Below are positions 1-64,000 of a DNA stretch of 64,000 nt, one piece after another. This DNA comes from Robiginitomaculum sp. (lineage in GTDB: Bacteria; Pseudomonadota; Alphaproteobacteria; Caulobacterales; Maricaulaceae), in assembly GCA_021776615.1 (NCBI GenBank), contig JAJFFO010000007.1, positions 62,001 to 126,000 on the forward strand. The letters run 5' to 3'. The position numbers and the translations under genes are program-made. The number at the start of each line of letters is the position of its first letter. Position 1 is the stretch's first letter. The notes beneath the pieces were generated by a model that saw nothing but the letters and a program-made list of their open reading frames with translations, ran no database searches and was not told the origin of the DNA.

Positions 1-130
1 AAACGACGACAAGCCTGCCGTCCCGCTTTGATTTGAGTGATGCAAGTTTCATAAGGTGCCCTTATTTTAAGTAACAATTGTTACCGCATTGGTGCGCCAT
101 TTTCTGCGTTAAGACAAGAATGAATGCAAT

Positions 131-160
131 AAAAAAGGCGGGTCCGAAGACCCGCCTTTC
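131..160 (-). terminator. Rho-independent terminator of the Oar-like receptor gene
   Basis: An 8-bp perfect GC-rich stem (137-144 with 149-156) closes a four-base loop. Read on the minus strand the loop is TTCG and the stem is followed by a run of T residues. It sits about 20 bases past the stop codon of the receptor gene at 182, so it most likely ends that transcript. The remaining 1-130 shows no gene I can support. Confidence 0.9.
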
Positions 161-181
161 TCATACTGTATGGTTAAGGTT

Positions 182-3100
182 TTAGAATTCAACCCGAGCA
201 CTAAAGCGAACCGAACGCGGCGGTACAAAGCCGGTGGGTTCACCAAATTGTGCCCGTGCAGAGCCATTACCGCGCTCGCCAAACTCGTCACGGTCAGTAA
301 CGTCATGGCTGTTAAACACGTTAAACACGTCAACACGGAAAGAAGGGGTCAATGCACCAATGCCTGGAACATCCGGTGTAAAGTTCACCGATACATCCAA
401 ACGCTTGGTCCATTCACTGCTCAATACCGAACCACGAGGCGTAAGCTCCTTGGTACCATCACCATTAAGGTCGCAAAAGAAAGACGAAGCCCCAAACAAT
501 GACGCAATGACATCTGTCGGGTGAACACCGAAGCAACCAAACTGACGTGGCGATTGCACAGTGGCATTCGCACCAAGTGATATCTGGTCATTGACCTGAT
601 AGCTACCAAACACTTTCAGCGTATGCTTACGATCATTTGGCAGACGTCCGGTAATACCATCGGTAAGACCTGGAGTATCAAAGTCCTGCGTCAAGCCAGC
701 ATCGGTTTGCGAATTGTCTGATTTAACCGAGCCTTCATAGTTACCAAAGGAGCGAGCCAGCAGGTAAGAACCTTGCAAGGACCAGCCATCTTCGAAGCCA
801 CGCTCAAAGGTAAACTCAAGCGCTTTATAGCGACGTTTAATGGCAGGAAGCCCCATTTGCTCAGGCGTCAGAGTAACTTGAACCAGGCCATCGCCATCTG
901 GATCACCACCGAGAAATGCCAAAGCATCAGGGGCAAGGTTACCAGCAGGCGTAAAGAAGGTTGCGTTATTACCTGGGTTTAACAGGATGAACTGCGTGAA
1001 GCCGGAGAAGTTGTTGGCCATGGCAGCAACGTCAAGACCATTATCGGCAGCAAAAATACGCATGCCGCGGTCAATAGCCGCATCTTCAATGCCGGACTTC
1101 AGATCTTTAAAAACACCTTGAACGCCGAACTTCCAGTTATCGAAAGCACTGAACTCATAGCCGAGTTTAAACTCGTCCATCTTTTGCGACTGCAGGTTAA
1201 TATCTTTCAGTGTCTCCTTGGCTTGGATGCCTGGAGGCGAAACGACGTCTTTGCCGAGGAATTGACCAAGAACCGGTGTGAAATCCGGGTTGATAGCAGA
1301 GAACAAGAACCAGCTACGCTCAAACGTTTCGGAACCAGCCATCCGCACATTGGTGTTATTAGCCACCGGCAAGTGATAGCGGCCAAAGAAACCAAAGAAG
1401 CGGCTAGAACGGTCACCAGTTGGGTCATAGGTAAACCCGGCGCGGTAATCGATCTGATTGCTGATTTTAACGAAGCTTTCGCCTGCAATATTGTTGTTGT
1501 TAAAGGTCTCGCTGCGAACACCCAGATTAAGGGTCAAGCGATCGGTTGGTGACCAACGATCTTGCGCGTAAAATGCTTTGTGAACCGTTGAGAACGCGCC
1601 GCCCGTATTACGAATACCAACACGAACCAATTCCTGGGTTGGTGCAAAAACGCCACCTGGGTTGAAGCGATTAGGCACACCAGTAAAGTAGCGAAACAAA
1701 GTACCACCGGAACGCTGTGATTGCTCATTGGAGATCAGTTTCTCATGGTCGAAACCAAAGCGGAAACGGTGATCACCAAAGATGTTGTTGACATAAATAT
1801 CGACATCACCGCGATACAATTCACGCTTATTGCCGTCAATCGGACGAACCGTAGCATTCACCCAATCACCGACCCGCAAAGCACTGCCTCCTGGATTGGC
1901 TGCGGTAACACGGCTATCTTGAATGGCCGGGTTGTTGTCTTTATCAGACAGGGCGGTAACGCTGTTGTCGCTTTCACCATAAAGAGCAGAAATCGTTAAC
2001 CAGTCACGGATAACACCGGTATATTTGAAGATATCGGTTTGACCACCAGCGCGGTTAAACGATGTACCGACTTTGGCGCCAATGATAGCGCCCAACTCCG
2101 GGTTAGCTTCATAAGCATTACGGCTAAAAACAAAGCTGTCCGTAGTGTTGAGAGCAGAGTCATCAATGTGGGTAAAGCCCAACGTGTGACGACCAAGATC
2201 AGCATTGTCCAGCAATACTGCATCAAGCTTCAAACCCCAACGCGGATCATCCTGATCGGTGACGTTAAACCGGGTATTGGTGAAGTTGCGGGTTTCATTA
2301 TTGCGCAAACCAAGCAAGGCATAGAAGAACAACCGGTCTTTGACGATCGGGCCACTCAGCCATGCATTGGCCTCGTAAGCACTTTGTTTGTCAATCGAAC
2401 GGAAAACGTCCGTAGTGTCCGGGTTTTTGTTACGGGTTTCGCTTGGTTGCGCGAACACGTTAATGCCACCGTGGAATTCATTGGTACCACGACGAGTAAC
2501 CAAATTGGTCACACCACCGGTTGTACGGCCAAATTCAGCCTGGAAACCACCGGTTTTAACATCTTGTTGTTGGAAGAACTCAAACGGGACCGTATTCATC
2601 AAGCCCAGCAAGCGACGAGGATCGGTAACGTTGAAGCCATCAACATAGATGGTGTTTTCTGAAACCGAAGAACCGCCAATGGAAGGAAGATTACCAAAAC
2701 CGGCTTCGCCTTGCGTCACACCCGGTGCCAAAAGAGCAACTGCGGTGATGTTCCGTGGAACTGGAACGCGCTCGATCAGATCGTCCATATCGACGGTAAT
2801 GCCACCTTCTTGACCAAGATAATCCTTGGTGGTTGAGGTAACACGCTCGGCAGTCACAACGATGGCATCTTCAGAGCCGGAACTGACAACAAAGTCAATG
2901 CCGCGCACAGAACCAGCCTGAATGCGAAGAATTTCAGACTGATCTTGACCATTATAGGACATGCTGGCGGTGTAGGTTGCAATCTGCAACCGGGCAAAAC
3001 GCCAGCGCCCGTCTGAGCCAGATGTCGACGTGGCCGTAAAGCCCCGTGCCGGGTCAGTCAGCGTTACGACAACGCCGGCAACAGCATTGCCGGCCTGATC

Positions 3101-3277
3101 CGTAACCGTACCAACCATTTCGCCAGTGGTAAGATCTTGTGCATATGCAGGCGTCAATGCCGTGGCCGACAGAAGCCCTGCTCCAATAATAGCTGCCGGC
3201 ATGGTAGAAGCCAAAATACTGGCCAACCCCGCTTTTGCAGCATTACGTACTGTAAACCCACCTTTTTGGTGTGTCAT
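182..3277 (-). CDS. Oar-like TonB-dependent outer-membrane receptor
   Basis: The 1031-residue protein has a long signal sequence (about residues 1-46, ending TPAYAQ). A carboxypeptidase-regulatory-like (Ig-like) domain follows at about 50-125, then a plug domain with the segment EDAIVVTAERV near 135 and VDGFNVTDPRR near 215, and a large beta-barrel ending in a terminal Phe (ARVEF), as expected for Omp85/BAM targeting. This architecture matches the Oar/CarboxypepD_reg class of TonB-dependent transporters. The ATG has a strong AAGGAGGGG ribosome site. The substrate cannot be deduced; proteins of this class are often linked to peptide or protein-derived nutrients. It is divergent from the LytS/LytTR pair and shares a regulatory gap with it. 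Confidence 0.88.
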   Translation of the reverse strand: MTHQKGGFTVRNAAKAGLASILASTMPAAIIGAGLLSATALTPAYAQDLTTGEMVGTVTDQAGNAVAGVVVTLTDPARGFTATSTSGSDGRWRFARLQIATYTASMSYNGQDQSEILRIQAGSVRGIDFVVSSGSEDAIVVTAERVTSTTKDYLGQEGGITVDMDDLIERVPVPRNITAVALLAPGVTQGEAGFGNLPSIGGSSVSENTIYVDGFNVTDPRRLLGLMNTVPFEFFQQQDVKTGGFQAEFGRTTGGVTNLVTRRGTNEFHGGINVFAQPSETRNKNPDTTDVFRSIDKQSAYEANAWLSGPIVKDRLFFYALLGLRNNETRNFTNTRFNVTDQDDPRWGLKLDAVLLDNADLGRHTLGFTHIDDSALNTTDSFVFSRNAYEANPELGAIIGAKVGTSFNRAGGQTDIFKYTGVIRDWLTISALYGESDNSVTALSDKDNNPAIQDSRVTAANPGGSALRVGDWVNATVRPIDGNKRELYRGDVDIYVNNIFGDHRFRFGFDHEKLISNEQSQRSGGTLFRYFTGVPNRFNPGGVFAPTQELVRVGIRNTGGAFSTVHKAFYAQDRWSPTDRLTLNLGVRSETFNNNNIAGESFVKISNQIDYRAGFTYDPTGDRSSRFFGFFGRYHLPVANNTNVRMAGSETFERSWFLFSAINPDFTPVLGQFLGKDVVSPPGIQAKETLKDINLQSQKMDEFKLGYEFSAFDNWKFGVQGVFKDLKSGIEDAAIDRGMRIFAADNGLDVAAMANNFSGFTQFILLNPGNNATFFTPAGNLAPDALAFLGGDPDGDGLVQVTLTPEQMGLPAIKRRYKALEFTFERGFEDGWSLQGSYLLARSFGNYEGSVKSDNSQTDAGLTQDFDTPGLTDGITGRLPNDRKHTLKVFGSYQVNDQISLGANATVQSPRQFGCFGVHPTDVIASLFGASSFFCDLNGDGTKELTPRGSVLSSEWTKRLDVSVNFTPDVPGIGALTPSFRVDVFNVFNSHDVTDRDEFGERGNGSARAQFGEPTGFVPPRSVRFSARVEF

Positions 3278-3490
3278 ATTCCCCTCCTTGATGGAAATAG
3301 TGTTTCAACAAATTTACTGACGTGGCCAGCAATAAGCCTTGGCCGTAAGCCTCAGACCCCCTCGTTAGCTACCCACGCATCCAAGATTCGCTACCAAGCG
3401 AAGCCATCAGACACTACTCACAGGTTTGCACCCCACATTTCAATGACAGTGCGTCGTGCGCCATAGAGGCTGAGATGTATGGATGGAAAA

Positions 3491-3545
3491 TCGACAAAAC
3501 GTCGCTTTTCTGCGATAAAACGGCTTCTGAATCGATAAAAACGCT
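3491..3545. promoter_or_regulatory. Three phased direct repeats, candidate LytTR operator
   Basis: Three copies of a CGAYAAAACG-like element have their CGA at 3492, 3513 and 3533, a spacing of 21 and 20 bases, close to two helical turns. A weaker related stretch follows at 3542-3553. They lie in the 333-base gap between the divergent receptor (start 3277) and the histidine kinase (start 3611). LytTR-family regulators are known to bind pairs of short direct repeats about 21 bp apart, and the operon just downstream encodes one. Autoregulation, control of the receptor, or both is inference. The rest of the gap (3278-3490) shows no gene. Confidence 0.5.
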
Positions 3546-3610
3546 ATAAACCGTCAATCAAGGTCGCCTTGGCCTGCGCCCCGTTTTGCTTAACCCGGAT
3601 ATAGATAGAA

Positions 3611-4732
3611 ATGCGTTCTCAAAATGCCGATACTCCACCACCATCGCTGGACACCTTAGAATCCGCCGAGGAAAAAAAAATTTTTTGGATAATTTTGGCG
3701 GTGTTGCTCATTGCGACGCTAGTTAGCAATTATCATCTATTTATTAGGATAAAACCCAAAATTGATATTCCTGGCCTTTTGATGGTTATCTCATTGAATT
3801 TTATATCATTTTATTTTATTAAAAATATTTATCATAAATTTCAAACAAGTATGAAATGGAAAAATATAATGTTTTTATTAATATGCTTCGCAACCATTTG
3901 CGTTGAATATTTTTTTCATGGCATTATATATTTAGTTGTTATGTCACGCGTAGATTGGGGCGACGTAATCGACAGTCTTATGTTTATGGCACCCTATGAA
4001 ATTTCAATATTATTTGCATCTGGGGCCCTTTATGCTTCACTTTTGGAAAACCTTCGTGTTCGCCAGCAGGCAATTGCTTTAGAACGGGCAAACACCCTAG
4101 CACAGAGCGCACAATTGAACATGCTACGCTATCAACTCAACCCACATTTTTTGTTCAATACGCTCAATTCACTATCCGCCCTAATTTTACGTAAGCGTAG
4201 CGAAGAAGCGGAAGGTATTGTTTTAGGATTGAGCCGCTTCCTGCGCTACACACTCGACAACGATGATAGGCAACTGGTTTTTCTCGAGGAGGATATTGAA
4301 GCTCAACGTACTTATCTGGAAATTGAAAAAATTCGTTTTCAGGAACGTTTGAATTTACAGGTAAAAGTGCATCCTGGTCTGGCACGCGCTCTGGTACCTA
4401 GCCTCATGCTTCAACCTATTGTGGAAAATATCGTTAAGCACGTTGTGGCAATATCCAATGACACTTGCACTATCTCTATTTCGGCAAATGCTGACGACGA
4501 AAAATTGGTAATTAACGTTGAGGACGACGGGCCAGGGGTAGCAAACCCTGAAATTCTTCTGGAAAAAAAGAGAAACGGTGTTGGCCTGCGAAACATCGCC
4601 GAACGCCTTGCCCTGTTGTATGGCGATGCCGCCCAGCTAAATGTGACCAATCGCGAAACTGACGGGCTTTGCGTCACCATAACCCTCCCCATGCAGTTTG
4701 AAAGCAAAGATGATGAAAACCCTATTGGTTGA
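3611..4732 (+). CDS. LytS/AlgZ-type sensor histidine kinase
   Basis: 373 residues. Four membrane segments occupy roughly residues 25-47, 58-78, 83-110 and 122-146. A short coiled linker follows, then a His_kinase domain with the phospho-accepting His about residue 179 in the motif NPHFLFN. The HATPase domain shows the N box (ENIVKH), G1 (VEDDGPGV) and G2 (GVGLRNIAERL). There is no recognisable periplasmic sensor domain, so sensing probably involves the membrane part. It overlaps the response regulator gene by about 20 bases, so the two are translationally coupled. The first third of the gene (about 3680-4020) is clearly more AT-rich than its surroundings, which may reflect transmembrane codons or a transferred domain. 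Confidence 0.9.
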   Translation: MRSQNADTPPPSLDTLESAEEKKIFWIILAVLLIATLVSNYHLFIRIKPKIDIPGLLMVISLNFISFYFIKNIYHKFQTSMKWKNIMFLLICFATICVEYFFHGIIYLVVMSRVDWGDVIDSLMFMAPYEISILFASGALYASLLENLRVRQQAIALERANTLAQSAQLNMLRYQLNPHFLFNTLNSLSALILRKRSEEAEGIVLGLSRFLRYTLDNDDRQLVFLEEDIEAQRTYLEIEKIRFQERLNLQVKVHPGLARALVPSLMLQPIVENIVKHVVAISNDTCTISISANADDEKLVINVEDDGPGVANPEILLEKKRNGVGLRNIAERLALLYGDAAQLNVTNRETDGLCVTITLPMQFESKDDENPIG

Positions 4733-5495
4733 TGACGAACCGCTGGCCTTACGCCGTCTCGAACATTTAGCTGCGGAAATCGGTGGCATAGACATCGTTG
4801 CCTCGTGCAAAGACGGTCCTTCGGCGATTGAAGCAGCAAACAAATTCCAGCCGGATCTAGTATTGTTAGACATTAAAATGCCTGGCCCTGACGGGTTTGA
4901 GGTGGCGGCGCAACTGAACGAACTCACACCATTGCCGGAAATCGTATTCGTTACCGCCTTTGACCATTTCGCCGTGCACGCCTTTGAGACCCATGCGCTA
5001 GATTATTTGTTAAAACCGGTTGAAAAAGATCGCCTGGCCGACACCTTCCATTTGGCCCGCGAGCGCATAAAATCTCGTGAAAAAGTAGGGCGCGCTGACG
5101 AACTTGGTGCCATCATACAAGACTTGCGCGAGGCCTTGGGCGAACACCAACGGGACGAAAACAAGCGCGCATTATGGGTCAAGGAAAAAGGCCGTATGGT
5201 GCGCATTAGCAATGCTGACATCAATTGGATTCAGGCGGAACGCGATTATATCCGCCTCCATGTTGGTGATCGCTCACACCTCATGCGCCACACCATGGCG
5301 GCCATCAGCAAAACTTTGGACCCGGAAAAATTTGTGCGCGCGCACCGTTCTGCAATCGTCAACGTCTCTACTGTACGCCAATTACGCCTCAGCCCAACTG
5401 GCGCTCATATCCTTCGCTTAAACGACGGCACAGAAATCCCGGTTGGCCGCCATTATCGCAGCGCCGTTGCCGAGGCCTTGCAAACGAAAGCCTGA
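4710..5495 (+). CDS. LytTR-family response regulator
   Basis: 261 residues from the ATG at 4710; an in-frame TTG at 4698 and an ATG at 4713 are alternatives. The N-terminal receiver has the acidic pair DDE, the phosphoacceptor Asp in LLDIKMP and the conserved Lys in LLKPVEK. A linker leads to a C-terminal LytTR DNA-binding domain (about 160-258) with the typical INWIQAERDYIRLH and FVRAHRSAIVN segments. It is the cognate regulator of the upstream kinase. Likely targets are the operon's own upstream repeats and the adjacent receptor genes. No other output domain is present. Confidence 0.92.
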   Translation: MMKTLLVDDEPLALRRLEHLAAEIGGIDIVASCKDGPSAIEAANKFQPDLVLLDIKMPGPDGFEVAAQLNELTPLPEIVFVTAFDHFAVHAFETHALDYLLKPVEKDRLADTFHLARERIKSREKVGRADELGAIIQDLREALGEHQRDENKRALWVKEKGRMVRISNADINWIQAERDYIRLHVGDRSHLMRHTMAAISKTLDPEKFVRAHRSAIVNVSTVRQLRLSPTGAHILRLNDGTEIPVGRHYRSAVAEALQTKA

Positions 5496-5521
5496 ATTTA
5501 GCTAGCTTTTTAGGAATATAT

Positions 5522-5557
5522 TATGGCGGTCGGAAACGCAGCTCCCCGACCGCCATA
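5522..5557. terminator. Perfect 12-bp hairpin between convergent genes
   Basis: TATGGCGGTCGG at 5522-5533 is perfectly complementary to 5546-5557. It sits between the convergent stops of the LytTR gene (5495) and the second receptor (5565). T-runs are poor on both sides, so it may work as a bidirectional transcript end or an RNA-stabilising hairpin. Confidence 0.7.
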
Positions 5558-5564
5558 GATTTGC

Positions 5565-7709
5565 TTAAAAGCTACCCTTTACGCTCACGCTATAAAAGCG
5601 CCCACTTGTGCGGCTTCTTTCGTCAACGCTATCGATGACGCCAAGGGCGCGGGAACCATCAAAGAAGGTACGCGATCGCTGGCGCTTTTGGTCGAAAATA
5701 TTATCCACACCAAGCTTTATGGTTACGCCGCCATAGCGGGTGGTTTCGATAAAGGCGTCCAAATCACCGGAGCGCCCATTGTTGAAGCTCTCTTCAAACA
5801 ACCGAAACTGATGTGAACCATAACCGGAATTATAATCCCATCCCCAGGCAATCTTCGCCGAGTTTATGTCCTGGCGAAAATCCAGGCCCCACCTATGCCT
5901 TCCTTCATTACCCAAGCGGCGCTCCAGACCGGTTACCGGGTCGACGACCGAAGAATCACGCAAGAACAAGCTGCCGTCCAAGGTCGCATTCTTCAAACCC
6001 AGCGCATCAAGCGGCATACGGGCTTCAACCTCAATAAACCAACGATTGGCATTGCCCAAATTCCCCGGCCCGTCAGAAGCATTATTGATCGGCACCCGGC
6101 CCTGAACGGCGGTTATTTCATCGCGGTGATATTTCAAATTCACCGTACCTTTTTCGCTAAAGCGATGTTCCCACGAGGCCTCATAAGCCCAGGTGCGGTC
6201 AGGTTCCAATTCGGGATTACCCAAATTGGTTTGTGAGTCACTTAAATTCACATTAGAGACGAAATTAAAAAAGTTGAGTTGTGCAACTTCGCGCTCAATG
6301 GACGTGCGAATTTGGTCTTTCTCAGTCACGTTCCATGTTGCCGCAAAGGATGGCTTCCAGAACTTGAACGTCCGCGCACGGCTGGCATCGCCCGATTGTG
6401 ATATCTTGGAAGCTTCATAGCGAAGCCCGGTTTCCAGGGTCCAGTCTGATGAGGGGGTATACACCCACGAGCCAAACAACTCGCCGCGGTCCTCACTAAC
6501 CTTGGTGTTGGACACATCAAGGGCGATCTGTTGCAGGCCTGCGCCGGTATCTTCAAACAGGTCGAGGCCGGAGTTTAGCTTATTCAACGCCCCTTCACTG
6601 CCTACTTGCAACGTATGTTTGGAGCTTATTTCCCAATCATAAAGCAGGCGCAAAATCGTCTCATTCTGGATTGAACCGCCATCAACACGAAAAGCGCCGG
6701 CAAAGCCTTGCGCATTAAAACTCTCTGCATCGTTCAAAAAATTCTCTGCGCGGCGGGTTTTCACAAAAATTAATTTGAGCGAGCGTTTTTCTGACAGCTT
6801 CTTCTCAAAATCACCGCCAACTTCAAACCCGTGACCGCCATTGTCCGAAATATTAAAGTCAAACCCATTGGGGCTTAAGCCGTTGCCAAGCATGCTTGAA
6901 ATGCGCGAAGTTTCGTTGCGATTCCACTCCCAATTCCAATATTTACCGTTCAGCCGCAGGGCGTCGCCATTGCTAAAGCTTTTTTCCATATTGAAGGTTG
7001 GCTGCCATTCACGAAACCAGCGCTGATCTTCTTCGTCCACGCGCCGGGTAAGATCGCCCTGCGCGTTAAAGCTTTGCTCAGGGCCCTTCTCGCGCCGACT
7101 ATTGGTATTGCGTTGCAAGCTGACGGTGAAATCGGCGTCCAGCAATCGCACGGCATATGTCAACTCGCCATTAAAAAACAGACGCTCGCCAGCGAAATTT
7201 TGGCGGGCGGTAAAGGTGGTCTGCCCACCATCGCTACAATCGCAAAGCACCACATTGACCACCCGGCTCTGCCCGCGCATATCAATACCCGGCGTTGAGC
7301 CACGGATAAAATCAACCTGCACAACCCGGCTTACCGCAATGCGTTGCAAAATCTCTTGCAGACCATTGGACTTGGTGCTGGGGCGTTCGCCATTGATCAG
7401 CACATTGCCGGCAGTGCCGCCAAAGCCGCGCGCATTATCGCCATTATCAATGGAAAAACCGGGCACCTGACGGACCATATCAAGGGCGGTAACCGGATTA
7501 TAACTGGCAAAGAAGTCTGGCCCATAGCTGGTGATGGCCCCGTCAGACCCGGTATTGGGTGTCGCCTCACAATCAACAAGGCAAGCAATTGCTCCGGCCT
7601 CAGCGGCCTTTGCCGCACTGGCGTCTTGCGCTTGCACCGCCATCGGTGCACTCGACATCATCATCACAGCCAAGGCTGCACTATAATAGAATTTACTCTT
7701 TACCGTCAT
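5565..7709 (-). CDS. TonB-dependent receptor-like outer-membrane protein
   Basis: About 714 residues from the ATG at 7709, chosen because a typical signal peptide (KSKFYYSAALAVMMM... ending AVQAQ) starts there; the longer frame has no signal. A plug-like domain follows (NPVTALDMVRQVPGF near 80, then LINGERPSTKS), then a long barrel with alternating aromatic strands ending in SVKGSF with a C-terminal Phe. The plug resembles receptors with the OMP_b-brl_3 barrel type more than siderophore receptors. The stretch CLVDCEATP and the motif LCDCSDGG carry unusual Cys pairs. Substrate unknown. It is convergent with the two-component pair. Confidence 0.85.
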   Translation of the reverse strand: MTVKSKFYYSAALAVMMMSSAPMAVQAQDASAAKAAEAGAIACLVDCEATPNTGSDGAITSYGPDFFASYNPVTALDMVRQVPGFSIDNGDNARGFGGTAGNVLINGERPSTKSNGLQEILQRIAVSRVVQVDFIRGSTPGIDMRGQSRVVNVVLCDCSDGGQTTFTARQNFAGERLFFNGELTYAVRLLDADFTVSLQRNTNSRREKGPEQSFNAQGDLTRRVDEEDQRWFREWQPTFNMEKSFSNGDALRLNGKYWNWEWNRNETSRISSMLGNGLSPNGFDFNISDNGGHGFEVGGDFEKKLSEKRSLKLIFVKTRRAENFLNDAESFNAQGFAGAFRVDGGSIQNETILRLLYDWEISSKHTLQVGSEGALNKLNSGLDLFEDTGAGLQQIALDVSNTKVSEDRGELFGSWVYTPSSDWTLETGLRYEASKISQSGDASRARTFKFWKPSFAATWNVTEKDQIRTSIEREVAQLNFFNFVSNVNLSDSQTNLGNPELEPDRTWAYEASWEHRFSEKGTVNLKYHRDEITAVQGRVPINNASDGPGNLGNANRWFIEVEARMPLDALGLKNATLDGSLFLRDSSVVDPVTGLERRLGNEGRHRWGLDFRQDINSAKIAWGWDYNSGYGSHQFRLFEESFNNGRSGDLDAFIETTRYGGVTIKLGVDNIFDQKRQRSRTFFDGSRALGVIDSVDERSRTSGRFYSVSVKGSF

Positions 7710-7833
7710 TCGTCTCGTCCCTTGCGCTAATATGCCGCATGGATTGCGCAAGCCGGAGCTTAGCGCAAGTTACTAAAAAGAAAGGTAAATTAAATTTTGG
7801 ACAGATTACAAAATGGTATATTTTGCAACATGC

Positions 7834-8367
7834 CTAATCTAAAGCATGCAGCCATGCCGCATGGCGCGGTGCTTTTTTGGTCTGCGACCATTCTTCCAAC
7901 ATGGCTGGCGCCACGGTGTGCAGCTCTGCCATTTGTTCCGGCGTGCGCGTGTTCGCGACCAGTTCAAGGCGATGGCCATTAGGGTCGAAAAAGTAGATGG
8001 ATTTAAAAATGCCATGATTGGTCGGGCCTAAAACGTCCAGCCCTTCGGCCTCGATCTTCTTCTTGGCTGCATGCAGCGCATCCAGGTTTTCCAATTCAAA
8101 AGCAATGTGTTGCACCCATTCGGGGGTGTTTTCATCACGGCCCATATCTTCCTTGGTCGGCAATTCAAAGAAAGCCAAAACATTACCCATGCCGGCATCC
8201 AAAAACACGTGCATATAGGGGTCTGGTGCCTTGGTAGAAGGCACTTCGTCCTCGGCAATGGCCAGCACAAAATCCATGCCCAACACCCGCTGGTAAAACT
8301 CAACGGTTTCCTTGGCGTCCTTGCACCGATAAGCGACGTGGTGAATGCGTTTTAGCGCGATACTCAT
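7834..8367 (-). CDS. VOC-superfamily (glyoxalase/dioxygenase fold) protein
   Basis: 177 residues. It starts at the second of two adjacent ATGs because GGAG lies six bases upstream of it. The fold shows two beta-alpha-beta-beta-beta modules with probable metal ligands: His in RIHHVAY, His in VQHIAFE and Glu in HRLELVA. This matches single-domain VOC enzymes such as extradiol dioxygenase-like or glyoxalase-like proteins. It begins 18 bases after the hppD stop on the same strand, so the two are probably one operon and this protein may act on an aromatic breakdown product. The exact reaction is not readable. Confidence 0.82.
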   Translation of the reverse strand: MSIALKRIHHVAYRCKDAKETVEFYQRVLGMDFVLAIAEDEVPSTKAPDPYMHVFLDAGMGNVLAFFELPTKEDMGRDENTPEWVQHIAFELENLDALHAAKKKIEAEGLDVLGPTNHGIFKSIYFFDPNGHRLELVANTRTPEQMAELHTVAPAMLEEWSQTKKAPRHAAWLHALD

Positions 8368-8385
8368 CATGCTCTCCAGCAAAAA

Positions 8386-9450
8386 TTAAGGGGCGGTATC
8401 TTCGAGAACACCACGGCGGACCTGATCAAGTTCAATCGAATCAAATAGAGCCTGAAAATTACCCTCGCCAAAGCCATCATTGCCCTTGCGCTGGATGAAT
8501 TCAAAAAACACCGGGCCGATCACGGTTTTAGAGAATATCTGCAAAAGTAGGCCCTGCCCCTCGGTTGGAGCACCATCAACCAAAATGCGCCGTTTTCGCA
8601 ATTCTTCAACATTCTCGCCATGCTCCGGCAGGCGAGTGTCAATCAGGTCAAAATACGAGTCTGGCGTATCTTGTAACTCCAGACCATTGGCCAGCAAACC
8701 ATCGACCGAGCTATAAATATTGTCCGAGCCAATGGCGATGTGCTGAATGCCCTCACCATTAAAGTCGTTCAAAAATTCCTCGATTTGCGATTTATCGTCA
8801 CGCGATTCGTTTAGCGGAATGCGGATATTACCGTCCGGCGATGTCATGGCTTTGGAGATAAGGCCGGTCAGTTTGCCTTCAATGTCGAAATAGCGAATTT
8901 GCCGAAAACCAAAAACGTCAGTGTAGAATTTACCCCATTTCTCCATCTGTCCGCGGCGTACATTGTGAGTTAAATGGTCGATATAGGTGAAGCCAAGATC
9001 ATTGGTTTTTTCGGCCACGCTAACAATCGGCGTAAACTCTTGCGCAAAAAATGCGTCCCACTCAGCAACGCTCATCAAATAAATAAGCGAGCCGCCAATA
9101 CCTTCAATGGCCGGTAGTTTTTCGGTCCAGCGCCCCTGTTGTGCTGCCTCTGCGCCCCGTTCCAGCGTCTTTTCATAAGCGGACGACGCATCATCAACCA
9201 AAAAGCCCATGGCATTCGCGCCGCCTTTGTGCAGCGCGATAAAGTCGCCAGCCTGCCCACTTGGTTCGCGATTGAGCAAGAAGCTGGCTTTGCCTTGCTG
9301 ATAGCGAATCACATTATGGGTTTTATGCTTGGAAACCGCGGTGAAGCCCATTTTTTCGAACAACATGCCCAAGGCATCTGGTGTTGCGGACGTAAATTCG
9401 ACAAAGGCAAACCCGCGTGTGCCAAGCGGGTTTTCAAAAAGATCGGCCAT
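8386..9450 (-). CDS. hppD: 4-hydroxyphenylpyruvate dioxygenase
   Basis: 354 residues from the ATG at 9450, which has GGAG at seven bases. It is the two-domain VOC fold of HppD. The iron ligands are visible as His in YIDHLTHNV, His in IQHIAIG and Glu in PVFFEFIQRKG. The C-terminal gate helix region (GDDGF-like NDGFGEGNFQALF) is complete. It converts 4-hydroxyphenylpyruvate to homogentisate in tyrosine catabolism. The divergent maiA-like gene suggests a homogentisate route, but homogentisate dioxygenase and fumarylacetoacetase are not in this window. Confidence 0.96.
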   Translation of the reverse strand: MADLFENPLGTRGFAFVEFTSATPDALGMLFEKMGFTAVSKHKTHNVIRYQQGKASFLLNREPSGQAGDFIALHKGGANAMGFLVDDASSAYEKTLERGAEAAQQGRWTEKLPAIEGIGGSLIYLMSVAEWDAFFAQEFTPIVSVAEKTNDLGFTYIDHLTHNVRRGQMEKWGKFYTDVFGFRQIRYFDIEGKLTGLISKAMTSPDGNIRIPLNESRDDKSQIEEFLNDFNGEGIQHIAIGSDNIYSSVDGLLANGLELQDTPDSYFDLIDTRLPEHGENVEELRKRRILVDGAPTEGQGLLLQIFSKTVIGPVFFEFIQRKGNDGFGEGNFQALFDSIELDQVRRGVLEDTAP

Positions 9451-9566
9451 AATGGTGCTCCATCTTGCGCGCAACCCTGTCGGTGCGCCATTGTTAGGGG
9501 GTTGCACCTAGAATGAACAAAACTAGTAACAAATGCAACTAAATTTTACGCCATAAGGTGAAACAC

Positions 9567-10205
9567 ATGAAGCTGTTCAATTATTACCGCAGTGGTACCT
9601 CCCACCGGATCCGCATCGCCCTGCACCTAAAAGACGTAAAATACGAATATGTGCCGGTAAATTTGCTGACCAGAGAACACAAGTCTGAAGAGTATTTGGC
9701 GATAAACCCGCAAGGCCTCGCCCCCAGCTTAAGCGTGGATGGACACATCCTCACCCAATCCCCGGCCATCTTGGAATGGATTGAGGAGACCTGGCTTAAC
9801 CCGCCGCTGCTTCCCGTAGCGCCCCTCGATCGCGCGCGGGTGCGGGCCATGGCCGCCTTAATTGCCTGCGACATTCATCCGTTGAACAATTTACGGGTGT
9901 TGAATGCCATTAAGGGTGAATTTGACGCTGACCCCAAAGCCGTGTCGCGTTGGATTGCTCAATGGATCACGGCAGGCTTTGAAGCTTTGGAGAAAATGCT
10001 GGATGGCACCCCCAAGCGCGGCGGTTTTTGCTTTGGGAATGCGCCGGGCTTGGCTGAATGCTGCCTGATCCCACAGGTGTATTCCGCTAAACGCTTTGGC
10101 GTCGATCTGACCCCATTCCCGGCGATTATCGCCATTGACCAAACCTGCACCGCCCTGCCCGCTTTTATCGCCGCCCACCCGGATAACCAGCCAGATGCGG
10201 TCTAG
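9567..10205 (+). CDS. maiA: Maleylacetoacetate isomerase (zeta-class GST)
   Basis: 212 residues from the ATG at 9567 with AAGGTG at six bases; a GTG at 9558 is the alternative. The N-terminal thioredoxin-like domain carries RSGTSHRIRIAL where the zeta-class motif is usually SSC-type; here Thr stands at the Cys position, while the neighbouring Ser residues are kept. INPQGLAPSL and the TQSPAILEWIEE glutathione-binding segment are typical. The C-terminal all-alpha domain is complete. Divergent from hppD, so it probably acts in the same tyrosine pathway, isomerising maleylacetoacetate to fumarylacetoacetate with glutathione. Confidence 0.9.
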   Translation: MKLFNYYRSGTSHRIRIALHLKDVKYEYVPVNLLTREHKSEEYLAINPQGLAPSLSVDGHILTQSPAILEWIEETWLNPPLLPVAPLDRARVRAMAALIACDIHPLNNLRVLNAIKGEFDADPKAVSRWIAQWITAGFEALEKMLDGTPKRGGFCFGNAPGLAECCLIPQVYSAKRFGVDLTPFPAIIAIDQTCTALPAFIAAHPDNQPDAV

Positions 10206-10232
10206 AACGCCCAGGTGTTATGACAATAAAAA

Positions 10233-11090
10233 TCAGGCGGGCGCAAACCCATGGTCTTGCAGCACCGCCAAAAAGGTTTCCGGCTCCGGGCGCACGCGAT
10301 AATTATCGGTCTCATCTGCCCATAGAATTTTACCCTCCGGATCGGTAATAATCACCGTCGGCAACACCGTTTCGCTGGAATAACCAAGAATTTGCATACC
10401 AAAGGGAATGCCCCATTTATTGGCTATGCCCAAAGCCCGGGCGGCGCGATTGCCTTCGTCGGTATAAAAGCCAAAATCCACATCAAACTTCTTGGCCAGC
10501 GCTTTGGTATGGCCATGCGGTTGCGGCGCAATCAGCGCCACCCGCGCGCCGCAGGCGGCAAGCTGCTGATAGGCGCCAGCTAATTCTTTGATCTGGGCCA
10601 CGCATAGCGGGCACCAATTCCCCCGGAAAAACATCAATATATGCGGTCGCCCGCGAAAATCATTTGATTGCACTTCTTCGCCCGCCACATTGCGCACGGT
10701 AAAGGCCGCCAAAATCTCGCCCGGCTTCACCTTATCACTGCTACGGCCGGGAAAGGATGAATACCAAAAGCTATATAGCAAAAACCCGACAAAACCGGCA
10801 AGCGCCAAAGCGAAGGGCAGAAAGTCGGCGCCCAAAGGCACGGCACAAAGACTGATAAACACACCAAAAGCACCAAGGCCAATGAATACCGGAAAACGCG
10901 CACTGGTGCGCGGCGCATCCCTCATCGCCATAATCCAGCTTAAGCGCACAATGAATGGCGCATTGGCCAACAATACGCCGGACCACGCCAACACATCGCC
11001 GCCATTTATCAATTGCCCTGCCGCAAATACGCATAGCGCCAAAGCCATGGTGATGAATGCCATGACGTAGAGAGATTTTAGAAAATTCAT
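10233..11090 (-). CDS. Membrane-anchored redoxin (AhpC/TSA-like)
   Basis: About 285 residues. Three or four hydrophobic segments fill roughly residues 1-115. A thioredoxin-fold domain of the AhpC/TSA redoxin type follows, with the active-site stretch RGNWCPLCVAQIKEL (a CPLC pair) and the cis-Pro region TVLPTVIITDPEG. The protein probably displays a disulfide or peroxide-reducing domain attached to the inner membrane; on which side is not clear, because the redoxin follows the membrane part. The ATG at 11090 was preferred over the upstream GTG at 11120, as membrane segment 1 starts right after it. No operon partner. Confidence 0.8.
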   Translation of the reverse strand: MNFLKSLYVMAFITMALALCVFAAGQLINGGDVLAWSGVLLANAPFIVRLSWIMAMRDAPRTSARFPVFIGLGAFGVFISLCAVPLGADFLPFALALAGFVGFLLYSFWYSSFPGRSSDKVKPGEILAAFTVRNVAGEEVQSNDFRGRPHILMFFRGNWCPLCVAQIKELAGAYQQLAACGARVALIAPQPHGHTKALAKKFDVDFGFYTDEGNRAARALGIANKWGIPFGMQILGYSSETVLPTVIITDPEGKILWADETDNYRVRPEPETFLAVLQDHGFAPA

Positions 11091-11174
11091 AACGTATTCT
11101 AACCCCAAATGGTGAGCCACAATAGCGCAGACCCTGTGAGTTTCAAAACACGTTTTCGCGAGTCAAAACAACGG

Positions 11175-12110
11175 TTATGACTGCACCGGGCCGCCATTCT
11201 CCAGCCAATGTGCGCAATCAACGGGCAATACCCGCTCTACCGCCGCGTGATATTGGTCAATTTCAGCCGGTGTCAGCACTTCTTTCCACCGCCCATTGGT
11301 GCCCTTATTCATGAAGGTTTTACCGCCGCCGCGCCAGATTTCGCTGGCTTCGGGCATAATGTTGCCAAAGTTCTTTTTCATGTCCTTAAAGGAAATGCGC
11401 TCCAAAATTCCAGCAAAACAATCCTCGTCAATGGCGATCCCTAAATGTTTGGCAATGCCCCTGACTTCACCGGCAGGGTCGTTCAGTAAATCGGCAAAGT
11501 GTACAAAATGGATATTGGAAAGGTGGCGGTAATCCCACCAGGATTTGATGTGTTGCAGGTGTGACCAATAGGGGTAACCATCGCTTTCCCATTCATACCA
11601 GCTTTTAGTAATCCATGCCTTCCAGAAGGCGTGGATGTCGGCAAAGTCCGTCGGAAACACTTTGCCCGTCTGTTGTCCAAAATCAGCCATTGCCTCTCTT
11701 ATGGCGTCCGAATAATTACGATGATGGTTCCACAAAGACATAAAAACATCGCGAGCATCGCGCCCAACAACAATATACTTATTGCCCTCGAAATACGGCA
11801 CACCATCGAGCGGCAAGTGGGTTTTGATAAATCTCCTGTTGGTTTGCGCTTCAAGACCCGCGGCAATTTCGTCGATCGGTGGCAGCGCCATATCCAACCA
11901 TGGCGCCATAACCGAAACCGGGGCCGGAAATTCGCCATCCTGATACAGCAGATTGGCCACAATGGTCTGCATCCATGTGGTCCCCGCTTTGTAGGAGGTG
12001 GAGATCACAATATCGTCCGGACGATGCTGATAAACACGCCAGCGCGTGCCATCAATAATTGGATGCCCCGCATATTCGCGAGTTTTTTGTGGTAAAGATT
12101 GTGGTGTCAT
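11175..12110 (-). CDS. PAPS-dependent sulfotransferase (cytosolic type)
   Basis: 311 residues. The 5'-phosphosulfate loop reads TSYKAGTTWMQT and the 3'-phosphate motif YIVVGRDARDVFMSLWNHH. The C-terminal NKGTNGRWKEVLT corresponds to the RKGxxGxWK signature of the Sulfotransfer_1 family. The family moves a sulfonate group from PAPS to hydroxyls of lipids, phenols or steroids. The ATG at 12110 is preferred for its GGGGGCAGG upstream stretch. The neighbour, a polyprenyl-phosphate sugar transferase, is on the same strand about 110 bases upstream, and a second, unrelated sulfotransferase lies beyond it. Confidence 0.9.
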   Translation of the reverse strand: MTPQSLPQKTREYAGHPIIDGTRWRVYQHRPDDIVISTSYKAGTTWMQTIVANLLYQDGEFPAPVSVMAPWLDMALPPIDEIAAGLEAQTNRRFIKTHLPLDGVPYFEGNKYIVVGRDARDVFMSLWNHHRNYSDAIREAMADFGQQTGKVFPTDFADIHAFWKAWITKSWYEWESDGYPYWSHLQHIKSWWDYRHLSNIHFVHFADLLNDPAGEVRGIAKHLGIAIDEDCFAGILERISFKDMKKNFGNIMPEASEIWRGGGKTFMNKGTNGRWKEVLTPAEIDQYHAAVERVLPVDCAHWLENGGPVQS

Positions 12111-12217
12111 ATGCCTGCCCCCAATCATAACACTTAGGTGAAATGACGATTAAGAGCAATGATAAGGATTTGCAAAAGGGGTGGCGACCATGCCGCCAAA
12201 CGGCCAAGCGCGGCAGT

Positions 12218-13756
12218 TTACCGGGTGACTTCGCGATCGCCCAACAGGCATGGTCCGGTTTTGAGCATAATCAAAATATCCAGCCAAAAATTGGCGCGCC
12301 GGATATATTCAACGTCGAGCCGCACCCGCGTCCGCACATCCTCGGCATTTTCCAAGGGGCCGCGCGAGCCATTAATTTGCGCCCAGCCGGTAAGTCCCGG
12401 CTTCACCCTGTGGCGATGGGCATAATGGGCCACCAGTTTCCAGCTTTCCACCTCGCCAGTGCGCATACCCACCGCATGGGGACGTGGCCCAACCAGCGAC
12501 ATGCTGCCCGCCAGCACATTGAATAATTGCGGTAATTCATCGAGGCTGGTGCGGCGCAAAAACCCGCCCAATCGGGTGACGCGGCTATCGTTTTGCTGCA
12601 CCTGCTGAATGGCACCATTCTCTTGATGCACGCGCATGGAGCGAAATTTGAGCACTTCGATCACTTCATTGTTAAAGCCATGGCGCTTTTGGCGAAACAA
12701 AACCGGCCCGGGACTATCCAGACGAATAAGCAGCGCCACCAGCGCCATTACCGGTGCAAACACCACCAACATACCGGCCGCGAACACCACATCCTGCACC
12801 CGTTTTGCCACGGCGCGGGTTTGGTCGCGCGGCGCACCTGAAACCGAAACGACTGGGGCGCTGGCAATCTCGCTAAGGTGCGCCTGTTCCGGGTGAAAGC
12901 CGTCCACATCCATAAACAACACCACTTCTTGCGGCAAAGCGCGCAATTGATCGATCAACTCATTGACCCGGCGCGAAGCCGTCGACGTTACCGTGATAAT
13001 GATCTGGTCAATGGTATGCAGATCCGACCACGCCAATAAATCATTTACCCCGCCAGCAACGCAAACCCCTTCTATGTCGCCGGGGCGGCGCGAGGCACGG
13101 TCATCGAATACCGCTACAACATTTAACTCCGCACATGAGGCACTTTCGCCAATAAGGCGGCGGGCATTTTCCGTTGCTCCAACAATCACAACATTGCTGG
13201 CCAGTGCGCCTTTGCGCGACCAGCGGCTAACGACAGCGCCATATAGCAATTGCAGACCGGCCAAACCCAGACCCGCCAAAGCGCTGGTCCACAATAAAAA
13301 ATATAGAGCGTCGGCAGGGGTGTCCAAGGCCCACGCAACCAACAAGGTTGTGGCCAAGGCAAAAACCACGGCACCAACGGTCTTGCCCCATCGCAAAAGC
13401 AGCTTTTCCCCATAGGCGAAACGGTACGCGCCCATGGCCGCTAGGCTCCACACTGCCAAAAACGGCATAAGCAGGAATGGCGCGGCAATGCCAAATGCGG
13501 TTTGCGGCAGCGGCAAACCGCTGGCGAACCAGCAGCCATACAGAGCAGCAAAAGCCACCAGGGCCGCATCCAAAGTCTGAAAGCCGCGGATCGCCAATAC
13601 CTTATACACCCGCGAGGACCGATGACGCGGCACTTGCAAGCTTGGCGGCGAAAACGACGGCGCATCGGCAATTTTTGCTGATGGCGCATAGGCGGCGCGC
13701 TTGCTTGCGGTGGTGCCACCATTGGCAATTTGACTATTATTCTGGCTCGCCCGCAT
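12218..13756 (-). CDS. Polyprenyl-phosphate sugar phosphotransferase (WcaJ-like)
   Basis: 512 residues. An N-terminal disordered stretch is followed by four membrane helices (about 55-165), a CoA_binding_3/Rossmann-like domain (about 185-290: [21 protein letters not shown]) and a C-terminal bacterial sugar transferase domain. Signature pieces of the last are [39 protein letters not shown] and [13 protein letters not shown]. Such enzymes transfer a sugar-1-phosphate to undecaprenyl phosphate, the first step in exopolysaccharide or capsule repeat synthesis. No Wzx/Wzy or glycosyltransferases are adjacent, so the gene appears isolated except for the two flanking sulfotransferases. Confidence 0.93.
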
Positions 13757-13872
13757 ACATGTTCATCCTTTGAAATTTAAAGGACAAACTAAGGGCTTAA
13801 GCTCAAAATCTTGTTAAAAACATTGCTTAGCCAATGGTAAAGATAATCCCGAACACACGCGGCGTACCGCTA

Positions 13873-15330
13873 TCATGGTTCAAAATACGCGTTGATAAAC
13901 GGTGCCATTTGAGCCTCATAAGCCTTCCAACTGCCCACCGACTTTTGCGATATCGGTTTGCGCACCTGCGCGAGGCTGGCGGTGGTCACGCTGCGCCGTG
14001 TCTCGTAAAATCGCCGCGTTTGGGGCTCATCATCCAGAGCGCAATGGGCCAAAACCCCCGGAATAACCGCTTCAGGCGCACGCACTAATTCTTCATACGA
14101 CACCACATGAATATTCTTGGGAAACAGGGTGCGCCAATGGGCAAATAACAGGTCTTCGCGTTTGAAATACGCGGCAATATCGGCAAGCGACCAGGTCCAG
14201 TCCAGCCCCTTGTTAAAATAGGTTTTATAGCATGACCACGCCGTATCCGCCGGGTCGCGGCGCACCCATATTATTTTCGCGGCGGGCAGGATATGGCAAA
14301 TGTGCCCCATGAGGCGGCTATGCAGCAAGGTTTTATCAACAATATGACCGCCGCCGCCAAAGCGTTCCTCCAGCAGGTGCAAATATGTGTCGCCTATCGA
14401 CGTCCACGGATCATCATGATTAGCGGCATTGGCAAAAGTCGCAGCATGTTCAAACGTGTAACCGCCCAGCGGCATCAGCGCTTTTTTAAACAGCTCAAGC
14501 TCGCCGCCATCTTTCACCTTGCTATGGCTGACGAGTATTTGCTCAATCAGCGTTGTGCCCGAACGCGGCAAGCCGGTGACAAATATCGGCCGGGTTGTGA
14601 TATTATGGCTTGGTGGCAATTGGGCCAGTCCGGCGGCGTTAAAACCGCTCAACAGCGATGTGCACAACGATTGGTCAATTTGCCGGTCCAGCGGACGGCT
14701 TTGACGAAACAGTTTTGCGCCTTCATCATAGCGGGAAAATGCGCCTTCGGTGTCACCGATATCCTCGCGCGCTTTACCAAGGGTGTAGAGAAACGCGCCG
14801 TGACTGTGCGGATCAATGCCGCCAAAGGCACCGCGCAGGTTTTCCATTTGCGCCAATTCCGGGTCATCCGGGGTGAATGTTTTTAACGCGCCAAGAGCAA
14901 ACCAGCTTTGCCCGGCTTGCGGCCATTTCGCCAACACTTTGCGAAAATACGAAAGCGCGCCTTGCCCATCTCCCAACAGCGCTTTTGCCGTACCCAAAAA
15001 ATGATCAAGGGATGGGTTATTGGGCGCCTTTTTGGATACACTTAGCATGAGGCTATGGGCCTCGCGCACTTGCCCGGCTTCGGCCAATAAAGCCGCGGTT
15101 TGCAATTGGCGCATAACGTCTTTGCGGTCCACCCGTGCATAGCGCTTAACGGCTTTCAATGCCTGCGATATTTCGCCAAGCGCCAAAGCCAGTTGCGCGA
15201 CATCAAGCCAATGATCGCCCAATAACGCCCCTTGGCGAAACAACCCAGCTATCAGCGCAACGGCCTTATCTCGTTCGCCGGCATTAGCTGCCGCTTGCGC
15301 ACTTTGAATATCGGGGTGAGAAGCGTTCAT
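13873..15330 (-). CDS. TPR-containing sulfotransferase
   Basis: About 485 residues. The first ~215 residues form tetratricopeptide-like helical repeats (for example ALGEISQALKAVKRYARV and LDHFLGTAKALLGDGQGALSYFRKV, quoted in part). The C-terminal Sulfotransfer_3-type domain has the P-loop-like FVTGLPRSGTTLIEQIL and the 3'-phosphate motif IIWVRRDPADTAWSCYKTYF. Proteins of this layout sulfonate carbohydrates or protein tyrosines. The ATG at 15330 has GGA nine bases upstream; a GTG at 15345 is possible. It is on the same strand as the sugar transferase and could share a function with it. Confidence 0.9.
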   Translation of the reverse strand: MNASHPDIQSAQAAANAGERDKAVALIAGLFRQGALLGDHWLDVAQLALALGEISQALKAVKRYARVDRKDVMRQLQTAALLAEAGQVREAHSLMLSVSKKAPNNPSLDHFLGTAKALLGDGQGALSYFRKVLAKWPQAGQSWFALGALKTFTPDDPELAQMENLRGAFGGIDPHSHGAFLYTLGKAREDIGDTEGAFSRYDEGAKLFRQSRPLDRQIDQSLCTSLLSGFNAAGLAQLPPSHNITTRPIFVTGLPRSGTTLIEQILVSHSKVKDGGELELFKKALMPLGGYTFEHAATFANAANHDDPWTSIGDTYLHLLEERFGGGGHIVDKTLLHSRLMGHICHILPAAKIIWVRRDPADTAWSCYKTYFNKGLDWTWSLADIAAYFKREDLLFAHWRTLFPKNIHVVSYEELVRAPEAVIPGVLAHCALDDEPQTRRFYETRRSVTTASLAQVRKPISQKSVGSWKAYEAQMAPFINAYFEP

Positions 15331-15557
15331 TGATGAAATCCGCACGGTTTAAACTGGTGACATAGCCGCGGACAAAACAAGGCAGGCAAAGCTAAAAGTC
15401 AACGGCAAAACCAAATGCCCAATGCTCTGCCCCCATTTCCCCCCGCAAAATACATATGTTCTCGACACGTTCCGGCAAAAATCGGCAAAAACCGACAAAG
15501 CAGTGATTGCTGTAATATTGCTTGAAACCCTTAAATTTATCAGATATCCCCGGCGAT

Positions 15558-15648
15558 GGAGAGGTGGCCGAGTGGTCGAAGGCGCTCCCCTGCTAAGGGA
15601 GTAGGCGGTGTTCCCGTCTCGAGGGTTCGAATCCCTTCCTCTCCGCCA
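15558..15648 (+). tRNA. tRNA-Ser (anticodon GCU)
   Basis: A 91-base class II tRNA. The acceptor stem GGAGAGG (15558-15564) pairs with CCTCTCC, followed by discriminator G and an encoded CCA (15646-15648). The anticodon stem CTCCC/GGGAG holds the loop with GCT. A long variable arm and the T loop TTCGAAT are present. A TTGAAA / 17 bases / TATCCC stretch upstream (15522-15550) is a possible but weak promoter. The gene borders a zone rich in broken genes and IS relics, as is common for tRNA integration sites. Confidence 0.97.
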
Positions 15649-15978
15649 TTTCCTGAGAAACCACAACAATTACAACATACTAACTAGATTGGCCCTAGAT
15701 GGTATCGTTGTTGTCCCCCGTCAGCGCTTATGGGGTACAGGCTGTAGAGACCACGTCGCTTTTGTCTGACAGCACCGTCTTCAACCCGTTCTCGCCGAAG
15801 CGCTGAGGGCGTTAAAGCAAGATGCCTGCCCACAAAAAGTTGGGGCGGATTCGCTATTCGGGATGTTCCGCAGGCCACTAAGCCAATTGTGAGGCAACTT
15901 CGCAGTTGGCCTTGAAAAGGGTTTCCTTATGGCAAGGCCTAGCGTGGCTTTTGCGGCTTACCCGGCGAATCCACAGAT
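15649..15978. other. Gene-free stretch behind tRNA-Ser
   Basis: About 330 bases without a credible gene. A short open stretch on the plus strand near 15775-15890 reads like the end of some protein (ending RRPLSQL then stop), but I recognise nothing. A segment at 15705-15735 (TATCGTT ... TCAGCGCTTA.GGG) is partly echoed at 17705-17732. Most simply this is decayed mobile DNA. Confidence 0.45.
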
Positions 15979-16110
15979 CTATTTTGCCTTTTTTCCTCCG
16001 ACCGACGGCGCGGGTCTTCCTGCTAGCGAATTTGCCGTTGCGGAGACTTTCGGCTTCTCCCTTTTTGGTTTCTTGGCTTCCTTGTTTCCGCGGTTTTTGC
16101 CTTTGGCCAT
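15979..16110 (-). CDS. Small highly basic conserved-type protein
   Basis: 43 residues: starts MAKGKNRGNKEAKKPKREK and ends GGKKAK, Lys-rich with a Pro/Ala-rich middle. AAGGA lies six bases before the ATG at 16110. Short Lys-rich proteins beginning MAKG..R.NKE.KKPK are widespread in proteobacteria as hypothetical proteins; the role is unknown, with nucleic-acid or ribosome association only a guess from the charge. The upstream in-frame extension to 16176 lacks a ribosome site. Confidence 0.7.
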   Translation of the reverse strand: MAKGKNRGNKEAKKPKREKPKVSATANSLAGRPAPSVGGKKAK

Positions 16111-16708
16111 TGTCTGTCCTTCCAATGTGCAGCGATCCGGTGCCGGATTGACGAGGGTTTGGCTGCGGTAGTCCACCGATTGCCTTTGGAAGGCAAAAGG
16201 TGGTTTGATATCTGAGCGGTCAGGTTGGCGTGACCGGTGACATTGTCAGATTAAAACTGCTTGTCCGAACAAGGTCCGTATTTAACACAATTATACTGCA
16301 AGTCGATACCATTCAGCCAGAGCTTCAAATCGCATAATCTTGAATCTGTTTCCTGTAAGCGCCGCTGTCCCATAAATGGGGTTATTGTTGGGATCGGTTA
16401 GGGTGCATTGAACAGGTTAAGGTATGCATGTGCCGTTTCCTCTATCTTCGCAATGTTGAGGAAACACAAATTTTCATTGCTGTGTACATAAACGCGACGT
16501 CTAAGCGATTTCTAACCACTGATAACATTCTCTTATCAGAGCCCAAAAACCCTCTCTTAGCCCCGAGCTAAATTATGGCCCAGAGCTAAATTATGCGCAT
16601 AAGCGCTGACGGGGAACAATGCCGAATTCGTGAGTTGACGAACAATAGCTGTCATCGTAGGCGTCATAATTCGAAAACTAAAATTACATGTGAAGCGGGG
16701 AGACAGCC
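16111..16708. other. 600-base non-coding stretch with 13-bp tandem repeat
   Basis: No supported gene. GAGCTAAATTATG occurs at 16565-16577 and again at 16583-16595, an 18-base period. A small inverted repeat CTGATAA/TTATCAG lies at 16519-16539. Both are upstream of the methyltransferase-like gene at 16709 and could be regulatory; nothing else stands out. Confidence 0.5.
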
Positions 16709-17455
16709 ATGGGCGTTTTTGCATTGGTTTATAGCGCAATTGCGTATGTTTTGTTTTTTGCATCATTTTTATATTTAATTGTGTTTATGGGCGGCGACAT
16801 GACGTCGTATATCGGGGCGCCAAAAACGATTGATGTTGGTGCATCACCGCTCGCGGGTGGGCCGGCACCGCTGGTCAATATTGGTCTGTTACTGCTGTTC
16901 GGATTGCAGCATACGATTATGGCGCGATGGGGCTTTAAAAAAGGGTTGATGAAGGTCATCCCGCGCGCGATGGAGCGCAGCACCTATGTGCTTGCTACCG
17001 TTGTCGTTCTTATTCTGTTGTACGTTTACTGGGTGCCAATGCCGAGCGTCGTGTGGTCGGTTGAAGCGCCGCTTTGGGCGAGTGCATTAACGGCACTCTA
17101 TTTCTTTGGCATCGGCCTTGTGCTGTTGTCGACGTTTCTCATTAGCCATTTCGAACTGTTCGGTTTGCTACATGGATGGTTAGGATTCAAAAAACTTGAG
17201 ACGCCGGCGCCGAAATTTGTCACCCCATCTTTGTACAAACATGTTCGCCACCCACTCTATCTTGGCTGGATTATCGCTTTTTGGGCGACGCCAAACATGA
17301 CCTCAGGGCATCTTCTCTTTGCCTCTATCTGGACAATCTACATTTTTGTCGCGTTAGGTTATGAGGAACGAGATATGGTCGAGCTATTTGGTGACAAATA
17401 CCGCGACTACATGCAAAAGGTGCCTGCAATTTTTCCAATTGGACGCAAGAAATAA
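16709..17455 (+). CDS. MddA-like membrane methyltransferase (NnrU/ICMT superfamily)
   Basis: 248 residues with five or six membrane helices. Conserved pieces are LFGLQHTIMAR near 68, RSTYVL near 91, LLSTFLISHFELFGL near 147, and the C-terminal cofactor-binding stretch LYKHVRHPLYLGWIIAFWATP, then GYEERDMVELFGDKYRDY. These match the methanethiol S-methyltransferase (MddA) branch, which makes dimethyl sulfide from methanethiol and S-adenosylmethionine; other NnrU-like proteins share parts of the pattern, so the substrate is inferred. GGGGAG lies seven bases before the ATG. It sits between a tRNA-flanking scar and IS relics, suggesting acquisition by transfer. Confidence 0.75.
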   Translation: MGVFALVYSAIAYVLFFASFLYLIVFMGGDMTSYIGAPKTIDVGASPLAGGPAPLVNIGLLLLFGLQHTIMARWGFKKGLMKVIPRAMERSTYVLATVVVLILLYVYWVPMPSVVWSVEAPLWASALTALYFFGIGLVLLSTFLISHFELFGLLHGWLGFKKLETPAPKFVTPSLYKHVRHPLYLGWIIAFWATPNMTSGHLLFASIWTIYIFVALGYEERDMVELFGDKYRDYMQKVPAIFPIGRKK

Positions 17456-17541
17456 TATCTTTAGTCGTCACCTTAAGTCGTGAATGGCGCAGTCAGAAGC
17501 GATGGCTTGAGTTCAAATTCCTGATTTCGTAGCCCCATTCA

Positions 17542-17667
17542 ATGAGAAATTCCGTCCGTTATTTCAAGACTTCGCCAGAGATCATCCGCCTTGCCCTGAT
17601 GATGTATTTCCGTTTTCTGCTTTCGAGCGCAAAGGTAATATCGAATCTGGTTACGTTGGCAATTTAA
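17542..17667 (+). pseudogene. IS6-family transposase relic (N-terminal 41 residues)
   Basis: The frame starts MRNSVRYFKTSPEIIRLALM and continues into a short MYFRFLLS segment before a premature stop. This matches the start of IS6/IS26-type transposases, whose next residues normally are PLSLRNVEDLL; here the sequence diverges after about 28 residues. No catalytic DDE region is left. A decayed insertion-sequence end. Confidence 0.75.
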
Positions 17668-17779
17668 GAGAGCGATGACTGCGCAACGTGCGAAAACACC
17701 CTCTATATCGTTCCCCTTCAGCGCTTAGGGAGACGACGAAAAGGCGTGTCCCTTCAGGAACCGGCGCAAAGCGCGGTCA

Positions 17780-18036
17780 TCCGTCCATTCTTTTTGCAGA
17801 TAGCCTGGCGCTACCGCAATTTGGTCGGCCACCGTGGAAACCGTCGCCTCAAAAGTTATAAAATCACTGTCACCCCTGATGAAGTTAGTCCGGTGCTGGC
17901 TTGTGTCTTCCAGTTTGGGCGTGCGCGGTAAGGGTTCAAGGCCCGCCTCACGGCGTTGTTTCGGGTCGCTAAGCAAAAGCCCCGCAGTAAAACCGATATA
18001 TGGTGCCAAACGACGGTTAGGTTGCAGTTCAAAGCA
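17780..18036 (-). pseudogene. Internal fragment of an M1-type aminopeptidase/ABC permease protein
   Basis: On the minus strand an open frame without a start reads ACFELQPNRRLAPYIGFTAG, then SDPKQRREAGLEPLPRTPKL, EDTSQHRTNFIRGDSDFITF, and EATVSTVADQIAVAPGYLQK, EWT. It resembles the N-terminal region of the peptidase part of large M1-aminopeptidase/ABC-permease proteins (from memory, not searched). It is bounded by an IS3-type transposase start on one side and unrelated sequence on the other, so about 80 codons of a large gene are stranded here. Confidence 0.6.
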
Positions 18037-18150
18037 AGCCGTACGGCTTCTTTACGAAAATCTTCGGTAAAGTGTTTGCGGGTCATTTGTTCCTCCAAGA
18101 TTATAGTCAAAAATCTCAAAGGTGCTGTCTACTTTTTTACGACAAGTCCA
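18030..18150 (-). mobile_element. IS3-family relic: terminal repeat and start of OrfA
   Basis: An ATG at 18086 with GGAGG five bases upstream opens MTRKHFTEDFRKEAVRLAL, the typical start of an IS3-family OrfA transposase. After about 19 codons the similarity stops and the reading passes into the aminopeptidase fragment. Upstream, 18121-18150 (GACTTGTCGT...AGTAGACAGCACC on the minus strand) looks like the IS end. The rest of the element is missing. Confidence 0.7.
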
Positions 18151-18256
18151 AGTCGCATGACCAGTGGAGAAGAGGGTTTTCCCCACCACATCATTATTCA
18201 ATTACAAATAACGTATTTATGTGTAATCAATTTTGTATTTTTAAAAAACAGACCCA

Positions 18257-19156
18257 TCATCTTGACTTGGCGTTTTGGTAGTATTTCCAAGCGTGCTCTA
18301 CCATCTGCTCGAGTTTAGGAAATTCTGCATGAAAACCAAGTTTTTGTTTCCCGTCATGTGTATCTGCCACTAAAATCGGTACATCCCCGGCACGTTTGGG
18401 GCAAACTGAATACGGAACGGATTTTCCGGTTGCACGCTCTACGGCATTAATAACTTCAAGTACGCTGCTCCCCATACCTGTTCCAATATTGACCACAAAG
18501 CTATCGCCGCCTTGCATCAAATGTAGCAAGGCTAAAATGTGCGCATTGGCAATGTCGCAAACGTGCACATAGTCTCGAATGCACGTCCCGTCTGGAGTTG
18601 AATAGTCATCCCCAAACAACTGTAAAGCCGAACCACCTGAAGCAGCGGCCAATGCATTGGGAATCAGATGTGTTTCTGGGTTGTGCTCCTCACCGATATC
18701 GCCATCAGGATGTGCCCCCGCAGCATTAAAATAGCGAAAAATACCGTGACGGATACTGCCATCTTGTGCAAATTTTTGCAGCAAGCCCTCCGCCTTTGCT
18801 TTGGTTGCAGAATATATGCCTTTTGGCGCAAGGGACGATTTTTCCGAAATCGGCACCTGTTTGGGAGCGCCATAAACCGCCCCGGTGCTGGAAAAAACGA
18901 TGTTGGAAATGTTGAAGGCAACCATTGTTTGCAAAAGGTTTTCTGTACCGTGCACATTTACACTATCAAAAACGGTTGGATTCCGCTCAGCTTCCTCAAC
19001 TTCAATACGAGCAGCCAAGTGTAAAACCGCAACCGGGTTGGTACTTGTAAAAGCCGCTCTTAGCGCAGCCTTGTCGCGTATATCACCGGCAATGACTTCG
19101 CCCCATTTGCAGGCACTGCGATGACCTGATGAAAAATCATCAAAAACAATCGGCAA
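18257..19156 (-). pseudogene. galE: UDP-glucose 4-epimerase missing its N-terminus
   Basis: About 299 codons of GalE from PIVFDDFSSGHRSA onward. It keeps the catalytic SST...Y...K set (FSSTGAVYG, YSATKAKAE) and the C-terminal domain to the natural end. The first ~30 residues with the GxxGxxG NAD-binding loop are absent. The only in-frame start is a TTG without a ribosome site, and a TGA lies a few codons further upstream. The upstream DNA instead encodes the end of an unrelated truncated gene (19140-19790), so the 5' end was lost by a deletion or recombination. Probably non-functional. Confidence 0.85.
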
Positions 19157-19790
19157 AAAAATAAGCTTCTCTCATTCTCCATGGGCCGTATGAGCCGCCC
19201 ACTTTTATGGTTTGGCCTGCTGCAAAACCATCCAAAGATGAGACCAGCTCCCAATCTTCTGGCACTTTCAGGAAAGACAATTCCGCTTTCCCAAATCGAT
19301 ACCTATTTCCAGTATCGTCTATTGCTTGCGCCATCATTCGAGGAGCTAAAAACAATACCCTACCATCAATGAAGGCGTTGTCTTTGTTGATAGTAAGAAG
19401 GCTGCATCCTGAAACCTCATCAATGGGAAAGGCAAAGCCTGTAAATTTGGGAGCAACTTTGTACTTGACCGTAATTAACCCTGAAGACGATGGTGCCGCA
19501 CTCAGAATATCAGCAGATTTTTCTTTAAGGTCAGTCCGCTGGGCATTTTGCAATTCTACGAACTCAAAGCTTGGCTCACTGCATCCATCCAGACCCATCC
19601 AGCGCAGTGTAAACCCTTGAATATTTTTCCCCGAAAAGCTCATCTCCACCAGAAAGTGTGGGGCTTCACCTTCATTCTCGATGGACACTTTGTATGCGAT
19701 AGTGTCTTCCTCTAAATTCGGGGCTGTTTGCTCCTGAGCATGAAGTTTGCCTAGTGGAGATAAGATCATTATCAAAGGTAAAAGCATCAT
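19140..19790 (-). pseudogene. Exported protein fragment, M61-peptidase-like N-terminal domain
   Basis: A short signal-like sequence (LLPLIMILSPLGKLHAQ) is followed by a beta-rich region; VPEDWELVSSL and WRMREAYFFA near the end resemble the N-terminal domain of M61 glycyl aminopeptidases (VPxGW..xSSL ... L.DA.F.AG). The protease domain with HExxH is missing: the frame stops just where the truncated galE starts, the two overlapping by 17 bases. Start uncertain (ATG 19790 or GTG 19817; neither has a clear ribosome site). The family call is tentative, the truncation is well supported by the junction. Confidence 0.5.
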
Positions 19791-20296
19791 GTATTGCAAA
19801 TTATGTGGAAATATCACGCTTAACCATCCATCAACATTAACTTATCGACTCACATAAATAGCAAATAAAGGCCATTTTAAGTCAATCCCGTTTTTTATAC
19901 TTACCTACAATCTAACATCTCGGAAAACCAGAAATTCTCTTTATAAACAAAGCCCTATAACGCAACCGTACCATTGTGCTTTGCTGGCGAAATTATTGCG
20001 CGTGACATTTCCTTGCCCCCCAATTGAAGGCGGTAAATATTTGATTATTCTTTCATGAGGGTATTTGGGACGAACTAACGGATGTGATAGCCGGTCATTG
20101 CAAATAGGCTTTATGGCTTAACGAGCAGAAAGAACCTGATTGCATTGCCATTCAGAGCCACCACAGTGTTATTCAAACTATCATGGTCCGCGCCTTAGGG
20201 GCATGGCCTAATGGCCGAACCGCCTTGCGCGGCGCACACTTTGAGCTAGGATTAAAACCAATCGGGCGGCGTCTTGAGGGGTTTAGGGGTGGATAT
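19791..20296. other. 500-base non-coding stretch
   Basis: Moderately AT-rich on the left half (19820-19960). I find no credible gene, tRNA or strong hairpin. A plus-strand open frame that enters the permease from 20183 lacks a ribosome site and is an unlikely extension. Confidence 0.5.
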
Positions 20297-21619
20297 ATGA
20301 TTAGTATTATTGGCTTGGCGCTGGCATTGGCTTTGCTGGTTTATCTGGCCATGCGCGGCATGAGCATTTTGGTTGCCGCGCCTTTGTGCGCCGTCCTTAT
20401 CGCACTCACTTCGGGGTTGGCCTTGCTGCCGCAAACCGGCTCGACTGACGCCTCTTTCGCCGTCAGCTATATGACCGGATTCACCGGGTTTTTTCGTGAC
20501 TGGTTTCTCATGTTTTTGCTCGGCGCTATTTTTGGCAAAATCATGGAGGATAGTGGCGCCGCCCATTCCATTGCCCATTGGGTAATTTCCAAGCTCGGCG
20601 TCCAACACGCGGTGCTGGCTTTGGTCGCCGCGTGCGCAATTTTGACCTATGGCGGCGTCAGCGTCTTCATTGTCGCCTTCTCGGTTTACCCGATGGCGGT
20701 AGGCCTGTTTCGCGAGGCTAATTTACCACGCCGGTTTTTGCCCGGCACGATTGCCTTTGGCTCGGTGACCTTCACCATGACTTCTGCTGGCTCGCCAGAA
20801 ATACAAAACTGGATTCCGATCGAGCATTTGGGCACAACGCCCTATGCTGGTTGGGGCGTTAGTATCGTAGTTGCCCTTTTTATGGCATTGAGCGGATTTT
20901 TATGGCTCTCCGCAATGATCAAAAAAGCGGTTGTTAATGGTGAGAGTTTTGCAGGACGTGTAGAAGACCCGAAACCGCGTTCCGAGAATACATTGCCACA
21001 TCCGCTTATCTCTTTATTGCCATTAATAGCGGTGTTGGTCTCATCGAAAGTTTTTCACGAGGCGTTTGGCTCGTTTGCGTTGGTGATAGCGCTTTTTGCA
21101 GGTATTGCGGTTGCGACGGTCTTTAATTTTCGCCGCTTTACCGATTTTGGCGGTGCGCTCACTTTGGGCGCAACCGGCGCGGTGATCGCCATTGCCAACA
21201 CCTGTGCCGTGGTTGGGTTTGGCTCGGTCGCCAAAATCACACCCGCGTTTCAAACCGCGCTTGACGCCGTTACCAATTTGCCCGGCTCACCGCTGATTGC
21301 GGCGGCCATTGCCATTACGGTGATTTGCGGTCTGACCGGCTCGGCTTCTGGAGGACAAACCATTGCGCTGCCTTTGCTTGCCCCCATATATGTCGGCCCT
21401 GAAGCCGCCCAACCGGTCGATCCCGACGCCTTACACCGGGTGGTGGCCATCGCCTCTGGCGGGCTCGATTCATTGCCGCATAATGGTTATGTGGTGACCA
21501 CCATCAGGGCGATTTGCGGCGAAACCCACAAGGACGCTTACGGAGCAGTTGGCGCCACCACCGTGATCGTCCCAGCAATCGGCACCGTGCTCGCGCTGGT
21601 TTTGTTTTCCATTTTTTAA
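20297..21619 (+). CDS. GntP-family permease
   Basis: 440 residues from the ATG at 20297, preceded by AGGGG at seven bases. About 11-12 membrane helices. The stretches SYMTGFTGFFRDWFLMFLLG, GVSVFIVAFSVYPMA, TMTSAGSPEIQNWIP and GLTGSASGGQTIALPL are typical of the gluconate/proton symporter family and its relatives for small organic acids. Adjacent to a catabolic cluster on the opposite strand, it could import a hydroxy- or branched-chain acid; the substrate is not readable. Confidence 0.88.
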   Translation: MISIIGLALALALLVYLAMRGMSILVAAPLCAVLIALTSGLALLPQTGSTDASFAVSYMTGFTGFFRDWFLMFLLGAIFGKIMEDSGAAHSIAHWVISKLGVQHAVLALVAACAILTYGGVSVFIVAFSVYPMAVGLFREANLPRRFLPGTIAFGSVTFTMTSAGSPEIQNWIPIEHLGTTPYAGWGVSIVVALFMALSGFLWLSAMIKKAVVNGESFAGRVEDPKPRSENTLPHPLISLLPLIAVLVSSKVFHEAFGSFALVIALFAGIAVATVFNFRRFTDFGGALTLGATGAVIAIANTCAVVGFGSVAKITPAFQTALDAVTNLPGSPLIAAAIAITVICGLTGSASGGQTIALPLLAPIYVGPEAAQPVDPDALHRVVAIASGGLDSLPHNGYVVTTIRAICGETHKDAYGAVGATTVIVPAIGTVLALVLFSIF

Positions 21620-21652
21620 AACAATATGCGCCTTAACCAAAAGCCGATGCAT

Positions 21653-22498
21653 TCATGAGTCGGCAGCAGTTTCCTCAATAAATTTCAGGCAGGCGTCGTA
21701 ATCTTTCAAAATGGCGTCGCGGCGCATATCAACGGTCACCCGCGCCTCGGGGTCGTTAAACACATAGAATTGCTTTTTGCGCACGGCATCCAATGCCAAT
21801 GCCACAAAGGCTTCGGCCGACATTCCGTTTTCGACCAACGCTTTGATACTTTGATACATTTTGCTGGTATTTGGCGCAGCATTGTCTTCATTGGAGGGCC
21901 TGCCCTCGCCGCCGACAACAATGTTGGATTGCACCCAGGTTGGGCACAGAACGGTGACATTTATGCCCTGCTGAGCCAATTCCTGCACCAGAGCTTCGGA
22001 ATAACCAACCACCGCAAATTTGGTCGCATTATACGGTCCCAAACGCGACATGGTGAAGTGACCCGCCATAGACGCCGTATTGATAAAATGACCACCTTCG
22101 CCATGTGACTTGATCAGCGGTGTAAAAATCTCCACGCCATAGACTACGCCCATCAAATTGATATCAACAATCCAGCGCCAATCTTCCAATGCCACCTCAC
22201 CAGTGACACCGGCCAGACTAACCCCGGCATTATTGGCGACGATATGGACCTTGCCAAATGCCGCAATGGTCGCGTCAGCCGCCGCCCGTACTGATGCCGC
22301 ATCGCGCACATCGCAAACCACGTTGGCAACATTGCCGTCCTGCGCCCGCAAGGCCGCTGCCGCGTCTTCGAGCATGTCGGCATTAATGTCCGCCATCATC
22401 ACCTTTGCGCCGTCCTTGACCAACGCTTTGGTTAGCGCCAGGCCAATGCCGGATGCAGCACCGGTGACAAAGGCGACTTTATTTTCAAAACTATTCAT
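21653..22498 (-). CDS. SDR-family NAD(P)-dependent oxidoreductase
   Basis: 281 residues of the classical SDR type: cofactor loop TGAASGIG at 13-20, acidic residue after beta-2 (MMADIN) favouring NAD(H), NNAG at about 90, catalytic Ser in NTASMAG, Tyr and Lys in YNATK. The C-terminal part (MSAEAFVALALDAVRKKQFYVFNDPE, partly quoted) is long, as in SDRs of acyl-CoA or terpenoid alcohol metabolism. Last gene of the minus-strand catabolic run; comparable in position to the SDRs AtuB/AtuG of the atu pathway. Confidence 0.9.
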   Translation of the reverse strand: MNSFENKVAFVTGAASGIGLALTKALVKDGAKVMMADINADMLEDAAAALRAQDGNVANVVCDVRDAASVRAAADATIAAFGKVHIVANNAGVSLAGVTGEVALEDWRWIVDINLMGVVYGVEIFTPLIKSHGEGGHFINTASMAGHFTMSRLGPYNATKFAVVGYSEALVQELAQQGINVTVLCPTWVQSNIVVGGEGRPSNEDNAAPNTSKMYQSIKALVENGMSAEAFVALALDAVRKKQFYVFNDPEARVTVDMRRDAILKDYDACLKFIEETAADS

Positions 22499-22631
22499 AG
22501 TGTTTTTCCGTAAGGTGGGTTTTCAAAAAATGCATGACCGCTTGGCTGATCGCATCGGGTTATTCGGGCAGAAGGGCGTGGCTGGTATTGCCGATATTCG
22601 GACCATAAATGTCAAAAACAGCTTTATCCAT
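22499..22631 (-). pseudogene. C-terminal remnant of an alpha/beta-hydrolase
   Basis: The minus strand between the thioesterase and the SDR reads MDKAVFDIYGPNIG, NTSHALLPE, stop (TAA at 22560-22562), PDAISQAVMHFLKTH. The phrase GHALLPEQPDAI..AV..FL is a usual C-terminal end of alpha/beta-hydrolases, with His as the third catalytic residue; a CAA-to-TAA change would give the internal stop. The ATG at 22631 forms TGATG with the thioesterase stop. A lost operon member, or a 23-residue leftover ORF. Confidence 0.6.
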
Positions 22632-23089
22632 CACGGCGCTAATATCTTCGATAATGTGCCGCGCATTTTGTCGCTTAATGCTACCGGACGCCGCTCTGCC
22701 GCATCAACATAAACATGGACAAAATGCCCTTGCGCGGCGGCACTGGTTTCGTCGCCAGCAAACAGCGCAATCTCATATCTGACACTGCTGGAGCCAAGTT
22801 TAGCCACCCGCAAACCGGCCATAATTGGGTCTGGAAAGCTCAGCGGCGCGAAATACGAACATCCGGTTTCGACCACCAGACCGATAGGATCGCTGGTGCC
22901 CCCCGTGCCAGTGCTGCTACCGGTGCGTAGCAGATCATTATCGATAAGAAACCGGTTCACCAGCGTATCGAAATAAAAATAATAGACCGCATTATTGATA
23001 TGCCCATACACATCATTATCGGCCCACCTTGTCTGCAGGGGCAGAAAATGTGGATAATCCGCGCGGCTATGGGGCACGGGCTTACTCAT
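22631..23089 (-). CDS. Acyl-CoA thioesterase (4HBT hotdog fold)
   Basis: 152 residues. The hotdog signature RWADNDVYGHINNAVYYFYFDT places the catalytic Asp and the hydrophobic helix as in YbgC/4-hydroxybenzoyl-CoA thioesterases. The ATG overlaps the stop of the alcohol dehydrogenase gene (ATGA), so the two are coupled. It probably releases CoA from an intermediate or side product of the acyl-CoA pathway encoded upstream. Confidence 0.9.
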   Translation of the reverse strand: MSKPVPHSRADYPHFLPLQTRWADNDVYGHINNAVYYFYFDTLVNRFLIDNDLLRTGSSTGTGGTSDPIGLVVETGCSYFAPLSFPDPIMAGLRVAKLGSSSVRYEIALFAGDETSAAAQGHFVHVYVDAAERRPVALSDKMRGTLSKILAP

Positions 23090-24216
23090 AGAATTGCCTC
23101 ATAAATATCCAATGTCGCCGCATAGGTCAGCTCACGCGCATTATTGACCAATAACCGGTCCTTGGTCATGGCGTCTTTTGCCATCATCGGGATCGCCTCT
23201 GCCGCTATATTTACCGCGCTCAGGGTTTTGGGTACGTCAGTCGCCTCTTTAAGGCGCAACATTTCGTCGATCAAAGCGGAGCCATTGCCCCCCACCCCCA
23301 AATCACGGGCAATTTCGCCATACCAATGATCGGCCTTTGGCTGATTATATTTCATCACTTCGGTCAGCACCAAAGCGTTGGAAAGTCCGTGGGGCACATG
23401 GAAAAACCCGCCCAGCGGATAAGCAAGCGCATGAACCCCCGCACATGGCGCATTGGAAAACGCCTGCCCGGCCAGCATCGCGCCAATGAGCATATCATTG
23501 CGCGCGTCCATGTCGGCCCCGTCACCGCAAGCAGCAACAATTGCCCGCCGCAGTTTGCGCAATGCCGCCAAGGCCAGGGCGTCGGATATCGGGTTTTTCT
23601 CAATGATCGAGGTATAGGCTTCAATGGCATGGACCATGGCATCAATGCCGGTGCTGGCAGTGATAGATTTGGGCAGGCCGATGGTTAATTGCGCATCCAG
23701 TAAAACCCGATCTGCGTACAGGCTGTCGGCGACAATACCTTTTTTCTCGGTTTCGCCGGTGGTCAAAATAGCCACATTGGTGACTTCCGACCCGGTGCCC
23801 GCTGTGGTTGGAACCAGCATTAACGGCAAGGTCGGCCCTTTGGCCAGACCGACACCATAAAGCTCGTGGATTTTTTGGTCGCTGCTTGCCAAATGCGCGA
23901 TCACCTTGGCAGTATCCATGGGGCTGCCGCCACCAAAACCGATGACCAGACCGGCCTGAAAAGCTTTCACCGCCGCCGCCCCTTGCAGGACAATTCCCTC
24001 TGGCGGATCGGCCACCACATCATCAAAAACCATGATTTGGTAACCGGCCTCTTCGAGGGCGGCAATACCCGCATCGATCAAGCCGAGGGCGCGCACGCCC
24101 TTGTCGGTTATCACGGCAATGCGCTTATTGGCGCAAAGCCCGTCCACATAAGCGTCCAGCTTTGCTGCGCCGCCAGGCTCAATACGAATGTCGGCAACGG
24201 TCTGGAATGAATGCAT
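23086..24216 (-). CDS. Iron-containing alcohol dehydrogenase
   Basis: 376 residues from the ATG at 24216, which forms TGATG with the previous stop. NAD-binding GFGGGSPMDTAK, and metal ligands Asp and His in GIDAMVHAIEAY and two His in HALAYPLGGFFHVPHGLSNAL: the group III (Fe-ADH) signature. Likely oxidises an alcohol to an aldehyde or reduces a ketone in the same catabolic route. Together with the SDR it gives the operon two independent alcohol or ketone redox steps. Confidence 0.93.
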   Translation of the reverse strand: MHSFQTVADIRIEPGGAAKLDAYVDGLCANKRIAVITDKGVRALGLIDAGIAALEEAGYQIMVFDDVVADPPEGIVLQGAAAVKAFQAGLVIGFGGGSPMDTAKVIAHLASSDQKIHELYGVGLAKGPTLPLMLVPTTAGTGSEVTNVAILTTGETEKKGIVADSLYADRVLLDAQLTIGLPKSITASTGIDAMVHAIEAYTSIIEKNPISDALALAALRKLRRAIVAACGDGADMDARNDMLIGAMLAGQAFSNAPCAGVHALAYPLGGFFHVPHGLSNALVLTEVMKYNQPKADHWYGEIARDLGVGGNGSALIDEMLRLKEATDVPKTLSAVNIAAEAIPMMAKDAMTKDRLLVNNARELTYAATLDIYEAIL

Positions 24217-25025
24217 CAGCCTGTATTTCCTTTTTCCCGGTAGCGTTGGCCTTTGGCGGGCGGTGTTTGTGGGCCGCCAGCAAAGCACTGGGCGATATCC
24301 ATCCATGTTTTCGCCGCTTCACCAGCCACCGCGAGGTCAGTATCACCAATATTGCGGCATTGGGTTACCACTTGGCAAAATTGCGTGGCGGCACCTTCTA
24401 TCCGGTTTTGTAATTGCGGCTCATTCCATTCCCAAATCTTGCCCGATGGTGCCTGCAGGCGCACATAAGGCTTTGGTAAAATTGGCACCTTTGCATTGAC
24501 CCTATAAGACCAGCTATAGGTCGTAACGCCAATATGGGCGACATTTTTGAGGCGATCAGTGTCCTCACGCTCTAATCCCAACACATCAAATATGGCCTGC
24601 GCATGAGCCCAATGCTCCATTTGCCGTGCTATTATGCAAGAGCGGGTCGACATGTCAGGCCCGGCCCATTGCACCCGCTGGTCCGGATCTGCTGCCGCAA
24701 AACCCATGGCCATATTTGGGTAATAGGCTCTCCATTCCTCGAATAATTGTCGGCCCGATTTGCCCTTGAAATACTCGCCCTGCATTTGTTGGTGGCTCTG
24801 GCCGCTGCCGAGCGCCTTCATTGCCGCGCCGATAAAATTTTGAAACTGTTGCGGCATATGCAAGGTCTGATCGGCGGCAATATTCCAAATATGCAAATGT
24901 CCGATAATGTCCTTTATGGTCCAATTCTTGAACAAGGTGGGGATGTCAAAGACCGCATCTTGCTGGTCCTCTAAGATTGCGACGATGCTGTCGCACTCCC
25001 TTTGAAAGTCGTGCGCCTCACGCAT
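24216..25025 (-). CDS. TIGR03084-type DinB/mycothiol-isomerase-like metal protein
   Basis: 269 residues. The N-terminal four-helix DinB/MDMPI-like bundle has putative metal-binding His in DIIGHLHIWNIAA and MEHWAHAQAIFD, with GPDMSTRSCIIARQMEHW typical of the TIGR03084 family, followed by an SCP2-like C-terminal part. The biochemical role of this family is not known to me. Its presence beside AtuA and an acyl-CoA carboxylase fits a repeated association of these families. It overlaps the biotin carboxylase gene by 8 bases (ATGCGTGA). Confidence 0.75.
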   Translation of the reverse strand: MREAHDFQRECDSIVAILEDQQDAVFDIPTLFKNWTIKDIIGHLHIWNIAADQTLHMPQQFQNFIGAAMKALGSGQSHQQMQGEYFKGKSGRQLFEEWRAYYPNMAMGFAAADPDQRVQWAGPDMSTRSCIIARQMEHWAHAQAIFDVLGLEREDTDRLKNVAHIGVTTYSWSYRVNAKVPILPKPYVRLQAPSGKIWEWNEPQLQNRIEGAATQFCQVVTQCRNIGDTDLAVAGEAAKTWMDIAQCFAGGPQTPPAKGQRYREKGNTG

Positions 25026-27024
25026 CGCTTAGACCCGGTTCAATTTCGAACATCAAAGTATCGGCGGCGATTTGGCGGCCCGCTTGGCAATGAACACCGG
25101 TCACCACACCATCCACTTGCGCCAGAATTTCATGTTGCATTTTCATAGCTTCCAAAATGGCCAACCGGTGCCCCTTGGTGACGCTTTGTCCTTGTGCCGC
25201 AAGCACGCTTTGCACGGTGCCATGCATGGGGGCCAACACCGATCCGGCGCCGGTTTCTTCTTGGGCGTTGGTAAAGGTGCAGACCTGATTTACCAGCGCA
25301 AAGTCCTTGCCGCCCACTGAAAATTGCAAAGTTGCGGGGTTTGGCGGGTTAAATAGCGCTTTCACGCGCCGTCCATTTACCACGAAAATAGCGGCATTTT
25401 CCGCCCATGAGATCCGCTCCACCTCAAAGCCCTGATCGTTAATGCAAACCGTGTATCGGGCTCCGCCAAGCGGCGTGATATCCACCCGAATATCTTCATC
25501 CAGATAATGATAAAGAAATGGCGTGGCAATGGCGCTGGCCGACGCCCAATTTAACAACTCCATGTCCACATGAATGGCCTGCGCCCGGCTCTCGGCCCGG
25601 GACAATTCATATTGGATGAGCGCCGCCATAGCCGCTTCAATGGCTGACAATGCCGGGGGCTTAAGGTCGGCTGCGGTAAAATTGTCGGCAATAAACCCGG
25701 TATTGGCCTGCCCATCAATAAAAACTGGCCGAGTAAGCGCCTCAATCAGAAAGCCCTTATTGGTTTTTAACCCCATCAAGGCGGTATCTTGTAAAGCCGC
25801 GATCAACTTCAACCGCGCTTCTTCGCGGGTCGCCCCATGGGCAATAATCTTTGCCATTATGGGATCATAAAATGGCGAAACCTCGCCGCCGGTTTCAATG
25901 CCCGCATCAATGCGAATACCCGGCGCGTTTGCTGGCTTCCATAAATCAATCGCCCCGGTCGCTGGCAAAAAGCCCTGCGCCGGGTCTTCAGCATAAAGCC
26001 GAGCTTCAATGGCATGGCCGTTGAGCACGATATCTTTTTGTTGCAAACCCAGTGGCTCGCCCGCCGCTATTTGGATTTGTAGTGCCACCAAATCAAGCCC
26101 GGTAATCATTTCACTCACCGGGTGTTCCACTTGCAGGCGCGTATTCATCTCTAAAAAGAAAAAGTTCCCCACAGGGTCGAGCATAAACTCGACCGTCCCG
26201 GCACCCACATAATCAATGTCTTGCGCGGCTTTAACCGCCGCCTCGCCCATTGCTGCGCGCAAGGTCGGCGTCATTACCGGACACGGCGCTTCTTCCAGAA
26301 CTTTTTGGTGGCGGCGCTGTACCGAGCAATCGCGCTCGCCAAAATGAATGGTGTGTCCATATTGGTCGGCAAACACCTGAATTTCTACATGACGCGGCCG
26401 TTGCACCGCGCGCTCAAGGATTAATACATCCGAGCCAAACGCATTTTGGGCCTCCGCACGCGCGTCCTTGATCGCATCGGATAAGTCCTCAACCCTGCTG
26501 ACCAATCGCATACCGCGCCCGCCGCCGCCCGCCGCCGCCTTGACCATCAGTGGGAAACCGATGATCTGCGCTTGTTCAACGAGGGTGTCATCGCGCTGAT
26601 CTTCGCCCTGATAACCGGGCACGCACGGCACGCCAGCCTTGAGCATACGCCGCTTTGCTTTGGCCTTATCCCCCATCAGGTCGATGGCATTAGGGCTTGG
26701 GCCGATAAACACCAACCCGGCCTCGGCGCAAGCCGTGGCAAAATCGGCACTCTCTGACAAAAACCCATATCCGGGGTGTATGGCACCGGCGCCATTAGCC
26801 AATGCGGCGGCGATAATTTTATCACCCAAAAGATAGCTTTTCCCGGCTGGCGAAGGGCCAAGCAGCACTGCTTGATCAGCCAATTTTACGTGCAGCGCAT
26901 TGGCATCAGCTTGCGAATACACGGCCACCGTTTCCAGTCCCATTTGCCGGGCAGTACGCAGAATGCGACAGGCAATCTCACCGCGATTGGCAACAAGAAT
27001 AGAGGTAAAGGCTTGCGTCGTCAT
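25018..27024 (-). CDS. Acyl-CoA carboxylase, biotin carboxylase/BCCP subunit
   Basis: About 668 residues (an ATG at 27033 is the alternative). Biotin carboxylase domain with LVANRGEIACRI, ATP-grasp glycine loop AAAGGGGRGMR, FGERDCSVQRRHQKVLEE and MNTRLQVEHPVSE; the C-terminal biotinyl domain has the biotin Lys in LEAMKMQHEI. The size and order match the alpha subunits of methylcrotonyl- or geranyl-CoA carboxylase (LiuD/AtuF). The context with atuA makes a geranyl-CoA-like branched substrate more likely than methylcrotonyl-CoA, but residues alone do not decide. Confidence 0.95.
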   Translation of the reverse strand: MTTQAFTSILVANRGEIACRILRTARQMGLETVAVYSQADANALHVKLADQAVLLGPSPAGKSYLLGDKIIAAALANGAGAIHPGYGFLSESADFATACAEAGLVFIGPSPNAIDLMGDKAKAKRRMLKAGVPCVPGYQGEDQRDDTLVEQAQIIGFPLMVKAAAGGGGRGMRLVSRVEDLSDAIKDARAEAQNAFGSDVLILERAVQRPRHVEIQVFADQYGHTIHFGERDCSVQRRHQKVLEEAPCPVMTPTLRAAMGEAAVKAAQDIDYVGAGTVEFMLDPVGNFFFLEMNTRLQVEHPVSEMITGLDLVALQIQIAAGEPLGLQQKDIVLNGHAIEARLYAEDPAQGFLPATGAIDLWKPANAPGIRIDAGIETGGEVSPFYDPIMAKIIAHGATREEARLKLIAALQDTALMGLKTNKGFLIEALTRPVFIDGQANTGFIADNFTAADLKPPALSAIEAAMAALIQYELSRAESRAQAIHVDMELLNWASASAIATPFLYHYLDEDIRVDITPLGGARYTVCINDQGFEVERISWAENAAIFVVNGRRVKALFNPPNPATLQFSVGGKDFALVNQVCTFTNAQEETGAGSVLAPMHGTVQSVLAAQGQSVTKGHRLAILEAMKMQHEILAQVDGVVTGVHCQAGRQIAADTLMFEIEPGLSDA

Positions 27025-27038
27025 GATCCCCATTGGTC

Positions 27039-28661
27039 CTATATCCGCGCTATGCCGAAACTGTTTTCCTTAACCTGACGATGGCGGCCTTCCCAGACAA
27101 TGGCCAGTTGCGCGCCCAGAACTTTGCGGGTGTCACGCGGATCAATCATGCCATCATCAAGACAATGACCCGAGGTATAAAAGGCGCTGGACTGGCTATC
27201 GAAAATATCGGTCAATATGGCCTTTTGCTGGTCCATAACATCTTTGGGAACTTCTATGCCAGCGCGTTTGGCCTGCGCTTCGCCGACAATCGCCATCACC
27301 GTGGCCGCCTGTTCGCCGCCCATCACCCCCATCAGCGCATTGGGCCAAGTGGTCAGGAAATCCGGGGCAAAGCCGCGCCCACACATGCCAAAATTACCGG
27401 CCCCAAAACTGGCACCAATATTCATCGTCAGGCGCGGCACTGAGGTATTGGTTACTGCCTGAATCATTTTCGAGCCATGCTTGATCATACCGGCGCGCTC
27501 ATATTCCCTGCCAACCATATAGCCAGTGGTGTTTTGCAGAAAAATCAATGGCGTGTCGGCCTGATCCATAAGCTGAATAAAATGCGTAACTTTGTTCGCG
27601 CCGTCCGGGTCAATGGGGCCATTATTGGCAATAATACCGCAGCGATAGCCATGAATTTGCGCCTGCACACACACGGTCGATACACCATAAAGCGGTTTAA
27701 AATCACTAAAGTCCGAGCCGTCGACAATGCGGGCGATAACCTCGCGGACCTCATACGGCGTGCGATAGCTGATCGGCACAATACCGGCGATTTCATCGGC
27801 GTCCAATAACGGTTCGCGATAGGGTTTATGCACCGGCTTCGGACAGCGCGAATTCCAATCCAGACGCGCCATGATCTCGCGCAGCATCAACACCGCCTCG
27901 CCATCATTTTGTGCCAGATATTCTGCAAGGCCGGTAACTTCTGCATGCATTTGCGCGCCGCCAAGTTCCTCTTCACTGGCAATTTCACCGGTCGCCGCCT
28001 TCAGCAAAGGCGGCCCGGCGAGAAACGCCTTGCCGCCGCCCTTAACCGCGACAACATAGTCCGAAAGCCCCGGCATATAGGCCCCGCCTGCGGTGGACGA
28101 GCCATGCAAAATGGCCAAAACCGGGATGCCCGCTTTTGAAAGACGGGCCAAATTGGCAAATAAAGCGCCGCCCTTCACAAAGCCCTCGACGGTATAATTC
28201 ATCAAGTCCGCGCCAGCACTTTCCACCAAATGGATAAATGGCAGCTTTTGTTCCAGTGCGATCTCCTGCGCCCGCGCCAAACGATAACCGCCAGCGACAG
28301 TGACCGAGCCAGCCTTAATGCCGCTATCGTCAGTGACCACCATGCAGCGTGCGCCATTGATATACCCGATGCCCGCCATAATCGTGCTGCCGGGAATGGA
28401 CTTTTCTTCCTCGCTGGTATCCAGCAAATAGCCAGCCAAATTACCAATTTCCAGATAGGGCATGCCCGGATCCAGCAATCGGCCCAATCGCTCGCGCGGC
28501 AATAACTGGCCGCGCTTTTCGAATTTTGCTTTTTTGGACGCCGATAGGCCGGGGGCGCGAGCATTCAACGCCGATAATTTATCGATCAAGGCCAGCATGT
28601 TCTGGCGGTTTTGCACAAATGCGTCGGCAGCAGGGTCAATTTTCGAGGTAAATACGGTCAT
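27039..28661 (-). CDS. Acyl-CoA carboxylase, carboxyltransferase subunit
   Basis: 540 residues of the crotonase-like carboxyltransferase fold: KRGQLLPRERLGRLLD, LHGSSTAGGAYMPGLSDY and FLQNTTGYMVGREYERAGMI are the characteristic CoA and carboxybiotin site pieces, with FGAGNFGMCGRGF in the C-terminal half. It forms the two-subunit enzyme with the following biotin carboxylase gene. The ATG overlaps the AtuA stop (ATGA). It corresponds to LiuB or AtuC; substrate assignment rests on context. Confidence 0.95.
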   Translation of the reverse strand: MTVFTSKIDPAADAFVQNRQNMLALIDKLSALNARAPGLSASKKAKFEKRGQLLPRERLGRLLDPGMPYLEIGNLAGYLLDTSEEEKSIPGSTIMAGIGYINGARCMVVTDDSGIKAGSVTVAGGYRLARAQEIALEQKLPFIHLVESAGADLMNYTVEGFVKGGALFANLARLSKAGIPVLAILHGSSTAGGAYMPGLSDYVVAVKGGGKAFLAGPPLLKAATGEIASEEELGGAQMHAEVTGLAEYLAQNDGEAVLMLREIMARLDWNSRCPKPVHKPYREPLLDADEIAGIVPISYRTPYEVREVIARIVDGSDFSDFKPLYGVSTVCVQAQIHGYRCGIIANNGPIDPDGANKVTHFIQLMDQADTPLIFLQNTTGYMVGREYERAGMIKHGSKMIQAVTNTSVPRLTMNIGASFGAGNFGMCGRGFAPDFLTTWPNALMGVMGGEQAATVMAIVGEAQAKRAGIEVPKDVMDQQKAILTDIFDSQSSAFYTSGHCLDDGMIDPRDTRKVLGAQLAIVWEGRHRQVKENSFGIARI

Positions 28662-30463
28662 GAAAGCGCCTCGGCTATTGAGATTGGTACCGCAATGGGA
28701 TGAGACAGCAGGATTTGCCCATAACCTTTGCCTTGAGCGTCATTGCGTAATGAAGCCGCGCCGCCGCCGCCCAACACATCATCAATAACAAAATTAATGG
28801 CGTTAGAACCCGGCAGATAATAGCGCTCTATCGTGCCCTGACTTTCCATGAAATGGGCGTAGGTTTGCGCCACTTCTTCTATGCTAAGCGCGGCCCAAAT
28901 ATAGGGCAGATATTGCGGTTTTCGAGCGATAACACCGACATTGGCCGTGTCGCCTTTATCGCCAGAGCGTGCCCATGCCAGCTTAACCAAAGCAATGTCT
29001 GTGGTCGGCTCTTCAGACATAGTCGGTATGGCGGGCAAATCTGGCGGCGAAACACCAGCGGCAGTGTCATGAAGCGCGTCCACATGAGCAGTCATCCGGC
29101 CCTCCACATCAATGGCAATATTGATGTCTTGTTTCGGCGTCAGATAAGAAAACAGTCGTACTATTGGCGAAGGTTTGGGCCGTATGCCGGTAAAACCACA
29201 AAGCCCGGGCGGTGTAGCAAGGCCGGTTCCTGCAAGCTCTTTTAGAAAAATACCGGCGCCGCGAATATCGCTGTGTTTAACCGCCATTTTCATCACCACT
29301 TCCGTGGCCGCTTGATGGCGTCCATATTGGCTACCCGCGCCCAAAATCTCATTGCTGATCTGGGTAAATTCGCCCAGATTAAACTGACGCAGGGTCTGTT
29401 CCGCGCGCTTCACCACCGCTTCGGCAAATGCCGCGGCTTTATCCTGGGCATCAGCACCATAAAACGTCACATACGTGCCAGCGCGATAACCATCCATATA
29501 GGTCAGGCAGGTTTTATAATTTTTGGGGGCGGGGCGGCCTTTGGCGGTCGATACAGCGACGCAATTTTCGCCGTTTTGGAAAATGGTTACGCCGGAAAAA
29601 TCGCAAATTACATCGGGCAGTATATAGCATTGCGGATCCCCGATTTCGTACAGCATTTGCTCGGATATGGTGCCGACATTGACGATGCCGCCGGTGCCTT
29701 CGGGCTTGGATACGCTAAAGCTGCCATCGCACGCTATCTGCACAATCGGATAGCCGATATTGGCAATGTCACCCGCTTCGCGCCAATCGGTAAAATTTCC
29801 GCCCGTGGCTTGCGGCCCGCACTCCAGAATATGGCCCGCCAGCGACCCGCTCGCCAACCGGTCCCAATCCGTGTCCTGCCAGCCAAATTCGGCAATACAC
29901 GCCCCCAGTGTTACGGCGCTATCAACGCAGCGCCCGGTGATGACAATGTCGGCCCCGGCATTTAACGCCTTGGCAATCGGAAACGCCCCAAGATAGACGT
30001 TAATGCTGGCAATCATCTCCGGCGCGGGCAATGCCGCCCCGTTAAACATGTCCAGTGGGGCAGAATTTGCAATCTCGCTTTTGTCGGCGGATAAATCATC
30101 GCCGGTAATAATCGCGACTTTCAGGTCAAGGCCTTTTTCCTTAATAAGTGCGCGTACCGCCTCGCCGCAGCTTTGCGGATTTACGCCGCCAGCATTGGCA
30201 ATAATCTTGGTGCCGCTTTTGGCAATTTGCGCCAGATTAGGGCGCAGAACGAAGTCAATAAAATCGGTGGCATAGCCCTTTGTCGGGTCCTTGGCTCTGG
30301 CGCGCGCCATAATCGACATGGTGATCTCGGCCAGATAGTCATACACCAGATAATCCAACCCGCCGGATTTCAGGAGTTGCGGGGTGGCCATGGCGCTCTC
30401 CCCCCAATAGCCACTGGCCCCTCCAATTTTTATTGTTTTACCACTGGGCAATGCAGACCCCAT
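28658..30463 (-). CDS. atuA: AtuA-family protein (acyclic terpene utilisation)
   Basis: 601 residues. The N-terminal DUF1446 region (KIGGASGYWGES at the start, IIANAGGVNPQSCGEAV near 85, ITGRCVDSAVTLG near 175) is followed by a smaller C-terminal domain from about 495 (LAWARSGDKGDTANVGVIAR). In Pseudomonas, atuA is required for citronellol/geraniol growth, although its reaction is not established. First gene of the minus-strand operon and divergent from a TetR gene, the same arrangement as atuA/atuR. Confidence 0.88.
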   Translation of the reverse strand: MGSALPSGKTIKIGGASGYWGESAMATPQLLKSGGLDYLVYDYLAEITMSIMARARAKDPTKGYATDFIDFVLRPNLAQIAKSGTKIIANAGGVNPQSCGEAVRALIKEKGLDLKVAIITGDDLSADKSEIANSAPLDMFNGAALPAPEMIASINVYLGAFPIAKALNAGADIVITGRCVDSAVTLGACIAEFGWQDTDWDRLASGSLAGHILECGPQATGGNFTDWREAGDIANIGYPIVQIACDGSFSVSKPEGTGGIVNVGTISEQMLYEIGDPQCYILPDVICDFSGVTIFQNGENCVAVSTAKGRPAPKNYKTCLTYMDGYRAGTYVTFYGADAQDKAAAFAEAVVKRAEQTLRQFNLGEFTQISNEILGAGSQYGRHQAATEVVMKMAVKHSDIRGAGIFLKELAGTGLATPPGLCGFTGIRPKPSPIVRLFSYLTPKQDINIAIDVEGRMTAHVDALHDTAAGVSPPDLPAIPTMSEEPTTDIALVKLAWARSGDKGDTANVGVIARKPQYLPYIWAALSIEEVAQTYAHFMESQGTIERYYLPGSNAINFVIDDVLGGGGAASLRNDAQGKGYGQILLSHPIAVPISIAEALS

Positions 30464-30466
30464 CTA

Positions 30467-30512
30467 CCGGTATTTGGCTTGCTGATACGGTGATTGTCTT
30501 GACAAATACCGG
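30467..30512. promoter_or_regulatory. 10-bp inverted repeat between atuA and tetR
   Basis: CCGGTATTTG (30467-30476) is repeated in perfect inverted form as CAAATACCGG (30503-30512), with 26 bases between the arms. TTGTC and GACAA (30494-30505) form a smaller nested palindrome. The location between the divergent atuA and tetR starts, and the reported binding of AtuR to two 13-bp inverted repeats in the equivalent Pseudomonas gap, make this the best operator candidate. Confidence 0.65.
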
Positions 30513-30521
30513 CAAGTGAGC

Positions 30522-30550
30522 AACCTTCATAAAAGATGAATAACCTTCAT
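30522..30550. promoter_or_regulatory. Repeat AACCTTCAT pair before tetR
   Basis: AACCTTCAT occurs at 30522-30530 and 30542-30550, 20 bases apart, and TTCAT/ATGAA (30526-30539) form an inverted pair. It abuts the tetR start at 30553. May be a second operator or part of the tetR promoter. Confidence 0.35.
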
Positions 30551-30552
30551 GT

Positions 30553-31317
30553 ATGGAAAGTCAAGCAGAGGGAATCGCTTTCATTATGGCGTCCGTCAAA
30601 GACAGAACCACCAAACCGCGCAATACCAGACGTGAACGGGTCGAACACCGGGAAGAAAAAATTCTGAGCGCCGCCAGAGAAATGTTCAATGAGTGCGGCT
30701 ATGGCAAAACCACCATTGCCGAAATTGCCAGAAGAAGCGGCGTCGCCGATGGCACCGTCTATCTCTACTTTCACAACAAAGAAGCATTGGCGCGCGGGGT
30801 TTTGGTGCATTTCTATGCCGAACTGACACAGGCCGCGCAAAAAGGCGTCGACGCTTTGAGCAATTCCGAAGAACGCCTGCGCTTTCTGGCCACTCATCAT
30901 TTGCAAACAATACTCGCCCATTGGCGCTTGCTCGAAGTCCTGCCATTGACCGATTTAACCATGGATAATTATGAAGGCAGCACGCTGCACCAAATGCATA
31001 AGGACTATACCGCCGTATTTGACCGGGTCGCCAAAGACGGGGTTTCGCAAAACATCCTGCGCACGGAAATGGCATTATGGGTTTTGCGCGATATTTTCTT
31101 TGGCGCCATGGATTATGGCGCCCGCACCATTATGATCAAACGCCAAAATGGCCATGTTGAGACTTTTGTTGATGATTTGATGAAGCTCATTCTTGCACCA
31201 ACAGAAACGGCGAATATCAGCACCCCTTTAGAGGCGCTAACCCAGCGTATGGAAACAGCCGTCGAACGTCTGGAAACCGCCACAAGCGACAAAGCCCCGT
31301 CAATGAGCACATCATGA
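30553..31317 (+). CDS. TetR/AcrR-family transcriptional regulator
   Basis: 254 residues. The helix-turn-helix lies at about 35-80 (REEKILSAAREMFNECGYGK, TTIAEIARRSGVADGTVYLYF), followed by a ligand-binding domain and a C-terminal tail rich in Thr/Ser. No strong ribosome site; an ATG at 30586 is a possible shorter start. Overlaps the next gene by ATGA, so it is co-transcribed with the acyl-CoA dehydrogenases. By position the likely repressor of both divergent operons, sensing an acyl-CoA or terpenoid intermediate. Confidence 0.92.
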   Translation: MESQAEGIAFIMASVKDRTTKPRNTRRERVEHREEKILSAAREMFNECGYGKTTIAEIARRSGVADGTVYLYFHNKEALARGVLVHFYAELTQAAQKGVDALSNSEERLRFLATHHLQTILAHWRLLEVLPLTDLTMDNYEGSTLHQMHKDYTAVFDRVAKDGVSQNILRTEMALWVLRDIFFGAMDYGARTIMIKRQNGHVETFVDDLMKLILAPTETANISTPLEALTQRMETAVERLETATSDKAPSMSTS

Positions 31318-32513
31318 GCGCGGAACTGGACGAATACGCGCGCGCGGCGGAGGACTGGTTTGCCAATAACACCCCTGCCCCGCCCGATTTCATGCTGCCG
31401 CTGACCTTTATGGAGGTTGGCACAGACCAACAATTTGATTTTTTGCGGCACTGGCAGCGCGCGGTTTATGAGGCCGGGTTTTTGGGTGCTGCCTGGCCCA
31501 GTGCCTATGGCGGCGGCGGGCTAAGCCAAGCCCATCAAGACATTGCGACCGCTGCCATGAGACGGCATCACGGCCCGATTATGCTCAATGCCATTGGCCT
31601 TAACTGGACTGGCCCGCTTTTACTGGATATCGGCACCGAAACGCATAAGAAAAAATACATTAAGGGCATATTATCGGCCGAAGACATTTGGTGTCAGGGC
31701 TTTTCGGAACCTGACAATGGCTCCGACCTCGGCAATGCGCAATTGAGGGCCGTGCGCGACGGCGATACGTATGTTCTCAACGGCTCCAAAATCTGGACCA
31801 CACACGGCCATTACGCCAAATATATGATCCTGCTGGCGCGCACTAATCCCGATGCGCCCAATAAATATGCCGGGCTTAGCTTCATCCTGACGCCGATGAA
31901 GGTGGACGGTATCGAGACCCGCAAAATTCGTAAACTGACTGGCGAACACGGCTTCACCCAGACGTTTTTCAATGATGCGCGCATTCCCGCCGATGGGCTG
32001 ATGGGGGCTGAAGGTGATGGCTGGAAAGTCGCCATGCAAACCTTGGAGTATGAGCGCAATGCACGCGGCGGACAGGCCGGCGGTTATGTACTTTCCGATG
32101 TTGACCCGTTGGAGGTTTTACAAATGGCGCGCGACACCAAAAGAGGCGGAAAGCCAATTATTGAAGACCCCGCCGTGCGCGCCCAACTGGTCGAATTCGC
32201 CATTGAAATTCAGGCCCTCAATATGGGCGCTCAACGGGCCAAAATTCCGCCCTTGGTGCAGGACCGCCCGCACGGCATCCCGCTAATGTCGAAATTGGCC
32301 TATACGGAGTATGTTCGCCGGATCCATGAATTTGCCACCCAATTACAAGGCCCGAAAGCGGCATATTATGTGGATGAACCCAATGCCATTGATAATGGCA
32401 AATGGCCGCGTGGCTATATGAATGCTTTTTCGGCCACGATTGGCGGTGGCACTTCGCAAATCCAACGCAACATTATCGGCGACCATGTGCTTGGTCTGCC
32501 AAAATCGCGATAG
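31314..32513 (+). CDS. Acyl-CoA dehydrogenase (FAD), first copy
   Basis: 399 residues. WCQGFSEPDNGSDLGNAQL is the FAD-binding centre, KIWTTHGHYAKYMILLART and the C-terminal helical domain (FSATIGGGTSQIQRNIIGDHVLGLP) are complete. Related to the long FadE-like dehydrogenases for bulky, branched or ring substrates found in terpene and steroid catabolism. Coupled to tetR upstream and followed closely by a second dehydrogenase; such pairs can form heteromeric enzymes. Confidence 0.93.
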   Translation: MSAELDEYARAAEDWFANNTPAPPDFMLPLTFMEVGTDQQFDFLRHWQRAVYEAGFLGAAWPSAYGGGGLSQAHQDIATAAMRRHHGPIMLNAIGLNWTGPLLLDIGTETHKKKYIKGILSAEDIWCQGFSEPDNGSDLGNAQLRAVRDGDTYVLNGSKIWTTHGHYAKYMILLARTNPDAPNKYAGLSFILTPMKVDGIETRKIRKLTGEHGFTQTFFNDARIPADGLMGAEGDGWKVAMQTLEYERNARGGQAGGYVLSDVDPLEVLQMARDTKRGGKPIIEDPAVRAQLVEFAIEIQALNMGAQRAKIPPLVQDRPHGIPLMSKLAYTEYVRRIHEFATQLQGPKAAYYVDEPNAIDNGKWPRGYMNAFSATIGGGTSQIQRNIIGDHVLGLPKSR

Positions 32514-32517
32514 CAAA

Positions 32518-33657
32518 ATGAGCAAAACTGCAAACAGAAATTTTGGCACCATGGGAACAACCCCTGAGCAAATTGACCTGCTCAATGTGGCCACAAGCTT
32601 TTGTCGCGACAAATCTCCCATAGCCAGTGTCCGCACACTGCTTGAGAACGAATTAGGCTATGACCCCGCCGTCTGGCAGCAGATCGGGGACCTTGGCTGG
32701 CTGGCCATCGCCATTCCCGAACACTATGGCGGCGTTGGCCTTGGTGTTGGCGAGATCGTGCCGGTAATGGAGCAGATGGGCCGCACCTTGTTTGCCACGC
32801 CATTTTTGAGCACCAGCATGGCCGCGCAAGCCATACTCAAGGGCGGTTATGAGGCACAAAAACAGCATCTATTACCAGCCATAGCCGCCGGACAGGCGGT
32901 CAGCATGGCGCTCGGCGAGCATAATAATGAATGGGATTTACACGCCATTACCGCCAGCGCCACGCGCAGCAAAAACGGCTATATATTGTCTGGCACCAAA
33001 ACTTTGGTCCTCGACCTGCCTAGTGCGGCGCACGTAATCGTCAGCGTAAAACGCGACGGCCAGTCGACGTTGCTGGTGTTGCCAACCGCCGACATTGCTG
33101 CCACCGCCATCCGCCGTGAGCGATTAATAGACGAAACCAAACGCGCTTATGAATTGAAACTTGATGGTATTGAGGTTGGTGAAGACGCTTTTTTTGATCC
33201 GGACAAAACCGCCGACACGTTGGCGCATATACATTTGGTGGCCAATTTGCTTGGCGCGGCGGAGCTTTGCGGCGGTACGCAGGCGGTCATTGATTACACG
33301 GTGGAATATCTCAACACCAGAAAGCAATTTGGTAAGGTGATTGGCAGTTATCAGGCGCTCAAACACCCGATGGTCAATGCCTATATTGAATATGAAAAAG
33401 CCCGCTCGCTTCTCTATGCCGCTGCCAATTCATTTGGCGAGCAAGGCGTTGGCGAGATCGCCACGCGCATGGCAAAGGCGCAGGCAGACACGGCACTTTC
33501 CTTTGCGGCGGACCGGTCCATTCAGTTTCACGGCGGTTTTGGTTTTACTTATGATTGCGATGCCCAGCTTTATCGGCGGCGGGCCATCTTTACCGCGTCA
33601 CAATATGGCGATGCGGCGTTCCATAAAGCCAAACTTGCCGACCTGGTCTTGTCCTAA
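32518..33657 (+). CDS. Acyl-CoA dehydrogenase (FAD), second copy
   Basis: About 379 residues from the ATG at 32518, four bases after the stop of its neighbour. Typical N-terminal helical domain (LGWLAIAIPEHYGGVGLG), middle beta domain (SGTKTLVLDLPSAAHVIVSV) and C-terminal RKQFGKVIGSYQALKHPM and FHGGFGFTYDCDAQLYRR. The middle segment has lost the usual [TS]EP.xGSD pattern (GEHNNEWDLHAI), a sign that it may be the non-FAD-binding partner of a heteromeric dehydrogenase with the first copy. An upstream in-frame extension overlaps the first gene and is unlikely. Confidence 0.88.
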   Translation: MSKTANRNFGTMGTTPEQIDLLNVATSFCRDKSPIASVRTLLENELGYDPAVWQQIGDLGWLAIAIPEHYGGVGLGVGEIVPVMEQMGRTLFATPFLSTSMAAQAILKGGYEAQKQHLLPAIAAGQAVSMALGEHNNEWDLHAITASATRSKNGYILSGTKTLVLDLPSAAHVIVSVKRDGQSTLLVLPTADIAATAIRRERLIDETKRAYELKLDGIEVGEDAFFDPDKTADTLAHIHLVANLLGAAELCGGTQAVIDYTVEYLNTRKQFGKVIGSYQALKHPMVNAYIEYEKARSLLYAAANSFGEQGVGEIATRMAKAQADTALSFAADRSIQFHGGFGFTYDCDAQLYRRRAIFTASQYGDAAFHKAKLADLVLS

Positions 33658-33675
33658 GACCAGCCTCACCATAAG

Positions 33676-33692
33676 AACCCGAAGGGGTTTTC
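33676..33692 (+). terminator. Weak terminator after the dehydrogenase pair
   Basis: AACCC/GGGTT stem of five pairs around a GAAG loop, followed by TTTT. Close behind the stop at 33657 and just before the convergent ABC gene. Confidence 0.4.
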
Positions 33693-33713
33693 CTCGGCGG
33701 TTTTGGCCGTTTC

Positions 33714-35600
33714 TCAATTATCGAATTGTAATTCGGCTAGACGAGTATACAGCCCGCCACGGGCGAGAAGCTCGCTATGTGTGCCTTGGTCGACCACCTT
33801 CCCGTCCTCCATCACCACAATGCTATCAGCCCGCAAAATAGTCGCCAGCCGATGCGCAATCACAATGGTCGTTCGATTGGCGGATATGGCTTCAAAGGCG
33901 GCTTGAATGTCCCGCTCATTTTCTGAATCCAGCGCGCTAGTAGCCTCATCCAACAGCAAGATCGGCGCGTCGCGTAAAACCGCACGAGCAATGGCAAGGC
34001 GTTGCCGCTGGCCGCCAGAAAGCGTGGTGGCATTTTCGCCCAACGCCGTCTCATACCCTTCAGGCAGCGCCCTTATAAACTCATCGGCATTGGCGGCGAT
34101 TGCTGCGGTGCGCACTTCTTCATCACTGGCATCTGGCTTGCCAAAGCGGATATTTTCCGCCACTGAGCCTGAAAAAAGTGGGGCATTTTGCTGTACGATG
34201 GAGATGGCATTGCGCAAAACCGCCGGGTCGAGGTCTTTTATGTCCACACCGTCCAGACTGATGCTGCCTTGCTGCGGGTCATAAAACCGCAAAATCAACT
34301 GAAAAATGGTGCTTTTACCGGCACCGGACGGACCAACCAAAGCGATGGTCTGGCGCGGGGCCGCGGCCAAGGAGACATCGCGCAAGGCTTCGGTTTCAGG
34401 CCGTGTCGGATAATGAAAACCAACATTTGAAAACTTCAAGGCACCGCTTATCGTCCCCAAGCCGGGCTTTGCGGTGTTCGACTTTACAATATCCGGGACC
34501 GCCGCAAGCAATTCCATCAACCGTTCTGTCGCACCGGCAGCACGCATAATTTCGGCATAGGTCTCGGTCATCACCCCGACCCCCATGACCGCGACAAACG
34601 CATACATGACAAATTGGGTCATCGCCCCCGGAGTAATCGCGCCGCCGCGCACCTGAACCGCCCCAAACCACAATACGGCGATCAAGCCGGAAAGCACGAA
34701 TGACGAGATAATACCGGTCATAAAGGCGCGCACTCGGATGCGCTGCAAGGCCACGTCGAAAGTTGCTTCGACGGCACTTCCAAACCGTCCTCTTTCTTGC
34801 TTTTCGCGGGTGAAGGCCTGCACGGTTTCGATGGCGCGAAGGCTTTCCCCGGCCCGGCCCGAAGCTTCGGCCAAGCGATCCTGACTGGTGCGCGAAAGTC
34901 GCTGTAGACGCCGCCCGAAAAGGAAAATTGGTCCCAGAATGATCGGCCCAACCGCCAGCATCAGCAATGCCAATTTCCAACTCACCACGACCATGAGGAT
35001 AAGCGCGCCAAAGGTAGTGGCGATGGTTCGCATCGCCACCGATATAGACGAGCCAACGACGGTCTGGATTAAGGCGGTGTCGGTGGTTAGCCGCGAAAGC
35101 ACTTCACCGGTGCGAACATAGGCATAAAACCCCGGACTTAAGCCCAATAGATGATCATAAACCGCGCGGCGAAGATCCGCGACAACACGCTCGCCCAAGC
35201 GGCTGATGAAATAATAGCGTAGCGACGTGGCCAACCCCAAAAACAGCGCCAATATAATGCCCGCACCGAAATAACCGCCCAATTGATCGCCAAACGCAAA
35301 GCGGCGGCATATTTCTGAAGTCGATGCACCGGAAAACCCGCAATCAACAAGCAGACGAAACGCCGCCGGCAGCAACAGTGTCAAACCGGAGGAAAGAAAA
35401 AGGAAAATCGAAAAAGCAATCAAAAGGCCGGGATATCTTAAAATAAACGGGATCAGCCGTCGCAGCGGTTTTGCGGTGCGCGACTTTTCGCGATGATCGC
35501 GGTCTTGCTGAAGCTCGGCCGCAAATGACGAACCCCGATCTGTATCCACCTGATCACGAGTGGTTTCTGCCTGCGGACTGTCGGTTACGCCACGCGCCAT
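33714..35600 (-). CDS. ABC exporter, fused membrane and ATPase domains
   Basis: 628 residues. Six-helix exporter membrane domain from about 45 to 340, then a nucleotide-binding domain with Walker A GPSGAGKSTIF, signature LSGGQRQRLAIARAVL, Walker B ILLLDEATSALD and the H-loop IVIAHRLATI. An MsbA-like half transporter that acts as a homodimer; lipid, drug or peptide export are all possible. It has an extended N-terminal cytoplasmic tail rich in charged residues. Single gene, convergent with the dehydrogenases. Confidence 0.94.
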   Translation of the reverse strand: MARGVTDSPQAETTRDQVDTDRGSSFAAELQQDRDHREKSRTAKPLRRLIPFILRYPGLLIAFSIFLFLSSGLTLLLPAAFRLLVDCGFSGASTSEICRRFAFGDQLGGYFGAGIILALFLGLATSLRYYFISRLGERVVADLRRAVYDHLLGLSPGFYAYVRTGEVLSRLTTDTALIQTVVGSSISVAMRTIATTFGALILMVVVSWKLALLMLAVGPIILGPIFLFGRRLQRLSRTSQDRLAEASGRAGESLRAIETVQAFTREKQERGRFGSAVEATFDVALQRIRVRAFMTGIISSFVLSGLIAVLWFGAVQVRGGAITPGAMTQFVMYAFVAVMGVGVMTETYAEIMRAAGATERLMELLAAVPDIVKSNTAKPGLGTISGALKFSNVGFHYPTRPETEALRDVSLAAAPRQTIALVGPSGAGKSTIFQLILRFYDPQQGSISLDGVDIKDLDPAVLRNAISIVQQNAPLFSGSVAENIRFGKPDASDEEVRTAAIAANADEFIRALPEGYETALGENATTLSGGQRQRLAIARAVLRDAPILLLDEATSALDSENERDIQAAFEAISANRTTIVIAHRLATILRADSIVVMEDGKVVDQGTHSELLARGGLYTRLAELQFDN

Positions 35601-35682
35601 AATATTGCTCTTTCCATCAGCCCTGAACCGGGCTGGTTGTAGTCATGTTTCGAAACCGTGGAAAGGGCGAACGTCCGCATAA

Positions 35683-35700
35683 GGCCCCGCAAATGGGGCT
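35683..35700 (-). terminator. Possible weak terminator at the M16 gene end
   Basis: On the minus strand AGCCCC and GGGGCC form a five- to six-pair stem with loop ATTTGC, overlapping the stop codon at 35699. No T-run of note. Low certainty. Confidence 0.3.
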
Positions 35701-38548
35701 ATTGCGCCCCATCTGCTTCAAGCATTACCGGGTCACCAAAACCAAGGTCTTTTAGGCGCTCGGCTTGGGTCTGTGCATCGCCGACAATAACGTAATGCAT
35801 AGCATTGGGTCGTAAATATTTGGCTGACAATTGGCGAACGTCTTCCAACGTCATGGCCTCGATCTGCGCTGCATTTTGGGTACGGTAATCATCGGCAAAA
35901 CCATATGAGCTGATTTCGTCCAACATGCGCAATTTCGCGCCCAGAGTTTCGGATTTCAGTGCCTGCCCCTTAATGATGGCGCTTTTTGTGGTCGCCAGAT
36001 CTTCGCTAGAGAAATCATTGCCATAATCCGTCAAAATATCGCGAATAAGCGCTGCTGATTCCAAGGTCACATTGCTGCGAACACTGGTCCGAACCGCGAA
36101 AGTGCCACGGTTCTTTTGCGCCGAAAAGCGTGAGCCAATACCATAGGTATAACCCTTATTGACCCGCAATTCGGTCATCAGCTTTGACGTATAAATATTG
36201 CCAAGCAGATAGTTCATCGCGTTGGTTTTTACATAGTCCGGGTCGGTAATTTTGAGCGCTGGATAGCCAAAAATAAAGTTTGATTGTTTGGCCCCCGGCA
36301 CATCATAAAAATAAACCGATGATGTTTCGGGTACAAGCGCCTGCGCAATGTCCAATTCGGGATTGGCCGTGCCGGACCATTTGCTGGCAATGCCTTGCAG
36401 GGCCGCCTCTACAGCGGCGGAAGACACATCGCCAACAACCCTGAATTTGGCATTTACCGGGGTGAAATTGGCAGCATAGAAAGCCTTTAGATCGTCAAGG
36501 GAAACCGTCTCCAATTTGGATTTCTCACCATAGCCGGTAACGCTGTAAATATTATCCTCAGGGTAGAGAATTGCTTGATATTCGCGCGCGGCGATAGCGT
36601 TGGGGTTGGCTGAGTTTTGGTCAATAGCATTGGCCGCTTCCAGCATTAGCGTGTCAAATTCCGCCTCATCCCAGCGTGTCTCCAACAACATTTCTTCGGC
36701 CAGCGCCATGGTCTTTTCAAAATTGCGCGCCAAGGTACTGCCGGTCACATAGGTGCCGCCGGTATTGCTGGCAATGTCTATGGACGACCCGATGGATTTG
36801 ATCGCGTCTTCCAGTTGCGCCGTGGTTTTGTTGGCCGTGCCCTTGGTCATCAAGGCAGCGGTCAATGTCGGCACTGCTGGCTTATCGATAGCGGCGCGCG
36901 TATCGCCCGCATCCACTTTCAAGCTAAAATAGATAAGCGGCGTCTCGGTATTCTCAATGCCATAAAGCGCAATGCCGTTTTGTGTATCGCCGCGCCAGAC
37001 TTTGGGTGATGGCATGGTAATCGGCGCACCAAATACGGGTTCAATGGTGCGGTCGAATGCCGAAGCCGTTGGCGTAAAGGTGCGCGCTGTTGGATCAAAC
37101 TCGGCGGTTGTTTCGGCGCCCTGAACGATCTTTTCCTCAGCGATCGGGGCGGTAATAGCGCCTGCCAATGCCAAAGCGTCCTCGCCTTTGGGCACAAAGC
37201 TGGTGGCAACGTAGTTTTTGTCCTTAATGTATTTATTATATACGCGCGCCACATCAGCGGTGGTGACCGCCTGTATGTTGCGAATATCCTGATGGATAAA
37301 GCCCGGATCATCGGTGTAGGTGTTATACTCGCCCAATTGAATGGCTTTGCCCAAAACGCTTTGGATATTGCCATAAAATTCGACTTCCAGCCCGGCTTTA
37401 ATGCGGTTGAGATCTTCCTCGGCAATTCCATTTTCCTCAAACCGTTTCAGGCCCTTATCGATAGAGGTTTTGACGGCGCTCAAATCCTGCCCGGCATTGG
37501 CCCGCACAATGATGTAATATTCCCCGGCCAGTTCCGCACTATTGTTGAAAGCGGTTACCGTCGTGGTCAGCTTGTCTTCGTCGATCAAGACCTCATTCAA
37601 CGGTGCTCGTTTACCATCGCTGAGATATGTCGCAAGAATATCAAGGGCATAACCATCCTTGTTGAATTGCTCAACACTTGGCCAGACAAGGGTTAGTTGC
37701 GGCACTTTGGCGAAATTATCTTCAACTTTCAGATTTACAATCTCTGGCAGATTGCCTGCACGCGCGGTTAGCGGTGCTACTTCATCACCCCGTGGGATTT
37801 CGGCAAAATACTTCTCAATCCAGACTTTGGCCTGCTCGATATCGAAATCGCCGGTTACCGTGACCGTCACATTGTTGGGCACATACCAGCGGCGATAAAA
37901 GTTTTGAACATCCTCAAGAGCGGCGGCGTCGAGGTCTTCGAGCGAGCCAATCACCTGCCAGCTATAAGGGTGGTTGCTTGGATAAATGGTTTTACCAATC
38001 AGGCCCCAATTATGGCCATAAGGCTGGTTGTCGACTCGCTGGCGTTTTTCGTTTTTGACAACCTGTTTTTCATTATCGAGCACTGGCGTGGTGACGGTGT
38101 TGATAAACCAGCCCAATTTATCAGCTTCCGCCCAGATGATTTTTTCCAATGCGTCGCTAGGCACTGCCTGAAAATATTTGGTGACATCATTGGTGGTGTA
38201 ACCATTTGTGCCCTCGCCGCCAATGCGGGTGTTCATTTCATCAAGGCCGCCATAGCCAAGGTTTTCTGAATCAAGAAACAATAGGTGCTCAAACAAATGG
38301 GCAAAACCGGTACGGCCCTCAATTTCGCGTGCCGAGCCAACATGAGCGGTCAGATCAATCGCCACAATCGGGTCGGAACGGTCCACATGAAGGATAACGT
38401 CTAGGCCATTCTCAAGCTCATATTTAATGAATTCAATCTGCTTGACCCCGGCTTCATCGCCGGTTTTAGCGGCGGTCTGCCCGCCCTTTTCTGTACATCC
38501 GACGAGGGTCGCAATTGCCCCTAAGGCAAGGAAGCTTGATCTAAACAT
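35699..38548 (-). CDS. M16-family zinc metallopeptidase, outer-membrane-type lipoprotein
   Basis: About 949 residues from the ATG at 38548, chosen because it begins a lipoprotein signal with lipobox LVGC (Cys at 18); the longer frame has none. The inverted zinc motif HLFEH is at about 84-88, with the distal Glu in the NEKQVVKNEKRQ region. The second half is a homologous M16 pair lacking the HxxEH motif, as usual for two-domain M16 peptidases (insulinase/PqqL-like). It likely degrades peptides in the periplasm or at a membrane. Confidence 0.92.
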   Translation of the reverse strand: MFRSSFLALGAIATLVGCTEKGGQTAAKTGDEAGVKQIEFIKYELENGLDVILHVDRSDPIVAIDLTAHVGSAREIEGRTGFAHLFEHLLFLDSENLGYGGLDEMNTRIGGEGTNGYTTNDVTKYFQAVPSDALEKIIWAEADKLGWFINTVTTPVLDNEKQVVKNEKRQRVDNQPYGHNWGLIGKTIYPSNHPYSWQVIGSLEDLDAAALEDVQNFYRRWYVPNNVTVTVTGDFDIEQAKVWIEKYFAEIPRGDEVAPLTARAGNLPEIVNLKVEDNFAKVPQLTLVWPSVEQFNKDGYALDILATYLSDGKRAPLNEVLIDEDKLTTTVTAFNNSAELAGEYYIIVRANAGQDLSAVKTSIDKGLKRFEENGIAEEDLNRIKAGLEVEFYGNIQSVLGKAIQLGEYNTYTDDPGFIHQDIRNIQAVTTADVARVYNKYIKDKNYVATSFVPKGEDALALAGAITAPIAEEKIVQGAETTAEFDPTARTFTPTASAFDRTIEPVFGAPITMPSPKVWRGDTQNGIALYGIENTETPLIYFSLKVDAGDTRAAIDKPAVPTLTAALMTKGTANKTTAQLEDAIKSIGSSIDIASNTGGTYVTGSTLARNFEKTMALAEEMLLETRWDEAEFDTLMLEAANAIDQNSANPNAIAAREYQAILYPEDNIYSVTGYGEKSKLETVSLDDLKAFYAANFTPVNAKFRVVGDVSSAAVEAALQGIASKWSGTANPELDIAQALVPETSSVYFYDVPGAKQSNFIFGYPALKITDPDYVKTNAMNYLLGNIYTSKLMTELRVNKGYTYGIGSRFSAQKNRGTFAVRTSVRSNVTLESAALIRDILTDYGNDFSSEDLATTKSAIIKGQALKSETLGAKLRMLDEISSYGFADDYRTQNAAQIEAMTLEDVRQLSAKYLRPNAMHYVIVGDAQTQAERLKDLGFGDPVMLEADGAQ

Positions 38549-38811
38549 GAGTAAAAACACCTTCTCAAAAATAACAATATGGTGGGTAAGAATCTGATGG
38601 CCCCATAATGCCCATAGCCATTTGTTTGTAAACGCACAGGGTTGCGCGAGCCCTTCACAGTGGCCTGCGAGACCATGGTATTGCGCCGACCGGGATATGG
38701 TCCAGTTAAATCTTCGTAGGCAAGCATAATCCACGCAGGCAGCGGCTGTGAAATTTGGCTGTCCACGCTAAGCTGTGCGCACTATACAGAATCACAGATG
38801 AGAAAATCACC

Positions 38812-40152
38812 ATGGTATGGAAAGCGCGCCGAAGCGAATGGCAACTCTCGAAGGGCGACGCGCGGACGGTTTATGATGTTGATTATGCCAGAATCGTGCA
38901 TTCCGGCTCGTTTCGACGGTTGCAAGGCAAGACCCAGATTTTAAACCTCGGAGATGGTGACTTTTACCGTAATCGCCTCACCCATTCCCTGGAGGTCGCG
39001 CAAATCGCCACCGGCCTGGTGCGTCAATTCCGCCAGGATTATCGCAACGAGCCAGTTTTTGAATATTTGCCTGAAGACAGCCTTATTCAGGTCCTTGGCT
39101 TCACCCATGATCTGGGGCACCCGCCCTTTGGTCATGGCGGCGAAGTGGCGCTGAACTATTGCATGCGCGATCATGGCGGCTTTGAGGGCAATGGTCAGAC
39201 TTTACGCATTTTGTCACGGCTGGAAAAAATGTCAGCCGGTGAGGGATCCGACCTGACCAGGAGGTCTTTACTGGGCGTGCTCAAATACCCCCTTGCATTT
39301 TCTGACGCCTTCAATCCCGCCCTTACCCCGGCATTGTCACCCTCAACAACAGCCATCCACATTATTGATCGGCAAAAATCAAAACCGCCAAAATGCTATC
39401 TGGATACCGAGAAAGACGTAGTGGCGTGGATATTGGAGCCATTGGCAGCCAAAGATCGGCAAAATTTTTGTGCCCAAAAACATAAAAAAGGTGCACACAG
39501 CCGCTCCACACACAAGGGCTTTGATTGCAGCATAATGGATGTGGCCGACGACATTTCCTATGGCGTTCACGATTTTGAAGATGCCATTGCCATGGGGCTG
39601 ATCGATGAAGGCCAATTCCGGCAGTTCGTCAGCGCCGAAAGCTGCGCGTCATTTCTTGATTATTTGGCGGAAAAATACGCCGACCAATATGGCAATAATG
39701 TCTATGACGGCTTTGTTAATTCACTTTTTGGCGATGGCAATAAACGCAAACACACGATTAACCGCATGGTTGCGCATTTCGTCACCAATGTTGAGATTGA
39801 GGAAGTCGAAGGATTTAACGAGCCCATGTTGCGTTTCCGTGCAAAGATGAATGCACGGCCTGCCGTCTTTCTCAAAGCATTGGTTGATTTCATTTTTGAT
39901 CACGTCATTAAAAGCCCAAATGTTCAGCATTTGGAATTTAAGGGGCAAACCATGGTGGTCGCCGTTTTTGAAACCTTCGCGTCTGAGCCGAAGGCATTTT
40001 TACCCCCGGACGCCTATGCCAATTATTGCGAAGCGGGCAAGGACAACCGGATCATATGCGATCATATTGCCGGCATGACTGACGCCTTTTTAATGAAGAC
40101 CTATGACCGGCTTTTTAGCCCCCATATGGGCTCAGTCTTCGACCGGCTTTAA
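38812..40152 (+). CDS. dgt: Deoxyguanosinetriphosphate triphosphohydrolase (HD domain)
   Basis: About 446 residues from the ATG at 38812 (weak ribosome site). HD-domain metal ligands are seen as His in RLTHSLEVAQIA, His-Asp in GFTHDLGHPPFGHGGE and a later Asp in DVADDISYGVHDFED. Hydrolyses dNTPs to nucleosides plus triphosphate; dGTPases of this subfamily (often annotated anti-phage) can limit phage replication by depleting dNTPs. There is an insertion of about 70 residues between the HD core and the DVADD helix. It ends four bases into the convergent OYE gene. Confidence 0.92.
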   Translation: MVWKARRSEWQLSKGDARTVYDVDYARIVHSGSFRRLQGKTQILNLGDGDFYRNRLTHSLEVAQIATGLVRQFRQDYRNEPVFEYLPEDSLIQVLGFTHDLGHPPFGHGGEVALNYCMRDHGGFEGNGQTLRILSRLEKMSAGEGSDLTRRSLLGVLKYPLAFSDAFNPALTPALSPSTTAIHIIDRQKSKPPKCYLDTEKDVVAWILEPLAAKDRQNFCAQKHKKGAHSRSTHKGFDCSIMDVADDISYGVHDFEDAIAMGLIDEGQFRQFVSAESCASFLDYLAEKYADQYGNNVYDGFVNSLFGDGNKRKHTINRMVAHFVTNVEIEEVEGFNEPMLRFRAKMNARPAVFLKALVDFIFDHVIKSPNVQHLEFKGQTMVVAVFETFASEPKAFLPPDAYANYCEAGKDNRIICDHIAGMTDAFLMKTYDRLFSPHMGSVFDRL

Positions 40153-41243
40153 TACAGCTTTTTCAGCGACGCGGCGTCATAGTTTTTTAACTCGCTTAAC
40201 CGGCCTTCTTTGACTTTTTGCGCCCATTGCGGGTCTTGCAGCAAAGCGCGACCAATGGCTACAAGGTCAAACTCACCTTTTTCCATACGTTCATAAAGAC
40301 CGTCCAAAGCGGCAATCTCGGACCCCTCACCAACAAAAGCGCCGAAGAAATCGCCAGACAAACCAACCGAACCGACGGTGATCGTTGGCAGGCCCGTCAG
40401 TTTTTTTGCCCAACCGGCAAGGTTCAACGCCGAGCCTTCAAATTCAGGTTCCCAAAAACGCCGCTGCGAGCAATGCAAAATATCTACGCCTGCATCAACA
40501 AACACCTTGAGAAACGCCTCTAATTCTTGCGGCGTGTTGGCCAATTTGGCAGCGTAATCCTGCTGCTTCCATTGCGAAAACCGCAAAATTATTGGCATCT
40601 CCTCGCCAATGGCCTTGCGGCATTCACTAATGATCTCGGCGGCGAATTGCGCCCGGTTGTTGAGATCGCCGCCATAGCGGTCCTCGCGGACATTCATCAC
40701 ATCCCAAAAAAATTCATCAATCAGATATCCATGCGCCCCATGAATTTCTATGGCGTCAAAACCCAATTTGGCGGCATGGCCAGCCGAGCGCGCAAACGAG
40801 GCAACCATGTCTTCAACATCCGCTTCGCTGGGCACCGAAGCCACCAATTTGCCTTTGTGGGTTACCCCTGACGGACTATCAGTGCCACCTTGCGGGTCAT
40901 GGCCGGTGCCAGGCTTGCGGGTCATGCCAGTGTGCCAAAGCTGCGGCGCAATTCTACCCTTTGCCTGATGAACCCTATCACACACCGCCGCCCAACCTTT
41001 AAGCGCGGCTTCGCCGTGAAATACCGGCACGTTGGCATCACTGGACGCACCGGGGCGATCAACCGTTGTACCCTCGGTAACAATCAACCCAATTTCGGCG
41101 GCAGCGCGGCGTTCATAATAGGCCGCAACTTCTTCGTTTGGCACCCCACCGGGCGAGAAGCTTCGAGTCATCGGCGCCATAACCACACGGTTTGGCATAT
41201 CCATACCACGACAGGAAAAAGGCTGAAAAAGAGGGTTGCTCAT
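40149..41243 (-). CDS. Old-yellow-enzyme-family NADH:flavin oxidoreductase
   Basis: 364 residues of the FMN TIM barrel: NRVVMAPMTRS at the start, QLWHTG, and GFDAIEIHGAHGYLIDEFFWDVMNVREDRYGG, partly quoted here, with the His-Asn type catalytic pair replaced by the His-His type (EIHGAHGYL), and the C-terminal GRALLQDPQW. Reduces activated C=C bonds of enones or nitro compounds. Start at ATG 41243. Convergent with dgt, overlapping by the four bases TTAA. Confidence 0.93.
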   Translation of the reverse strand: MSNPLFQPFSCRGMDMPNRVVMAPMTRSFSPGGVPNEEVAAYYERRAAAEIGLIVTEGTTVDRPGASSDANVPVFHGEAALKGWAAVCDRVHQAKGRIAPQLWHTGMTRKPGTGHDPQGGTDSPSGVTHKGKLVASVPSEADVEDMVASFARSAGHAAKLGFDAIEIHGAHGYLIDEFFWDVMNVREDRYGGDLNNRAQFAAEIISECRKAIGEEMPIILRFSQWKQQDYAAKLANTPQELEAFLKVFVDAGVDILHCSQRRFWEPEFEGSALNLAGWAKKLTGLPTITVGSVGLSGDFFGAFVGEGSEIAALDGLYERMEKGEFDLVAIGRALLQDPQWAQKVKEGRLSELKNYDAASLKKLY

Positions 41244-41553
41244 AAGGTTCCGATCTTAAAAAATAAAGGCAGTAAGGGCACCGCCAACACTAAAGCAGGG
41301 GTTAACATTTCACCCGGCGTTTATCCAGCCAAGGGCATTCATTATCCGCACCTCAAGTCTGGAACCTTTTAACACTCCCTCTTTTGCACCATATTTCCCA
41401 TTCTCATTGCTATCCAAGCCATCGCACTTTGCCGTAACAAGATACTGACGCATTTACCGACTTGAAGCCTGCGTTAAAAAGGGTTAACGCAGGCCACACG
41501 TATCGGCGCTGTCTATGGTGCGCGCGCGGCTAATTATTTCTGGGGTATGTCTG
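41244..41553. other. 310-base gap before pit
   Basis: No gene seen. Moderately AT-rich with pyrimidine runs at 41370-41430. It holds the hairpin listed at 41468 and presumably the divergent promoters of the OYE and PiT genes. Confidence 0.5.
41468..41493. promoter_or_regulatory. Perfect 10-bp inverted repeat upstream of pit
   Basis: CCTGCGTTAA and TTAACGCAGG flank a six-base loop AAAGGG. It lies 60 bases before the PiT start codon, without a following T-run, so an operator or a 5'-leader hairpin is more likely than a terminator. Which regulator is unknown. Confidence 0.55.
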
Positions 41554-43122
41554 ATGGAATTTCAGAACTTTATTGATATTGAAAAAGCAACGGCCTTCGG
41601 TAGAAGCGAGCTGTTTCGCATCGGCACTGCTTTGCTATTCATTGTCGGCATTATGCTGTTTGCCAGCCAAAGCATGGCGGCCGGCAGCAATGGCATTTTG
41701 CTGGTCGTCGCGGCAATGATTGGTGGCTATATGGCCATGAATATTGGCGCCAATGACGTGGCCAACAATGTTGGCCCGGCCGTCGGCTCCCACGCTATCA
41801 CGCTTACCGGCGCGATTATTATCGCCATCATCTTTGAAGCCAGCGGCGCCCTGATTGCCGGCGGCGAGGTTGTTGGTACGATTAAAAACAGCGTTATCGA
41901 CACCAAAATGATCGGCAATAGCACAACCTTTATCTGGTTGATGATGGCCGCTTTGCTGGCAGCGGCAATCTGGTTGAATATTGCCACGGCCGTTGGCGCA
42001 CCGGTATCAACAACCCATTCTATTGTCGGCGGTGTTCTGGGCGCTGGCATTGCCGCGGGCGGCTGGCAAATTGCCAATTGGGAAACCGTTAGCAGAATCG
42101 CCGCCAGTTGGGTGATCTCGCCGGTTATGGGCGGGGTAATCGCCGCCGCGTTTTTGTACTTTATCAAGCTGACCATCATCTATCAGACTGATAAAGTTAC
42201 CGCGGCAAGGCGCGTAGTGCCATTTCTGGTAGCGATTATGGCGTGGGCGTTTAGCACCTATTTGATCCTCAAGGGTCTGAAGAAAATATGGAAATTTGAT
42301 TTTCTAACGGCCTCCATGCTCGGCCTTCTCGCCGCGGTTGCGATCTTCTTGATCGTTTGGCCCCTCATTGGCCGGGCCGCCGCCAAGTTGGAAAACAATC
42401 GGGACAGTATCAATTCGCTGTTTGTCATTCCGCTTGTTTTCGCAGCGGCATTACTGAGCTTCGCGCACGGGGCGAATGATGTAGCCAACGCCGTTGGTCC
42501 TCTGGCCGCCATCCATGATGCAGTCGTTAATGGCGGCGTCTCCTCAAAAGTGGCGATACCGCTTTGGGTAATGCTGGTGGGTGCGACCGGCATTGCTTTG
42601 GGTCTGGCCCTTTACGGCCCCAAATTGATCCGCACGGTTGGCTCCGAGATTACCGAATTGGACCAAATGCGCGCCTATTCTATTGCCATGGCCGCGGCCA
42701 TTACGGTGATCATTGCCTCGCAATTCGGCCTGCCGGTCAGCTCCACACATATTGCCGTAGGCGGCGTATTTGGCATTGGGTTTTTGCGTGAATATCTGGA
42801 AGCCAACTGGGCCCGAACCCTGGATGAGATCAGAGAGCATCATGATGGTGACGATTCGGACGCCGTAGATGAGTTTCTGGACAGATATGAAGCGGCCAGC
42901 TTGTTTGAAAAAGATTTGATGCTCAAACGATTAAAAGAACAACGTGCCAGCGCCACTTTGTTTAAGAAAGAACGTAAAAAATTACTCAAATTCTACCGCA
43001 AGGAATTGGTTAAGCGTTCGATTTTGATCAAAATCGCGGCCGCATGGCTTATCACCGTGCCAGTCGCCGGGGTGATGGCAGCACTGATCTATTTCACCAT
43101 TCGCGGCATGTTGTTGGTGTAA
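41554..43122 (+). CDS. pit: PiT-family inorganic phosphate transporter
   Basis: About 522 residues. The duplicated PiT signature is visible in both halves: GANDVANNVGPAVGS near 68 and GANDVANAVGPLAA near 308, together with APVSTTHSIVGGVLGAG and LPVSSTHIAVGGVFGIG. A charged cytoplasmic loop (RYEAASLFEKDLMLKRLKEQ region, about 440-495) precedes a last membrane helix. Low-affinity, proton- or sodium-coupled phosphate uptake, or possibly sulfate in divergent members. Start ATG 41554 has GGGG nine bases upstream. Confidence 0.94.
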   Translation: MEFQNFIDIEKATAFGRSELFRIGTALLFIVGIMLFASQSMAAGSNGILLVVAAMIGGYMAMNIGANDVANNVGPAVGSHAITLTGAIIIAIIFEASGALIAGGEVVGTIKNSVIDTKMIGNSTTFIWLMMAALLAAAIWLNIATAVGAPVSTTHSIVGGVLGAGIAAGGWQIANWETVSRIAASWVISPVMGGVIAAAFLYFIKLTIIYQTDKVTAARRVVPFLVAIMAWAFSTYLILKGLKKIWKFDFLTASMLGLLAAVAIFLIVWPLIGRAAAKLENNRDSINSLFVIPLVFAAALLSFAHGANDVANAVGPLAAIHDAVVNGGVSSKVAIPLWVMLVGATGIALGLALYGPKLIRTVGSEITELDQMRAYSIAMAAAITVIIASQFGLPVSSTHIAVGGVFGIGFLREYLEANWARTLDEIREHHDGDDSDAVDEFLDRYEAASLFEKDLMLKRLKEQRASATLFKKERKKLLKFYRKELVKRSILIKIAAAWLITVPVAGVMAALIYFTIRGMLLV

Positions 43123-43184
43123 TCACCAGCCGTATGATCATTAAATAACTCGTAATTCGACCACTGCGAATAGAATTGGCTTAG

Positions 43185-44330
43185 CTAATCCGTGTAGATC
43201 AAGGCGTCTTCGATCATCGCCTCAATCTGGGCCTGCGAATAGCCGGCACCAGCCAATACTGCGCGGGTGTCAGCGCCCTTGTCAGGTAGGCTAAAAGCAT
43301 GTGTCGGCGCGCTGTTTTCAAAGCGTGGTGCCGCCTGTGGATGGGTGACACCGCCGGACTGTGTATAAATATCGCGCGCTTTGACATGCGGGTGCTCTTG
43401 CGCTTCTAGCAAATCCAGCACTGGGGTCACACACGCATCAGTGCCATCAAACCGGCTCGACCAGTGCTCTCGCGATTTAGCAGCAAAAACCCGTGCCAAT
43501 TTTTCATGTTGCGCTGGCCAAACCGATTTATCGTGTTGATCGCCATATTGTTCGGCAGGTATTTCGAGAATTTTGAGCATCAGGGTAAAGAATTGCGGCT
43601 CAATGCATCCCACCGCCATAAATTTCCCATCGGCGGTTTTATAGCAACGATAAAACGGAGCCCCGCCATCCAGCAGGTTGGACTCGCGCGCTGGCGTCCA
43701 CAAATTTAGCGCCATTAGCGAATAAATAATGCCCATCATTGACGAGGCACCGTCGATGATGGCGGCGTCAACCACATCGCCTTTGCCGGTTTTCTGCGCC
43801 TGCAATAAAGCAGCCACCACCCCAAATGCCAAAAATAACGCGCCGCCACCATAATCACCAACCAGATTGAGTGGCGGCGTGGGCACATCATCGCTTTTGC
43901 CAAAGGCATGCAACGCCCCGGTTATCGAAATATAATTGATGTCATGCCCGGCAGATTGCGCCCAGGGACCGTCCTGCCCCCAGCCGGTCATGCGCCCATA
44001 TACCAGTTTGGCATTACGCGCCTGACAATTCTTAGGGCCAACGCCAAGGCGTTCGGCGACGCCGGGGCGATTGCCCTCAATCAACGCATCAGCACCCTGT
44101 GCCAGTTCAAGTACGATGTCGGCGGCGCCGGGCTTGCGCAAATCCACGATGATGGATTTTTTGCCGCGCCCATTTACCGTGGACATTGTCGGCCCCGGGC
44201 GTTCAATTACGATTACATCCGCGCCCAAATCAGCAAAAAGCTGACCACAATAAGGGCCGGGGCCAATGCCCGCCAATTCAATAATACGAAAGCCATTAAG
44301 CGGGCCGGATTTTTTTTTGTTCGCGCTCAT
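43185..44330 (-). CDS. CaiB/BaiF CoA-transferase family, racemase-like
   Basis: 381 residues. The class III fold begins LNGFRIIELAGIGPGPYCGQ; the catalytic Asp lies in LVGDYGGGALFLAFG, preceded by GHDINYISITGALHAFG, the arrangement seen in alpha-methylacyl-CoA racemase (His and Asp pair). This points to epimerising 2-methyl-branched acyl-CoAs, which would suit a terpene or branched-chain catabolism. ATG at 44330 with AGGCAGG close upstream; the frame extends to 44408 without ribosome site. Single gene, divergent from the cpa cluster. Confidence 0.9.
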   Translation of the reverse strand: MSANKKKSGPLNGFRIIELAGIGPGPYCGQLFADLGADVIVIERPGPTMSTVNGRGKKSIIVDLRKPGAADIVLELAQGADALIEGNRPGVAERLGVGPKNCQARNAKLVYGRMTGWGQDGPWAQSAGHDINYISITGALHAFGKSDDVPTPPLNLVGDYGGGALFLAFGVVAALLQAQKTGKGDVVDAAIIDGASSMMGIIYSLMALNLWTPARESNLLDGGAPFYRCYKTADGKFMAVGCIEPQFFTLMLKILEIPAEQYGDQHDKSVWPAQHEKLARVFAAKSREHWSSRFDGTDACVTPVLDLLEAQEHPHVKARDIYTQSGGVTHPQAAPRFENSAPTHAFSLPDKGADTRAVLAGAGYSQAQIEAMIEDALIYTD

Positions 44331-44662
44331 GCTGCCTGCCCTTTTTGTGGCTGCCCTTGTGCAAGCCGACATAGCGTCGATCATTGGCATTTTTTCGCCA
44401 ATGTCCAACCTTCATGGCGGCCATGGCCTGCGCCTTTCCCTATTTCGTTAAAGAAAGCCGCGATGCAAACAACTATCCTTAAAAAACCCTTTCATTTAAA
44501 CAAATGATTTTCTTTATTGTTTATATAATATTACGCAAATCTATAATAAATATAATAAAAAAACTATGACTGCATGTTGATTAGAAATTCAGATGTACAA
44601 ATGTATAACCGTTTCATATTTTTACTTGTACGCATTATGCGACAGTAAATTAGGGGGTGAAT
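44331..44662. other. 330-base AT-rich gap before the cpa cluster
   Basis: 44470-44640 is notably AT-rich with A/T runs and contains no gene. In this position one would expect the pilin gene flp and its promoter; no small pilin-like ORF is present. Likely holds the promoters of the cpa operon and of the divergent racemase-like gene. Confidence 0.5.
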
Positions 44663-45604
44663 ATGCGTTTTATGACAATAATAAGTGTTGGTGCGTCAGC
44701 AGTGTTGGGAATATCAGCGGTATTTCTGGTGCGGGGCATGATCAATAAAGCCGCACCGCGCAGCCCGGTGCTTGTCGAAAAAGCAGCGGTGGAAACGGTG
44801 CCGGTGGTGATTGCTGACAAAGAGATAAGTTTTGGCGACTCGTTAAAACCGCAACATTTGAAACTGGCACAATGGCCCAAAAATAGCGCGCCGGAAGGCA
44901 GCTTCTCCACCCTTGATCTGTTCGAAGAACAAGACGGCACCTGGCGCTCAGCGTTGGTGCGCATGGCAAAAAACGAGCCGGTACTATCATTTAAAGTTTC
45001 TGGCGAGGGTCAGCGGCAATCCCTGTCCTCGCAAATTGGCGTTGACATGCGCGCTTTCTCCATTCGTATTGATCAAACCAGCGGCGTGGGCGGCTTCATC
45101 TTGCCCGGCGACAATGTGGATGTGGTGTTGGTGCGCGCCTTGGGCGGAGAAGCCAGCAAAGAGAAAAAGAAAGTTTCTGACCTGATCGTGCAAAATGTAC
45201 GGGTTTTGGGCGTCGATCAAAACGCTGACGCGACCTCGGAAAAAACCAAAATCGCCAAAACCGCCACTGTGGAAGTAAATGCGCAGGACGCCCAACGTCT
45301 GGCGCTGGCGGCCGGGCTTGGCGATCTGACCCTGATATTGCGCCGCGCAGGCTCTGTTGACATGCCATTGGTGCGCCAGATGACCGTAGCGGACCTCAAA
45401 GCAACGCCGCCGCCAGTAAAGCGCGCGCGCGTTCGGCAATTGCCAAAGCCCCGGTCACGAACATTGAAAATTGCGGTTATTCGCCCCGATGCTCGAGAAG
45501 TGGTGCGCGTACCCGCGATCGAGGACCAGCAGAAAGCCGACACCAAGGGCCAACACGTGTTTGCCAGCGTTGAAGAAAATTTAGAAGGGGGGATACAGCC
45601 ATGA
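44663..45604 (+). CDS. cpaB: Flp pilus assembly protein CpaB
   Basis: 313 residues: one N-terminal membrane anchor (about 4-22), an SAF-like domain (VVIADKEISFGDSLKPQHLK, WPKNSAPEGSF), and the RcpC/CpaB core with VDMRAFSIRI, GGFILPGDNVDVVL and an Arg-rich tail. Works in the periplasm with the CpaC secretin of the tight-adherence pilus. GGGGGTGA sits five bases before the ATG. First gene of a tightly packed operon. Confidence 0.94.
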   Translation: MRFMTIISVGASAVLGISAVFLVRGMINKAAPRSPVLVEKAAVETVPVVIADKEISFGDSLKPQHLKLAQWPKNSAPEGSFSTLDLFEEQDGTWRSALVRMAKNEPVLSFKVSGEGQRQSLSSQIGVDMRAFSIRIDQTSGVGGFILPGDNVDVVLVRALGGEASKEKKKVSDLIVQNVRVLGVDQNADATSEKTKIAKTATVEVNAQDAQRLALAAGLGDLTLILRRAGSVDMPLVRQMTVADLKATPPPVKRARVRQLPKPRSRTLKIAVIRPDAREVVRVPAIEDQQKADTKGQHVFASVEENLEGGIQP

Positions 45605-47118
45605 GAAATTTCAAAATATTCTCAAAAACAATTATAGCATTAGGCTTCGCCGCCCTTATGGCTCTGCCTTCACAAGCCGACGTCGTCGCCGTGCAGGCTG
45701 GGCAGTATAGCGATTCCTATGTCTCCGTTCCGGTATCCAAGTCTTCGGTTTTACGGACCGAAACCAGCTTTGCCACCATTGTAGTATCGCGCCCGGAAAT
45801 CGCTGACGTGTTCCCGATGACCGACCACACCTTCTATTTGCAAGGCAAATCTGTGGGGGCCACCAATGTGCTTTTGTATAATAAGGACCGGCGTCTGGTC
45901 GACATTGTCGAAGTCCGCGTCGGCCATGATATTTCCAGCCTGCAACGGGATTTGGAACTGGTCCTGCCAGACGAAAACATCAAAGCCCACGCCGCTGCCT
46001 TTGGCGTATATCTTTCGGGAACGGCCTCAGACGCGCCCGCCGCAATGCGCGCCGCCGAGTTGGCCGAACGCTATGCGCCGGACGCGGTCACCAGCGGCAT
46101 TGCCATTGCCGGCAAGCAGCAGGTTCTGCTTGAGGTGCGCTTTGTCGAGGCATCGCGTGTCGCTATCAAGGAAATGGGGCTTGGCTCACTTTTGCAAAAC
46201 CTGGGGAATTTTTCTTTCTCCACCAGCACCAGCCTGGTCGGTGGCTTAACGCCGCACACTGCCGGTGCGGTAAACACCAACATTGGCGGCACCAATATCG
46301 ACCTGTTTCTTAATGCCCTAGAGGAAAAGGGTGTTGTACGCACCCTCGCCCAGCCGAATTTGATCTCGCTTTCCGGCGACACGGCGAGTTTTCTGGCTGG
46401 CGGCGAATTTCCTTTTCCGGTCGCCAATCGCGATGACAATATCAGCATTGAATTTCGCCAATTTGGCATTGGCTTGGCGTTTACGCCGACCGTGTTGAGC
46501 GGCGGTATAATCAATTTAAAAGTCATCCCCGAAGTCAGCCAGCTTGATCAACGCAATGCCATTCGCATTAAAGGTGTTGAAATCCCCTCCCTTACTGTGC
46601 GTCGCGCCGACACCACCGTGGAATTGCGCGATGGACAGAGCTTTGCCATCGCCGGGTTGTACCAATCTTCCTACACCAATATGGCCCGTCAAACGCCGTG
46701 GATTGGCGACATCCCGGTGTTGGGAGCACTGTTTCGCTCCAGCCGCTTTCAGCGCAATGAGACCGAATTGGTAATTCTGGTAACACCACATCTGGTTTCG
46801 CCGGTTGACGATATAGAAGAATTACAAACACCGTTGGCGCAAAGTCGCGAGCCGAGCGAAGCCGACCTGTTCTTGCAAGGCAAAACCCGTCGACCTGCGC
46901 CCATTGCCCCCCCAACACCTGTACCATCTGTTGCGCGCGGGGCGTCTGCCGCTAATACGGCATCCGAGCCCATCACCGACGCGGTGGTGAGCGCAATGGC
47001 CGCCGCCGCAATACCGCTGCCGCAGGCGCCAGAAGCCGAGACGCCAACTCCCAAAAAGTTAGCGTCAACGCGCGCTTTCCCCCGCATCATTGCCAGTACT
47101 GAGGAGCTTTTTAAATGA
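45601..47118 (+). CDS. cpaC: Flp pilus secretin CpaC/RcpA
   Basis: 505 residues with signal peptide (about 1-26). The N-terminal domain (VLRTETSFATIVVSRPEIADV, partly) is followed by a BON-like segment (VYLSGTASDAPAAM) and the secretin domain, ending in the conserved LVILVTPHLVSPV. The outer-membrane channel for the pilus. The tail after residue 430 is Pro/Ala-rich and low in complexity. It overlaps cpaB (ATGA) and the next lipoprotein gene (ATGA). Confidence 0.95.
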   Translation: MRNFKIFSKTIIALGFAALMALPSQADVVAVQAGQYSDSYVSVPVSKSSVLRTETSFATIVVSRPEIADVFPMTDHTFYLQGKSVGATNVLLYNKDRRLVDIVEVRVGHDISSLQRDLELVLPDENIKAHAAAFGVYLSGTASDAPAAMRAAELAERYAPDAVTSGIAIAGKQQVLLEVRFVEASRVAIKEMGLGSLLQNLGNFSFSTSTSLVGGLTPHTAGAVNTNIGGTNIDLFLNALEEKGVVRTLAQPNLISLSGDTASFLAGGEFPFPVANRDDNISIEFRQFGIGLAFTPTVLSGGIINLKVIPEVSQLDQRNAIRIKGVEIPSLTVRRADTTVELRDGQSFAIAGLYQSSYTNMARQTPWIGDIPVLGALFRSSRFQRNETELVILVTPHLVSPVDDIEELQTPLAQSREPSEADLFLQGKTRRPAPIAPPTPVPSVARGASAANTASEPITDAVVSAMAAAAIPLPQAPEAETPTPKKLASTRAFPRIIASTEELFK

Positions 47119-47354
47119 GATATATTCGCTACACCACAATGGCACTAATGCTTGGGTTAAGTGCCTGTGCCAGCACGCCGCCCGCCGCTCCAACACTGTC
47201 CGCGGCCGAGGCCAATATTATGGCCCACCGCATGGCGCAAAATGAGCTGCCTGCCTCTGCCGCGCGCATGAGTCTGGCAATCCAGCGTTACCAGGAAAAT
47301 GAAACCATAGATCCGGTGAAAATGCACACCACCGACACCGCAAGTGGGGAATAG
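47115..47354 (+). CDS. Small lipoprotein in the cpaD position
   Basis: 79 residues. Type II signal with lipobox LSAC (Cys18), then an acidic, Met-rich, mostly helical body (AAEANIMAHRMAQNELPAS). In other cpa clusters this slot is occupied by cpaD, a much longer lipoprotein of the tight-adherence system; nothing here resembles its core. It may replace CpaD, for example as a secretin pilotin, which is only inference from position and lipidation. Confidence 0.8.
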   Translation: MRYIRYTTMALMLGLSACASTPPAAPTLSAAEANIMAHRMAQNELPASAARMSLAIQRYQENETIDPVKMHTTDTASGE

Positions 47355-47359
47355 TATTA

Positions 47360-48574
47360 ATGTCAAAATACCCCGAACAGGCCGCCAATCAAGGCGGCCG
47401 GCCACTCGTAAGGATCACCGCCATTCTCGATGCGTCTAGCGGCGCGGTCCAATCAATACTGCAACAGGACGCCTCCTTCAGCGTCGACCTGCACACGGCC
47501 AGCCAATGCGCCACCTTGCCATTGCAGGCAGGGCAACCGCCTGACCTTATTCTGCTGGAACCACCTTCATCGGATCAAGACCGGCTAATGGCCTGGCTGC
47601 GCACCTTGCGTATGACGGCCCCGGACGTGCCGGTACTGGTCATTGGTGAGCGGCTGTCGGTCAATGCCGTTCAGGCCCTGATGGCGTTACCGGCCAGCAA
47701 TGTTGTACCATTGCCGTTCAGCCAAAATGATCTGCTGGGCCTGATCAGCACAGTTATGCGCCGCCACACCAATACCGGCCCAACCAGTGCACAATGCTTG
47801 AGTTTCATGTCCGCCGTTGGCGGCGCCGGGGCGACCACTTTGGCTATAGAAACCGCCTATCAATTGCAAAGCATGAGCCCCGCCGCAAAGCGTGTGGCGC
47901 TGATCGATTTGAACTTTATTGATGGCGCGTGCGCCTCTTATCTCGACGTTCCTGCGAATTTGCGACTTGAGGAAGTCGCTGCCGATCCGGAGCGTATTGA
48001 TGAGGCGCTGATTGATGCTTTCGCGTCGCCGCATGGTTCGGGAATCGACGTGTTGGCGGCTGCACGCAGCCCTTTCGGATACCGGTGCATAAACGCACAA
48101 AGCATTGCCCGCCTGCTCGACGTTTCCTGTTCCATCTACGACCATGTGGTCATTGATATTTCACGCTGGATGCAAGACTGGACTCTGGATGTTTTGGCGG
48201 GATCCGACGCCGCCATTATTGTCTCCGAGCTTACCGTACCTGCTTTGCATGGTGCCCGCGATTTGGCCCTGAACATTGAAACCGAGAACCCCAACACTGT
48301 GGGCAATTTACATCTGGTGCTCAACCGCATGTCCAAACGGGTTTTTGGGCATTCCATTTCCTTGCCAGAGGCACAAAAGGCATTGGGCAGAAATGCTATT
48401 GGCTCTATCACCTCTGATTGGGATGGCGCGGTCGGCGCGGTCAATTATGGCACCGCCGTTGGACAGGCCAATCCAAAAAGCCGAATTTCCAAAGACATAC
48501 GAACGCTCATTCACACCCTGGAAGCAAAGGCTGACGACCATACCACTATGGAACACCTGCAGGTAGCACCATGA
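47360..48574 (+). CDS. cpaE: CpaE/TadZ-like pilus-localisation ATPase
   Basis: 404 residues. An N-terminal receiver-like domain (about 20-130, atypical) and a ParA/MinD-like domain. The Walker A is deviant: FMSAVGGAGATTLAIE, lacking both Lys residues of the ParA signature. VALIDLNFIDGACASYLDVP and HVVIDISRWMQDWTLDVL stand for the Asp motifs. CpaE/TadZ proteins position the pilus machine at the pole or cell side. It overlaps cpaF by ATGA. Confidence 0.9.
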   Translation: MSKYPEQAANQGGRPLVRITAILDASSGAVQSILQQDASFSVDLHTASQCATLPLQAGQPPDLILLEPPSSDQDRLMAWLRTLRMTAPDVPVLVIGERLSVNAVQALMALPASNVVPLPFSQNDLLGLISTVMRRHTNTGPTSAQCLSFMSAVGGAGATTLAIETAYQLQSMSPAAKRVALIDLNFIDGACASYLDVPANLRLEEVAADPERIDEALIDAFASPHGSGIDVLAAARSPFGYRCINAQSIARLLDVSCSIYDHVVIDISRWMQDWTLDVLAGSDAAIIVSELTVPALHGARDLALNIETENPNTVGNLHLVLNRMSKRVFGHSISLPEAQKALGRNAIGSITSDWDGAVGAVNYGTAVGQANPKSRISKDIRTLIHTLEAKADDHTTMEHLQVAP

Positions 48575-50031
48575 TTGGCCGATTTTCAACGCAGCATAAG
48601 GCAGGCACCGTTAAAGCGGCACCGCCTGCCCCATCTGAGGGGGCGGCAAAACCGCAAGCCCCTGCGACACAACAGGCGGCACCGGCCAAAGTATTACCAG
48701 AACCAGGCCGCCGCGATAAAAAACCTGGCAAAAAACCACGTGCCAAAAATGACCTGCTCAGCGCAAAATTGCGTATCCATAGCAAGCTTATTGATGAAAT
48801 AGACCTTAGCGATCTCGATCAGCTTGATGACGCCAGCTTACGTCGGCAGGTTCATGCACTGGTTGCCGAAATTGTGCGCGAGGAAAGGCTGGCCATGAAT
48901 GCCAGCGAAGTCGTCAGTTTTGCCAATGCGGTTTTCGATGAAATGACCGGCTTGGGCCCGATCGAGCCGCTTTTACAAGATGAAAGCATTTGCGATATTT
49001 TGATCAACGGGCCAAATCAGGTTTATGTTGAGCGCGGCGGGGAGTTAGAATTGGCCCCGGTTACCTTTGCCGATGACGACCATTTATTACGCATTATCAA
49101 TCGCATTGTTTCGCAAGTGGGGCGGCGGGTAGATGAATCCCACCCCATGGTCGATGCCCGCCTGCCAGATGGCTCGCGCTTCAATGCGGCCATTGCTCCC
49201 ATTGCCGTCGACGGACCACTGGTTTCGATCCGTAAATTCTCCACCAAACCGCTGACCATTGAAAGACTGGTTAGCTTTGGGGCGATGCCGGCCTGTGTTG
49301 CCGAATTTTTACATGCGGCCGTGCACGCGCGCGCCACAACCGTCATCTCCGGCGGTACCGGCTCTGGCAAAACCACTTTGCTGAATGCACTTTCCGCGGC
49401 GATCAGCCATAAGGAACGCCTGATCACCATTGAAGACGCGGCGGAATTGCAATTGCAACAACCGCATGTGGCCCGCATGGAAACCCGACCGCCAAATGTG
49501 GAAGGCAAAGGCGAAATTCGCCAGCGTGAATGCGTTAAAAACGCCCTGCGTATGCGCCCGGACCGGGTCATTCTTGGCGAGGTCCGCGGCGAAGAGGCAT
49601 TTGACATGCTGCAAGCCATGAATACCGGACACGAAGGCTCGATGGCCACCATCCACGCCAACACCCCGCGCGATGCCATTACCAGGCTAGAGCAAATGGT
49701 AGCCATGGGCGGCCTCAACGTTACCGAAGAAGCCGTGCGCGGGCAGATTGCCTCGGCCATTGGCTTGATTGTACAGGCGTCACGCCTTGCCGACGGGCAA
49801 CGCAAAGTGGTTTCCGTTGCCGAAGTGACGGGCATGGAAGGCAATGTCATTCAAATGCAGGAAATATTCTACTTTGACCGCACGGGAACCGGGCCAAACG
49901 GGGAGGTTTTGGGCGAACACCGCGCCAGTGGCCTGCGCCCCAAATGCCTGGACGACATTCTTACTTTGGGTACACACTATAACACCGCCTGGTTTGACCC
50001 AACGCGCGATCTGAACCGGGAGCAGCCATAA
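48571..50031 (+). CDS. cpaF: Flp pilus assembly ATPase CpaF
   Basis: 486 residues. An N-terminal Pro/Ala/Lys-rich tail (1-60) precedes the type II/IV secretion ATPase: Walker A GGTGSGKTTLLNAL, Asp box and Walker B MRPDRVILGEVRGEEAFDML, His box NTGHEGSMATIHANTPRDA. It powers pilus extension (and, in some systems, retraction). Shares TAATG with tadB downstream. Confidence 0.96.
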   Translation: MIGRFSTQHKAGTVKAAPPAPSEGAAKPQAPATQQAAPAKVLPEPGRRDKKPGKKPRAKNDLLSAKLRIHSKLIDEIDLSDLDQLDDASLRRQVHALVAEIVREERLAMNASEVVSFANAVFDEMTGLGPIEPLLQDESICDILINGPNQVYVERGGELELAPVTFADDDHLLRIINRIVSQVGRRVDESHPMVDARLPDGSRFNAAIAPIAVDGPLVSIRKFSTKPLTIERLVSFGAMPACVAEFLHAAVHARATTVISGGTGSGKTTLLNALSAAISHKERLITIEDAAELQLQQPHVARMETRPPNVEGKGEIRQRECVKNALRMRPDRVILGEVRGEEAFDMLQAMNTGHEGSMATIHANTPRDAITRLEQMVAMGGLNVTEEAVRGQIASAIGLIVQASRLADGQRKVVSVAEVTGMEGNVIQMQEIFYFDRTGTGPNGEVLGEHRASGLRPKCLDDILTLGTHYNTAWFDPTRDLNREQP

Positions 50032-50981
50032 TGCTCAATGATCTTGTCTATGTCCTGATATTCGGGTCCGGGTTTTTGGCGGTGCAGGCGCTGTTTGGCT
50101 TTGTGCGCAGCGCCCGGTCCGGACGGGTTATCAATCAACGGTTGCGGGTTGAAGCCAAGGTTGGCTCCGGCGGCGAGGCGTTAAGAATTATGCGCAAATC
50201 ACGCGCCCTTGATGAGGGCGGCGACTTTGCCCTTGCCGTGCATTGGTTCAACCAATTGGTTACCCGCTCTGGCCTGCCCTTTCGCCCGGCAGAATGGACC
50301 ATTGGCGCTTTGCTATTGGTTGTATTCGGCGCATTTGGCGCTTTTCTCATTACCCATAATCTCATCATTAGCGCCATAGTCGGTTTGTTTACCGGCTTGG
50401 CCTTGCCGCTATTATATTTACGCCGTACTGCGGCCAAACGCTCCAAACGACTGGGTTCGCAATTGGCCGATTCTCTGGAAATCATTGTGCGCTCGCTTTC
50501 CGCCGGGCACCCGGTGCCAAGCGCGGTCGCCTTGGTAGGCAAGGAAATGGCCGACCCCATTGGCTCCGAGTTCGGCATTATGAGCTATGAAATTTCCTAT
50601 GGTTCGTCGCTGTCACAAGCGGTTGGCAAGCTGGCCGAGCGCGTTGCCAATCCCGATGTTGATTTGTTCGCCGCCACTGTACGCCTGCAGGAACGCACTG
50701 GCGGCAATCTGGCCGAATTATTATCGGTCATCGCCGGCACTGTGCGCGAACGTCTGAAAATGCGCTTAAAAATTAATGCTGCATCCTCGGAGGGGCGCGC
50801 CTCGGCCCTTATTCTTACCTCTGCACCGTTTATTGTCGCCGGTGTTTTACAAGTCATGTCGCCGGATTTTTATGGCGATGTCATCCATGAGCGTGCCATC
50901 CATATTGGCTTGGCGTGCCTGCTTTTCTGGATGGTGATGGGCAATTTGGTGATGCGCAAAATGATCAATTTCAAGGTGTAA
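50031..50981 (+). CDS. tadB: Flp pilus membrane platform protein TadB
   Basis: 316 residues: N-terminal membrane helix, cytoplasmic region, GspF-type domain (LADSLEIIVRSLSAGHPVPSA), and C-terminal membrane segments. An inner-membrane platform protein for CpaF together with TadC. Starts within the cpaF stop (TAATG). Confidence 0.95.
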   Translation: MLNDLVYVLIFGSGFLAVQALFGFVRSARSGRVINQRLRVEAKVGSGGEALRIMRKSRALDEGGDFALAVHWFNQLVTRSGLPFRPAEWTIGALLLVVFGAFGAFLITHNLIISAIVGLFTGLALPLLYLRRTAAKRSKRLGSQLADSLEIIVRSLSAGHPVPSAVALVGKEMADPIGSEFGIMSYEISYGSSLSQAVGKLAERVANPDVDLFAATVRLQERTGGNLAELLSVIAGTVRERLKMRLKINAASSEGRASALILTSAPFIVAGVLQVMSPDFYGDVIHERAIHIGLACLLFWMVMGNLVMRKMINFKV

Positions 50982-51925
50982 TGATGAATGCTTTTTTAAC
51001 AGACCCCTTTGGCATTATCTTGATTGTTGGCGGCGCGCTTTTGGGGCCATTACTGCTGCTTGGTGTTAACACGTTAAGTGAAAAACGCACGCGACTGGCC
51101 GCGCGGCTTTCCGGCGCCGCGGTGGAACCTAAAAGCGGCAAACCATCGCCAAAACGGTTTTCCTGGGTGCAGGGACTTGGCCAAATGGTCTCGCCCAAAG
51201 GCGAAAAGGCCAGCTCGGCGATTAAAATGCGCCTTATGCATGCAGGCTTTATCGCCAAAAGCGCCCCCTATTGGTTTTATGGTGCGCGATTGCTGTTGCT
51301 GGTCGGGTCCATTGCTTTGCTGGCCGTACTTTGGCCAATCATTGGCGATAGTTTGCCAGTGTCCGGCCCCCTGCCCGTCGCCATCACAGTCGCCATTGTC
51401 GCGCACATTGCCCCCGGGTTTTGGCTAGATCGTCGCCAGGCCAATGTGCAGCAGGAATACCGCAATGGCTTTCCTGACATGATGGATTTGCTGGTTGCCT
51501 GTGTGCAGGCCGGATTGAGTCTGGATGCTGGCATTAATCGTGTGGCCGAGGAAATCGGCCGACGCTATCCCAATCTGAATGTGCATCTTGGCATTATGAG
51601 TTTGGAGTTGCGGGCCGGTCGTTCCCGCATTGAAGCGCTTTCCGGCTTTGCCGAACGCTTGGGCATGGACGAGGCAAGGGCATTTGCCACCATGTTGCGG
51701 CAATCCGAAGAAATGGGCACCAGCCTCAGCACCACCTTGCGTGTGTTTGCTGATGATATGCGCGAAAAGCGTATGCTTTACGCCGAGGAAAAAGCCCTGT
51801 CTTTGCCCGCCAAATTGGTGGTGCCACTGATCTTGTTTATTTTTCCGTCTTTATTGGGCGTGCTGATGTTGCCCGCCGGGGTTCGGTTATATTGGGTGTT
51901 TTCGGGAACCGGCGTACCGGGTTAA
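50981..51925 (+). CDS. tadC: Flp pilus membrane platform protein TadC
   Basis: 314 residues (ATG 50981 or 50984; AAGGTG fits the second better). GspF-like domain GFPDMMDLLVACVQAGLSLD and LRQSEEMGTSLSTTLRVFAD, with four membrane segments. Completes the CpaB-C-E-F-TadB-C core. Its stop overlaps that of the convergent SDR gene by four bases (TTAA), and no tadD, tadE-G or prepilin peptidase gene follows. Confidence 0.95.
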   Translation: MMNAFLTDPFGIILIVGGALLGPLLLLGVNTLSEKRTRLAARLSGAAVEPKSGKPSPKRFSWVQGLGQMVSPKGEKASSAIKMRLMHAGFIAKSAPYWFYGARLLLLVGSIALLAVLWPIIGDSLPVSGPLPVAITVAIVAHIAPGFWLDRRQANVQQEYRNGFPDMMDLLVACVQAGLSLDAGINRVAEEIGRRYPNLNVHLGIMSLELRAGRSRIEALSGFAERLGMDEARAFATMLRQSEEMGTSLSTTLRVFADDMREKRMLYAEEKALSLPAKLVVPLILFIFPSLLGVLMLPAGVRLYWVFSGTGVPG

Positions 51926-52791
51926 GTTTTTTTGTTCAGGGCGTTGTTAATCAGGCGGTCGGCCAGACGTTTGGGCATAAGCGTTGACGACAAAATACGC
52001 GACATCAGTGCGCCTTTACTAACCTCATAAGCGGTGCGTTTTTTCCGACCTTCAATAATGTCCAATACCAATTGCGCAATGACTTCGGCGGGCAGCGCCC
52101 CGGCCTCGGCACCGCGCATAATTTTTTGGGCGTTATTGGCCAAATTCTCATAAATTGTGCCATCATATTTGGTGTCGCGCGCGGCATTCTTTTTCCAGAT
52201 TTGCGACTGAATCGGACCGGAGCGAATGGCGACGACATCGATACCGGTGCCCATAAGTTCGCGGCGGTATATCTCGCCAAGGCTTTCCATCGCATGTTTG
52301 GAAACGCAATAGGCTCCGTTCATCGGCGTATTTATTATGCCCGATAAGGAAGAGATATTGATAATCTTTCGTGCGGCCACGCCATCGAAAGCCGGGGAAC
52401 GCATTAGCGGCAAAAAAGCGTTGGTAACATTACGCGCGCCCAACACATTTACCTGCATAATGTGCTCAAATGCATCGTCGTCCAAACTTTCCATCGGCCC
52501 AAACAGCGCTAAACCGGCATTATTGACCAACGCCCCAATGTAGCCATCGCCAATTTTCTGGTGTACTTCAGCGGCTCCGGCCCGCACTGCCGCTTTATCG
52601 CAAACATCGAAAACCAGAGGGACGAATAAATCGCCCAAAGCCGCGGTTAATTTGTCGGCATCTGCGGCTTTGCGCACGCTGCCGAATACCCGATAGCCGC
52701 GATTTGCCAAAAATGACGCCAAGGCAAAGCCAATACCGCTGGATACGCCAGTGACCACAACATTCGCTACTGGTGGCATGGATGCACTCAT
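51922..52791 (-). CDS. SDR-family oxidoreductase at the operon end
   Basis: 289 residues from the ATG at 52791 with AAGGA at seven bases. TGVSSGIG cofactor loop, NNAG, catalytic Ser in INISSLSG and YCVSK. Gene order puts it last in the six-gene minus-strand run headed by the CRTAC1 protein. C-terminal region is basic (RRELMGTGIDVVAI ... KGALMSRILSS), typical for SDRs associated with membranes or lipids. Substrate unknown; it could oxidise or reduce the molybdoenzyme's product. Confidence 0.9.
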   Translation of the reverse strand: MSASMPPVANVVVTGVSSGIGFALASFLANRGYRVFGSVRKAADADKLTAALGDLFVPLVFDVCDKAAVRAGAAEVHQKIGDGYIGALVNNAGLALFGPMESLDDDAFEHIMQVNVLGARNVTNAFLPLMRSPAFDGVAARKIINISSLSGIINTPMNGAYCVSKHAMESLGEIYRRELMGTGIDVVAIRSGPIQSQIWKKNAARDTKYDGTIYENLANNAQKIMRGAEAGALPAEVIAQLVLDIIEGRKKRTAYEVSKGALMSRILSSTLMPKRLADRLINNALNKKT

Positions 52792-52843
52792 GGCATTTCC
52801 TTCAAAAAAACTGGTGTGGCGCGTCCGGCATTGGCGACAATCA

Positions 52844-53596
52844 TCACAACACCCGGTCAAACAGGCCAATAAAAGAGCTGTCGGTCTTCGCCGCGATTGC
52901 CATATAACTATCCGAGCGCAAGGCGTCGGCTAATCGCTCGGCATCATCGCTTTTCAGCACCACAATATTGTCCATAAGGCAGGGGTTTTGTTCGCCCATA
53001 TCGGCTTTGTCGCCCAAATAGACATGCGCGCCAGTTTTGCCAGCATAAAACAACTCAATCATATGCGCGACAGCAAACTTTTTGATCTGCTCTATAATGC
53101 CCGTTTCGCCCCTATAATGGTGCACCGCATAGGCGGCTTGCTGTTGGGGGGGCGACAGATCAGGCCCGTCATCCAGCCTTTGGGTGAAACCAAAAGTAAA
53201 ATCACGCACGGCGAAGATACGAAACACGCTGACCATCTGGAAAAATTTACTTTGCAGCATTGTTTTGAAATCATCCAGCGACGGGTAGCGGACGATCAGG
53301 ATTACCTGGCGTTGATCGGCCGCCGTGCCGGATAATGTTTCGCGCCATAACCCTTTAAAAAATGGGGCACCATCAATCGCCTTCACCGAGCGGATCGCCA
53401 GAATATTATAAAAATCATAGACCCATTGGGTTTTGGTATCGAACCAATTCACCGCATAGACCGGGTTTTCGAACGACAAATCATCGCCGGTTTTGGCGAT
53501 ATAGGCATAGTATTTGCCCATAAGATGGGCCTTGAGCACCGACGCTTTATCGTCCGTCCCGCTTTGCTCAGGGGTAATGGCTTTGTCAGTTTTCAT
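52844..53596 (-). CDS. Uncharacterised protein, possible tandem alpha/beta-barrel
   Basis: 250 residues, no signal peptide or membrane segments. I see two similar halves in composition: the first (about 30-150) reads like a dimeric alpha/beta-barrel (DUF1330/EthD-type) with ILAIRSVKAIDGAPFFKG and VILIVRYPSLDDFKTMLQSK; the second (about 170-250) ends DSYMAIAAKTDSSFIGLFDRVL. This kind of fold often binds aromatic or heme-like ligands. It lies 14 bases after the diflavin-fusion stop, in the same operon, so it may chaperone or process its substrate. No specific function can be given. Confidence 0.7.
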   Translation of the reverse strand: MKTDKAITPEQSGTDDKASVLKAHLMGKYYAYIAKTGDDLSFENPVYAVNWFDTKTQWVYDFYNILAIRSVKAIDGAPFFKGLWRETLSGTAADQRQVILIVRYPSLDDFKTMLQSKFFQMVSVFRIFAVRDFTFGFTQRLDDGPDLSPPQQQAAYAVHHYRGETGIIEQIKKFAVAHMIELFYAGKTGAHVYLGDKADMGEQNPCLMDNIVVLKSDDAERLADALRSDSYMAIAAKTDSSFIGLFDRVL

Positions 53597-53610
53597 ATCC
53601 ACTCACCGCC

Positions 53611-56600
53611 CTAATAAACATCGCGCAAATAGCGTTTTTGCTGTTTAAGCGCTGCCGTATACTCTCTTGCCGCACTGGTGCTTAACTTGCCGTGCTTTTC
53701 GATAATGTCATGCAACGCACGGTCAACATCCTTGGCCATATTCTTCTCATCGCCACAGACAAAAATGTGCGCGCCGCGCTCCAGCCAGGCAAATAGCTCT
53801 GCCCCTTCTTCGCGCATACGATCCTGCACATAAATCTTGCGTTTCTGGTCGCGCGAAAATGCCAAATCCAGCCTTGTTAACGCCCCGCTCGACAGATGCG
53901 CCTTAAACTCGTCTTCGTAGAGAAAATCCGTCTTTGCATTACGGTCACCAAAAAACAGCCAGCTATCGCCCTTATTTGAGCGAAACTTAAATTCTTCCAA
54001 AAAGGCGCGAAACGGCGCAATACCGGTGCCTGGGCCAATCATGATGATGGGGCAATCGCCATCATCGGGCAGAGTGAAGGCTTTATTGGCGACAAAATAA
54101 CACGGCACCACATCACCAATTTCCAGCATATCTGCCAAATACACGGACCCAACACCATGGTGCTGGCGTCCATCATCCTCATAACGCACCGAGGCCACGG
54201 TCAAATGCGCTTCGTCCTTATGCACGTTAGGGCTGGAGGAGATCGAGTATGAGCGCGGCATTAGCGGTCGTAATAGCGCAAGCAAACTTGGGATGTCCGG
54301 TGCCAATGCGGGGCATAGATTTAGCAGAGCCAGCACGTCTTTTCGCGCCAGCGCCGGTCTGATCACATCAGCGTCGCCCAAGCCGAGATTGCGGCGTAAT
54401 TCTGCGTCATCACCGATCTTGATAGTTTTGTCGATAAGCGCCGAAGACGGTGTGCGTATCTCAAATTCTTCAGTAAGCCTTTGCCGCAAAGACGCGTGGT
54501 TATCAGCCCCCATAAACGCCAACAAATCGTCAACCAATTGCGCCCGGTTTTTCGTCAGGACATTGACGATATCGCCAATTTTATAGTGCTGGCTAAGGCC
54601 GGGATGGGAGATTGCGTAATGGTAGGTCAGCTTGCTGGAACCCGGCTTGGTCAACACTTGCCTGGCGGTAAGTTTGGCGCGCATGGGGTTGGTGCGGCTG
54701 TATTTGGACGCGGTCGTCTCTGCGCGCGGATCAATGGTGATCATCGTGCTCTGATCGCCCTTTAGCCCAATAATCGGCAAAACATCTTCCAGCCATTGGG
54801 CGGCAGCGTCGGTATAATCCACATCGCAATCAACGCGATCCACAACCCGCTCGGCACCCATTTTCTCCAATTGCCGGTCCCAATCGCGCCCGGCCTGACA
54901 AAAGGTCTCATAACTGCGATCGCCCAGTGCCAGCACCGCGTAAAAACCATTGGCCAATGCCGGTGCCGACGGCGCGGTGATCGCATCCCACAACCCCTGA
55001 GCGTTGTCCGGCATATCGCCCTCGCCATAGGTACTGCAAATCACCAAAACCCGCTCAAGCGCGGCCAGCGCATCTATGTCCAGATCATCCATGGCCACCG
55101 CATTGCCAAGCATGCCATGCTGGCGCGCTTGTTTGACCGCGTCCTGGGCGAGAAATTCTGCATTGCCGGTCCGGGTGCCGTAAATAATGGTTAGGGGCTT
55201 GCCGGTAATTTTTTCATCCTTGGCGCGGGCTTTAAGCGCCTTGATGCTCACCATTGTGCCGGAAAACGCCGCATTACCGGTGAGCGGGTCAACCCGCAAA
55301 TGGTCGGTAATATCGTTGACACTGACCCCCGGTTTTGCCTCGGCAATTGGCAGGCGAGTCCCCGGCCGGGTATGGCCAAAACCATGGGGGATAGAGACCG
55401 CGCCGGGCATCATGGTGTCGGTAATCTCAGCGGGAAGCACAATCTTCCCGGTGCGAGAACTTACCGCAACATCATCGCCATCACCGATCAGCAGCCGATC
55501 CGCATCGTCAGGGTTAATCATCACGGTGCAGCGCACCAATTTGCTGCGACTAAGCTTTTCGAACTGGTGCATCCACGAATTATTGGTGTTTACATTGCGG
55601 CGGCCAATAAGCGTAAACTCATCGACATTCGGCTTGATCGCCTTGGCGAGGTCGGCAAATTCCTTTTCTCGAACCTCTTGCAACCGAGCCAAAAATACCG
55701 GCGGTGCCATGTGGATTTTTTTTTCCGGGGTAATCAACCCCGTCGGAACGCGCGGGCGCAAGGGCCCAAGATTAATACCGTGTCCGGATTTTAAAACCTT
55801 GCGCAAGGACAGGCCGGAAAGCCAGCGCTTGGGATGGCTTAGCCGCCCATAAGCGCCGAGCATAAGCCCCCAATTAACCAGCCGGCGCGGTGTGGCCAGC
55901 CGGTCAAACAGGCTAAGGCCCTTTGCCGACAGGCGGCGCGTGAGTTCCTTCAAAACCTGCCAGTCATAGGGTCTCCCAGCGCTCACAGGGAAAAGCGCTT
56001 CTGAAAATTTGGCATTATTGGTCACCGATATGGTATTGAAAATAAGATCATAATGATCCACTTCCAACCCGGTCGGCGTTGGCAAAATAATGTCGGCATG
56101 GCGGGTGGTTTCGTTGATATAATTGTCAATCGAGACCATAAAATCCAGCTTTTCCAGAGCTGGCTCAAGCCGGTTGCCGCTTGGCGACGATAATACCGGA
56201 TTACCGCAAATGGTCATAAAGGCGCGCACCTGACCTTCGCCCTTGGTTAGCATCTCGTCAGCCATGCCCGACACCGGCAATTCGCCATAAAACTCCGCCA
56301 GCCCCCGCGCCCGGCTGTGCCAGCGTTTTGCCGCATTCGGTTGGGTTTTGGCGCGCACCAATTCAATAGCCGGTTCAGGGAACATCATGCCCCCCGGTGT
56401 ATCAAAATTACCCGAAACAATGTTGATACAATTGATCAGCCAATGGCAAAGGCCACCATGCATTTGGGTGGACAGGCCCATTCGCCCATAAAGTACCGCG
56501 CGGTCCTGCGCCAGAAACTCTTTCGCGAGGCGTTCAAGAGTCTGCGCCTCCATCCCGATTACCAGCGCGACAGCCTTCGGCGTAAACATATCAACAAGCG

Positions 56601-57411
56601 GCTCCAGGGATTCAAAGCCAGTGATATGGGTGCCAAGCCGCCCCAGCTTGACCCGCTTATCTCTAAAAATAATATGCAAAAAAGCCAGTAGGAAGAAAAC
56701 GTCAGTGCCGGGTTTTATGAAGCAGTGCTCGGAGGCAATTTTCGCGGTCTCGGTTTTGCGCGGATCGACAACTACAAATTTGCCGCCGCGCTTTTTAATT
56801 TCTTGCAGACGCTCAGTAATCCCCGCCGAAGTCATAATACTGCCATTACTGGCCAGCGGGTTCGCCCCCATAAGGATCATATAATCCGTGCGATCAACAT
56901 CGGGCACCGGAATGCGAAACTCGTGACCGAACATATAATGGGCAGCAAAATGATGCGGCAATTGGTCCATGGAGGTGGCCGAAAAAATATTGCGCGAGCC
57001 AATCGCCCCGGTCAGGGTTTTGACGAATAATAACATGCCAAGATTGTGCACAATCGGATTGCCAAGATAGCTGGCAATGGCATTTTGCCCATAGCGCTCA
57101 CGGACCGACTTCAGGCCACGCTCTACGGCTTCATAAGCCTCATCCCATGAAATTTCAGCCCAACCATTGGCGGTTTTCTTTACCGGATGCCGCAACCGGC
57201 TTGGGTCGAAGTGCAGCGGCCCAAGCACCGGTGCCTTGGGACACATACTGCCTTTGCTGAACGGGTCTTTGGCGTCTGGCCTGACCTGAATTTTTTTAGC
57301 TTCGGTCGCGGCATCAGGATCATGAATGATCTCCACGCCGCACATGGCTTCGCAAAAATTACAAACCCGGAAGTGCGATGTTGGTTTTGCCAACTCAGAG
57401 TCCGAAACCAT
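53611..57411 (-). CDS. Molybdopterin oxidoreductase fused to a CysJ-like diflavin reductase
   Basis: 1266 residues on one chain. Residues about 1-725 form a complete molybdopterin oxidoreductase of the DMSO-reductase superfamily: [4Fe-4S] Cys17, Cys20, Cys24, Cys57, then CPKAP; GDD-rich C-terminal dinucleotide domain (VMINPDDADRLLIGDGDDVA, SIPHGFGHTRPG). Residues about 738-885 are an FMN flavodoxin (IIYGTRTGNAEFLAQ, CSTYGEGDMPDNAQ), about 906-1110 the FAD domain (RSYSISSSP at 1053), then an NAD(P)H domain (GPGTGIAPFRAF at 1126, CGDEKNMA at 1219) ending in YLRDVY like CysJ. Electrons should pass NAD(P)H-FAD-FMN-[4Fe-4S]-Mo. Where Cys would ligate Mo in nitrate reductases, this protein has SMDQLPHH (Asp149 is the likely ligand; inferred). 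Annotated fusions of this kind exist (bifunctional nitrate reductase/sulfite reductase), but substrate here is unknown. No Tat signal, so cytoplasmic. Confidence 0.9.
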   Translation of the reverse strand: MVSDSELAKPTSHFRVCNFCEAMCGVEIIHDPDAATEAKKIQVRPDAKDPFSKGSMCPKAPVLGPLHFDPSRLRHPVKKTANGWAEISWDEAYEAVERGLKSVRERYGQNAIASYLGNPIVHNLGMLLFVKTLTGAIGSRNIFSATSMDQLPHHFAAHYMFGHEFRIPVPDVDRTDYMILMGANPLASNGSIMTSAGITERLQEIKKRGGKFVVVDPRKTETAKIASEHCFIKPGTDVFFLLAFLHIIFRDKRVKLGRLGTHITGFESLEPLVDMFTPKAVALVIGMEAQTLERLAKEFLAQDRAVLYGRMGLSTQMHGGLCHWLINCINIVSGNFDTPGGMMFPEPAIELVRAKTQPNAAKRWHSRARGLAEFYGELPVSGMADEMLTKGEGQVRAFMTICGNPVLSSPSGNRLEPALEKLDFMVSIDNYINETTRHADIILPTPTGLEVDHYDLIFNTISVTNNAKFSEALFPVSAGRPYDWQVLKELTRRLSAKGLSLFDRLATPRRLVNWGLMLGAYGRLSHPKRWLSGLSLRKVLKSGHGINLGPLRPRVPTGLITPEKKIHMAPPVFLARLQEVREKEFADLAKAIKPNVDEFTLIGRRNVNTNNSWMHQFEKLSRSKLVRCTVMINPDDADRLLIGDGDDVAVSSRTGKIVLPAEITDTMMPGAVSIPHGFGHTRPGTRLPIAEAKPGVSVNDITDHLRVDPLTGNAAFSGTMVSIKALKARAKDEKITGKPLTIIYGTRTGNAEFLAQDAVKQARQHGMLGNAVAMDDLDIDALAALERVLVICSTYGEGDMPDNAQGLWDAITAPSAPALANGFYAVLALGDRSYETFCQAGRDWDRQLEKMGAERVVDRVDCDVDYTDAAAQWLEDVLPIIGLKGDQSTMITIDPRAETTASKYSRTNPMRAKLTARQVLTKPGSSKLTYHYAISHPGLSQHYKIGDIVNVLTKNRAQLVDDLLAFMGADNHASLRQRLTEEFEIRTPSSALIDKTIKIGDDAELRRNLGLGDADVIRPALARKDVLALLNLCPALAPDIPSLLALLRPLMPRSYSISSSPNVHKDEAHLTVASVRYEDDGRQHHGVGSVYLADMLEIGDVVPCYFVANKAFTLPDDGDCPIIMIGPGTGIAPFRAFLEEFKFRSNKGDSWLFFGDRNAKTDFLYEDEFKAHLSSGALTRLDLAFSRDQKRKIYVQDRMREEGAELFAWLERGAHIFVCGDEKNMAKDVDRALHDIIEKHGKLSTSAAREYTAALKQQKRYLRDVY

Positions 57412-57807
57412 TCAGGCGGCCGCGCGCTTTAGCCCTTTGGCATAGCCCAAAAACAACACCAAGCACAAAACCGCCATCGCCAGCGAAATAAAGCATTGCG
57501 GAATACCCGCCGGACCGGGCGGACAAATATGCCCTTGCGTTAATTCCAAAGCCACACCAATACTGGCCAGCGCCGTTACCGGCGCCCATCCAACATAAAA
57601 GATCAGCGCCTTGCGCCGTGTAGGCAGCAATGCAGACAGCAACATAAGCACATAGCCAATGAAAACCACCAGACACGCTGGCACCGGCCCCACCATTGGG
57701 CAGATATCACCGTGGGACAAATGGTCTGCCGACAACATGCCACCAGCAAAGACACCAAACCCGGCGATCAAAATAAGGCCGATACGACTTAAGGAAGATA
57801 AGAACAT
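57412..57807 (-). CDS. Small membrane protein with a duplicated Cys motif
   Basis: 131 residues from the ATG at 57807, four membrane helices. The two halves repeat a motif: GDICPMVGPVPAC (Cys36, Cys45) and GHICPPGPAGIPQC (Cys95, Cys105), each at the end of an extracytoplasmic-like loop. The TGA stop is directly followed by the ATG of the molybdo-diflavin gene (TGAATG), so translation is coupled. I do not recognise the family. Duplicated Cys pairs in a membrane protein may bind a metal or form disulfides; a quinone or electron carrier role is speculation. Confidence 0.8.
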   Translation of the reverse strand: MFLSSLSRIGLILIAGFGVFAGGMLSADHLSHGDICPMVGPVPACLVVFIGYVLMLLSALLPTRRKALIFYVGWAPVTALASIGVALELTQGHICPPGPAGIPQCFISLAMAVLCLVLFLGYAKGLKRAAA

Positions 57808-57811
57808 AATG

Positions 57812-58483
57812 TTAGCTCGCTTTGGCGTTGGACTGCCGCCCAAACAAAAGCGACAGTGCGAAAATGATCCCGTGGGTGGCGTTCATCGCCACGGGGAAGA
57901 CATAAAGGCCAATGGTGGTCTTGAAAAAATACAAAGCGAACATGATGGCCAAGAGCACGATGGGGCTGAACACCGCCATCCATTTAGGAAAGAACGTGCC
58001 GCCCTTCATAATCAGGTAAATCCAGATGATCGACACCAACACCATGGCAAGCCGCAATACATTGACAAAAGGCTCATTGTGCTCGGAAAAAATCGTCAGA
58101 AGGCTTTTGATATCCGTCCCCCGCGCGATCTCATGCACGGTGCTGGCAATAAAAAAGCGCTGACTGATCCACGCCGTACCGACGGTAAAAGCGTAAGCGC
58201 CAATCAAAAAGAAGAAGAAAGACAGCGTCTTGCCTGACGGTTCCAGCCGTTTGGAAAGGTGCCAATAGCCCAACAGATAAAGCGGCGCAGAAAGGACGGC
58301 CAGGAAATGTCCAAAGGTCAGCCGCTCTGGCGAAACATCATTAAAATACAGATAGTCCTTTACGTCCTCAATGCCGCCATTAAGCGTGAATTGTAAATTG
58401 AACTCGCCAACACCGACCAGAATCGCACCTAAAAGCCCGGCCAAGCCGGCAAGAGTCACTGCTTTGGAATTGTACTGCGCCAT
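57812..58483 (-). CDS. Membrane protein, DUF6796-like
   Basis: 223 residues with six predicted membrane helices. It begins MAQYNSKAVTLAGLAGLLGA and includes LTFGHFLAVLSAPLYLLGYW and GTAWISQRFFIASTVHEIAR. Such proteins are in a group called DUF6796 (from memory). AAGGTG lies six bases before the ATG at 58483, within the CRTAC1 gene's stop region. Its stop is four bases before the start of the next gene, so the two small membrane proteins are probably made together. Confidence 0.7.
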   Translation of the reverse strand: MAQYNSKAVTLAGLAGLLGAILVGVGEFNLQFTLNGGIEDVKDYLYFNDVSPERLTFGHFLAVLSAPLYLLGYWHLSKRLEPSGKTLSFFFFLIGAYAFTVGTAWISQRFFIASTVHEIARGTDIKSLLTIFSEHNEPFVNVLRLAMVLVSIIWIYLIMKGGTFFPKWMAVFSPIVLLAIMFALYFFKTTIGLYVFPVAMNATHGIIFALSLLFGRQSNAKAS

Positions 58484-58488
58484 ATCGC

Positions 58489-60114
58489 TCACCTTATTGC
58501 TGAAACATTCAGAACACTGTTCGTGTCAGGTTCGTCTATTATTTCGGTAACGCCATTTTGAAAGCGAATGGTTACCCGCTTCACGCCATCAGCATTGCCA
58601 AGCCCGAAGATAAGGTCACGGCCCTGATCAGAGCCCAATCCCTGCGACGTCATTAATTGCTTATATTGCACTTCGCCCAGACTATTGGTGACGCTGACGC
58701 TGGCATTCAAAGATTGTGCGGTATTGGGCAAGCGAACTTTAATCCATTTTCGCGGCCCGCCTTGATTAAGATAGGCTAATGCCTTGCCATCAAGATTGGC
58801 CCAAACAAGGTCCGGCCAGCCATCCTGATTAAAGTCGGAAACCACCGGGGCAATGCCAAACAGGCGGTTTTCCGCCCCTGCCCGCTTTTCAACCGGCTGA
58901 AACTTATCGCCATAGTTTTGTAAAATTTTCCCCGGATAATGGTCGAGCAACGCATTGCCGGGGAAACGTGCATAATTTTGCGCCGCCAGTAGGTCTTCAC
59001 GGCCATCCAAATTCATATCGGCAAAAACCGTGCCCCAGCCAAAACCATAGCGAGCGGCATTCATTTCCTCTGCGGTATCGGAAAACCGCAAAAAGCCCTC
59101 ATTATGAAACAGCATGTAAGCCGGGTTGAAAACATCTTCTTTTTCCAAATCGCCGCGCAAGATTGCCGGTGGCAGGGTGAAGCCTACATTGGAGAAATAC
59201 AAATCCACCAGACCATCATTATCATAATCGCCAACGGCAACCCCCATGGGGTAGGAAAACACGGATGGGTTCGGAATTGGCGAGAAAGTCAAATCGCCAT
59301 TGTTTTCATACATTTCGACCCTGCCGGTATCTTGTGCAATCACCAGATCGCTATCGGCATCATTGTCCAAATCGGCAAACACCGCAGTAAAGGTGTTGTG
59401 TTGCCGCCAAATGCCGGCAGATTTGGAAATATCTTTCCACGCGCCGCCGCCTTCATTCAAAAACAGATAGCTGTAACCGCCATAGCCATCGGCAAAAATC
59501 GTTTCGCCCTCAACATGGCTGATTTTGATATAGCCGGACACATACATGTCCGCGAGGCCGTCTTTATTAATGTCGCCAAAGGCCAAGGATAATGGCGTGG
59601 TATTATCGGCAAGCATTAACGGCAATTTCACACTGCCAAACACGCCGCCCAGATTTTCATGAAACCAAACGCCGCTTTCGCGGGCAACAAAAAGATCGGT
59701 ATCGCCATCATTGTCCACATCTATGCTGGCAGCACCATGAGAGGCATCAATTGCGTCTTTTTCAAAAACATTATCGGTGGCCACAAATTTACCGTCAGCA
59801 AAACGAAATAAGCGATCCGCCTGGCGAGAACCACCGCCCAAAAACAATTCGTCCACATGGTCGCCATCGGCGTCGAACGCGGCACTTGCCAGAAACGGCA
59901 AGGCGTTTTCAAGATCGGCCTCATGAGTAAAGGGCAGGTCCGTCGCCGTGAACGCCAAATCTGTCTCGCCCTGAGGAGCTTTTTCGGCCTGCCAAAAACG
60001 CAAACCGGCAAAGGCACTGAACAATAAAAACAACACCACACCGACGGAAATCATCCCGGTACAGCCAATGGCTATCAACCAGCCTTTGCTCAAACTCTTT
60101 TTCTGCCCCGACAT
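58489..60114 (-). CDS. CRTAC1-family FG-GAP/ASPIC-UnbV protein
   Basis: 541 residues. An uncleaved N-terminal membrane anchor (about 11-36) is followed by seven calcium-type blade motifs (DADGDHVDELFLG, DVDNDGDTDLFVA, DINKDGLADMYVS, DLDNDADSDLVIA, DYDNDGLVDLYFS, DMNLDGREDLLAA, DFNQDGWPDLVWA), a beta-propeller exposed to the periplasm. A C-terminal ASPIC/UnbV domain ends the protein. Head gene of the six-gene operon, with GGAG six bases before the ATG. CRTAC1 proteins are thought to bind extracellular ligands; a catalytic role is unproven. Confidence 0.92.
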   Translation of the reverse strand: MSGQKKSLSKGWLIAIGCTGMISVGVVLFLLFSAFAGLRFWQAEKAPQGETDLAFTATDLPFTHEADLENALPFLASAAFDADGDHVDELFLGGGSRQADRLFRFADGKFVATDNVFEKDAIDASHGAASIDVDNDGDTDLFVARESGVWFHENLGGVFGSVKLPLMLADNTTPLSLAFGDINKDGLADMYVSGYIKISHVEGETIFADGYGGYSYLFLNEGGGAWKDISKSAGIWRQHNTFTAVFADLDNDADSDLVIAQDTGRVEMYENNGDLTFSPIPNPSVFSYPMGVAVGDYDNDGLVDLYFSNVGFTLPPAILRGDLEKEDVFNPAYMLFHNEGFLRFSDTAEEMNAARYGFGWGTVFADMNLDGREDLLAAQNYARFPGNALLDHYPGKILQNYGDKFQPVEKRAGAENRLFGIAPVVSDFNQDGWPDLVWANLDGKALAYLNQGGPRKWIKVRLPNTAQSLNASVSVTNSLGEVQYKQLMTSQGLGSDQGRDLIFGLGNADGVKRVTIRFQNGVTEIIDEPDTNSVLNVSAIR

Positions 60115-60197
60115 ATTCTTCTCCAAAATGTCATATCATTTGGCGCCCTATCGCCGATTGTACGGCCTAATGAGCACTTCTCGTCCCAAAACTCAAT

Positions 60198-60755
60198 TCA
60201 GTTACTTTCCTGCTTTTTTCGCCGCTTTTTTATCTGACTATAGCCAAGGTATAAGACAATGGCGCCCAAAGCGGCGATGGGCAGATATATCTTCATGCGC
60301 TCCCCAGCGATTTCGCCAAAAACATGAAATAATCCAAATGCCAAAGCAACATATAAAAGGCCCGCAACCAGCACAAAACCGGCAAACCTCACAAAAGGCG
60401 TACTGAAAAACCCGGCGGCTATATACAAAGGGACACGGGCCATCGGCACAAATCGCGCAATAAACATGGATTTTCCCATATTTTGCTCCACACCTTTTTT
60501 GGCTGCCTCAACTTTGGGATTCTCGATATATTTTTTTGCCCATTTTTGGGTGTTGGCGGCACGGCCCAGCCCGTATTTGAGACTGGCGCTGGCGACCAGA
60601 CCAAAACTCACCGCAAACAGCATCATGGTTGGATCCCCAAGGCCGCTTGCCGATGCCGTTGCGGCACCCAATACCGATACATCTTCTTGCAAAAACGGCG
60701 CAAGGAACAGACAGAAGTAAAAGACGATTTGGTGAGTTTCTATGACATCGAACAC
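60198..60755 (-). CDS. DedA-family membrane protein
   Basis: 185 residues from a GTG at 60755 with GAGGAG seven bases upstream; a TTG at 60776 is the only other candidate. The VTT/DedA stretch FIARFVPMARVPLYIAAGFF carries the conserved Arg and Pro, with 4-5 membrane helices and a basic C-terminus (KKRRKKQ). DedA proteins move or regulate polyprenyl phosphate or maintain proton motive force. About 80 bases upstream of the CRTAC1 gene and in the same direction, so possibly not in that operon. Confidence 0.88.
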   Translation of the reverse strand: MFDVIETHQIVFYFCLFLAPFLQEDVSVLGAATASASGLGDPTMMLFAVSFGLVASASLKYGLGRAANTQKWAKKYIENPKVEAAKKGVEQNMGKSMFIARFVPMARVPLYIAAGFFSTPFVRFAGFVLVAGLLYVALAFGLFHVFGEIAGERMKIYLPIAALGAIVLYLGYSQIKKRRKKQESN

Positions 60756-60923
60756 AAGTCTCTCCTCTGTACGCAATGTGTGCCGACACTAATATTAGCG
60801 CACTTCATGACGGCTCGCTCTGATTTTGACGCATTTTCACGCAAAAGGTTACAAACAGTGTTGATGTCGAGGGCCGGCACAATGATTTTCTTAAAGTGCC
60901 CGCCGTTAACGCCAAGACACACC

Positions 60924-62168
60924 TCACCCATCGTTGGTATTAGGGAGAGGTTTTGCTGAGTTTTTTATGGCTTCACTTTCAGCGCAATCATCCATGGCGC
61001 TACATTTCGCACTATACCATTTGGCGGCGGGCAATGCCGTCACCCCATGCAAAAGTGCGCTTATCCACACCGCATTGACGGCCAGATGCAAAATGGTTTC
61101 GCCATATTCCATGTCAAGATCATGCACGACCAGCAAAGCAAACAAGGCGGTTGCCAGCCCACGCGGCCCGAACCACCCAAAAAACAATCTGGTCATGGGC
61201 AGCGCTTTGGTGCCACTAAGCGAAAGCCAGATGGCCAGTGGACGCACAATAAATAGGCTGGTCAGGATAACCGCCAGCATTGGCCAGGTCAGGTGCGCAA
61301 TGGCCTCGGGAATTAAAGCCAAACCCAGCAGGAAAAATGCACTCCACGAGAGCATTTGCCCCTCACTTTCGGTAAATTTATAGACAAATTTACAATGCCC
61401 TTTGACAATACTGCCAAACCCCAGTCCGGCGACAAAGGCGGCAATAAACCCATTGCCGCCAATGGCCGTCGCGCCCAGATAAGCGATCCCAGCCAAAGCA
61501 ATGGCGCCAATGCCCTCGACCGACTCTTCTACCCATCCACGCTTTTGTACATATCGCAACGCCGCCCCGCCCATAAGGCCAACGCCAATGCCCACCAATG
61601 GCCCCAACACTAATTGTTTGGCACCAAATATCAGCCACTGCGCGCCATCCTGTCCCATCGCCGTGAGGCTGGCGAACAACAATATGACGGGCAATGCAAG
61701 CCCGTCATTAAGACCGCTTTCCACAGTCAAAGCGCGGCGCACCCGCCCGGGCACGAGGGGGTTGGTGACAACGGCCTGTCCCAAAGCCGCATCCGTTGGC
61801 GCTAAGATCACGGCGGCCAACGCCAGCGCAAATAACGGCCATTGCGGGAAAAACAACCAGGTGAAAAATGTGCCGATGGCCATGCTCAGCGGCAAACCAA
61901 TGAACAACATGCGCGTTGGCCATGTGTGTTCATCAAAAAGCGCCTTCAAATTAATTTGCGACGCATCCAGGAACAGCAAAATAACCAGCGCCAATTCCGC
62001 CACGATATGCAGGGCTGCCTCTGCTTGTCCATGCCCCAAGAGTCCCGTACGGGACATCAAATAGCCGAAGGCCAGAAAAACCATCGGTGCGGTGACAATC
62101 GTTGCGGAAAGCCGTTTGGTGATCATGCTGAAACTTGCAACGAACATGGCTACAATGAGTAATGCCAT
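60924..62168 (-). CDS. CPA-type cation:proton antiporter
   Basis: 414 residues, about 11-12 membrane helices. VILAPTDAALGQAVVTN and ESGLNDGLALPVILL contain the paired Asp residues of the ion-binding site seen in CPA1 (NhaP) exchangers; the C-terminal tail is short and polar. Sodium or potassium for proton exchange, important for pH and salt balance. GAGGA lies nine bases before the ATG at 62168. Confidence 0.92.
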   Translation of the reverse strand: MALLIVAMFVASFSMITKRLSATIVTAPMVFLAFGYLMSRTGLLGHGQAEAALHIVAELALVILLFLDASQINLKALFDEHTWPTRMLFIGLPLSMAIGTFFTWLFFPQWPLFALALAAVILAPTDAALGQAVVTNPLVPGRVRRALTVESGLNDGLALPVILLFASLTAMGQDGAQWLIFGAKQLVLGPLVGIGVGLMGGAALRYVQKRGWVEESVEGIGAIALAGIAYLGATAIGGNGFIAAFVAGLGFGSIVKGHCKFVYKFTESEGQMLSWSAFFLLGLALIPEAIAHLTWPMLAVILTSLFIVRPLAIWLSLSGTKALPMTRLFFGWFGPRGLATALFALLVVHDLDMEYGETILHLAVNAVWISALLHGVTALPAAKWYSAKCSAMDDCAESEAIKNSAKPLPNTNDG

Positions 62169-62249
62169 CAATCAGTATCCTCTATGTAACCATCAGGCTT
62201 TGAAGCCGCCGGACTTTTGAAAGGGACAGGCTTTGGGTGAGAAAAAATT

Positions 62250-64000
62250 TCACACCAATTCCGCGTCTGTGAGTATTTCGACCAAAGCCGGGCCTTTATG
62301 GTCCAAGGCTTCCTTGATCGCCGCTTCCAATTGGTCTCGGTTTTTCACACGAACCCCGTGACCGCCACAGGAGCGGGCAAAACCGGCAAAATTCGGATTA
62401 TGCAATTCGGTTTGCCAAACCGGCCATTCGCCGGCCCGCTGCTCTTTGCTGATTTTTCCCAATTCACCATTATTGAGCAGAATATGGGTGATATCCATGC
62501 CGTATTTTACCGCCGTGGAAAACTCCATGGCGTATTGACCAAAGCCGCCATCCCCGGACACTGAGATGACTTTATGACCAGCATATTCCGCGAAATCCTG
62601 GGTTGCCGCCCATGCGCCCATTGCCGCCGGCAGCCCGAAGCCAATGGAACCTAAATAACCGGACATTAAAACCCGCTGATTGTCCTGCGGCTCAAAATAT
62701 CGACCAAAGGAATAGGTATTATTCCCCACGTCGACGGCAAAGATGGCTTTTGATGAAACCAGGCGCGTCAGAATATCAAAAATCAGCGCGGAGCTAATAC
62801 CCTTGCCATTATCTTCAGCAATGCGCTTGGCCTTTTCGCGACGCCAAATCGCCCAGCGATCGGCAATTTCCTGACGCTGATTATTAGCCGATTTACCGGC
62901 ACTCTTCGCCATCGCCCGCGCCGCAATGGCCCCATCGCCCCAAATCGGGGCCGCCACCGCGTGGGTTTTGCCCAGCATCATCCGGTCCGTGTCGACTTGT
63001 ATGATAGGTTTTGACGGCTCAATACCCGTATGATCCGAGAATGAGGCCCCAAACACCAGTATTGCGTCACATTCATTCATAAACCATGAGGCAATCGGCG
63101 TGCCAGACCGGCCAAGAACCCCGGCGGCCAGCGGATGCGTATCGGCAATCTGGCCCTTGGCTTTGAAAGTGGTGGCAATCGGCGCGTTCAGCTTTTCGGC
63201 AAGCGCAATAATATCACCCATGCCATCAAGCGCACCATAACCGACAATAATAAAGGGCCGCTTGGCACCGTTCAAAATATCTATGCCCGCTTGCAAATCC
63301 GCAGGGTCCGGCGCAATGGCAAGGCCTGCCATTCGTCCCTCGGGTCCCTGCGCTTTGGCGTCTTGCGCTGCGGGACGGGTTTGTACATTGTCAGGGAACA
63401 CCAAATGCGACACATCGCGGTGCACTAATGCATTTTTCATCGCCAATGCGGCTAATTCCGCATGATTGGACTCGGACAATACCGGTTGCGAGAATTTAGC
63501 TACCGGGGCGAAAGCCGCACTGAGATCTATATCTTGAAATTTCCCGGGGCCAAAAACCTGCACCTGCACTTGGCCGGTTAACGCCAATACCGGCGCCCGG
63601 TCGACTTTGGCATCCCAAAGCCCGGTCATTAAATTGGTCGCTCCGGGCCCGGCAATAGTAAGACAGGCTGCAGGCTTGCCGGTCAGTTTACCATAGGCTG
63701 AACAGGCAAAGGCGGCAGCGCCTTCATGGCGAATACCATAATAGTTGAGGTTTCCTTCAGCTTCTTGAACGCGCAAAGCGTCAGACAGGCCAAGGTTGGA
63801 ATGGCCAACCATACCGAAAACTGATTTCAACCCCCAATTGACCAGGGTTTCCGCTATCACATCGGTCACGGTGCGCGCACGCGGTGCCTCCGCCGGCACA
63901 CAAACAAAAACGTCATCGCCGCGAATTTCCACCGGAAAGGTATCCTGCCCCGAATCTTCATGGCCGCCCGGTGGCTTGCCAGTTAGCGGGTGAAAGTCCC
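62250..64000 (-). CDS. Thiamine-diphosphate-dependent enzyme (ALS-like), 5' end outside window
   Basis: At least 583 residues; the frame stays open to the window edge, so the start is further on. The visible lead DFHPLTGKPPGGHEDSG.. precedes the TPP_N domain (YYGIRHEGAAAFACSAYGKL with the catalytic Glu), the middle domain (IIVGYGALDGM) and the TPP-binding motif GDGGFGQYAMEF...NN. Acetolactate synthase/pyruvate oxidase family by fold; the substrate is not evident. The ca. 30-residue extra N-terminal stretch before the TPP domain is not usual and may mark a special subfamily. Confidence 0.85.
   Translation of the reverse strand, partial: DFHPLTGKPPGGHEDSGQDTFPVEIRGDDVFVCVPAEAPRARTVTDVIAETLVNWGLKSVFGMVGHSNLGLSDALRVQEAEGNLNYYGIRHEGAAAFACSAYGKLTGKPAACLTIAGPGATNLMTGLWDAKVDRAPVLALTGQVQVQVFGPGKFQDIDLSAAFAPVAKFSQPVLSESNHAELAALAMKNALVHRDVSHLVFPDNVQTRPAAQDAKAQGPEGRMAGLAIAPDPADLQAGIDILNGAKRPFIIVGYGALDGMGDIIALAEKLNAPIATTFKAKGQIADTHPLAAGVLGRSGTPIASWFMNECDAILVFGASFSDHTGIEPSKPIIQVDTDRMMLGKTHAVAAPIWGDGAIAARAMAKSAGKSANNQRQEIADRWAIWRREKAKRIAEDNGKGISSALIFDILTRLVSSKAIFAVDVGNNTYSFGRYFEPQDNQRVLMSGYLGSIGFGLPAAMGAWAATQDFAEYAGHKVISVSGDGGFGQYAMEFSTAVKYGMDITHILLNNGELGKISKEQRAGEWPVWQTELHNPNFAGFARSCGGHGVRVKNRDQLEAAIKEALDHKGPALVEILTDAELV

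Follow-up and report, generated by a model that had tools for sequence, protein, structure and literature searches.

A single-chain molybdenum/diflavin fusion protein and its recurring gene neighbours in Robiginitomaculum sp.

Introduction

NasN, the NADPH-dependent diflavin nitrate reductase of M. smegmatis (MSMEG_4206), whose relatives are annotated as 'bifunctional nitrate reductase/sulfite reductase flavoprotein subunit alpha', was reportedly first characterised by Tan et al. in 2020. YcbX is a MOSC-type molybdenum enzyme. Single-chain NADPH-diflavin-Mo enzymes are already known, since mycobacterial NasN is described as one in the accessible parts of two reports (PMC7816997; PMC11162112), and the one-chain electron path that the first-pass annotation described for the DNA analysed here is thus not new in principle. 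Furthermore, in the accessible part of a third report, the Mo enzyme YcbX is described as receiving its electrons from CysJ when it acts on N-hydroxylated bases (PMC3831636). Here, we analysed a six-gene locus around a molybdenum/diflavin fusion in a stretch of 64,000 nucleotides (the window; contig JAJFFO010000007.1, positions 62,001 to 126,000) from a Robiginitomaculum sp. genome that is 71% complete, and compared it with these systems.

Results

The six minus-strand open reading frames annotated as a head-to-tail operon were all found at the annotated coordinates (Table 1). With the longest frames, the gaps are -4 (propeller/DUF6796), -32 (DUF6796/Cys-motif), 0 (Cys-motif/fusion), 8 (fusion/barrel) and -26 bases (barrel/SDR). 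When the internal ATGs at 57807 (Cys-motif gene) and 52791 (SDR gene) are used as starts, the DUF6796/Cys-motif and barrel/SDR gaps become 4 and 52, and the spacings of 14 to -4 described earlier for most of the operon are a fair summary. The proposed TGAATG coupling was borne out, as the TGA of the Cys-motif gene directly abuts the ATG of the fusion gene. Base composition gave no sign of foreign origin, the GC content of the operon being 0.521 and that of the window 0.523, and mis-assembly of the fusion is unlikely, given six further full fusions found in genomes of Granulosicoccaceae and Woeseiaceae.

Table 1. Genes of the locus, with positions in the window and the evidence for each assignment.
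Feature	Position	Strand	Evidence
Classical SDR; longest frame from TTG 52869, ATG 52791	51922..52869	-	PF00106
Tandem ferredoxin-like (alpha/beta barrel) protein, 252 aa	52844..53602	-	PF07045, structure model, fold matches
Mo/diflavin fusion, 1266 aa	53611..57411	-	Pfam, NCBIfam, family alignment, trees
Cys-motif membrane protein, 143 aa, four helices	57412..57843	-	Alignment, structure model
DUF6796 membrane protein	57812..58492	-	PF20599, alignment of 8, hydrophobic segments
FG-GAP/UnbV-ASPIC (CRTAC1-type) beta-propeller; ATG start 60114	58489..60126	-	PF13517, PF01839, PF07593, alignment of 8

Pfam, NCBIfam and alignments agreed with the first reading of the central gene product as a Mo/diflavin fusion of 1266 residues, the chain being intact and all cofactor motifs present. 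Its domain order can be read directly from the sequence: a [4Fe-4S] site, a Mo-bisPGD part (residues ~1-735), a flavodoxin domain (742-866), an FAD domain (to 1091) and an NADPH domain (1124-1230). The DMSO reductase superfamily domains PF00384 (116.1 bits) and PF01568 (77.5 bits) as well as PF00258, PF00667 and PF00175 all exceeded their cut-offs, whereas the cluster domain PF04879 fell slightly below it (20.5 vs 22.7 bits). In the family alignment, C17, C20, C24 and C57 form a four-Cys cluster site that is aligned with the family and carries the motif CNFCEAMCG. In the alignment to solved Mo enzymes, D149 takes the place of the Cys/Sec that binds Mo in formate dehydrogenases and thiosulfate reductase. 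In the family alignment, this position holds Asp in 38 of 42 rows and Cys in the three NasN rows (the annotated homologues L078, L080 and L081, not MSMEG_4206 itself) and in one other Mo enzyme of the genome itself, and Asp149 is the predicted Mo ligand of the fusion. The best named NCBIfam match of the Mo half, formate dehydrogenase alpha subunit, was rejected (208.1 bits against a cut-off of 666.25), with Asp-Gln in place of Sec/Cys-His. From residue 739 to its last residue the fusion aligns with solved CysJ, reaching the C-terminal tyrosine; it scores 544.7 bits against the CysJ model TIGR01931 (cut-off 668.15), with the FMN, FAD and NADPH domains all present. No twin-arginine signal was seen on inspection by eye, and the fusion was therefore taken as cytosolic.

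To place both halves phylogenetically, a tree of the Mo half was built from the window and 41 of 47 matches, leaving out one L010 duplicate, four fragments and one distant enzyme of the genome itself, and a tree of the diflavin half from the window and 21 of 35 matches, leaving out 14 Bacillota copies. G514 and L010/G532, apparently one genome, were counted as one observation. A single branch sets the fused proteins apart, NasN lying elsewhere, with support of 100/100 for the Mo half and 100/99 for the diflavin half, and in the Mo tree the NasN group and the fused group are separate at 100/100 each. Judged from these trees, the fusion is of single origin and separate from NasN, and several separate fusion events are not needed, as each half gives one group in its tree. 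Within the clade, Granulosicoccus and Woeseia are paired in the Mo tree (97/92), and the window and Granulosicoccus, weakly, in the diflavin tree (84/83). The diflavin half is 36-43% identical to stand-alone Bacillota homologues. One member inside the fused clade, L010, has no diflavin half and its Mo frame ends at the linker, which we read as an apparent loss; the Mo half can thus exist alone.

Of the companions, the protein encoded next to the fusion is DUF1330-related in its first half (PF07045, 24.2 bits, cut-off 23) and the SDR matches PF00106 with 131.9 bits, so that Pfam upheld both the barrel-like and the SDR gene types. The barrel model (pLDDT 85.5) has, among the fold matches listed, those of sulfur oxygenase reductase, anthrone oxidase-like proteins and putative monooxygenases, and also of chlorite dismutase and coproheme decarboxylase. 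The barrel gene lies directly downstream of the fusion in all eight fused-clade loci. Near full-length copies occurred only with the fused clade, in 2 of 150 genomes of the order, where every other match had an E value no better than 2e-8 and covered at most ~75 of 248 positions; among 321 genomes of another class and 117 of another order, the protein was found only in the query genome (limit E 1e-15). Of all the neighbours, the barrel protein is the one most specific to the fusion. SDR copies with 53-69% identity are present in six of the seven other fused-clade genomes.

The remaining three genes encode putative envelope proteins. The CRTAC1-type propeller and the DUF6796-like protein were confirmed by FG-GAP/UnbV-ASPIC and PF20599 (65.1 bits) matches, respectively; the propeller has one N-terminal hydrophobic segment, and for DUF6796 no paper was found in the open-licence literature. 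The duplicated Cys motif reported for the third protein corresponds to two similar motifs, C48-P-x2-G-P-x-P-x-C57 and C107-P-x4-G-x-P-x-C117, located in loops between helices 1-2 and 3-4 of the model (pLDDT 84.7). The motif cysteines are invariant in eight aligned homologues, with a longer second motif in two. The protein resembles the VKOR fold only weakly (Foldseek E 0.033), no better than it does unrelated helix bundles, and PHROGs gave one match (E 0.071), to a family with no assigned function. Few genomes carry the Cys-motif protein (5 of 150 and 2 of 321), and the G460 match is a weak one that covers part of the protein (E 5.6e-9, positions 13-100 of 142). Thioredoxin-fold or rhodanese genes lie a few genes from the trio in L099, L116 and L117.

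The barrel, propeller, DUF6796 and Cys-motif families are present in all eight fused-clade genomes and the SDR in seven. The association is more than chance, as the same kinds of neighbour surround the fusion in three bacterial families other than that of the window (Granulosicoccaceae, Woeseiaceae and Parvularculaceae). The genes are arranged differently from carrier to carrier, which speaks against a single block transferred in fixed form, and the block is patchy, since two 99% complete genomes of the window's genus lack the fusion, the barrel and the Cys-motif protein. In two Granulosicoccus genomes the trio is on another contig than the fusion; G454, G485 and G460 have the trio with no fusion match at E<=1e-60, and G780 has the trio together with a non-fused relative only. 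The proposed linkage of the five neighbours to the fusion thus stands for the families, which recur in all carriers, but not for their order nor, in the two Granulosicoccus genomes, for the trio. Likewise, the free variation of neighbours that the first-pass annotation had named as contrary evidence was seen only in part, families being kept while their order changes and the trio can lie apart. Nor do the six genes make up a single inseparable unit, as the trio is detached from the fusion in two genomes and four further genomes carry it but not the fusion. The operon consists of two modules, a core of fusion, barrel and SDR and a trio of propeller, DUF6796 and Cys-motif proteins.

Discussion

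From these data we infer an electron path, a reaction direction, a substrate class and a role for each module. Electrons would pass from NADPH through FAD, FMN and the [4Fe-4S] cluster to a bis-pyranopterin Mo centre held by aspartate, which would reduce a small molecule other than nitrate, reduction being assumed because of the diflavin half. The substrate is most likely organic and oxygenated, such as an N- or S-oxide, an N-hydroxy or a hydroxylated compound. The barrel protein and the SDR would act on the same substrate line, and the propeller, DUF6796 and Cys-motif proteins would make up another unit, located in the envelope and separable from the core, possibly acting in thiol redox, which became attached to the core in the majority of carriers; the membrane proteins may deliver the substrate and the SDR may act on the product. 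We favour this reading of a soluble NADPH-to-Mo reductase with two companions on one line and a separable trio only tentatively, as nearly an even call. Several observations speak against it: L010 has the Mo half alone, the trio also occurs apart from the fusion, NirB exceeded its cut-off in two of eight carriers, and MobA did so in only three of eight, with sub-threshold matches in the other five; the best match of the window reached 59 of 152 bits, and equally weak matches occurred in 14 of 14 control genomes.

The separability of the trio bears on whether the locus is one system at all. The trio could have no connection to the Mo enzyme, the two units being neighbours through a shared transfer history, as the separate contigs in the two Granulosicoccus genomes, the four genomes with a trio and no fusion, and the absence of fusion, barrel and Cys-motif protein from the two near-complete genomes of the window's genus would suggest. 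However, all three trio families are found in every fused-clade genome, the unlinked two included, and the Cys-motif protein is otherwise rare, so that we consider this account rather unlikely.

Other alternatives concern the substrate. Ligand and tree, on sequence grounds, indicate that the fusion is not an ordinary assimilatory nitrate reductase (NasN/NarB), the annotation that had been named at first pass as speaking against a new pathway. Set aside as a first reading on ligand, trees and neighbours, it is retained as a rival, that of a divergent NasN-kind assimilatory enzyme that still acts on nitrate through an Asp-bound Mo. Asp is also the Mo ligand of NarG, and respiratory nitrate reductases are among the Asp-bound Mo enzymes; moreover, NasN and the fusion share their domain order, and NirB exceeded its cut-off in two of the eight fused-clade carriers. 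Against this, the Mo half is 23-25% identical to the three NasN rows vs 33-73% to 26 non-fused rows of its own clade, the fusion clade is separate from NasN in both trees, the ligand is Cys in all three NasN rows, and the NasN genes of L078, L080 and L081 lie at most two genes from nirB, while no nirB was seen by eye in the frames of seven fetched fusion loci. We regard a nitrate role as very improbable. Cytosolic detoxification of an inorganic oxyanion (chlorate, selenate, arsenate or the like), with the barrel in a chlorite-dismutase-like part, is quite improbable as well. The Asp ligand suits known oxyanion reductases, the fold matches of the barrel model to chlorite dismutase and coproheme decarboxylase would be consistent with it, and DMSO-reductase-family enzymes are found beside Cld genes according to the accessible part of one report (PMC9751292).

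The open-licence literature on diflavin Mo fusions, bacterial CRTAC1/UnbV proteins, uncharacterised Asp-ligated Mo enzymes, DUF6796, Mo/CysJ in Woeseia and catechol dehydroxylases, including the accessible parts of PMC7816997, PMC11162112, PMC3831636, PMC11574389 and PMC9751292, gave no description of this system. In its widest form, our proposal is a second, independent one-chain NADPH-to-Mo enzyme, Asp-bound, which together with a dedicated barrel/SDR pair and a VKOR/DsbB-like thiol-quinone/propeller unit would make up a redox pathway between cytosol and envelope; database and open-licence literature searches found no counterpart of such a pathway, and we consider it unlikely to hold in full. 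On the reading favoured above, a diflavin NADPH reductase would have been joined to a Mo enzyme on at least two occasions. Through one gene, the fusion would give access to a broad group of Asp-type molybdopterin oxidoreductases, and since it has its own NADPH reductase on the chain, its substrate could be screened directly by NADPH oxidation. The neighbours that recur across bacterial families point to an undescribed chemical pathway.

Among known proteins, the non-fused molybdopterin oxidoreductases of Aquimarina, Deinococcus, alphaproteobacteria and others share the Mo half and the Asp motif with the fusion, but lack the diflavin half and have, among the loci listed, mostly other neighbours, which vary between genomes and give no guide to the substrate. 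We know of no described function and no electron donor for these Asp-type relatives. The sulfite reductase flavoprotein CysJ shares the FMN-FAD-NADPH half, and the fusion differs from it by the attached Mo enzyme. In the E. coli CysJ-YcbX pathway, as described in the accessible part of its report, a CysJ flavoprotein likewise feeds a Mo enzyme (PMC3831636), but the two are separate chains. NasN resembles the fusion in being one chain with a [4Fe-4S]/Mo half followed by a CysJ-like diflavin half and NADPH as donor; unlike the fusion, with its predicted Asp ligand and CNFCEAMCG motif, it has a Cys ligand and the motif C-x-YCGVGCG, its gene neighbours differ, and both of its halves are, according to the trees, of separate origin.

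Gene block, domains and active site of the fusion protein

The first-pass annotation described six head-to-tail genes on the minus strand, and this arrangement was borne out (see the table). The 1266-residue fusion protein carries molybdopterin domains above Pfam cut-offs in its N-terminal half, flavodoxin, FAD and NAD-binding domains, each above its cut-off, in its C-terminal half, and a cluster domain scoring marginally below the cut-off. The top curated match of the diflavin half was CysJ (544.7 bits, below the cut-off of 668.15) and that of the Mo half was formate dehydrogenase (208.1 bits versus a cut-off of 666.25). Alignment with solved CysJ spans residue 739 to the last tyrosine and thus places the NADPH, FAD and FMN loops as in CysJ. 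No twin-arginine signal was seen in the fusion, so that on this sequence criterion the protein would be placed in the cytosol.

Residue D149 aligns with the Cys/Sec that binds Mo in formate dehydrogenases and thiosulfate reductase of solved structure. In the family alignment of 42 rows, this predicted ligand column holds Asp in 38 rows and Cys in three rows of NasN, the single-chain diflavin nitrate reductase, and in the L003 enzyme of the window genome. Asp is the Mo ligand in enzymes of the NarG type. The active site predicted from D149 is thus neither that of NasN/NarB nor that of formate dehydrogenase, which argues against both identities and against the ordinary assimilatory nitrate reductase that the first-pass annotation had named as its refuting case. 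NirB scored above the curated cut-off in two of the eight carriers (G531, G970) and in two of the 14 control genomes, with weaker matches in all carriers and all controls, and nirB lies within two genes of NasN in three annotated NasN loci; this pattern, with the window genome 71% complete, makes nitrate assimilation less probable. MobA exceeded its cut-off in three of the eight carriers, and the top match in the window genome reached 59 of 152 bits, with comparable matches in 14/14 controls, so that this score says little about cofactor synthesis there. The window genome also has two further Mo-enzyme-like genes (L002, L003), which share 26% identity with stretches of the fusion protein.

Positions of the gene block and of side observations at related loci
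Feature	Coordinates	Strand	Observation
Six-gene block	60114 (or 60126) to 51922	minus	tightly packed, head to tail
Genes converging on SDR	48571-51925	plus	resemble Tad pilus genes (read by eye); last gene shares four bases with SDR frame
L040	599-2233		glutamate-synthase-like protein (PF01645) beside Mo gene or its block
L008	15985-17700		as L040
L009	16126-17709		as L040
L097			stand-alone diflavin sister L067 after full-length glutamate synthase gene
L083 (G027)	4242-9461		two tandem non-fused Mo-family members, PpoB2 copper-chaperone-like gene in between
L076 (Deinococcus plasmid)	195-10076		xanthine dehydrogenase, guanine deaminase and NCS2 permease genes, then non-fused member; hints at purine-related chemistry in this lineage
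L011 (Aquimarina)	12207-12551	opposite to Mo gene	CHMI-family (PF02962) gene just after non-fused Mo gene; cluster found in four Aquimarina loci
L038 (Bacteroidetes MAG)	5042-7460		non-fused Mo gene with a short barrel-like frame directly ahead of it (33% identity over part of the barrel)
L115 (G454)	5275-9579		trio adjoins carotenoid-oxygenase gene (RPE65, PF03055)
L116 (G485)	4482-9307		trio after MbnB/TglH/ChrH-type RiPP enzyme, DUF2063 and DoxX genes; thioredoxin gene close by; identities by Pfam
L117 (G460)	4946-9432		as L116; identities by resemblance

Origin and gene neighbourhood of the fusion

Six further full fusions turned up in the genome collection, three from Granulosicoccaceae and three from Woeseiaceae (57-60% identical), alongside non-fused relatives headed by L010 of Parvularculaceae (72%), whose Mo frame ends at the linker and lacks the diflavin half. 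In the Mo-half tree (42 rows) the seven fusions and L010 form one group (100/100) in which the window pairs with L010 (100/96); NasN is distant with its own full support, and the longest end branches (L003, L069, L062, L046) all lie outside the group. The diflavin-half tree (22 rows) again unites the seven fusions (100/99); L067, a free-standing diflavin protein from the same order, adjoins them, and NasN lies apart. The inner order of the group is in weak conflict between the Mo and diflavin trees (97/92 versus 84/83). Read most plainly, these sequences would point to one fusion that arose separately from NasN, after which L010 lost its diflavin half.

Across the fused clade of eight genomes (the window genome and those of L004-L010), the gene for the barrel, a tandem ferredoxin-like protein, lies directly downstream in all loci. 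The SDR gene (53-69% identical) was found in seven genomes: in the window and L007-L010 it comes shortly after the barrel gene, and in L006 (about 6 kb) and L005 (about 8 kb) it lies upstream of the fusion; L004 was seen on its contig only, which ends just past the barrel gene. All eight genomes encode the envelope trio: the propeller and the Cys-motif protein lie near the fusion in six (propeller within about 7 kb) and on a separate contig in two Granulosicoccus genomes (L005, L006), while DUF6796 is on a separate contig in the genomes of L005, L006 and L010. Thus, of the linkage proposed earlier, the presence of the trio families and the barrel held in every carrier, but gene order and strand vary and the trio can be unlinked. 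The trio is upstream of the fusion in L004, the propeller and DUF6796 upstream and the Cys-motif gene downstream in Woeseiaceae, and the Cys-motif and propeller genes are divergent in L010. In L005, L006, L007 and L009 the next gene after the barrel encodes a small membrane protein; the L007 copy has a DUF454 match of 21.1 bits, below the 35.1 cut-off.

Among 150 genomes of the window's order, the barrel profile gave some match at E<=0.001 in 49, near whole-length only in the window genome (1.8e-115) and in G514 (1.0e-114), apparently the L010 genome; the other matches extended over no more than about 75 of 248 positions, with E values of 2e-8 or above. At E<=1e-15 it was confined to the query genome among both the 321 genomes of the class and the 117 of the order of the L007 genome. 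The Cys-motif protein occurred in 5/150 and 2/321 genomes, respectively, of the window's order and the L007 class. G454, G485 and G460 encode it together with the propeller and DUF6796, but a search with the fusion found nothing in them at E<=1e-60. In G780, which also carries the trio, a non-fused relative (41%) is encoded elsewhere in the genome. Two 99%-complete genomes of the window's genus gave no fusion, barrel or Cys-motif match at the limits used. This distribution in carriers and non-carriers separates a core of fusion, barrel and SDR from the envelope trio as two modules, and every core carrier examined has both. In G485 and G460, the genes around it hint that the trio may be part of bufferin-like operons for metal or thiol stress.

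Proposed mechanism and comparison with known systems

The predicted NADPH, FAD, FMN, [4Fe-4S] and Mo sites all lie on one chain, so no separate electron partner should be needed. CysJ-like diflavin reductases normally carry electrons from NADPH to an acceptor; the Mo site should therefore reduce, with NADPH electrons reaching it along the same chain. The most probable substrate class would be a small oxygenated organic compound. The SDR, which is well conserved, and the barrel protein specific to this clade would work on the substrate or the product, and the envelope trio would form a second redox unit that may feed, sense or export.

In the open-licence literature searched, neither an Asp-type Mo half joined to a diflavin half of separate origin nor the linked companion set was found described. 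The passages of PMC3831636 on the YcbX route, in which CysJ feeds a Mo enzyme that reduces N-hydroxylated bases, offer a precedent for a CysJ flavoprotein as donor to a Mo enzyme. Single-chain Mo/diflavin architecture is already known from NasN, according to the parts of PMC7816997 and PMC11162112 that treat it; the fusion shares this architecture and differs by its Asp-type Mo half and by a diflavin half of apparently separate origin.
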